Origin: Rivularia sp. MS3
Lineage (GTDB): Bacteria; Cyanobacteriota; Cyanobacteriia; Cyanobacteriales; Nostocaceae
Direction: 5' to 3'
Assembly: GCA_019192545.1 (NCBI GenBank)
Contig: JAHCMI010000088.1
Location: forward strand, 1-32,976
DNA length: 32,976 nt
The stretch's first letter is position 1. Each line of letters starts with the position of its first letter. The position numbers and the translations under genes are program-made. Below, piece after piece: positions 1-32,976 of this stretch. A model generated the notes under the pieces. That model was not told where the DNA came from, searched no databases, and worked only from the letters and a program-made list of their open reading frames with translations.

Positions 1-363
1 AGGGGGAGAGTGGGGGAGTGGGGGAGTGGGAGAGTGGGGGAAGAAAATGTTTTTTATATTTACGATATGCCCATCAAAACTAAAGGGACAGACTATTAGT
101 GGTTTGTCCCCTAAAATATGATGGGTGAATGTCCCATAGGACATACCCTTCCTTCTTTATTGCTTAAGAGAGGAGTGCTTTGAGTCGGGGTAAGGTATAT
201 CGGTATTCTATACCAGTGACAAATGCTATATTTGTCAACAAAAAAAATCAAAAATTTACAATTTGATATAAATAAATTTATCGGTAGATGTTCATGAACT
301 GTAATAATCAAATTTTGATTGGCAGCTAGATATAAGACTTAATTGTATAGCAGCTAATAACGG
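1..363. other. Gene-free stretch with G-rich tandem repeat and hairpins
   Basis: No convincing gene. Bases 1-41 are an imperfect tandem repeat of GGGGGAGT-type units. Two small hairpins follow: GGGACA/TGTCCC (85-90 with 105-110), and GGGT-GA-ATGTCC/GGACAT-ACCC (123-148, CATA loop). The piece from about 145 to 200 (ACCCTTCC ... AAGAGAGGAGTGC ... CGGGGTAAGG) looks like a decayed copy of the GC-rich palindromic repeat found in the defence island. The hairpins lie downstream of the minus-strand gene ending at 364 and could help end its transcript, but neither has a convincing T-run. Confidence 0.5.
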
Positions 364-1143
364 CTATTGATGAATCGAACCATCGGGCATAATTGCTCCA
401 GATAAATTTGCACCAATCAGTTTGACAAGTAGGCGATCGCCCGAACGAATTCTAGCTCCTCTTAAATCAGCACCGCGTAAATCGGCACCACTCAAATCAG
501 CACCAATCAAGTCAGCACCTTGCAAATTAGCTTCTTTCATATCGGCTAAAAGTAAATTAGCTCTAAACAAATTAGCATCGGAAAGATCGGCACCTCGTAA
601 AACAACTTTATGCATAAAAGCATCGCTGAGATTGGCACCATTTAATTTTGCATAGCTAAGATTCCTTCCGGATAAATCCCTTCCTTTGAGATTAGCCCTA
701 GTAAAATCTTGCCCGCTCAAATCGTACTTTTGCGAAGGGGCTTGATAACTTCGATTCGGTTGAGGCGTTGACTTAGGAGTCCATTTTTGCTGATAAGGTG
801 CATAGGAATTCTCCCTACCATTAGGTGCAGCAGTCTTTTTCGGTTGCTGATAAGGTGTATAAGCATTCTCTCTAATACTAGGTTCAGGAGTTTTTCTCGG
901 TTGATAAGGCGCGTTGTTAGCAGGCTTCGATTTATATTTAGCCTTAACAGAGCGCAATTTTTCCCGAGCTTCATTAATTTGCTGTAACTTTCTGCGTGCT
1001 TTTTCTTGCAACCGATGTTTTTCTTGAGGAATCCGATCCGGGTGCCAAATAAAAGCCAAATCCCTATAAGCCTGGTTAACCTCCTCAAGCGAGGCTCCAG
1101 GCTCCAATTCCAACACTCTATAGTACCGCTCCAGTTCTCTCAT
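364..1143 (-). CDS. J-domain protein with C-terminal pentapeptide repeats
   Basis: A 259-residue protein in three parts. Residues 5-65 form a DnaJ-type J domain with the HPD signature at residues 34-36, the motif that stimulates Hsp70 ATPase activity. Residues about 70-140 are a proline- and glutamine-rich linker in which a RENAYTPYQQ-like segment occurs twice. From about residue 140 to 250 there are pentapeptide repeats of the A(D/N)LxG type, which fold as a right-handed quadrilateral beta helix. No signal peptide or membrane segment is visible, so it is probably cytosolic. The start is ATG; no clear Shine-Dalgarno precedes it. It is transcribed away from psaC. By family knowledge it is a co-chaperone that brings DnaK to a partner bound by the repeat domain; the partner cannot be read from the sequence. 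Confidence 0.88.
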   Translation of the reverse strand: MRELERYYRVLELEPGASLEEVNQAYRDLAFIWHPDRIPQEKHRLQEKARRKLQQINEAREKLRSVKAKYKSKPANNAPYQPRKTPEPSIRENAYTPYQQPKKTAAPNGRENSYAPYQQKWTPKSTPQPNRSYQAPSQKYDLSGQDFTRANLKGRDLSGRNLSYAKLNGANLSDAFMHKVVLRGADLSDANLFRANLLLADMKEANLQGADLIGADLSGADLRGADLRGARIRSGDRLLVKLIGANLSGAIMPDGSIHQ

Positions 1144-1462
1144 AAGGCGAATTGAATGGCAAATCTACTGCCATTATGAGTTATTCAGTCGTGTATTTGC
1201 TTAATTGTTTGTCAAATTTTGTTATTATGCTGCCATCCTGGTTACAAGTAACTATTTAACAAGACCTAATTATTACGATAATAGTTCGCAATTGCAAGAA
1301 TGGAACAGTTATCAGTGAGCAGTGAGCAGCGAACAGTTCACTGTATTACGTTCTTTAAAGTTATGTAGCCTTTTGACTACAAGGGCTAGGGCGCTGGGGT
1401 AAACTAGGCCTTGATTATTATTCTTTCAATAGAGTTGAACGCTCAGAAAGGAGTTTTTTTAA
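1144..1462. other. Divergent intergenic region upstream of psaC
   Basis: This gap must hold the promoters of psaC and of the divergent J-domain gene, but I could not assign -10/-35 boxes with confidence. Bases 1313-1333 are a short heptamer tandem repeat (CAGTGAG twice, then CAGCGAA). The psaC ribosome binding site AAAGGAG lies at 1447-1453, ten bases before the ATG. Confidence 0.5.
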
Positions 1463-1708
<246 letters not shown>

Positions 1709-1730
1709 TTAATATGGGTAATTGGGGATA

Positions 1731-1827
1731 GGTCAAAGGTCAAAGGTCAAAGGTTAAAGGTTATAATTTTTCTCCTTGTCTCTTCCTCTTGCTTTCCGCC
1801 TGTGCCCAATGCCCAATGCCCAATGCC
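1731..1827. repeat. Two heptamer tandem repeats between psaC and glmS
   Basis: Bases 1731-1762 are three GGTCAAA units followed by GGTTAAA and a partial unit. Bases 1803-1827 are three TGCCCAA units plus TGCC. Such short tandemly repeated heptamers are characteristic of heterocystous cyanobacterial genomes. The complement of GGTTAAA recurs at 20334-20356. Confidence 0.85.
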
Positions 1828-1863
1828 TCTCGGGGCATACTGTGTCAAATAAAGTTTTAATTT

Positions 1864-1938
1864 ACTCCGTTTTCCTTGGCTTAACCGTGAAGTATGTGTT
1901 AACTACTATAACCAGTTGAGTCATACTGAAAACGGAGT
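1864..1938 (+). promoter_or_regulatory. Inverted repeat covering the glmS Shine-Dalgarno
   Basis: ACTCCGTTTT at 1864-1873 is a perfect complement of AAAACGGAGT at 1929-1938. The second arm contains the glmS Shine-Dalgarno GGAG (1934-1937), 11 bases before the ATG. If both arms are transcribed, pairing would hide the ribosome binding site. The 55-base loop is long and the transcription start is unknown, so a regulatory role is inference. Confidence 0.4.
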
Positions 1939-1948
1939 GGTGTGAATT

Positions 1949-3847
1949 ATGTGCGGAATCGTTGGTTATATCGGTACGCAGGTGGCGACGGAGGTTTTAC
2001 TCTCGGGTTTGGAAAAGTTAGAATATCGGGGCTATGATTCTGCTGGAATCGCGACGATATCTGAAGGTGAAGTAAGTACTGTTCGGGCAAAAGGTAAGTT
2101 ACATAATTTACGTTCTAAGTTAGAGCAGTTGGAAAATCCGGCGCGTGTTGGTATCGGACATACCAGATGGGCAACGCATGGTAAGCCGGAAGAATACAAC
2201 GCTCATCCCCATATGGATACTGCTATGCGGGTAGCGGTAGTCATGAATGGTATTGTTGAAAATTACCGCGAGCTACGGGAAGAATTAAAAGCTCAAGGGC
2301 ATGAGTTTCGTTCGGATACCGATACTGAAGTTATTCCTCATTTAATCGCTCAATTTCTTAAGGAAGAAGTGGCTCTCGGGGAAACTTATCCGGATTTGAT
2401 GTTTTATGAAGCAGTACGCAAAGCTGTCAATCAGTTAACTGGTGCATTTGCTGTTGCTGTTATTTGTGCTGATTTCTCTGACGAAATTATCTTGGTACGC
2501 CAGCAAGCACCTTTGGTTATTGGTTTTGGGCAAGGTGAATTTTTCTGCGCTTCGGATACTCCGGCGATTATTTCTCATACCCGTGCGGTGCTAAATCTCG
2601 ATAACGGGGAAATGGCACGTTTAACGCCTTTGGGTGTAGAAGTTTATAACTTCGCTGGGGAAAGATTGAAGAAGCAGCCCAGATTGCTCAACATGAATCC
2701 CGTCATGGTGGAAAAGCAGGGATTCAAGCACTTTATGCTCAAGGAAATCTACGAGCAACCAGGTGTGGTAAGAGCTTGTTTGGATGCTTATTTCAGCCAT
2801 CAAGATACTTTAGACTATACAAATTCTCCCGTAAATTTAGGCTTACCAGAAGAACTTTATACAGATTTAGAACAAATACAGATAGTTGCCTGCGGTACTA
2901 GCTGGCACGCGGCATTAGTCGGAAAATATTTATTAGAACAATTTGCGGGAATTCCCACTCAGGTGCATTATGCTTCAGAATTCCGCTATTCTCCAACGCC
3001 TTTAACCCCCAATACATTGATAATTGGCGTAACTCAATCCGGTGAAACTGCCGATACTTTAGCAGCTTTATCGATGGAGAAACAACGACGAGAAGCCAAA
3101 GAAGCGAAATTTCAACCCAGACTTTTAGGTATAACAAATCGTCCCGAAAGCAGTTTGGGATTGATGGTTCCCCATATCATTAATACCCTTGCCGGAATTG
3201 AAATTGGTGTAGCGGCAACAAAAACATTTACGGCTCAGTTGATGGCGTTTTATGCATTAGCTTTAGACTTAGCTTATCGCTGTAAAACCGTTCCTAGCGA
3301 AAGAATAGTCGAGATGATTGCCGGATTGCGAATGATTCCCAAAGAAATTGAAGAAACTCTTAAAAAACAAGAACAATTAACCGAACAGTTAGCTCACGAC
3401 TTCACCGAAACCAGAGACTTTATATTTTTAGGAAGAGGAATTAACTTCCCCATCGCTTTAGAAGGCGCTTTAAAATTAAAAGAAATTAGCTATATTCACG
3501 CCGAAGGATATCCCGCCGGAGAAATGAAACATGGCCCCATCGCCCTTTTAGATGAGAAAGTTCCAGTTGTCGCGATCGCCATGCCGGGAAGCGTACATGA
3601 AAAAGTGATTTCCAACGCTCAGGAAGCCAAAGCCCGCGATTCTAGATTAATTGGAATTGCACCTGCCGACGATGGAGAAGTAGCAGAAGTATTCAACGAT
3701 TTAATTCCGGTGACAACCGTTGATGAATTGCTTTCACCAATTTTGACGGTGGTACCTTTACAATTGTTGGCTTATCACATCGCTGCTCGTCGTGGTTTGG
3801 ATGTGGATCAGCCGAGGAATTTGGCTAAATCTGTTACTGTTGAATAA
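1949..3847 (+). CDS. glmS: Glucosamine-6-phosphate synthase (glutamine-hydrolysing)
   Basis: A 632-residue enzyme making glucosamine-6-phosphate from fructose-6-phosphate and glutamine, the first committed step to UDP-N-acetylglucosamine for peptidoglycan and lipopolysaccharide. Residues 2-220 form the class II glutamine amidotransferase domain; Cys2 of MCGIVGYIG becomes the N-terminal nucleophile after Met removal. Two SIS sugar-isomerase domains follow, with CGTSWHAA and TQSGETADT in the first and ALEGALKLKEISY in the second. The C-terminus DVDQPRNLAKSVTVE matches the conserved end of the family. The DNA encoding it is the known binding site of Tn7 TnsD, and a Tn7-like end starts 25 bp after the stop. 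The start is fixed by the catalytic Cys and a GGAG site. Confidence 0.98.
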   Translation: MCGIVGYIGTQVATEVLLSGLEKLEYRGYDSAGIATISEGEVSTVRAKGKLHNLRSKLEQLENPARVGIGHTRWATHGKPEEYNAHPHMDTAMRVAVVMNGIVENYRELREELKAQGHEFRSDTDTEVIPHLIAQFLKEEVALGETYPDLMFYEAVRKAVNQLTGAFAVAVICADFSDEIILVRQQAPLVIGFGQGEFFCASDTPAIISHTRAVLNLDNGEMARLTPLGVEVYNFAGERLKKQPRLLNMNPVMVEKQGFKHFMLKEIYEQPGVVRACLDAYFSHQDTLDYTNSPVNLGLPEELYTDLEQIQIVACGTSWHAALVGKYLLEQFAGIPTQVHYASEFRYSPTPLTPNTLIIGVTQSGETADTLAALSMEKQRREAKEAKFQPRLLGITNRPESSLGLMVPHIINTLAGIEIGVAATKTFTAQLMAFYALALDLAYRCKTVPSERIVEMIAGLRMIPKEIEETLKKQEQLTEQLAHDFTETRDFIFLGRGINFPIALEGALKLKEISYIHAEGYPAGEMKHGPIALLDEKVPVVAIAMPGSVHEKVISNAQEAKARDSRLIGIAPADDGEVAEVFNDLIPVTTVDELLSPILTVVPLQLLAYHIAARRGLDVDQPRNLAKSVTVE

Positions 3848-3872
3848 GTGTAATTACTGAAATGATTAAATT
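3806..3872 (+). other. attTn7-type homing site at the 3' end of glmS
   Basis: Bases 3806-3844 encode the last 13 residues of GlmS (DQPRNLAKSVTVE), the segment Tn7 TnsD reads, and 3848-3872 are the 25 bp between the stop codon and the TGT of the putative transposon end. In Tn7 the insertion point is also about 25 bp past the glmS stop. The five bases before the end are AAATT. They are not repeated after the left end at 14870, so the target duplication is not preserved. Confidence 0.7.
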
Positions 3873-3901
3873 TGTCGAAAGATAACACAGTTGTACAAAT
3901 T
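3873..3901 (+). repeat. Putative right end R1 of the Tn7-like element, one repeat unit left
   Basis: TGTCGAAAG (3873-3881) is followed by the single unit ATAACACAGTTGTACAAATT (3882-3901). Compared with the left-end terminus (TGTGGACGT then ACAATAAAGTTGTACAATTT), 21 of 29 positions match without gaps. The second right end at 14877 has the same 9 + 20 arrangement but with three units, so R1 looks like a version that lost exactly two units (40 bp). Confidence 0.68.
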
Positions 3902-3942
3902 CTCCTATAGGTAACTACTATATCACCTGTAGGGGATTTTAT
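3901..3942 (+). terminator. Hairpin terminator just inside the glmS-proximal transposon end
   Basis: TCTCCTATAGGT (3901-3912) pairs with ACCTGTAGGGGA (3925-3936) to form 12 base pairs including two G-T wobbles, followed by TTTTATTTT. It lies 53 bp after glmS and before the convergent gene ending at 3971, so it probably ends the glmS transcript. A near copy occupies the same place inside the second right end (14945-14984). Confidence 0.75.
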
Positions 3943-3970
3943 TTTCTTCAATCATATATTTGATTAAAGT

Positions 3971-6900
3971 CTATTCTTGCTCAAATTCTTGAGATTTAAA
4001 TTTCAAGACTTTACAGTTTTCCGTGACAGTACGAATTACATTTTCTGGTATACCATCGGGAACGTTGACATGAAGTTCGAGGGAAATTTCAACTTCCGAG
4101 CCTACCAAACTGGTAAAGTGTTGAACTACCTCATCTGCTATTTGTCCTACATCGCGTTGTAATCGTAATGAATCTACTTTAACGGTGCCGTAAAAGCGCT
4201 TGGGGGGAGTTGTTTTAGTAGCTTGAATATTGCCACCGTTTGGTTTTTTTATATCATCTATACTACTAGTATTTCCGGTGTTCCTTGGATTTTGTATTTC
4301 GTAATCTCCAGTTTCCTCAGCAGCTTGAGATGATGGAGTTTTAGCTTTAGCTGCTGCTTCTACATCTGCTGTTAATTGACGTTGTGCAACTTCTGGTTTG
4401 ATTATCAAGCTTTGAGTACTCAGAGTTACATTAATATGTTCTGCTGTTTTTAAGTTAAGATAGCGTCCTCTGGCTTCATCCCAACCATCTGCGTAAGCAA
4501 AGTTGTCTTCTAATAGTAAGTTTGCAACACCTTCTTCCACTGCTTTTAAAAGTACTTTTTCGTTTTTAAGACGCGGTAAATAAAGATAGTTAGCTAAATA
4601 TTCCCACAGTTTTTTCAGGTCGAGATGGTTTACGTTACTCCAAAGATAGGTATCAAGTGCTTCTAAACGCAAACGAACGGCAGAATATTGAGTAATTAAA
4701 TGTTCCTCATGAATAGCTTTGCGACTTGCTTGTAATATAGGCGAATCATGCTTTTGTAAGCGAATATCCAGCCATTCAACTATATCGTGGGGGTCTGGTT
4801 GTTCTGGTACTAATAACCAAATGTAGGTTTCCTGAATTAAATTTTTAACGTCTTTATCGGTTTGTTGCTGTTTGGTTGTTGCTTGTTTGCTTTGAAATAC
4901 GTCTAAATTTAATGATTCTTTTTCTTGCAGAATCGAGTTCCAGGCTAAGTACTGACAAATATTTCGTTCCAATAATTCTAATTTTGTTTGGTCTGGTGCA
5001 AGGAACAATAACATATTTCTGCAATAGCGAGGACTTGCACCTTTGTTATTTAGTATTTCCTCTGCTTGAGATATTGCTTTAGTATTATTTTGTTTTGCTT
5101 TATGAGAATGTTCTGGTCTGAGAACAACTAATCTCACCGATGCTTCATCGGGAATATCTGCTGTGGAACTGGGAGCAATATGTACGCTAGTAAATTCGCC
5201 ACGTTGTTTATCAGTTCTCAATCTGCGAATAATTTCTTCCCAGACTTTATCGTTATCTTGCTGAATTTGTTCTGCGCGTTCTTGGGCTAATCGAGTTACG
5301 CTTGGTTGGGTTGAGAACCAATAGCGGGTATTGTCGATATAAAGGTGTGTGGCTTGGTCAGTGAGACGACGGAGAGCATCGCCAAATGTGGAAGCTCTTT
5401 CTCCCGGCTGGACGCAACCTAGTTTGATACGAAGGTCTTCTAAACCGCGATTGGTAGCCCGGAAGGTAGGGGCTGAACCAAGGTATATTGTACGAGCAAC
5501 GCGACGACAAGCTGAATAACGTCCGAGATTTGGGTTGTTTCTGTCGCACGCTAAAGGTAGTGAATTTACTCCGTCCACGTCTTTTTCAATTACGGGAACC
5601 CAGTTGTCTTCCAAGTAGCGAGTTAATTCTTCTCGCACTCTTCCGTCGTCTATTGATATACTCGCAGGCATAATTAATAAGCTTTTATCTTGCGCTTCCC
5701 ATAAAGAATGTATGACTTTTGCCATTAACCGCAATACACCCCGCGTGCGCTGGAATTTATCTAAGGTTGACCAGTCTTCGTAAAGTCGGTCAAATAGTTC
5801 GGGATGAATGGGATATGCTGCTTCTAAACGTCGTTTGTAACTTGCTTCCCGACATTCAGAAGGAAATTCCTGGGGTTGGGTTTGATACATTTGTCCGAAA
5901 CCTTGGACTACAGCATCGCGAGCAACGAAGTCACTTTTTTCGGTGATGGGTTGAAATAAGCGTCGTCGCACGATTTCAAAGCTTTCTTCTGCATTCGCAG
6001 GTCGCCAAGGAGATTCTACACGACCGATAGCATTTTTTAACCTGCTGAGTGCTTCTTTACCCCTTTCTCCACCGATTTCATTATCGGAAGCGGGGATACT
6101 AACTACTAAAAATGTTTGATTGGCATTTTTGGCAGATTCGCTTAAAGTTTGAGCAAAGGTAAAATGAGTATCGAAGCTGCCACCTGGTAAATCGTTTTTA
6201 TCATGTAGCTGACGAGCATAAGCTACCCATTCATCAATAAGAATTAAGCATGGTGCGTAGCGATTGAATAGTAAACGTAAAGTATCGCCGGGATTGGTAG
6301 AAGTTTCATCAGTTTCCCGAACCATTTCATAAGCTTCTCTTCCACCCAATTGCCAAGCAAGTTCTCCCCACAAAGTACGAACAACAGTCCCATCGCTTTT
6401 ACGTTGCGGTTGACCGGGAGAAATTTTATTACCTACCAATACTGCTGTATTTACTGTTGTAGGTGGTTCAACTTTGGCATCTTCTAATACTGGCTCTAAT
6501 CCGGGTAATTCCGAAACGGGAACACCCATAAACAAATGGTACAGCGCCAGCATCGCGTGGGTTTTACCACCACCAAAATTAGTTTGTAGTTCAATTACAG
6601 GGTCGCCACTATCACCAGAAAGACGACGTAAAGCATTTGTTAAAAGTAATTTTAATCCTTCTGTAAGGTATGTACGACTAAAAAATTCTGTAGGAATCCG
6701 ATATTCGTCAGAACCTTCATTTAAATAAACTTGCCAGAGGTCGGCAGCAAATTCCGCTTCTTGATAGCGACCGCTAGCGATATCGGGATGAGGTGTGACA
6801 ATTTCTCGCCAAGGCTTTAAACCTCCTGTAGGAGTACCTTCTAGGGGCTGATTTGCTACGCGGCGACTTTCTCGACGGGCTTGTTCTGCATAGCGAACGC

Positions 6901-7321
6901 GCAATAGTTCTTGCTTTTGCTTTTCGACTTCATCCGCTTGTGAAGCACAAATTGAATTTAGTAACCGCGCAATACTATCAAGAGCGCGATGAGTATCATC
7001 GGTAGAGAATGGCTCGTTATGCGCCCAGGAATTTCGTGTAAATTTTAATTCCCCGACAAGATTTTTTTCAAAGTTACCTAAAGTATTTTTGAATACGTCA
7101 CGCCACATACACCAAACAACGTGGAGTAGTTGACCAACATCTTGTTTAAGAGTTTGTTCGGTTTTGCGGCGTAGGGTACGGTCTTCTGAAACATAAGGTG
7201 CAGCAGCAAGTACCCATCTATCGCCATGAATATCGCGCAATTCTCTTTCTACAAAAGGATACAAGCCATCTTTTAAAAGGTCTAAGGCTCGACCTACTCG
7301 TTCGCGGTTACTAAGTGCCAT
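3971..7321 (-). CDS. DUF499-family ATPase with N-terminal Swt1/HEPN-like region (anti-phage cluster)
   Basis: An 1116-residue protein of the DUF499 ATPase family, which accompanies DUF1156 methyltransferases and a helicase in defence islands. The N-terminal 120 residues look like the Swt1-type HEPN region and contain RNSWAH (about residues 95-100), which fits the R-x4-6-H pattern of HEPN ribonucleases. A P-loop FGGGKTH lies near residue 250 and a Walker B LILIDEW near residue 360. The C-terminus (about 1040-1116) is a small separate domain after a serine- and threonine-rich linker. It is the last gene of the leftward group: helicase, methyltransferase remnant, DUF559, then this. The DUF559 stop lies 74 bp upstream, across a palindromic repeat. 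The frame is intact. The role in nucleic-acid recognition or RNA cleavage is inferred from family, not shown. Confidence 0.85.
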   Translation of the reverse strand: MALSNRERVGRALDLLKDGLYPFVERELRDIHGDRWVLAAAPYVSEDRTLRRKTEQTLKQDVGQLLHVVWCMWRDVFKNTLGNFEKNLVGELKFTRNSWAHNEPFSTDDTHRALDSIARLLNSICASQADEVEKQKQELLRVRYAEQARRESRRVANQPLEGTPTGGLKPWREIVTPHPDIASGRYQEAEFAADLWQVYLNEGSDEYRIPTEFFSRTYLTEGLKLLLTNALRRLSGDSGDPVIELQTNFGGGKTHAMLALYHLFMGVPVSELPGLEPVLEDAKVEPPTTVNTAVLVGNKISPGQPQRKSDGTVVRTLWGELAWQLGGREAYEMVRETDETSTNPGDTLRLLFNRYAPCLILIDEWVAYARQLHDKNDLPGGSFDTHFTFAQTLSESAKNANQTFLVVSIPASDNEIGGERGKEALSRLKNAIGRVESPWRPANAEESFEIVRRRLFQPITEKSDFVARDAVVQGFGQMYQTQPQEFPSECREASYKRRLEAAYPIHPELFDRLYEDWSTLDKFQRTRGVLRLMAKVIHSLWEAQDKSLLIMPASISIDDGRVREELTRYLEDNWVPVIEKDVDGVNSLPLACDRNNPNLGRYSACRRVARTIYLGSAPTFRATNRGLEDLRIKLGCVQPGERASTFGDALRRLTDQATHLYIDNTRYWFSTQPSVTRLAQERAEQIQQDNDKVWEEIIRRLRTDKQRGEFTSVHIAPSSTADIPDEASVRLVVLRPEHSHKAKQNNTKAISQAEEILNNKGASPRYCRNMLLFLAPDQTKLELLERNICQYLAWNSILQEKESLNLDVFQSKQATTKQQQTDKDVKNLIQETYIWLLVPEQPDPHDIVEWLDIRLQKHDSPILQASRKAIHEEHLITQYSAVRLRLEALDTYLWSNVNHLDLKKLWEYLANYLYLPRLKNEKVLLKAVEEGVANLLLEDNFAYADGWDEARGRYLNLKTAEHINVTLSTQSLIIKPEVAQRQLTADVEAAAKAKTPSSQAAEETGDYEIQNPRNTGNTSSIDDIKKPNGGNIQATKTTPPKRFYGTVKVDSLRLQRDVGQIADEVVQHFTSLVGSEVEISLELHVNVPDGIPENVIRTVTENCKVLKFKSQEFEQE

Positions 7322-7348
7322 AGTTTTTTATAGTGGTTATATAATTTG

Positions 7349-7389
7349 CCCCTCACTCCTGCCCCTCTCCCAAGGCTTTGGGAGAGGGG
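7349..7389. repeat. GC-rich palindromic repeat between DUF559 and DUF499 genes
   Basis: CCCTCACTCCTG leads into the palindrome CCCCTCTCCCAA-GGC-TTTGGGAGAGGGG (7362-7389). This is the same unit that sits inside the neighbouring genes. Here it lies in the 74-bp spacer just upstream of the DUF499 start, where its stem could affect co-transcription or the mRNA leader. Confidence 0.85.
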
Positions 7390-7395
7390 TAAGTA

Positions 7396-8034
7396 TTACT
7401 TTGCTTGTTTTTCGCCTTCTCCCAAGGTTTCGGTACGGGGGTGTTCGTTATTCTTTATTTCTTGCTCCCCTTCTCCCAAATTGGGAGAAGGGGTTGGGGG
7501 ATGAGGGGAGAAAGCTTGACGAATAACTTCCAACGCAGCAGGTAAATTAGTTTCCACTAATTCACTACTAATACGTACAAACCGCAATCCCAATGATTCA
7601 AGTAACTGCTGACGCTGTTGGTCTAAATCCTTTTGAGATTCGTGGATTTTTCCATCAACTTCTACAATTAAGCGTTCGGAACCACAAAAGAAGTCAACAA
7701 TAAAGTTTCCTATTGGTTGCTGACGACGAAATTTGCGACCTTCTAGTTGACGATTTCGCAGAGCTTGCCAGAGAATGGCTTCGCTCGGTGTCGGATTTTT
7801 GCGAAATTGACGGGCGATTTCTATCATTCGTTTACGGAGAGCAGGGGGAATGTGCCATTTGTCTTTGACCTTTTTACCCTCACCCCCAGCCCCTCTCCCA
7901 AAGCTTTGGGAGAGGGGAGTTTGTTTAGAAGGAGTTTGTTTTTCTACTCGATTTTCTCCATATTCTGTCCCCCCTCTCCCAACCTGGGAGAGGGGGCTAG
8001 GGGGTGAGGGTTGCGAGTGCTTATTGATTTCCAT
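7396..8034 (-). CDS. DUF559 (Vsr/PD-(D/E)xK-like) endonuclease with repeat-encoded ends
   Basis: A 212-residue protein whose core, about residues 55-170, is a DUF559 domain, related in fold to the very short patch repair endonuclease. It starts PPALRKRMIEIARQFRKNP, then has a TPSEAILWQALRN-type helix and the catalytic-like strands NFIVDFFC and LIVEVDG. These families cut DNA, often at mismatches or modified sites, but this member's target is unknown. The first 50 or so residues (HSQPSPPSPLSQVGRGG ... FGRGAGGEG) and the last 35 (HPPTPSPNLGEGEQEIKNN) are translations of the palindromic repeats, so both ends have been remodelled. The ATG lies three bases after the stop of the methyltransferase remnant, which indicates co-transcription. 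The original protein was probably only the core. Confidence 0.8.
   Translation of the reverse strand: MEINKHSQPSPPSPLSQVGRGGTEYGENRVEKQTPSKQTPLSQSFGRGAGGEGKKVKDKWHIPPALRKRMIEIARQFRKNPTPSEAILWQALRNRQLEGRKFRRQQPIGNFIVDFFCGSERLIVEVDGKIHESQKDLDQQRQQLLESLGLRFVRISSELVETNLPAALEVIRQAFSPHPPTPSPNLGEGEQEIKNNEHPRTETLGEGEKQAK
7414..7508. repeat. Palindromic repeat within the 3' end of the DUF559 gene
   Basis: This contains the palindrome CCCCTTCTCCCAA/TTGGGAGAAGGGG with TTGGGGGATGAGGGG on one side and a TTCTTTATTTCTTGCTC stretch on the other. The last roughly 65 bases are nearly identical to 11645-11709 inside the helicase gene, including the non-palindromic part. The two sites therefore share a longer unit than the common palindrome. 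Confidence 0.85.
7876..8010. repeat. Two palindromic repeat copies within the 5' end of the DUF559 gene
   Basis: One copy (7876-7917) has the palindrome CCCCTCTCCCAAAGC/TTTGGGAGAGGGG. The second (7969-8010) reads CCCCCCTCTCCCAACCTGGG followed by AGAGGGGGCTAGGGGGTGAGGG. They are separated by about 50 bases. Both are read through in frame and encode most of the first 50 residues of the DUF559 protein. Confidence 0.85.
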
Positions 8035-8037
8035 AAA

Positions 8038-8715
8038 TTAAAACAACGCTACCTGTACTGGTGTTTCTTCGTGACTATCCGCAGCAAGACGAGAAATTTC
8101 TGACCAGGACATAACTAAGCTGTTGTAAGCTACACCTTCAGATGACCAGCCTTTGCGATCGCAAATGTTATATAGTCGATAGGCTAATTCTCTGGCTGCT
8201 TCTCCTATGGTTCCCAGTTGAGATAGCAAACGTGCTGCACTGGTTTCTCCCGCACCGTCTTGTAATTCCCGAATCATGTATTGTGTTGCTTCCCAAACGG
8301 TGAGACGTTTATCGGTTTGGGGATTCCAATTTTCGAGTAATTCGTCACGACGTAGAAGTCGGACTTTACCAGCTTTAGCAACGAGGACACCAGCATCTAC
8401 TAAGCCTTGTACCGATGTGTTTTTGGCTTTAGAAAGAGTTTCTGCTTCACCGAATAAACTTTCATTAAAAGCATATTGTTTAAACCAGATTAAAGCAAAC
8501 CGGGTTTCTGCATCAAATTCACCTTCCTCTTCGGCGAGGTAATCATCTAAAGTGAGATTGATTAGCTGTAGCGCTGTGCGAACCGACATTCGCGTACCGT
8601 CGGATTCTAAGACTTTACTATAGCGCGAGTATATCGCCATACCCGGACCAATGCTAGCTTGTGCTAAGTCAACTGGTGCGATGTTGCCTTGTTGGAGCTT
8701 TTGTAGTGCGTCTGG
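8038..8715 (-). pseudogene. C-terminal remnant of a DUF1156 adenine DNA methyltransferase
   Basis: An open frame of 225 codons, without a start at its upstream edge, matches the C-terminal part of DUF1156 anti-phage methyltransferases: LQQGNIAPVDLAQASIGPGM, then SRYSKVLESDG, AKNTSVQGLVDAGVLVAKAG, RLTVWEATQYMI and AYRLYNICDRKGW. The match continues 25 codons upstream of the first ATG (8638-8640), to a stop at 8716-8718. Full-length family members are about 900-1000 residues and carry the catalytic motif far upstream; none of that is present in the next 600 bp. A 200-residue protein could still be made from the ATG at 8640, but it would lack the methyltransferase domain. The break lies at about 8718. 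The upstream bases carry GAGGTAGCAACTATGATG, which may be the original start region joined by a deletion; this is uncertain. Confidence 0.8.
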
Positions 8716-9328
8716 TCATACATCATAGTTGCTACCTCGTTATTTCAGCCATTGAAGCGGTTACTTAGTTAAAATTAGGCACTATAAAATTAGCCCGTGA
8801 CTACGGACGTAAAAATAAAAAGCATTTATTTATGCTTCAATAGATGCACCTCAGAGTTTCTAAGTAAAAGCTCTGGCTAAATAATAAAAGAGGTAATTTT
8901 TTTATAAGTATTTCTCAGTAATGTTAGCTCATTTAATGCCATTGTCAACATACTGAATTTCCTTTTATCAAGGAGAATTTTTCCCTGACTTGCTTATTTT
9001 TTCTAAAGTATTGTTGGGGTAAGGTTTAAACCTGATTACCGATATATGTAACAAAAAGTTAAGTTAAACAGCTTCGACTTTTTAAAATATCATGAAAATT
9101 TATGATTGGTAAGCGACGCTATAAGTTAGCCTTGTTTTTGCTCGTAAGATTATTTGAAAGCCTCTCACACCCTACATTTAATATTCATCCTTACTGTTTT
9201 GTTTTATAGTCTTTATGCGATTACTATGAGTTTAATTCGCTCAAGCAATTCGTCATCATAATTCCTGTAAACTATAACTAATCTAAACTAATAACAGCAA
9301 ATAATGGTTATTAATAATAGGTAATATT
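8716..9328. other. AT-rich gap at the methyltransferase breakpoint
   Basis: These 613 bp separate the truncated methyltransferase from the oppositely oriented DUF1016 gene. All frames are broken by stops, and I see no methyltransferase motifs, tRNA or transposase. The sequence is AT-rich and probably holds the promoter of the DUF1016 gene. Confidence 0.5.
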
Positions 9329-10513
9329 GTGAATTACGAAGAACTGATTCATGATATCAGTAATATTAACAACACATCTCTTACTACTGTTACACGGGCT
9401 GTAAACAAAATTTTAACTATCCGTAACTGGTTTATTGGTGCGTACATTGTTGAGTACGAACAAAACGGAGTTGACAGAGCAGCCTACGGTACGCAGTTAA
9501 TTAAAAAGCTTGCTAATGACTTAAAAAGTAGAAAGATAGAGAGTTTATCTGACCGCAACTTGAAAAATTTTCGACAATTTGCGTTGACTTATCCTGCTTT
9601 AGCAAAAGATGAAAATATAACTGCATTTTTATCATTAATTAGTATACCATTTAACGCGCTACAAATTCGGCAGACAGTGGCTGCCGAATTTAAAACCGCA
9701 CCTCAAAACTTATTTCCAGCCCTGCAAGCTCGTGAATTAGAAAACCCTTCATTAAGTTGGCAAGATAGCAATTATTATCAACGTTTGGTTTCTACTATTT
9801 CATGGTCACATTTAGTAGAATTAACTCGTATAGAAGATACTACTAAAAGAGCTTTTTATGAATTAGAATGTATGAAAAGCAACTGGTCTAAAAGAGAGTT
9901 AAAACGGCAAATTAACAGTATGCTTTACGAAAGAGTCGGGTTATCTAAAGATAAAGAAGCTGTTTTAAAGCTTGCAAATGAAGGACAAATTATAGAAAGC
10001 CCTAAAAACGTTTTACGCGACCCTTATATTTTAGAATTTTTAGAATTAGAAGAAAAAGCTGCTTATTCAGAATCCGATTTAGAATCAGCTTTAATTAATC
10101 ATTTGCAAGAATTTATGCATGAATTAGGTCGAGATTTTTGTTTTGTTGACCGTCAATTTAGAATTACGGTTGCAGAAGAACATTATTTCCTAGATTTATT
10201 ATTTTACCATCGTTCTTTACAGTGTTTAATTGCTATTGATTTAAAACTAGGGAAGTTTAAACATGATTATGCGGGACAAATGAATTTTTATCTTAACTAT
10301 TTGAAGGAAAATATAGCTTATCCTCACGAAAATGCTCCGGTGGGAATTCTTCTTTGTGCTGAAAAAGATGCGGAAGCAGTTCACTATGCAACCGCAGGAC
10401 TTGATAATCAATTATTTGTCTCGCGGTACATGGTAGCGCTTCCTTCAGAAGAAATTCTTAAGCAATGGTTAATTGAAGAACAAGTTAGGCTTGAAAAACA
10501 ATTTTATTTATGA
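9329..10513 (+). CDS. DUF1016 (YhcG-type) PD-(D/E)xK nuclease
   Basis: A 394-residue member of the YhcG/DUF1016 family. The N-terminal half has the family opening, with ITNRxW-like sequence ILTIRNWFIGAYIVEYEQNG and the LSDRNLKNFRQF segment, likely DNA binding. The C-terminal half is the nuclease: YFLDLLFYHR followed by LIAIDLKLGKFKHDYAGQM gives the spaced D and D-x-K of the PD-(D/E)xK core. These proteins are common in defence and restriction islands; their targets are mostly unknown. The start is GTG with a weak AGG upstream. It is the only plus-strand gene in the island, placed where the methyltransferase N-terminus would be, and it converges on the helicase with a 34-bp gap. The frame and active site look intact. 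Confidence 0.85.
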   Translation: MNYEELIHDISNINNTSLTTVTRAVNKILTIRNWFIGAYIVEYEQNGVDRAAYGTQLIKKLANDLKSRKIESLSDRNLKNFRQFALTYPALAKDENITAFLSLISIPFNALQIRQTVAAEFKTAPQNLFPALQARELENPSLSWQDSNYYQRLVSTISWSHLVELTRIEDTTKRAFYELECMKSNWSKRELKRQINSMLYERVGLSKDKEAVLKLANEGQIIESPKNVLRDPYILEFLELEEKAAYSESDLESALINHLQEFMHELGRDFCFVDRQFRITVAEEHYFLDLLFYHRSLQCLIAIDLKLGKFKHDYAGQMNFYLNYLKENIAYPHENAPVGILLCAEKDAEAVHYATAGLDNQLFVSRYMVALPSEEILKQWLIEEQVRLEKQFYL

Positions 10514-10547
10514 TTCAAGATTAGTTCATTTATACAGTATTGAAAAA

Positions 10548-13500
10548 TCAAATCGGCTCAGTTCCGCGCTGCCACAATTCCTGTAAATTATAATTAACGC
10601 TGGTTGCAGCAAAATCGGGTTCTTGTTGAAATGGCTTGTGTATATAGCGAATTTGACAATTATCTGTAGATGATTCGGTTGAAGGTACTTGTACAATTGC
10701 CAAAATAAAATTATCGGGTTTATTAAGTGCGGCAATGATTTCGTTTTTGGTAACAGTTACGGTTTTTGCTCCTGCAATACGTCCTTTGACTTCGATAAAC
10801 CGCAATAATCCCTCACCCCCTTCCCCTCTCCCAAAATGGGAGAGGGGTGCTTGATAAAGCGGGGTGAGGGTACTAGACTCGATATCATAACCGCATTTTT
10901 CGCTACTTACATCTCGCGGTTCGTAACCCAATTTCCGTTCGGCTTCAATTACCGCAGCCATTGCTAATTTTTCTATTCTCTCCCGCGAAATTGCGATATT
11001 TTCTACATTCATATTTTGTACCGAATCTTTCCCCAATAACCGATTTAACAAACCGATGGGTACAATCAACGCACCACCGAAAATTACTGGTGGTAACGGG
11101 GATAATTTACGTTCTTGTTCGAGTTCACTTAACCGTTGCTGCAATCGCGCTTGTAATTCATCCGCACGCTGACGGGCTTTTTCGGAATTGATTTTAGCGT
11201 TTGCTTTACCTGCTAATTCTTGTGTCTTAAGTTCGCTAGCACGGTAATCCCAGTAATTGATTTCTTTGGTTAATCGGTCTTTAACCGCTATCATTGTTTT
11301 GATAGTAAGTTCTTCTTTACGTTGTTTAATTTCTTGAAGATGCTGGGGAACTAAGTTTTTAATCGCATAAGTTTTGGCTTGTGTTTCTAAGTCATTGTGT
11401 TGCCAAGATTTTTCTAAGATTGTTTCCACAACTGATTTTTCGTCATCCTTCAAAGGACGATAATCAAGATATGGTGCGTAGCCAGCATTCCTTGCCCTCA
11501 CCCCCGTCCCCTCTCCCAAAGCTTTGGGAGAGGGGTGTCCGTTAGGACGGGGTGAGGGTTGCTCCCCTTCTTTCAATATAGGAGAGGGGTGTCCGTTAGG
11601 ACGGGGTGAGGATTGCTCCCCTTCTTTCAATATAGGAAAGGGGTGTCCATTGTTCTTTATTTCTTGCTCCCCTTCTCCCAAATTGGGAGAAGGGGCTGGG
11701 GGATGAGGGAAAATTTCTACATACTGCATCCGCTTAGAAACAACCCTTCGAGAACCATTGTTATTTATCCGCGCATCTTGTATTGAATGCTCCAAATAAA
11801 CTAATGCTCGAACATTTTCGTAATGGTCATTTTCATCGACTAAAATAGTACCCTGCTTCAAAAAATTGCGATCGCGTTCTAAAGTTAAGTCAATTGTGGC
11901 ATCAAGTAACGGATGTCCCGGACAAACAAATGATGCAGGTGGTTTTCCTGGAACATTTATCAAATCCTTGTCAAAGCAAATCCTTTCGTAACGTCGCAAC
12001 AAGGGCTGACTTTTTCCAATTAACCTATCTCGATTGCGGACAGTTGCTGGTACATGAGTAATTTCATAACGTTGATGTTCGCGCTGACGGATACTTCCAC
12101 CCAACTTTTGAAAAGCCTCTAAAAAGAAAGCAGCGATAAAATGCGGTTGTAAACGTCGTGCTTGAGCGCGTTCCATTTCGGCACGGATTTCCTGTACTTT
12201 GGCGAAATCCATCGCATCTCGCGCTAATGCACGCTCTTCCAAGAGTTCGCGTAATTTATCTTGGTCTAACTTGCGTAAAACTTGATTCAATCTTGCCCTT
12301 ACTTCTGATGTATCTCCATAACGAATTGCATCGATGAGCAATCCCCGTAATTCCTTTCCCGCAATAGCTGTTCCTAAAACATCAAATACCTTACCACCCA
12401 AAGCTTGCTGTTCGATTTCCAACTTTTTCAATAGCGCTAGATAAACTTCCCCTTCGCGGGTTTCTTCAGCAACCAAATTCCATAAGTGACAAACTTCCGT
12501 CTGTCCAATGCGGTGAATGCGTCCAAACCTTTGTTCAAGCCGATTTGGGTTCCAAGGTAAATCGTAATTTACCATTAAATGAGCGCGTTGCAAGTTAATA
12601 CCTTCACCCGCCGCATCGGTGGCAATTAATACCTGTACATCCACATCTTGAGTAAATGCTTCTTGGGCTTTGCGTCGTTCCTCTCGTCCCATTCCACCGT
12701 GAATTGTGACCACAGCTTCTGCTCGTCCCAATAAAGTACTAATCCGTGCGGTTAGGTAATTTAAAGTATCGCGGTGTTCGGTAAAAATTAGCAGCTTGCG
12801 CCGATGTCCGGCAGCATTAAACATCTCTACATTGTCCTGTAGCAGCTTTGATAACTCCTCCCATTTTTTATCCGTACCACTACGACGTACTTTCAAAGCT
12901 AATTCTTCTAATTCCTTTAGCAGCGAAATCTCAACTTGTAACTCTGCAATCGTTCTTGATGCGGTTGCTAAATCAACAACTTCCTGCTCCATATTTTCTC
13001 TTTCTGCGGCAGAAACATCATCAAAATCGTCTTCAATATCTTCGACATTAACGACTTTGTTTAACTCAAAATCTACAAAAGTTCCTCGCTTAAATATTTC
13101 TTCTTCCCGTAAACGTTTCTCCAGACGTTCCCGACGACGTTTTAATGATTGATAAATAGCTTCTGGAGAAGAAGCCAAACGACGCTGGAGTATTGTCAAA
13201 GCAAAGCCAACAGTACCTTTACGTCCTTGATTTCCTAAAGCATCAGCACGATTAAATTCTTCGCGTACATAATTCGTGGCTTTTTTATAAAGCGATGCTT
13301 CTAAATCCGAAAGCTGATATTTAACTGTATATGCTTTTCTTTCCGGAAAAAGAGGCTTACCATTGAATTTGAGCAAATCTTCCTTAACCAAACGTCGCAT
13401 CAAATCCGAAGTATCTACAACATGAACCCCATCACGAAATTTTCCCTCGAACCTATCACCATCAAGCAACGCCATAAACAACTGGAAATCTTCTTCCTTT

Positions 13501-14318
13501 CCATTATGTGGCGTTGCTGACATTAATAAAAAATGCCGCGTTAAACTTGATAGTAACTTGCCCAGTTTATAACGCTTCGTCTCCTTAATTTCACCACCAA
13601 AAAACGAAGCCGACATTTTATGAGCTTCATCGCAAATAATTAAATCCCAATCCGTCTGCGATAACTTTGCTTGTAAATTCTGATTGCGACTGAGCTTATC
13701 AAGCCGAACAATCGCCAAAGACATCTCCGCAAATGCATTTCCCGTGCGTGCAGCTTCTATACGGTCATTAGTGATAATCTCAAATGGTAAATTAAATTTT
13801 TTCCCCAACTCATCCTGCCACTGAGCTTCCAAACTACCGGGACAAACCACCAAACAGCGATGTAAATCCCCACGTATCAACAACTCACGTATCAGCAAAC
13901 CAGCCATAATCGTTTTCCCCGCACCTGGATCGTCAGCTAAAAGAAAGCGGAGAGGTTGACGTGTCAGCATTTCACTGTACACTGCGGTAATTTGATGGGG
14001 TAATGGTTCAACCAGCGAAGTATGAACCGCCAACAAAGGGTCAAATAAATGTGCGAGTCGAATACGCAAAGCTTCAGATACAAGACGAAATTTAGCACCA
14101 TCAGCATTAAAACTCCAAGCACCTCCTTGAGTCACGACTTCTAAAGTGCTTTCCTTATCCCGAAATAGCAACTCATTTCCCAGAGTTCCATTAGTTTCTT
14201 TATAGGTTAATTCGACAACATCGGAACCGTGCCACTGTACATCGACAACAGTAACAATACTGTTAGGTAAAATACCTTGAACCTGGGTGCCTTTTGTTAG
14301 CTGTTCGAGTTTCGCCAT
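10548..14318 (-). CDS. SNF2-type helicase with C-terminal DUF3883 domain, interrupted in frame by repeats
   Basis: A superfamily 2 helicase of about 1256 residues. It has Walker A DDPGAGKT near residue 130, the DEAH box near 230, and motif VI QRFGRIHRIGQ near 600. The DUF3883 domain is near residues 1100-1235 (ERKLGYEPRDVS ... RFIEVKGR), a nuclease-like fold often attached to such helicases. It is the helicase partner of DUF1156/DUF499 clusters. I chose ATG at 14318 (MAKLEQLTKGTQVQGILP) because the family starts about there; the frame extends upstream to a TTG at 14366. Two repeat insertions are translated in frame: one of about 72 residues near 870-941 in the linker before the coiled-coil region, and one of about 20 residues inside DUF3883, between CGYDIES and RFIEVKG. 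Function may be kept, but the second lies close to the predicted active centre. Confidence 0.88.
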   Translation of the reverse strand: MAKLEQLTKGTQVQGILPNSIVTVVDVQWHGSDVVELTYKETNGTLGNELLFRDKESTLEVVTQGGAWSFNADGAKFRLVSEALRIRLAHLFDPLLAVHTSLVEPLPHQITAVYSEMLTRQPLRFLLADDPGAGKTIMAGLLIRELLIRGDLHRCLVVCPGSLEAQWQDELGKKFNLPFEIITNDRIEAARTGNAFAEMSLAIVRLDKLSRNQNLQAKLSQTDWDLIICDEAHKMSASFFGGEIKETKRYKLGKLLSSLTRHFLLMSATPHNGKEEDFQLFMALLDGDRFEGKFRDGVHVVDTSDLMRRLVKEDLLKFNGKPLFPERKAYTVKYQLSDLEASLYKKATNYVREEFNRADALGNQGRKGTVGFALTILQRRLASSPEAIYQSLKRRRERLEKRLREEEIFKRGTFVDFELNKVVNVEDIEDDFDDVSAAERENMEQEVVDLATASRTIAELQVEISLLKELEELALKVRRSGTDKKWEELSKLLQDNVEMFNAAGHRRKLLIFTEHRDTLNYLTARISTLLGRAEAVVTIHGGMGREERRKAQEAFTQDVDVQVLIATDAAGEGINLQRAHLMVNYDLPWNPNRLEQRFGRIHRIGQTEVCHLWNLVAEETREGEVYLALLKKLEIEQQALGGKVFDVLGTAIAGKELRGLLIDAIRYGDTSEVRARLNQVLRKLDQDKLRELLEERALARDAMDFAKVQEIRAEMERAQARRLQPHFIAAFFLEAFQKLGGSIRQREHQRYEITHVPATVRNRDRLIGKSQPLLRRYERICFDKDLINVPGKPPASFVCPGHPLLDATIDLTLERDRNFLKQGTILVDENDHYENVRALVYLEHSIQDARINNNGSRRVVSKRMQYVEIFPHPPAPSPNLGEGEQEIKNNGHPFPILKEGEQSSPRPNGHPSPILKEGEQPSPRPNGHPSPKALGEGTGVRARNAGYAPYLDYRPLKDDEKSVVETILEKSWQHNDLETQAKTYAIKNLVPQHLQEIKQRKEELTIKTMIAVKDRLTKEINYWDYRASELKTQELAGKANAKINSEKARQRADELQARLQQRLSELEQERKLSPLPPVIFGGALIVPIGLLNRLLGKDSVQNMNVENIAISRERIEKLAMAAVIEAERKLGYEPRDVSSEKCGYDIESSTLTPLYQAPLSHFGRGEGGEGLLRFIEVKGRIAGAKTVTVTKNEIIAALNKPDNFILAIVQVPSTESSTDNCQIRYIHKPFQQEPDFAATSVNYNLQELWQRGTEPI
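10810..10870. repeat. Palindromic repeat inside the DUF3883 domain of the helicase
   Basis: CCCTCACCCCCTTCCCCTCT leads into CTCCCAAAATGGGAG, and the copy closes with GGGGTGAGGG. It is translated as LTPLYQAPLSHFGRGEGGEG between the strands GYDIES and RFIEVKGR. In relatives these two strands are joined by a short turn, so the insert lengthens a beta hairpin. Confidence 0.85.
11494..11709. repeat. Compound palindromic repeat array inside the helicase gene
   Basis: Four related units in about 216 bp. One perfect palindrome (CCCAAAGCTTTGGG core) comes first. Two near-identical units follow, containing GGGGTGTCCGTTAGGACGGG and CTCCCCTTCTTTCAATATAG. A last unit has the CTCCCAAATTGGGAG core, shared at length with 7444-7508. 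The array keeps the reading frame and encodes GHPSPILKEGEQPSPRPN twice. Confidence 0.88.
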
Positions 14319-14728
14319 ATCCGGGTGTTTTACTTGGTAGTGCTGATTGATACGTTGTTTTATCAAAAATAAACGTCATCTCAAAGCAGCTTTTGTAAGA
14401 TTTATGATACCGATTTATTTCCGTTATATGTGTATAACATTCAACATTTACGACACTTAGACAGCAATCTTAAGTGACGGCGATTACCTAACGGTAGAGC
14501 TTCGCTTAACGCAACGTCTAAAAATCATCAATCAATTTAGTATCCTTTGCCACTACTAAGTAATTAATTTGACAAATTAAAATACTATTCGCTTTCTAAA
14601 TACTTGTTAATAAACCTACATTTGCTAAGTGATATGACTAAAATGAAAGCTAGAAGAAAACCAATATAAAAATCGAGAGATTTGTTCTTTTTGCAGTGCT
14701 TCAAACCCTTGTATAGCAAGCATTAGGC
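14319..14728. other. Gene-free interval between helicase start and left transposon end
   Basis: This should contain the promoter of the leftward defence group, but no boxes could be assigned. A cyanobacterial repeat-like stretch (GCGATTACCTAACGGTAGAG, then CTTCGCTTAACGC) occurs near 14480-14515. The rest is AT-rich with no open frame of note. Confidence 0.45.
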
Positions 14729-14870
14729 AAATTGTACAACTTTATTGTTCAATTTTTGAGAATAGAGTCGGGCAAATTGTACAACTTTATTTTTTCGATT
14801 ACCCGTCATTTGCAACGAAAAAATAGGTATTTCAGGCTTTTAAATTGTACAACTTTATTGTACGTCCACA
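14729..14870 (-). repeat. Tn7-like left end L1: terminus plus three spaced 20-bp repeats
   Basis: Read on the minus strand from 14870: TGTGGACGT (14870-14862), then ACAATAAAGTTGTACAATTT (14861-14842). A copy differing at one or two bases follows at 14793-14774, and an exact copy at 14748-14729. The first 20 bases, TGTGGACGTACAATAAAGTT, agree at 17 positions with the Tn7 right-end terminus as I remember it (TGTGGGCGGACAATAAAGTC). Three binding sites spread over about 140 bp is the known layout of the Tn7 left end, where TnsB binds. Confidence 0.78.
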
Positions 14871-14876
14871 TACTTC

Positions 14877-14945
14877 TGTCCAAAAATAATAAAGTCGTAC
14901 AGTAAACAATAGAATTGTACAACACATAATATAGTTATACAAATT
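14877..14945 (+). mobile_element. Right end R2 of a second, tandem Tn7-like element
   Basis: TGTCCAAAA (14877-14885) is followed by three abutting 20-mers: ATAATAAAGTCGTACAGTAA, ACAATAGAATTGTACAACAC and ATAATATAGTTATACAAATT. Abutting sites are the known layout of Tn7 right ends. It begins six bases after the left end L1 and points rightward, so a second element should extend beyond it. No matching left end was found by eye up to 32976, so the element may be truncated or longer than the window. Confidence 0.7.
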
Positions 14946-14984
14946 CTCCTATGGGTAAATTTTATTTAACCTGTGGGAGATTTT
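14945..14984 (+). terminator. Hairpin terminator just inside the second right end
   Basis: TCTCCTATGGGT (14945-14956) pairs with ACCTGTGGGAGA (14969-14980), 12 base pairs with three wobbles, followed by TTTTATTTA. It occupies the same position relative to its transposon end as the hairpin at 3901-3936, with base changes that keep the pairing. Confidence 0.7.
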
Positions 14985-15056
14985 ATTTATGATTTGAAGT
15001 AGAATCGCGCACCATCTAGAAGTTGGATTGAAAAACTGCAAAGAAAAGAGTATTTC

Positions 15057-15237
15057 GTAGGTTGGGTTAGACAGGAAAAAAATTTTGGTAAAGACAACAA
15101 TTTATTTTTATCCTATCGTAAGCCAATATTAAAATTTGAATAAATACTGTTAATCATTAAAACTCTAATGTTGGGTTACGACGCAATATTAGTTATTAGT
15201 CCAAATTCAAAATTTTCGTGCGTCTAACCCAACCTAC
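15057..15237. mobile_element. MITE-like element, copy 1
   Basis: A 181-bp element bounded by perfect 16-bp inverted termini GTAGGTTGGGTTAGAC and GTCTAACCCAACCTAC. It has no coding capacity. It is about nine-tenths identical by eye to 15940-16121 and in the same orientation. It lies just downstream of the Uma2 gene. No clear target duplication is visible. Confidence 0.75.
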
Positions 15238-15274
15238 CAACTGTATTTATCATTGTGTTTTGAAAATATAAATA

Positions 15275-15919
15275 TTAACTTTCCATTTGTTCTCTCACCC
15301 AATTCCTAAAAGCTCTAATTACAGAATTCCGACCTGCTGTTTTACTCTGTTCAAGATATTTTGGTAAAACTTCAGCTAAATCAAAATTAGGAAAGCTTTT
15401 GCTTTGCTCGGACACTACATAAGAACCATTCTGTAATAAATTTATTTGTAATTTCCCTTTCTCAAATCGCCAGAGTTCAGGGACTTTTAACGCTTCATAG
15501 ATGCTTGGATGAGTCCGGGAAGTAACATCAATTTCTAGAGCTAAATCGGGTGGTGGGTCTTGTGTTAAATCAAGCCTATTTTTACCACGCACTTTGCTTT
15601 CATTTTCAATATAAAAACATTGGTCTGGTTCAATACCTTGAAGCATGATTTGATTTTTAAAAGTCGTAGAACCAAGACTAAGAAATTCAATATCTAGCTC
15701 TTCTAAAAGTGCTTTGATTAAATCACCGATTATTTCTTTACCAAACTCATGTTCTGGCAATGGAGCCATAATTTCTAGCACCCCTCTGTCATAAGCAATA
15801 CGTGCAGCGCGATGTTCTCCGAGTTCGTCAAGAATTGTTTCAAATTCTTGCCAAGTGACATCATTTAACAATACCCGTTGTCCCGGTGGAAGATTAATAC
15901 GTCTAATGCTCAAGAGCAT
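15275..15919 (-). CDS. Uma2-family (DUF820) endonuclease-like protein
   Basis: A 214-residue Uma2 protein, a family with a PD-(D/E)xK fold that is heavily expanded in cyanobacteria and of mostly unknown function. The typical order is visible: VTWQEFETILDELGEHRAAR, then YDRGVLEIMAPLPEHE, a helix, and the active-site strand region DPPPDLALEIDVTSRTHPS, which supplies the acidic residues. The ATG at 15919 has AGGAG eight bases upstream. The gene lies between two direct copies of a MITE-like element, and the upstream copy ends only 20 bp before the start codon, so the promoter may lie in the element. Whether this gene belongs to the second Tn7-like element or to the host is open. Confidence 0.85.
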   Translation of the reverse strand: MLLSIRRINLPPGQRVLLNDVTWQEFETILDELGEHRAARIAYDRGVLEIMAPLPEHEFGKEIIGDLIKALLEELDIEFLSLGSTTFKNQIMLQGIEPDQCFYIENESKVRGKNRLDLTQDPPPDLALEIDVTSRTHPSIYEALKVPELWRFEKGKLQINLLQNGSYVVSEQSKSFPNFDLAEVLPKYLEQSKTAGRNSVIRAFRNWVREQMES

Positions 15920-15939
15920 ATTACCACTCCTATTATTTT

Positions 15940-16121
15940 GTAGGTTGGGTTAGATAGGAAAAAAATTTTGGTAAAGGCAACAATTTATTTTTATCCTATC
16001 GTAACCTAACATTAGGATTTGAATAAATACTGTTAATCATTAAAGCTCCAATGTTGAGTTACGACGTAATATTAACTATTAGGTAAAATTCAATATTTTT
16101 TGTGCGTCTAACCCAACCTAC
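15940..16121. mobile_element. MITE-like element, copy 2
   Basis: A 182-bp copy with termini GTAGGTTGGGTTAGAT and GTCTAACCCAACCTAC (15 of 16 paired), directly repeating 15057-15237. It sits immediately upstream of the Uma2 ribosome binding site. The rest of the 330-bp gap to the next gene shows nothing recognisable. Confidence 0.75.
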
Positions 16122-16249
16122 TGAATACTGACTGATAAAAAAACCTTAGAGAATGCAGAAGAAAGAAGTCAATAGAGATAGGAAATTTTAGAACGGGTGA
16201 CTAAACAGAAGCTATGTTGTTATAAAAGATAAAAATATTTACTGAGGTA

Positions 16250-16894
16250 ATGGGTGCAATGGACGAACTTATAAAAAAAATCGCCGGATTGGGATTTCCT
16301 GGAATTGTTTTAGTTATAGTTATGGCAAGTACTGGTTTAACTGGTGCTGCTGCAATTACTGCTGCTTTGGCTATATTAGGTGGCCCAGCCGGAATGCTGG
16401 GGGGAATTACAGTTTTAGGATTAACTGGATTGATTGCTGATGCTTTAACAAACGTTGGTTTAGAAGAGTTACTAACAGCGGTTTACTGTCAAAGAAGACA
16501 ATCGGAACCCCAGGGAAAATTATTAGAAGAAATTAATTCTTTATCGCTGTTTGACGGTGATTTAAAAGAAAGACTTAAAATTACGGTAACGGATGGATGT
16601 GGCTGTACAACTGTAGTCGGTAAAAATATATTAGATGACACTCAAGAAGTTATCGAAATATTAGAAAACGTTCCCGGCATGACTCGCGCTCATCATCGGG
16701 ATTTTAAAAGTTCTCATCCAGTTATTCGGTTAAGAGATGGTTCAACTGTGAAAACTTGGAAAAATCCTTTTGGGGTTGACCATGTTTTTATTGCCGATAG
16801 AAATGACAATATGGTTTACGGTGGTTTTGTCGGCTGGATTCATAGCGATGGACTGAATGCTGCTATTAATAGGATTCGACGGGATTATGTGTAA
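16250..16894 (+). CDS. Unrecognised protein with glycine-rich hydrophobic N-terminus
   Basis: A 214-residue protein that I cannot assign. Residues 12-70 are two strongly hydrophobic, glycine- and alanine-rich stretches (GFPGIVLVIVMASTGLTGAA, then ITAALAILGGPAGMLGG and VLGLTGLIADAL), likely membrane helices of the glycine-zipper kind. The remainder is a soluble domain with a GCGC motif near residue 123 and a tryptophan- and histidine-containing C-terminal part. The listed ATG is only two bases from GAGG (16244-16247). The ATG at 16259 (MDELIKK) has better spacing and may be the true start. The gene is followed after 15 bp by another unknown gene, so the two probably form an operon. A membrane-acting effector or a membrane-anchored regulator are both possible. 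Confidence 0.7.
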   Translation: MGAMDELIKKIAGLGFPGIVLVIVMASTGLTGAAAITAALAILGGPAGMLGGITVLGLTGLIADALTNVGLEELLTAVYCQRRQSEPQGKLLEEINSLSLFDGDLKERLKITVTDGCGCTTVVGKNILDDTQEVIEILENVPGMTRAHHRDFKSSHPVIRLRDGSTVKTWKNPFGVDHVFIADRNDNMVYGGFVGWIHSDGLNAAINRIRRDYV

Positions 16895-16909
16895 ATTAAT
16901 TAATTTTTT

Positions 16910-17263
16910 ATGACTGAATCAAAACCTGCTTTACCTCAACCTCAGCTACAACCTGCTGGTATTACTTTCGAGCAATACGTAGAATTTACTCCAGAGAAAT
17001 TAGAATTAAGCGACGGATACCTCGGTTATGGCGGACAAAACCAGCTTGGATTTCATTTGGCCGTGCTTACGAATATGGGTTTATTATCAGCAATTCGCCA
17101 TACAAATCTAAATTTATGGATTGAAGTTTTAGATAATTATGTACGAGAAAAGTTGGTAAATATTGATGCCGAATCCGAAGAAACTGAAGAAATGTTTTCA
17201 CGGTTAAATCGAGCAATAAATGATTTAGCGGCAGTGGTAGAATATTTGCAAGAAAAGGGATAG
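16910..17263 (+). CDS. Unrecognised small acidic protein
   Basis: A 117-residue soluble protein. The segment ITFEQYVEFTPEKLELSDGY resembles the first strand and helix of Uma2 proteins (a leucine/glutamate-rich helix followed by an aspartate-glycine turn), but no nuclease strand follows. A helix-rich C-terminus ends in AINDLAAVVEYLQEKG. It lies 15 bp after the membrane-associated unknown gene and probably shares its transcript, which may end at the hairpin 17365-17385. The pairing suggests related roles, perhaps partner or immunity protein, but nothing in the sequence proves this. Confidence 0.65.
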   Translation: MTESKPALPQPQLQPAGITFEQYVEFTPEKLELSDGYLGYGGQNQLGFHLAVLTNMGLLSAIRHTNLNLWIEVLDNYVREKLVNIDAESEETEEMFSRLNRAINDLAAVVEYLQEKG

Positions 17264-17927
17264 TAATGCCAATTAACGAGAGAAACAAGATATCAAAACT
17301 GCATCTTCAGTTTTGAAAAATCTTCAGGTTATGTGCGAATCCGTGCAAAAATTACAGATAATCCAGCCCATCGTTACGGTGGGCTTCGTTTTCATCGCCT
17401 TCCTCTTCTAGGGTAAAGGCGTTTGCCAAACCTGTAAACCACGCTACAAAAATCAAATCTAAAAAAGTAACAATAACATCTTCAATATCACTTTCTCTTT
17501 GCAAAAATAGATTTTAGTTTAAATAACACAAAAAAATCTTTTATTAACACCATGCTTTTTATTTCCTAAACAATTTATTTATTATTTACAAATTATTTCA
17601 AGCAATCCATTTGATATGAAAATCGGCTTAAATACTTAATGCTACTAATTTTTTACTAAACAATATTTCTTTAGTTAGATGATAATCATCTAGATTATCT
17701 AGCATAATCTTTTCTAGATAAATCATTTCTAGTTAATCTATTGCAATCACGTTCCAATCGCTTTCAAGATTGGGACATAATTTCTTTTCATTATTAATTG
17801 AAACGCAGGTTGTTTATGCTCTGGACTGCATTTGTTCTTGAGCTATAAAAACATGATATCTAAATATAAATTTCAACACTGCGTCTTTAGCTACATTTAA
17901 ACGCAACATATATATTATTTAATCAAA
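17264..17927. other. AT-rich interval with hairpins and TCTAG-rich segment
   Basis: No gene seen. CAAAACTG/CAGTTTTG at 17294-17315 forms an 8-bp hairpin. A better terminator candidate is listed separately at 17365. Bases 17676-17740 hold a TAGATGA/TCATCTA hairpin and several TCTAGAT or TTCTAG motifs, perhaps a regulatory or repeat-derived segment upstream of the lipase-like gene. No transposon left end was found here. Confidence 0.45.
17365..17390 (+). terminator. Terminator of the two-gene unknown operon
   Basis: AGCCCATCG (17365-17373) pairs with CGGTGGGCT (17377-17385) over nine base pairs with one wobble and a TTA loop, followed by TCGTTTT. It lies 100 bp after the stop of the upstream gene on the same strand. 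Confidence 0.6.
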
Positions 17928-20105
17928 ATGAATCTATTAAGCCTCGAAACAAATTTAAAAATGAATAACAATACCGCATCTCACCAATCGCTGCATAAAG
18001 ATATACTCGCTACCGACCATCATCTACAAGGAATTCTTAAAAACCATTCATTAACAGGTTCTTCTCAATCTCATCCTCTGAGTTTTGAAGAAGACTTTTC
18101 TAGTGAAGACTTTTCTAATGGAGTTAAAGATAAAGTTTTAATTTCGCAGTTTGTTGATCTGAAGTTAGACGATATTCAACCGGAAGCGGCTTTCATTGAA
18201 ACTCCTATTTCTGTAGAGTTTATTGATGGAGAAATAGGAAAAAGAATAAGTATTCCTGTTTTTAATAATGATTTAGATACAAATAGCGAGGTTAATTTAT
18301 CCTCGAAAAACTTTGCAGATGAGACGATTATAGGGAATAAAAATGCTGCGGTTACGGTTGCGGAAGAGTCAGCTTATCAAAATGTTAATTCTTTCGATAC
18401 ATTAGAGGCTGCAAATGTTAACAATCTTGAAATAAACATTCAAAGCGTAGGTGATGATGCCGGTCATGTAAATGATATTTCACTTAGTAAGATTGAAGGA
18501 AATCAGTACGCTAATAACAGTCAAGTTGCATCCGATGATTTTGAGAATCAAAGCATATTGCAAACGCAAACTTTTCAAGATGCAGCATTCAATTCTCAAG
18601 CTCAGGATGAGTATTTAGACAAGAGCGTTTTACCAGTTCAAGGCACTGTAACTGGTGGAAGTGAAGAAGGAATTTTACTCAACTCGGAATTACAAAGTAA
18701 TCCCGGCGTTCGTACTATTGGCTTTAAAGAAATTTCTAATCCTACCGATGCCGAGCAAACTTGGGTTATCGTTCACGGTTGGAATGATAATCCCGACGAC
18801 AGATTTACAGAATTAGCGCAGAAAATTGCTGCTACAAATACTAGCGATCGCGTTTTGTTATTAGACTGGAGAGAAGCAGCTTATAACACAGATGGAGCTT
18901 ATGGCATCGATTACAGTGCTTTAGGTAAAGGTAATTTCCGAGCAGCTAGCTGGATCGATCCGGTTGCTGAATTTGCAGTGGAAGCATTATCTGAATATTA
19001 CGGAATAGACAGTTTGGCAGCTTCACAAAGTTTAAACTTAATTGGTCATAGTTTGGGTTCTTTGGTAAGTGCGGAAATCGGCAGACTTTATCGAGACGGA
19101 TTGACTGTAGAAAACGAAACTGTAGTCACGGGTAACAACGAAGGTGCTAGAACAATCACGGCTTTAGATCCTCCGTCAGCAAGAAATCGCGATGAAAATC
19201 CATTAGCTGTAGATCCTGTTGAGGATATCTATGATATAGACGGCAGAATAGAAGGTATTCAAACTCCCGAAACATTTGCAGATGCTTCTGTATTTTCTAG
19301 AGCATATGTTGGTGAAAAAAGTATTGCCGGAAATAAACAATTAGCTCTTGGTGCTGACGAAGCTTTTGAAATGACTTTCGGTACTGAATCCGAACTTACG
19401 GATTTTGGTAGCGAACACAATCGAGTCGTTCGTGCTTTTACAAATACAATTAACCAACAAGGTATACTCGGCGATTTGTTAGGTATCAGAGCTTATGAGT
19501 CAATGGAAACATTATCAATTGATGATTTAGGAGAGTTGAAAATCATTGAAGGAATTGATAAAGGTTTTAAAGGAATTATTAACGTTAGTGAAGATAACTT
19601 AGTCACTTCATTAGCTGGAATATTAAAAGCAGGAAATCAAGACGATATAGTTATCGGAAGCTACAGCAATGAGGAAATGCACGGTACAGACTTATTAAAT
19701 TTTGGTGCAGATAGTCCTTACGCTGGCGATCATAATGATATTTTCTTGGGTGAATCTGGTGATGATATGATTATCGGCGATAATAATGATGATATTCTTA
19801 TTGGTGGCATCGGTAGAGATATTCTTAATGGTGGTGCTGGAATAGACACATTTATTTTTCAACCCGGTGATGGTGGTACAGATAAAGCTAGTACTAATAT
19901 AATTGAAGATTTTGAAATTGGTGTCGATAAAATTGGACTGACAGATATTAGCTTCGATCAACTAACTTTTGAACAATCATCCAACGGAACATTAATTATG
20001 GCTGGTTCAGAAATTGTCGCATTTCTGGAAAACACCAAAGCAGAAGAAGTTCGACATGCAGAAAATTTTGTGAATGTAGCCCAAAATCAATTCGCACTTA
20101 GCTAA
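17928..20105 (+). CDS. Secreted lipase-like alpha/beta hydrolase with RTX calcium-binding repeats
   Basis: A 725-residue protein. The first 250 residues are low in similarity to anything I recognise and rich in Asn, Ser and acidic residues. An alpha/beta hydrolase of the pancreatic-lipase type spans about 275-515: the oxyanion segment TWVIVHGWNDNPD, the nucleophile elbow GHSLG (Ser375), a likely acid in TALDPPSA (Asp414), and a likely His in SEHNRVVRAF (His497). The C-terminus has RTX-type calcium-binding nonapeptides (GESGDDMIIG, NDDILIGGIGRDILNGGAG) and a serralysin-like end, DTFIFQPGDGG then IIEDFEIGVDKIGL. This architecture is exported by type I secretion without a cleaved signal peptide. 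No exporter gene is nearby. The hydrolase substrate is unknown; lipase or phospholipase activity is inferred. A second ATG at 17961 is an alternative start. Confidence 0.85.
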   Translation: MNLLSLETNLKMNNNTASHQSLHKDILATDHHLQGILKNHSLTGSSQSHPLSFEEDFSSEDFSNGVKDKVLISQFVDLKLDDIQPEAAFIETPISVEFIDGEIGKRISIPVFNNDLDTNSEVNLSSKNFADETIIGNKNAAVTVAEESAYQNVNSFDTLEAANVNNLEINIQSVGDDAGHVNDISLSKIEGNQYANNSQVASDDFENQSILQTQTFQDAAFNSQAQDEYLDKSVLPVQGTVTGGSEEGILLNSELQSNPGVRTIGFKEISNPTDAEQTWVIVHGWNDNPDDRFTELAQKIAATNTSDRVLLLDWREAAYNTDGAYGIDYSALGKGNFRAASWIDPVAEFAVEALSEYYGIDSLAASQSLNLIGHSLGSLVSAEIGRLYRDGLTVENETVVTGNNEGARTITALDPPSARNRDENPLAVDPVEDIYDIDGRIEGIQTPETFADASVFSRAYVGEKSIAGNKQLALGADEAFEMTFGTESELTDFGSEHNRVVRAFTNTINQQGILGDLLGIRAYESMETLSIDDLGELKIIEGIDKGFKGIINVSEDNLVTSLAGILKAGNQDDIVIGSYSNEEMHGTDLLNFGADSPYAGDHNDIFLGESGDDMIIGDNNDDILIGGIGRDILNGGAGIDTFIFQPGDGGTDKASTNIIEDFEIGVDKIGLTDISFDQLTFEQSSNGTLIMAGSEIVAFLENTKAEEVRHAENFVNVAQNQFALS

Positions 20106-20507
20106 TGAAATGTTATTGGGCATAGGGCATGAGAAATTGGGCATATAGCATTCCTAAATCATTTGTGAGATTTGAGAAACCCGGTTTTTCCGAAAAACCG
20201 GGAATAGAGACACCTATATTTTTCATGACTTCTAACTAACAGATTTTTAAACCCTTGCCCAATAAAGATTTGAGATTCAATCAAACGTGTTAGTTTCATT
20301 CGTTGGGATGCTCCCGGTTTAATACCTTTGACTTTTAACCTTTAACCTTTAACCTTGCCCTCTTAAGGCGCTCATATATAATTCACTACTTACTACTTAC
20401 TACTTACTAATCTTAAATGCAGTTTATTTATTTCAAAAACTGTAACTTTTCCCTATCCCCTATGTCCATTCCTGGTTGAAATGATATGTTGAAAATATCA
20501 ACTATTT
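20106..20507. other. Repeat-rich interval after the RTX gene
   Basis: CCCGGTTTTT/AAAAACCGGG (20180-20202, 3-base loop) is a perfect 10-bp hairpin 75 bp after the stop. It could act as a terminator, although no T-run follows. Bases 20334-20356 are three TTTAACC units, and 20385-20409 are three ACTACTT units plus a partial one. The phrase ATTCGTTGGGATG at 20300 recurs at 31433. Confidence 0.7.
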
Positions 20508-20519
20508 TTGAATCGAATT

Positions 20520-21374
20520 GTGAATTTCTTTATTGGGTGCGCTGTTTGGTCTTATAAAGGTTGGGTAGGCGATTTTTATCCTCAAGGTACCCCACCAAAA
20601 GATTTTCTTTGTCTCTACAGTCGTCGCTTCACAACTGTAGAAGGAAACACTACTTTTTATGCATTACCTTCTCAAGAGACTGTTAAACGTTGGGCGGCTC
20701 AAACGCCCCCAGAGTTTAAATTTTGCTTGAAACTATCGCGAAATATTACTCATAACGGCTCGCTCAAACCTTATATTAAAGACGCTTTAAAATTTGCGGA
20801 AATTATGCGTCCTTTAGATACTCGTTTAGCGCCGATATTTGCACAATTACCACCTTCTTACACACCCTCATCAATCGGCGATTTAACTGCTTTCATCGAA
20901 GCTTGGCAGCAAACGCAACTACCTTTAGCAATAGAAGTCAGACATCGCGATTGGTTTAAACAACCCCACGCAGATAAGTTAACAAACCTGTTGCAAAAAT
21001 TCGGTGTCGGCAAAGTAATACTCGACTCGCGCCCGATTTATACCGGAGAAAATGACCCACAACTCGGTTCCGAACGACGAAAACCTCAATTACCAGTTTT
21101 GTTTGAGCTTACAGCGCCATTTACTTTAATTCGCTTCATATCACACCCAAATTTATCTGTAAATCAGCCATTTATGGAAGAGTGGGTAACTTATATTAAA
21201 GAATGGTTGCAATCCGGAACGCAAATTTACTTTTTTGTCCACTGTCCCCAGGAAGAAAGTTCACCACAAACAGCCCGTAGCTTCTACAACTTATTAGAAC
21301 AAAGGGATATAGGTGTCTCACCCCTACCTTGGAATCAAAATAATCATCATCCAAAACAACTAAGTCTCTGGTGA
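20520..21374 (+). CDS. DUF72 family protein
   Basis: A DUF72 protein of 284 residues with a TIM-barrel-like fold and no firmly known activity. Family signatures are clear: the opening FIGCAVWSYKGWVGDFYP, the segment FTTVEGNTTFYALP, KFCLKLSRNITH, an LPPSYTPS turn, and LAIEVRHRDWF. The frame extends upstream to a TTG at 20508. I prefer the GTG at 20520 because relatives begin directly with the MNFFIGC segment; no Shine-Dalgarno is obvious for either. It is not in an obvious operon. A hairpin (21450-21477) follows. No function beyond family membership can be given. Confidence 0.85.
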   Translation: MNFFIGCAVWSYKGWVGDFYPQGTPPKDFLCLYSRRFTTVEGNTTFYALPSQETVKRWAAQTPPEFKFCLKLSRNITHNGSLKPYIKDALKFAEIMRPLDTRLAPIFAQLPPSYTPSSIGDLTAFIEAWQQTQLPLAIEVRHRDWFKQPHADKLTNLLQKFGVGKVILDSRPIYTGENDPQLGSERRKPQLPVLFELTAPFTLIRFISHPNLSVNQPFMEEWVTYIKEWLQSGTQIYFFVHCPQEESSPQTARSFYNLLEQRDIGVSPLPWNQNNHHPKQLSLW

Positions 21375-21449
21375 CTTGCACTATTAGCTAGTTGTGGTAA
21401 GTTGAAAGAAGTAGATAAAAATTAATCGCAAAAAGATAGAATTCCTTTG

Positions 21450-21477
21450 AAGGTAGGTGCTAGCATTCATCTACCTT
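21450..21477 (+). terminator. Hairpin downstream of DUF72 gene
   Basis: AAGGTAGGTG pairs with CATCTACCTT over ten base pairs (one wobble) around an eight-base loop. It lies 75 bp after the stop. Only a short TTA follows, so it may be a weak or Rho-type end. The remaining bases to 21676 are AT-rich without other features. Confidence 0.45.
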
Positions 21478-21676
21478 TAACGGTTCTGCAAACTTCTATA
21501 GGCTCTTGATGTAGAAGTTAATTTTAGCAGCAGTAAATACCATTTTAAACTTTTGGCAGTTCGCTTGTTTTTTTATAAAAAAAAATTATTATTCCTGTCA
21601 GAAAAAATTATTCAAATGGTATAGCATTATCTTTTCTAAATCCATTTGCAGTTTATATTGTAAAGGATTAATAATT

Positions 21677-21760
21677 ATGCTTGCTAAAACTTCTTCAGCT
21701 ACTTTTGCGATGCTTTTTTATCTATTTGGGTCGCGTTTACATATCAGGAAGTTTCTATGA
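21677..21760 (+). CDS. Possible 27-aa leader peptide overlapping the next gene
   Basis: A short frame, MLAKTSSATFAMLFYLFGSR plus seven more residues, has AAAGGA (21662-21667) ten bases before its ATG. It ends in a TGA overlapping the ATG of the next gene as ATGA. This overlap is typical of translational coupling. The peptide resembles nothing known with certainty, although its first residues are like the start of YifB/ComM proteins. It could be a leader, a tiny membrane protein or chance. Confidence 0.35.
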   Translation: MLAKTSSATFAMLFYLFGSRLHIRKFL

Positions 21761-22197
21761 ACAACTTACTTTATGAACAGTCAGTGTCCTACAAAGGATA
21801 TTTGATAATACCATTTGTTTTCGGTAAAGCAGATAATTACCAGATTTACTCGTATAAATTGTTATCGCAAATCGGGTCTAGAAGTCAGTACCATAAAGCA
21901 GAGAATCCGGCAAAAATTTATGGGAGTAGCATTGAGAATATAATAAATACCGCTAAAGAACACATTGACAATAATTCAGATTTTGTTAGCGATGGCGATA
22001 TGTTTAAACATCGCTATGTATTCCGCAATAATTTAATTATTGTTTCTCAAGAAAACGGTAAATATTACTACGATCATTATCTACCAGACTCATTAAATAA
22101 TATCGCCGCACCAAAATTATTTAAATCAGAATATGAATGCTGGTGCTGGGTAAAGCAGGGAATTAATGCGTTGAATGTAGGACATAAAGTTCAGTAG
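21757..22197 (+). CDS. Hypothetical protein
   Basis: A 146-residue soluble protein with no recognised domain. The N-terminal part (VSYKGYLIIPFVFGKADNYQ) looks like beta strands, a helix ENIINTAKEHIDNN lies in the middle, and the C-terminal part is tyrosine- and tryptophan-rich (KYYYDHYLP, ECWCWVKQGINAL). The ATG has AGGAAG six to ten bases upstream and overlaps the stop of a possible 27-residue leader. It converges on glcF, with a branched hairpin structure in between. Confidence 0.7.
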   Translation: MNNLLYEQSVSYKGYLIIPFVFGKADNYQIYSYKLLSQIGSRSQYHKAENPAKIYGSSIENIINTAKEHIDNNSDFVSDGDMFKHRYVFRNNLIIVSQENGKYYYDHYLPDSLNNIAAPKLFKSEYECWCWVKQGINALNVGHKVQ

Positions 22198-22223
22198 AAA
22201 TATTTGAATCTGATACCCGTAAT

Positions 22224-22290
22224 AGAAACCCGGTTTCTTGTTTGTTAAACAAGGAAGTAATCGTGTTTTCACGACTTATTCCGGGTTTCT
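22224..22290 (+). repeat. Nested inverted repeats able to form a three-way junction
   Basis: The outer stem AGAAACCCGG (22224-22233) pairs with CCGGGTTTCT (22281-22290). It encloses two complete hairpins, CTTGTTT-GTT-AAACAAG (22237-22253) and TCGTG-TTTT-CACGA (22261-22274). It lies between convergent genes and is nearly symmetric, so either strand could fold. The AAACCCGG phrase is shared with the hairpin at 20180. It may act as a bidirectional terminator or be a repeat element. Confidence 0.6.
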
Positions 22291-22300
22291 TGGCGATTGT

Positions 22301-23662
22301 TTATTCTTCTTCTTCTAACTTGACTCCTCTAATAGAGCAATCGAGCAATTCCATAGGATGCATCACTTTTATTTCCTTACCCTGCTCATTTAAATGCTTA
22401 GAAATTTGCAAACTACAGCCAGGATTTGGGGAAGCAATCATCGAAGCACCTGTATTCACCAAGTTTCTGGCTTTTTGCTCTCCTAATTCTTCCGCAACTT
22501 CGGGTTGCAGCATGTTGTAAACTCCAGCGCTACCGCAACACAAAGCCGCATCAAGAGGCTCGCGTAATTGTATATTCGGAATTTGACGCAACAGTTGACG
22601 GGGTTGAACGCTGATTTTTTGCCCGTGTAATAAATGACAAGCATCTTGATAAACCATTGTCAGAGGTTCATCTGTCAAAGGCGATAATTTAGCTGTTAAA
22701 CCGACCATAGCTAAAAATTCCTGTGAATCTTTAACCTTATTGGCAAATTCCAAGGCTTTATCTTTATATTCTGGGTCATTTTCTAAAATATGACCGTATT
22801 CTTTCAAAGTATGACCGCAACCGGCAGCATTAATAATTACATAATCAACATCCATATCTGCAAAACTATCAATCATCTGTCTTGCCAAAGCTTGGGCTTG
22901 TGAGGTTTGCCCCTGATGCTCTGGAAGTGCAGCACAACAGCCTTGAGATTTGGGAATTACCACTTCACAGCCATTAGCGGTTAAGACTCGCACGGTGGCT
23001 TCATTCACGGGGGAGAAAAATAACCGCTGCACGCATCCTAAAATTACTCCTACCCGGTAACGTTTTTGATTCTGGGCTGGAATTATTGTCGGATAATTAT
23101 CTCTAAAAGATTTACCGGTAACCTCCGGAAGAATAGATTCCATTGCCGCTAAACGGGGAGATATTTTTTCAAGTAAACCAGTGGCTCTAATTAATTTTGG
23201 TAATCCCAACTTTTGATAAACAAATAAAGGCACTAATAGAAGTCGCAATCTTTGGGGATAAGGAAACAGTGAAAAAATCAATTGTCGAAATAACTTATCC
23301 GGTAAAGTGCGGGAATAATTACGAGCAACTTGATGTCGAGTAGCGCTAATTAATTTGTCGTATTCCACACCAGAAGGGCAAGTAGTCACGCAAGCCAAAC
23401 AGCCCAAACAAGAATCAAAATGTTGAGTTGTTGCCGTATTTAAAGCAATTTCCCCTTCATTCACAGCATCCATTAAATAAATTCTTCCCCGTGGGGAATC
23501 CATTTCTTTCCCGATTACCCTGTAACTTGGACAAGTAGAAAGACAAAAACCGCAATGGACGCAGCTATCAATTAACTTAGGCTCCGGCGGATGATTATTA
23601 TCAAAACCTTGTAAATTTTCCAAAGAAGCAATCTTATTTTCGTTATTTTCTGAAAGTTGCAT
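22301..23662 (-). CDS. glcF: Glycolate dehydrogenase iron-sulfur subunit GlcF
   Basis: A 453-residue protein that carries electrons from glycolate oxidation, in the 2-phosphoglycolate salvage pathway, to the membrane quinone pool. Two 4Fe-4S motifs are intact: Cys34, 37, 40, 44 (CVHCGFCLSTCP) and Cys85, 88, 91, 95 (CLGCLACVTTCP). Two CCG domains follow, with GCCAALPEHQGQ and CHLLHG ... ALCCGSAGVYN, which bind further cofactor in heterodisulfide-reductase-like proteins. It is 93 bp downstream of the GlcE-like gene on the same strand, so the two probably share a transcript. The catalytic flavoprotein GlcD is not in this window. The related lactate utilisation subunit LldF/LutA is an alternative, but length and pairing favour GlcF. 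Confidence 0.9.
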   Translation of the reverse strand: MQLSENNENKIASLENLQGFDNNHPPEPKLIDSCVHCGFCLSTCPSYRVIGKEMDSPRGRIYLMDAVNEGEIALNTATTQHFDSCLGCLACVTTCPSGVEYDKLISATRHQVARNYSRTLPDKLFRQLIFSLFPYPQRLRLLLVPLFVYQKLGLPKLIRATGLLEKISPRLAAMESILPEVTGKSFRDNYPTIIPAQNQKRYRVGVILGCVQRLFFSPVNEATVRVLTANGCEVVIPKSQGCCAALPEHQGQTSQAQALARQMIDSFADMDVDYVIINAAGCGHTLKEYGHILENDPEYKDKALEFANKVKDSQEFLAMVGLTAKLSPLTDEPLTMVYQDACHLLHGQKISVQPRQLLRQIPNIQLREPLDAALCCGSAGVYNMLQPEVAEELGEQKARNLVNTGASMIASPNPGCSLQISKHLNEQGKEIKVMHPMELLDCSIRGVKLEEEE

Positions 23663-23674
23663 AATTAATTATTG

Positions 23675-23752
23675 GTAGATGGAAATTGGTAATTGGCAAT
23701 GAGTAATTGGGAATTGGGCATTGGGAATTGGTAATTGGGAATTGGTAACTTG
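23675..23752. repeat. Imperfect heptamer repeat between glcE-like and glcF genes
   Basis: Irregular tandem copies of GGAATTGG/GGTAATTGG fill most of the 93-bp spacer. The complement, CCAATTA, forms a similar array near 29429-29446. It lies inside the presumed operon, so it would be transcribed. Confidence 0.8.
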
Positions 23753-23755
23753 CTC

Positions 23756-25045
23756 TTAAATCCCTCCGATAAATCTTTCTGGGCTTAAAATATTTTTGCT
23801 ATCAAATTGTTTTTTAATTTCTTGCATTAATTCCAATCCATTACCGCTATAACCCCAAACATCTAGCTTTTGTTTAACTTCTATTGGTGCTGATAATATC
23901 GTTAGGAAACCACTATGTAGTTCGCACAGTTTTCGCATTTCTAACACCTTTGTTTCATCTTCAATTCTCAATATTCCTAAGCCGCTAGATATATTAATTA
24001 AACCTAATTGCGCTCGATTTAAAACTTCTACGGCTGCATTTGGTAATACTCCTATTTTGCAAGTAATTTCCGTTCCAGATTCACTTAAATGTATTTGTTC
24101 TGGCAATCTCTGCCATAAGCTTTGTTCTTCTTCGCCGGAATAAGTTACCTTAGATAATTCTAATTTTTCACCTATTCGTAAAACTTGATTTAACTGTTCT
24201 TTAACGCTTTCGGCAATACTCTCGAAGCGGATAACTAACCCTAATTCCTTACCCAATCCCATACTCGATACTAATTGAGCGGAAAGTAAATCTGCTTGGG
24301 TGGGGGTTAAAGCAGAGCCGCGAATAATATCTGCTGCTTGAGATATAGCTTCTTTGCTACCTAATAACATTGCACTACCCGAAGTTGACTGCATCGGATA
24401 TAAACGAAATGTAGCTTCTGTAATTATGCTGAGAGTCCCGTAAGAACCGGTAAATAATTTCATTAAGTCATAACCAGCAACATTTTTGACAACTCTGCCA
24501 CCAGCACGAGCAATTTGACCGTCAGCACGCACGAAGGTTACACCTAATAATTGGTCGCGGACGCTACCATAACGCTGCCGTAAAGAACCCGTATCGCCTG
24601 TAGCTATAATTCCACCAATAGTTGCTAAATCGGGCGCTGTGGGGTTAAGGGCAAGAATTTGTTTATGTTTGGTCAAAATTGTTTGAATATCGGCAAATTT
24701 AACTCCTGCTTCTACTGTTAGGGTTAAATCGCCTACGGCATGATTGATAATTTTGTTTAGATTTTGGGTACTAACAACGATATCAATATCTTTTGCCAGA
24801 CTGCCCCATTTAAGTTTGCTGCTGTTTCCACAAGGTAAAACCCGCCATTTGTTACGATAAGCTTGGCTCATAACTTCTGCAAGCTGCTTTTGAGTTTGAG
24901 GATAAACCACATATTTGGGAAGATTCCCTGGTGATATCGCTTGTTTTACCTGTTTGCTGCCTAATTCATTAGTTAGATTTTCTTCTCCTACAATAGATGC
25001 AAGAATAGAATGGTAGACGTTCAGCGTACCCTGTTCGCTAGACAT
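23756..25045 (-). CDS. glcE: GlcE-like FAD-binding subunit of glycolate dehydrogenase
   Basis: A 429-residue flavoprotein of the FAD_binding_4 (PCMH) type. Residues about 40-220 form the FAD domain, with LPCGNSSKLKWG, GGIIATGDTGSLRQRYGSVR and RVVKNVAGYDLMKLFTGSYG, which are typical of GlcE. The C-terminal half is a degenerate cap domain; the end KKQFDSKNILSPERFIGG matches the family end. It is shorter than the catalytic GlcD (about 490 residues). Upstream of glcF, it probably makes the second flavin subunit of the glycolate dehydrogenase complex in photorespiration. The start is an ATG without a strong Shine-Dalgarno. Confidence 0.85.
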   Translation of the reverse strand: MSSEQGTLNVYHSILASIVGEENLTNELGSKQVKQAISPGNLPKYVVYPQTQKQLAEVMSQAYRNKWRVLPCGNSSKLKWGSLAKDIDIVVSTQNLNKIINHAVGDLTLTVEAGVKFADIQTILTKHKQILALNPTAPDLATIGGIIATGDTGSLRQRYGSVRDQLLGVTFVRADGQIARAGGRVVKNVAGYDLMKLFTGSYGTLSIITEATFRLYPMQSTSGSAMLLGSKEAISQAADIIRGSALTPTQADLLSAQLVSSMGLGKELGLVIRFESIAESVKEQLNQVLRIGEKLELSKVTYSGEEEQSLWQRLPEQIHLSESGTEITCKIGVLPNAAVEVLNRAQLGLINISSGLGILRIEDETKVLEMRKLCELHSGFLTILSAPIEVKQKLDVWGYSGNGLELMQEIKKQFDSKNILSPERFIGGI

Positions 25046-25678
25046 CGGTTTCCCCGGTATATTTTTTGATTGCTTAATCCTAATTTACTGTTTTATACAG
25101 CTAAAATGCGATGAATATTTTTTTAGTTACTATTTATTGTAGTTAAAAAGCATTCAGTATCTCTTCATAATTTTTTAATATTGACTATTCGACACCTGCG
25201 GCAGCATGATTATTAAGTCAGTAGTAACCACGATGCTATAGCCTCATTTTTGACTTAAGCTAGCAACTGGAGAGAGCATATTTTTATCGGGGTAGCAATG
25301 TTAATAATCTTTAAAAAAAATATTTTTACACTTAGCATCAAGCATTATTTTACGCAATATGTTGATGTCGGTTTGAATAGTACTGCTTAGCTAAAATTTG
25401 AATTATTAAATAAATTTTTAAGCTTATCATATATACATACTTATCTAGCAGTTTATATTGTCTTGTCGATACAATTTCAAGGTAATAATTTGCTGCAAGT
25501 TTCTATTTGAATATTATGTTATGGTTTGATTTTCTTTGTATGGTGCAAATCTATTTAAATATCAAACGTTATTTAGTTAAACATTATAAATAGACTAACT
25601 ATAATAATATTCATAGCTATACAAAATTATAAAAAACTATTTGCTACAGAATTAATGTAGCTTTTATTAATTCTCCCT
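25046..25678. other. AT-rich divergent intergenic region
   Basis: This 633-bp gap lies between the divergent glcE-like and histidine kinase genes and must hold both promoters. No open frame, tRNA or clear hairpin was seen. No ribosome binding site precedes the kinase ATG (TTCTCCCT before it). Confidence 0.5.
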
Positions 25679-28246
25679 ATGGTTTTAGTTGCAGATGCTA
25701 TTCGAGACTTCAGCTTAAAAGTTTCTCCAGAAACTTGTTTAACCGAAATTATTAACTTAACTAAGAAACTAAGAGAAGATGATTTCATATTTCAACATTT
25801 ATTTGTTATCAAAGATTTAAAATTATTAGGAATTGTTCGACTTATAGATTTAGTTTGTTTGACTAATTCCGAAAAGAAAATTGAAGAGATTAAAGTGGCG
25901 GATGTGATGCAACCCACAATTAGTTTAAATCCTGATTATGAATATCATCAGGCCTTGTCCTTGATGCAAAAAAATAATATTTTATATTTACCTGTTGTCA
26001 ATCAAGCTGGAGAGATACTAGAAATAGTTAATCTCAGAGTTATTGCTCAAAAAATGCAGCTAGAAATTGAGAATCAACAAAAACTTGATGATTTAAGCAA
26101 ACAGCTACAAGCAAGCATAAACGAATATAACAATTTAAAACAAGAGCAAGATAATTTAGCAAACAAAAATAAGTTATTGCAGCATAAAATATGCGATAGT
26201 CTTGCAACAGAAGCACAACTTTTACAAACAACGAATGAACTGCAAGAATTATTTCAAGCTTTTCCCGATATTTATTTTCGTTTGAAAAGTGACGGTACTG
26301 TTCTTAGCTGTCATGCTAATAACATTTCTGATTTGTATTTACCACCCGAGAAATTTTTAGGTCAAAAAATACAAGATGTTATACCACCAGAATTTGCCGC
26401 TCAGTTTCAGACAGCTATTTCTCAAGTGCTGGAAACTAATTCCTTAATTGCAATCGAGTATTGTTTACCGGTAGCATCTGGAGAGAAATATTTTGAAGCG
26501 CGACTTCAAACCACAATTGGACATAATATTATCCTAATTGTCCGAGATATAAACGAACGCAAGCAAGCCGAAATAGAATTACAAACTGCTAAAGACGAAT
26601 TAGAAATTAGAGTAGAAAAACGTACTAGCGAATTACAAAATACAAACTCTCGCTTGCGACAAGAAATTATCGAACGTCAGCGAATTGAACAAGAACTTCG
26701 CTATCGAGTAGAATTTGAAAAATTAATTACTACTATATCCACCGATTTTATTAATCTTGCTCCGCATGAAACAGATAACGGTATCAATCAAGCATTACAA
26801 TCTATAGGTGAATTTGTTGGTGTTGACCGTAGTTATGTATTTTTATTAACAGAAAATTCTCAACAGATTAATAACACTCATGAATGGTGTGCTTCAGAAA
26901 TTCCACACCGTATTAACGATTTAAAAGATATTTACGTTGAAGATTTAACTTTATTTGTGAAAAAGCTTGGCTGTGGTGAAACTTTGCAACTAGAGGATGT
27001 GCGGCATTTATTTCTACAAGAAACATTTGAAACAGAAATTTTTAATATTCAAAATATCAAATCTTTGATTATTTTACCGATTACTTGTAGCGGTAACTTG
27101 ATAGGTTTTCTGGGTTTTGAATCTTTGAGTACTACTACGTGGACAGAAAACAGCATTTTCTTACTCAAAATAGTAGCAGAGATGTTGGGCAATGTTTTAG
27201 GACGTAAGCGAGTTGAAGAAGCTCTAAGGGTAAGCGAGGAAAGATATGCCCGAGCTATCAGCGCCGGAAAAGTAGGGGTTTGGGAGTGGAATATTCACAC
27301 AAACGAAGTTTATATAGATTCTAATTTAAAAGCAATGCTTGGGTATAAAGATGAAGAAATAGCCAATCAGTTTAGTAGCTGGTTACGATTCGTACATTCG
27401 GGTGACGTAGATTTAGTCAAAGCTGAAATCAACGCTTATTTAGAAGGATTAATTCCTAAATACGAAATTGAACACCGAATGGTACATAAACAAGGAGATG
27501 CTTTGGCATTTTTGACACGCGGTACGGTAGTTCGGGATGAGAATGGAGTACCGGCTTTTATGGCTGGTTCAAGTACCGATATTACAGTTCGCAAACAAGT
27601 CGAAAATAAACTAAAGGCTTCTTTAAAAGAAAAAGAAGTATTACTAAAAGAGATTCATCACCGAGTTAAAAATAATTTGCAGATAATTTCTAGTTTGCTA
27701 CGTTTGCAGTCAGGATATATTAAAGACAAACAAGCTTTAGAAATTTTCAAAGATAGCCAAAACCGCGTCCGAGCAATGGCTTTAATTCACGAAAACCTAT
27801 ATCAAACCAACGATTTAGCGAAAATAGAATTTGCCGAGTATATTCGCAAACTCAAACATAATTTAATTCGCTGTTATAACATTAATAATATTCAAATAAA
27901 CACCAAGATAGAAAAAACATTTTTAAAAATTGATACAGCTATTCCTTGTGGTTTAATTATCAACGAACTGATTTCTAATGCTATCAAACATGCTTTTAAA
28001 AACAGTGAAGAGGGAGAAATATACGTGGAGTTTATAAATTTACAGCAAGGAAAGTATTCTTTATTTGTTAGCGATAATGGTACGGGAGCATCAGAAAATA
28101 TTAATTCCTTGAAAAAACAATCTCTCGGTTTAGAACTTGTTTGGAATTTAGTCGAACAATTAGAAGGAACAATCATATATAATTCTAAGCTCGGTACTTC
28201 TTTTAGAATTACATTTACCGATACTAACCAAGGAGAAGAAAGATGA
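25679..28246 (+). CDS. Soluble multi-sensor histidine kinase (CBS-PAS-GAF-PAS-HisKA_2)
   Basis: An 855-residue kinase. A CBS pair spans about residues 8-125 ([14 protein letters not shown]). A coiled coil with leucine and glutamine heptads covers about 130-185, and a first PAS domain 190-295. After another coiled coil, a GAF domain spans 345-510, including an [12 protein letters not shown] segment. A PAC-terminated second PAS lies at 520-640. The HisKA_2 box [20 protein letters not shown] places the phospho-acceptor at His660/661. An ATPase domain with N box [12 protein letters not shown] and DNGTGAS completes it. No membrane segment is seen, so it senses an intracellular signal, with adenine nucleotide (CBS) and light or redox (PAS/GAF) as family possibilities. 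Its stop overlaps the ATG of the hybrid kinase downstream, so the two are co-translated partners. Confidence 0.9.
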
Positions 28247-29364
28247 AAGAGAAAATCCTGGTTGTAGAAGATGAAAGAATTATTGCTTGCGATATCAAAT
28301 ATTGTTTGGAAAGCTTTGGTTATATCGTCGTCGAAGTTATAGCTTATGGAGAAAAAGCAATTTCCTTAGCAGAAGAATTACAGCCTGATTTAGTTCTAAT
28401 GGATATGATGCTCAAAGGCAACATGAATGGCATCGAAGCTGCCGAAATTATTATGAGTAACTACAATATTCCGGTAGTCTTTCTCACGGCTCACTCCGAT
28501 GAAAGCACGATAAAAAAAGCAAAGGCAACTCAACCTTTCGGCTACGTACTCAAACCTTTTGAAGAAACTCAACTGATTACTACCATTGAAATAGCTTTGA
28601 GCAAACATCAAAAAGAAATTGTAATGAGAGATGAGTTACAAAAGGAAAAAGAAATGAGAGAACTTAAATCTCGTTTTGTTTCAATGGTTAGCCACGAATT
28701 CCGCAATCCCTTAAGCACAATTTTAAATACTACAGAATTACTAGCCAATCACAATCAACAGTTAACAGAACATAAGAAGGATGAATACTTGTATCACATC
28801 CAAAATTCCGTAAAACATCTAAATCAATTGTTGAGCGATGTCTTACTAGTTGGTAAAGCAGAAGTTCATCAAACCCAATTCAATCAGGCACCTTTAGATT
28901 TAGAACAATTTTGCGTAGATTTAGTAGAAGAAGTCAAACTTAACGCCAGCGAAAAACATCAAATTATTTTAAAAATTCAGGGATGCTGCTTGCAACAAAA
29001 CAGCACATCAGCAGATATTAAATTACCTCTTTTAGACGAAAAACTTCTGCGGCATATCTTTACTAATTTGCTATCCAATGCAATTAAATATTCTCCTGAA
29101 GGGGGAAACATACAATTTGATGTGTTTTGTTTGCAAGGAGAAGCTATTTTCCGCATTCAAGACGAAGGTATCGGAATTCCACAAATAGAACAAGAAAACT
29201 TATTTAATTCTTTTCAAAGAGGTAGTAATGTTGGTCAAATCCCCGGACATGGATTAGGATTATCAATTGTCAAACAATATGTAGAACTCCATCAAGGAGA
29301 AATTAGTTTAATTAGTAAAGAAGGAGTGGGAACTACGTTTATTATTACCATCCCGCTGGAATAA
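28243..29364 (+). CDS. Response regulator-histidine kinase hybrid
   Basis: A 373-residue protein with an N-terminal receiver and a C-terminal kinase. The receiver has acidic Glu9/Asp10, phospho-acceptor Asp54 ([10 protein letters not shown]), Thr in FLTAHSDE and the conserved Lys of GYVLKPF. A HisKA domain has phospho-acceptor His151 in [12 protein letters not shown], and the HATPase_c has [20 protein letters not shown] and [19 protein letters not shown] precedes the ATG, which overlaps the upstream kinase stop as ATGA. The likely path is phosphate transfer from the upstream HisKA_2 kinase to Asp54, which would control the second kinase. No output regulator follows; the target must be elsewhere. 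Confidence 0.92.
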
Positions 29365-29473
29365 ATGGAATGGGAAGATGGGGGAGAGGGGGAAGATGAA
29401 AAAAATATAGGGAGCAAGATGCTCCCATTACCAATTACCAATTACCCATTCCCTATGCCCCATTCTTTATATA
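29365..29473. repeat. Convergent spacer with repeats and GGGAGCA hairpin
   Basis: GGGAGCA-AGA-TGCTCCC (29410-29426) is a perfect 7-bp hairpin between convergent genes and a possible two-way terminator, though it lacks a T-run. G-rich (GGGGGAGAGGGGGAAG) and CCAATTA-type short repeats flank it. Confidence 0.55.
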
Positions 29474-30835
29474 CTAAACATTAACAGCTTTTTGCTCGTT
29501 AACTGGCGGATAATAATCTACCTTGCTATTAACTTCAACAGGCGCAGGCAAGTCTTTTCCTGTAATCAACCTTGCACCACGATTGCGAGTAAAATAATTC
29601 CAAACCCACTGAATCATGACTACAAGTTTGTTATCAAATTCAACTAAATAATAAATATGAATTAATAACCAGAATAGCCAAGCAATGAAACCTGTTAGTT
29701 TCATAAAGCCTAAATCTACTACAGCCGCATGTTGTCCGATTACAGCTAAACTACCTTTATCAACATATTTGAATGCCGGTAGAGTATTGCCTTTTAACTG
29801 CTGCTTAATCGATTTTGCAACATATTCCCCTTCCTGCATGGCAACTGGTGCAACACCTGGTAAAGGTTTACCCGTCTGATGAGCAAAATGTGCTAAATCC
29901 CCGATTACATATATATTCGGATAACCCTTCAAACTTAAATTTGGTTCAACAATTACTCTTCCGGCTCTATCGGTATCAGCGCCGGTTTTTTCTGAAATTA
30001 CTTTACCCAAAGCAGAAGCTTTTACACCTGCTGCCCACAATACTGTTTTAGCTCCGAATTGCTTAGTTTCGTCACCTTGCTTAACAGTAACTATATCTCC
30101 TTCTATACCAGTTACTAAAGTTTTTGTGACTACACTAACACCCAAATCTTCCAAAGACTTTTGGGCTTTTTCTGATAATTCCGGCGCAAACGGCGGTAAA
30201 ATTCGATCCATACCTTCTAAAAGCAATACCTGAGTTTCAGAAGTATCAATATTGCGAAAATCTTCCTTGAGAATACCGTAAGCTAACTCAGCGATCGCAC
30301 CAGCTAATTCTACTCCAGTCGGGCCACCACCAACCACCACAAATGTCAGCAAAGCACGACGTTTTTCTTCATCAGTCTCCTGCTCTGCTGCTTCAAATGC
30401 CATAAATATACGACGACGCATTTCAATCGCATCTTCCACAGTTTTTAAACCAGGTGCATAATCTTCCCACTCATCTTTACCGAAATATGAATGCTTGGCA
30501 CCTGTAGCAATAATCAAACTGTCGTAAGGGATATTTTCACCCCTCATAACCACGTTTTGCTTCTCTGGATCTATATCAGAAACTTCTCCCAGCAAAACTT
30601 TAGTATTTTTGCTGTTTTTAAGTACCGAGCGCAATGGCGATGAAATATCAGCAGGGGATAAAGTACCGGTAGCTACTTGATACAGCAGCGGTTGAAACAA
30701 GTGAAAATTTCTTTTGTCTATTAAAGTAACGTTTATATCCTTACTATTGAGCGCTTTCGCTGTATATAATCCTCCAAATCCCCCGCCAACAATAACTACG
30801 TGATGTGGCGGCTTACTCCCAGCTTTATTTTCCAT
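29474..30835 (-). CDS. Type II NADH dehydrogenase (NDH-2)
   Basis: A 453-residue flavoprotein that passes electrons from NAD(P)H to quinone without pumping protons. The FAD-binding VIVGGGFGGLYTAKAL motif lies at residues 14-29, and a second dinucleotide site (NADH), VVVGGGPTGVELAGA, near residue 170. The FAD-contacting NIYVIGDLAHF is near residue 315. AVGPxAxQE-like APVAMQEGEYVA is family typical. A hydrophobic segment LTGFIAWLFWLLIHIYYL near residue 390 is the usual membrane anchor. It corresponds to the cyanobacterial Ndb group; I could not decide which subtype. The protein is complete. It reads towards the two-component pair, ending 109 bp from it. Confidence 0.93.
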   Translation of the reverse strand: MENKAGSKPPHHVVIVGGGFGGLYTAKALNSKDINVTLIDKRNFHLFQPLLYQVATGTLSPADISSPLRSVLKNSKNTKVLLGEVSDIDPEKQNVVMRGENIPYDSLIIATGAKHSYFGKDEWEDYAPGLKTVEDAIEMRRRIFMAFEAAEQETDEEKRRALLTFVVVGGGPTGVELAGAIAELAYGILKEDFRNIDTSETQVLLLEGMDRILPPFAPELSEKAQKSLEDLGVSVVTKTLVTGIEGDIVTVKQGDETKQFGAKTVLWAAGVKASALGKVISEKTGADTDRAGRVIVEPNLSLKGYPNIYVIGDLAHFAHQTGKPLPGVAPVAMQEGEYVAKSIKQQLKGNTLPAFKYVDKGSLAVIGQHAAVVDLGFMKLTGFIAWLFWLLIHIYYLVEFDNKLVVMIQWVWNYFTRNRGARLITGKDLPAPVEVNSKVDYYPPVNEQKAVNV

Positions 30836-31527
30836 AATATTTCGTTACTCCCATTTACTTACATGTCACCATTCTTAACAAACTTTTACCATTTTTAACA
30901 GAGGGTTCTGTTTGCAATTTACATCTTATTTTTAGGAAAAGTCTTTAATGATACATATATCCTGTAATTTATGTTTATTTTAATATTCTCTTAATAAATA
31001 TTTTACTCTTAAAGTAACGATATACAATAGTTTTGAGTAAAAAATGTATATTTTTAGCAGTTTGTTGCTGAGAATATTTATCGTAAATATACTTATATAG
31101 ATAGTTTTATTAGGCACTAAAAGGTAAAGCGTATTTGTTGGTGAATCAATAAAATTGTCAGTTTAAGTAATTTCATATGTTTATTTTCTTCTCCTTGTTC
31201 CTAGTTTTAGATGACAATCGGGATATTCTAGGGAATTTTCGAGAAGGAAAAAGATATCTAGAGTTTTTGGTTGAGTACAGCAGTGTTTGAACCTCACCCC
31301 GCCCTACGGGCACTCCTCTCCTTATTAAGGATACTGCTGGTTATTCAGGGGTGACACCCCTGAATAACCAAAAAAATGAGGGTTTGAGGAGTGCGATCGC
31401 ACTCCTGCTGATAACTTAAAATCCCTATTAATTCGTTGGGATGAGGGGTCTGACCTACTATTCGCCAACAGTATCCTTATTAAGTAGAGGGGATATGATT
31501 CAACTTGAAGCGGTTTTTGTTGCTAAA
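30836..31527. other. Intergenic region with inverted-repeat element
   Basis: The first 450 bp are AT-rich without features apart from the expected NDH-2 promoter area. Bases 31291-31340 contain a copy of the GC-rich repeat family (CCTCACCCCGCCCTACGGGC). An inverted-repeat element occupies 31311-31494 and is described separately. Confidence 0.5.
31311..31494. mobile_element. Inverted-repeat element with nested palindromes
   Basis: The ends CACTCCTCTCCTTATTAAGG ... (31311-31340) and the complement of 31465-31494 agree at 24 of 30 positions, with the GGATACTG core identical. Inside are a perfect 16-bp-arm hairpin (TGGTTATTCAGGGGTG-A-CACCCCTGAATAACCA, 31338-31370) followed by AAAAAA, and a 20-bp palindrome AGGAGTGCGATCGCACTCCT (31387-31406) centred on HIP1. 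It is non-coding, so a MITE or repeat composite. Confidence 0.55.
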
Positions 31528-32763
31528 TCATATGGCTGCTAACTGAATCAAGCCCCAACTTCCATTAGTCAACCAGTCAGGATCGGATTTTGCAGTTTTA
31601 TCAATTGTTAATTGTGGAATACCTGCTGCTACTTCGGATTTCAAAGTACGCAGAGCTAAAGTTGGTACGGGTAAATAACAAACTATATCCATAAAATTGC
31701 TGCTAAAATGCCAATGTCTATCACCTAACAAGCGTCGATAATTAGCATCTCCTTTAACTATAAGCAAACTCGAATTGCTTAATTCGTTTTTTTTAGATTC
31801 TGGTATTTCCCAAAAGGGTAAAGGAGAAGTCCAAAAATAGTCGTCAGTTAAAATTAATTGTTCCGAAGTAATATAGTTTCGCAAACGATGAGCAAAATTT
31901 TTAACTTCTAAACTCGAACAACTGCTAAGAAAATCAACTGTATGATGCACATCTTTAATCATTGCATCAGAAACAAAAGTTGGATGGGGTTTCAAATGCA
32001 GTTTTACGGTATCGACTAAGCCACTATTTAATAGAAAATCTAACAAACATAAATCGCAAACTAACTCAAACCCGGCATTGTCAGCAACTAAATCAACTTG
32101 ATTTTGCTTGTTTGAGGTATTATTTACGAATAAATCTATAACTTTTGCGGAATCGTCTACTAATATATGAGCTTGCTGACTTTCGATATTAAAATTACTG
32201 CGATCGCTATCTTCTATTGCCGACCATAAACTTAAGTCTACACGATTTCCCCACAGAGAGAAATATAGTAGTCCAATCAAACTAGTTTCTGTAGAATCCG
32301 CTTGAGAACACCAAATAGAAGCTTGCTTGCACAAAGCAACTATTGAATCAATAGATTTTTCTAAGCCTTGAGACTTTTGTAAATTAAACGGATCTATATA
32401 TTGATATTCTCCAGGGCGAAAATAATTTGTGATGTTTAGAATTAAACGATAAAAGTAAGTTTCAGCAACAAACCAAGGAATATCAACCCAACGTTTTTCT
32501 TGATATAACTGTAAATAATGTGGCCATGCCATAACATCTATACCAGTATCATCGATAAGTGGCGATAAATTACCTGATGATAAATCACTTGCTAATTTTT
32601 CAAGGCTTTGGTTAATTTCATCTGCAAAATTATTTTCTTTTATCACTCGTCGAGCAATATTAGGCATTCTATTTATTACTGTATGCTCGGTAAAACCACC
32701 ATCTACAGATGCAATCAACGATGGTGGAATATCTAATTTAGGAGCGGAATATTTAGAATGCAT
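31528..32763 (-). CDS. DUF89/ARMT1-like damage-control phosphatase family protein
   Basis: A 411-residue DUF89 protein of the ARMT1-like subfamily, metal-dependent phosphatases thought to remove damaged or excess phosphometabolites; some members are carboxyl methyltransferase candidates. Signatures: WGNRVDLSLW (about residue 172), HILVDDSAKV (about 200), the metal-binding VADNAGFELVCDL (about 226), LIVKGDANYRRLLGDRHW (about 333), and a closing RTLKSEVAAGI. The frame can be extended six codons to a TTG at 32781, but the ATG at 32763 (MHSKYSAPKLD) is the more likely start. No neighbour shares its transcript. Substrate unknown. Confidence 0.88.
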   Translation of the reverse strand: MHSKYSAPKLDIPPSLIASVDGGFTEHTVINRMPNIARRVIKENNFADEINQSLEKLASDLSSGNLSPLIDDTGIDVMAWPHYLQLYQEKRWVDIPWFVAETYFYRLILNITNYFRPGEYQYIDPFNLQKSQGLEKSIDSIVALCKQASIWCSQADSTETSLIGLLYFSLWGNRVDLSLWSAIEDSDRSNFNIESQQAHILVDDSAKVIDLFVNNTSNKQNQVDLVADNAGFELVCDLCLLDFLLNSGLVDTVKLHLKPHPTFVSDAMIKDVHHTVDFLSSCSSLEVKNFAHRLRNYITSEQLILTDDYFWTSPLPFWEIPESKKNELSNSSLLIVKGDANYRRLLGDRHWHFSSNFMDIVCYLPVPTLALRTLKSEVAAGIPQLTIDKTAKSDPDWLTNGSWGLIQLAAI

Positions 32764-32875
32764 AAATATAGTTAGCAGCAAATAGGGATATAGTAATCTT
32801 AGTATGAGTAGTTTAGTTTAAGACGTATTTCAAGAAGTAATATAATGTCTAGTTCACTCTTTTATTTTACACTGT

Positions 32876-32918
32876 AACACCCCTCTCTTAAATAAGGAGA
32901 AGGAAAGGGGTGAGGTTA
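32876..32918. repeat. Degenerate GC-rich repeat near the window end
   Basis: ACACCCCTCTCTTAAATAAG, continuing GAGAAGGAAAGGGGTGAGG, is a decayed member of the palindromic family found in the defence island. The stretch 32764-32976 has no gene. Confidence 0.6.
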
Positions 32919-32976
32919 TAATTTTGGCTCTTCAGTACTTAGTATGCTAAACTAACTGCTAAAATTCCAATGGAGT

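Follow-up and report, generated by a model that had tools for sequence, protein, structure and literature searches.

Tn7 inserts just past glmS; its packed end faces the gene, and the sites of the distal end are spaced (as given in part of PMC11406308). Its insertion distance and 5-bp target duplication are described in a section of PMC2918618. The island analysed here, positions 3873 to 14870 of a window that is one entire contig (C161; 32,976 nt) of a 9.19-Mb genome in 174 contigs, shares the insertion site, the orientation toward glmS and a far end of spaced sites with Tn7 and with glmS-homing cyanobacterial elements. These include Tn7743/AvCAST (type I-B1), which we liken to the island by its published description. 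Unlike Tn7 and AvCAST, the island has no named tns or cas gene, TnsA, TnsB and TniQ were not found in its genome, its right end R1 has a single site, and there is no target duplication. Very probably, the stretch is a Tn7-like island that homed to glmS and has since decayed and become immobile.

Heteromeric (Tn7-type) transposases reportedly leave genomic islands through serial insertion, loss of the transposition genes and retention of the cargo, as Parks and Peters in 2009 and Peters et al. in 2014 are said to have described. In comparison with those islands, the present one is cyanobacterial and shows three ends, with an older right end beyond the left end, and solo right ends keep a hairpin. 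Surveys starting from transposase genes can miss such islands; end profiles at glmS recover them, with Hma genes in the window, DISARM in genome G006 and type I restriction genes in G012 (genomes are denoted by our own handles).

The relevant parts of Benler et al. (2021; PMC8649781) treat defence systems as cargo of Tn7-like elements and take boundaries from arrays of ~20-bp sites. Because those parts seek boundaries on contigs harbouring a Tn7-like transposon, whereas this island has no transposase genes, we infer that such an island might be missed there. The words glmS, DISARM and Hma are absent from the main text of that paper.

Transposon ends at the glmS site

The attachment gene glmS (1949-3847, plus strand; an ORF of 632 aa with its TAA stop at 3845-3847) has a match in all 60 genomes searched. 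A 25-bp spacer (3848-3872, plus) leads from its stop to the right end R1 (3873-3901, plus), found by a site search and made up of the terminus TGTCGAAAG, with TGT at 3873-3875, and one 20-bp TnsB-type site at 3882-3901. The right end faces glmS, and the same 25-bp distance occurs in G048. Of the 15 genomes whose right-end site reaches 15 bits, the window counted in, 14 have TGT 23-25 nt past the glmS stop.

The left end L (14598-14870, plus) was delimited by an 11-sequence alignment and by BLAST against G006. It contains subterminal DNA and three spaced 20-bp sites in minus-strand orientation (14729, 14774 and 14842; spacings 45 and 68 bp), which match the repeat as first read in 20, 19 and 20 of 20 positions and lie close to the consensus (30.3, 28.3 and 30.3 bits with the weight matrix). 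Its terminus GTCCACA ends at 14870 with ACA. A preliminary description, made from the sequence alone, had reported a TGT terminus with a 20-bp repeat 25 bp past glmS and a terminus with three spaced copies at 14729-14870; both observations hold. It had also taken both ends of the element to be visible, and while R1 and L are real, it overlooked a third end at the locus. This second right end, R2 (14877-14945, plus), starts 6 bp past L with TGT at 14877 and was recognised with the weight matrix and by alignment with G006. It has three abutting 20-bp sites (14886, 14906 and 14926, plus strand) and lies outside L. The 6-bp gap between L and R2 (14871-14876, plus) contains no duplication of 3868-3872. 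R2 is followed by a hairpin similar to that behind R1 and by a possible relic tnsA start (14946-15001, plus), seen from the fold and by alignment with the tnsA start of G006. Farther out, a Uma2 family gene (15275-15919, minus; Pfam PF05685), 89% identical in amino acids in G006, forms a flank common to both genomes.

At a threshold of 11 bits, the matrix for the 20-bp repeat found seven sites in the window, all of at least 21 bits and all within R1, L or R2. In shuffled windows (30 first-order Markov versions), sites of 15 bits or more averaged 0.13 per version, a control that is not independent since the matrix was partly trained on these very sites; the training sites came from G000, G005, G006, G014 and G032. 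With seven sites against 0.13 expected, chance repeats were ruled out. No further site of even 11 bits that could mark a second left end to pair with R2 occurs in the window, whose contig ends at 32976.

The 5 bp before R1 (AAATT) and after L (TACTT) form no target duplication, nor was a perfect one seen in seven relatives with both flanks legible (G006, G014, G032, G048, G100, G125 and G270). Among the flanks compared, only those of G377 (GATTT/GATTG) come near, matching at 4 of 5 positions. A megablast of 3700-15000 against plasmids returned nothing beyond one 52-bp match.

Defence cargo between the ends

The interval from R1 to L contains five plausible genes. HmaC (3971-7321, minus; 1120 bits with the PADLOC HmaC model) is an ATPase with DUF499 and an N-terminal Swt1-like HEPN domain, and HmaA (10548-14366, minus; 1699 bits with the PADLOC HmaA model) is an SNF2-type helicase with a NO VEIN C-terminal domain, the domains being assigned with Pfam. 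Between these genes are encoded a DUF559 endonuclease-like protein (7396-8034, minus; Pfam), with hits between hmaB and hmaC in G270, G377 and G453, and a truncated HmaB (8038-8715, minus; tblastn with G270 HmaB, and PADLOC). A YhcG/DUF1016 PDDEXK nuclease gene (9329-10513, plus; ORF, PADLOC and Pfam) lies between the hmaB fragment and hmaA; its protein hits the PADLOC model PD_DExK, which is tagged CAS-associated. No transposition (tns) gene was found among the window proteins scanned with PADLOC and Pfam. The Hma genes and this result bear out the earlier proposal of anti-phage cargo with no transposase inside.

The likeness to the Hma system of PADLOC (described in part of PMC8565338) rests on HmaC, matched over nearly the whole profile, and on HmaA, matched over positions 1-877 of 1176. 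In contrast to the system as described there, HmaB is reduced to its last quarter, the YhcG-type gene lies beside the break, and the DUF559 gene stands between hmaB and hmaC. The HmaB remnant corresponds to the last 225 of 1002 residues (778-1002 of the G270 query in tblastn), and its PADLOC match at 8038-8640 covers profile positions 775-958 of 967. Since the full G270 query recovered only residues 778-1002, the methyltransferase part has been lost, and the set of HmaA, HmaB and HmaC is incomplete here. Other, weak matches of this query fall elsewhere, mostly in repeat tracts. The order HmaA, HmaB, DUF559, HmaC with a full-length HmaB is present in G270, G377 and G453.

Across the family, 20 of 217 genomes have an HmaA match at E up to 1e-250; within the genus (8 genomes) this one alone does. 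A left end adjoins hmaA in five of the 20 (G000, G270, G394, G397 and G434), the one in G397 being of the L type and on a 4.1-kb contig too short to show glmS. Hma and glmS occur together in five genomes (G000, G270, G377, G394 and G434); in four genomes of two other genera Hma lies 0.2-11 kb from glmS, with an L-type left end in G270, G394 and G434. Ten of the 15 Hma genomes with a legible neighbourhood have no glmS beside Hma in the fetched DNA; this check excluded G397 for its short contig, as well as G328, G364, G375 and G452. Specifically, no glmS was seen beside hmaA within the 20 kb fetched, mostly on the hmaC side, in G399, G453, G475, G295 (one of two hmaA copies), G369, G331 and G402, and no Hma match was obtained in the 10-20 kb after glmS in G020, G023 and G025. 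The layout of G377 resembles that of the window, with glmS, TGT, one site, a hairpin and hmaC in succession. Its sites belong to another sequence class, which suggests that this cargo can change ends.

Other defence genes occupy the same site in relatives. In G006, the closest genome by GlmS (98%), glmS is followed by a right end whose terminus has changed from TGT to TAT, a frameshifted tnsA start (49 aa, 61% to G048 tnsA), DISARM genes, a left end and the Uma2 gene. The DISARM genes encode DrmD, DrmMI in two pieces, DrmA, DrmB and DrmC, and with DrmD and DrmMI we take this to be a class 1 set. In G012, type I restriction genes and a YhcG relative lie between glmS and the left end, and no right end was recognised in that interval.

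Related elements, decay and history

Tn7-like elements with like ends and their transposition genes occur at the same spot in relatives. G048 has, after glmS and 25 bp, a right end, genes for TnsA, a TnsB-type protein, a TnsC-type protein and TniQ, then a lone Cas6, a methylase and a helicase, and finally a left end, over 19.3 kb. The TnsB-type protein shows only a weak Mu-transposase C-terminal match in Pfam, below the cut-off, and is 57% and 51% identical to its matches in G100 and G125; the third left-end site of this element is degenerate. G100 (25.4 kb) and G125 (16.2 kb) contain glmS, tnsA, tnsB, tnsC, tniQ/tnsD and a left end. The ends of G100 differ: its left-end sites lie 66 and 66 bp apart, and its right-end sites fall into another sequence class. 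These three genomes supply tns-bearing elements of the kind that the preliminary description had called for, and they uphold its reading of the island as Tn7-like, homed to glmS and with the right end toward that gene.

The alignment of 11 left-end sequences spans 146-151 bp, and each of them closes with ACA. Run against 291 genomes of the order, a profile of this end gave matches at E up to 1e-6 in 20, including three (G000, G034 and G048) that had contributed to it; the filters were strict, and degenerate ends may be missed. Neighbourhoods were fetched for 15 of the 20, and glmS lies on the expected side of the left end in six (G270, G125, G100, G118, G178 and G154), contig ends limiting some others. 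Starting from glmS in 59 of the 60 genomes (G045 was left out for its contig end), 15 downstream stretches contain, within the first 150 nt, a right-end site that scores 15 bits or more. The 99.9% level of the background is 13.1 bits, from 1,696 segments of 130 nt as against tested stretches of 150 nt, and 10 of the 15 genomes are independent of matrix training. A left end follows in six of the 59 stretches, and contig ends and the 20-kb limit may hide more; all six belonged to the training alignment, unlike the left ends of G270, G394, G397 and G434.

Several relatives have a right end after glmS with no left end. The preliminary description had named repeats without transposase-linked ends as a point against its reading; such solo right ends exist, but all are at the glmS insertion point, where they are best taken for scars of the same Tn7-like elements. 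R1 itself aligns with the solo right end of G001 over nt 1-100 (81%, equal lengths). Remnants of tnsA lie beside the right end in G006 and G270 (in-frame stop) and in G010 (50 aa), more weakly in G015 (22 aa, E 2e-4), and in G434 tnsA is recognisable by its start only; none was seen beside R1. The broken tnsA genes that lie directly inside right ends of relatives point to decay of autonomous elements. An uninterrupted site after glmS, which the preliminary description had wanted for comparison, is present in other cyanobacteria of other genera: relative to G017, G022 and G032 have an insert of ~50 bp, 21 nt past the glmS stop, that is a bare right end with both sides colinear.

Alignment of the window with G006 over 14598-14870 (86.8%) stops at 14870, marking the border of the element. 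R2 aligns with the glmS-adjacent right end of G006 at 87.0% over 123 bp (14879-15001). Since the L and R2 blocks diverge from G006 to the same degree as three flank blocks (84.7-87.5%), the ends may predate the split. In G434, a left end is immediately followed by the hairpin of a right end of another class, like that of G010, so that with the window there are two cases, in two genera, of a left end directly before an older right end. The glmS site can be read as a record of serial insertion.

For the decayed island, TnsABCD-type machinery would once have placed the element at glmS, after which the tns genes would have been deleted and the cargo retained, and R2 would be the remnant of an earlier element, displaced from glmS by a newer insertion at the same spot. 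In the simplest order, an older element would leave R2, the Hma-bearing newer one would land between glmS and R2, both would lose their transposition genes, and the far part of the old element would be deleted. Ends common to the tns-bearing G048, G100 and G125, the broken tnsA of G006 and G270 and the R2 relic argue for a decayed island, whose locus shows defence genes staying in place after transposon death. The missing duplication, the alignment of R1 with G001 and the lack of a tnsA remnant at R1 speak against it, and R1 and L may stem from separate events. Further points against it are the other end class around the Hma genes of G377 and the ten Hma genomes with no glmS seen beside Hma. 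R1 could instead be an old inherited scar, the Hma block and L having come later by recombination with another glmS-linked island. This variant overlaps with the decayed island and alters its history, not the kind of element. The equal lengths of R1 and its G001 counterpart, the absent duplication, the different defence system between like ends in G006 and the flank-like divergence of L and R2 are consistent with it. We consider it unlikely, though a serious contender, since single-site right ends could arise repeatedly through loss of tandem sites, one insertion before R2 plus one deletion requires few steps, and G434 has the same order of a left end and then an older right end.

Whether the island might still move was judged from searches of its own genome (174 contigs), which found no TniQ (31 of 60 genomes searched positive), no TnsB relative (10 of 15 positive) and no N-terminal TnsA domain (11 of 15 positive). 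Together with the one-site R1, the missing target duplication and the truncated hmaB, these results lead us to take the island as immobile. The preliminary description had suggested a non-autonomous element, its cargo between two working ends and moved in trans by a transposase encoded elsewhere, which would suit the absence of tns genes inside, the near-consensus sites of L and the TnsA and TnsB relatives in genus members G004, G007 and, in part, G001. It is improbable given the own-genome searches, the single site of R1 against three or more in the right ends of G048, G100 and G125, and the tnsA remnants of G006, G270 and G434, which point to decay of autonomous elements. Its link to type I-B CAST likewise found no support, as no cas gene occurs among the five island genes scanned; PADLOC and Pfam gave no match there to a Cas effector, Cascade or TniQ/TnsD. 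Least probable is that the repeats are ordinary features of the glmS terminator region and the defence cluster gathered without transposition. Right-end-like sequences with no left end in several relatives would fit, but tns-bearing elements with similar ends occupy this very spot, cargoes of different kinds are bounded on their far side by left ends, and the colinear comparison of G022 and G032 with G017 contradicts it.

The hairpin behind the right end

Directly after R1 lies a terminator-like hairpin with a T-rich tail (3902-3945, plus; fold -17.1 kcal/mol, z -4.6), and the hairpin behind R2 folds with -17.7 kcal/mol (z -4.5). In E. coli, Tn7 is said to split a hairpin at the glmS insertion site (Gay et al. 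in 1986, reportedly), and in G017 the intact site can itself be read as a hairpin that insertion splits. Since an insertion cuts glmS off from its own terminator, the hairpin behind the right end may take on this role and would stop glmS transcription. Support is moderate for the possibility that many right ends have, ahead of tnsA, a hairpin that persists when the transposon is lost, perhaps because it replaces the split glmS terminator. More tentatively, and somewhat doubtfully, the Nostocales Tn7-like right end might be a portable glmS terminator whose hairpin is kept by selection, with solo ends as a record of successive insertions behind which defence systems (Hma, DISARM, type I restriction) are gained and lost. 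Among the literature titles found, none describes the retention of solo Tn7 right ends as terminators of glmS, and the cyanobacterial Tn7-like survey of Hsieh and Peters (2023) may already report part of this. With this idea, the way in which an essential gene tolerates a transposon landing in its terminator becomes open to test.

Aligned across 17 right ends, an 11-pair stem is paired in 93.6% of 187 cells. Double-sided changes occur in 4 of the 11 pairs (11 cells; shuffles gave a mean of 2.6, and 0 of 500 were as high). No slid control exceeded 55.1% paired, but a slide of -2 gives 4 pairs and 12 cells with double changes, so covariation lends moderate support only. The 17 were chosen by hand, leaving out G007, G010, G021, G022, G025, G031, G032, G048, G056 (glmS side), G100, G118 and G377; by eye, the right ends of G022, G032 and G048 show no like hairpin behind them. 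A terminator scan near R1 gave no hit, its permitted loops being 3-8 and those of these hairpins ~11-13. The G125 row of the alignment was out of register, and another alignment paired 181 of the 187 cells. A T-rich tract follows the hairpin, and then, where tnsA survives, its ATG.

Transposition genes in related genomes

A solitary Cas6 gene (L067:6102-6698) follows tniQ in the glmS-homing element of the relative G048, which also carries tns genes; the scan covered 9 of 11 ORFs and assigned none of them to a cas family other than Cas6. The glmS-linked island of G270 retains a broken tnsA gene with an in-frame TAG (L167:3049-3768), which adjoins the right end and is separated from hmaC by about 10 kb of chromosomal-looking genes. 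About 40 kb away from glmS, G056 carries a gene of TnsC type together with two genes for TniQ-domain proteins of about 640 aa (L065:13500-13720 and 14848-19760); they lie beside a right end with a hairpin.

TnsB-like fragments near hmaA

Two further relatives, G399 (L214:252-709) and G475 (L216:674-1132), have a TnsB-like fragment about 2.3 kb from hmaA, and glmS was not found in the 20 kb covered around hmaA, mostly on the hmaC side. This arrangement suggests that Hma may also ride other Tn7/Mu-type elements.

Repeats around the Uma2 gene and within cargo genes

Beyond the island, the Uma2 family gene (15275-15919, minus strand) is bracketed by a pair of 166-nt, MITE-like repeats (15051-15216 and 15934-16099) that are 89% identical. 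A resembling element, with ends GTAGGTTGGGTTAGAC, is located within the right end in G007.

Palindromic repeats of the form CCCCTCTCCCAA...TTGGGAGAGGGG occur at 7345-8011, 10820-10870 and 11491-11709, within or at the termini of the reading frames of HmaA (10548-14366) and the DUF559 protein (7396-8034; both minus strand), adding low-complexity stretches to their products. A repeat resembling these palindromes interrupts the broken tnsA of G270.
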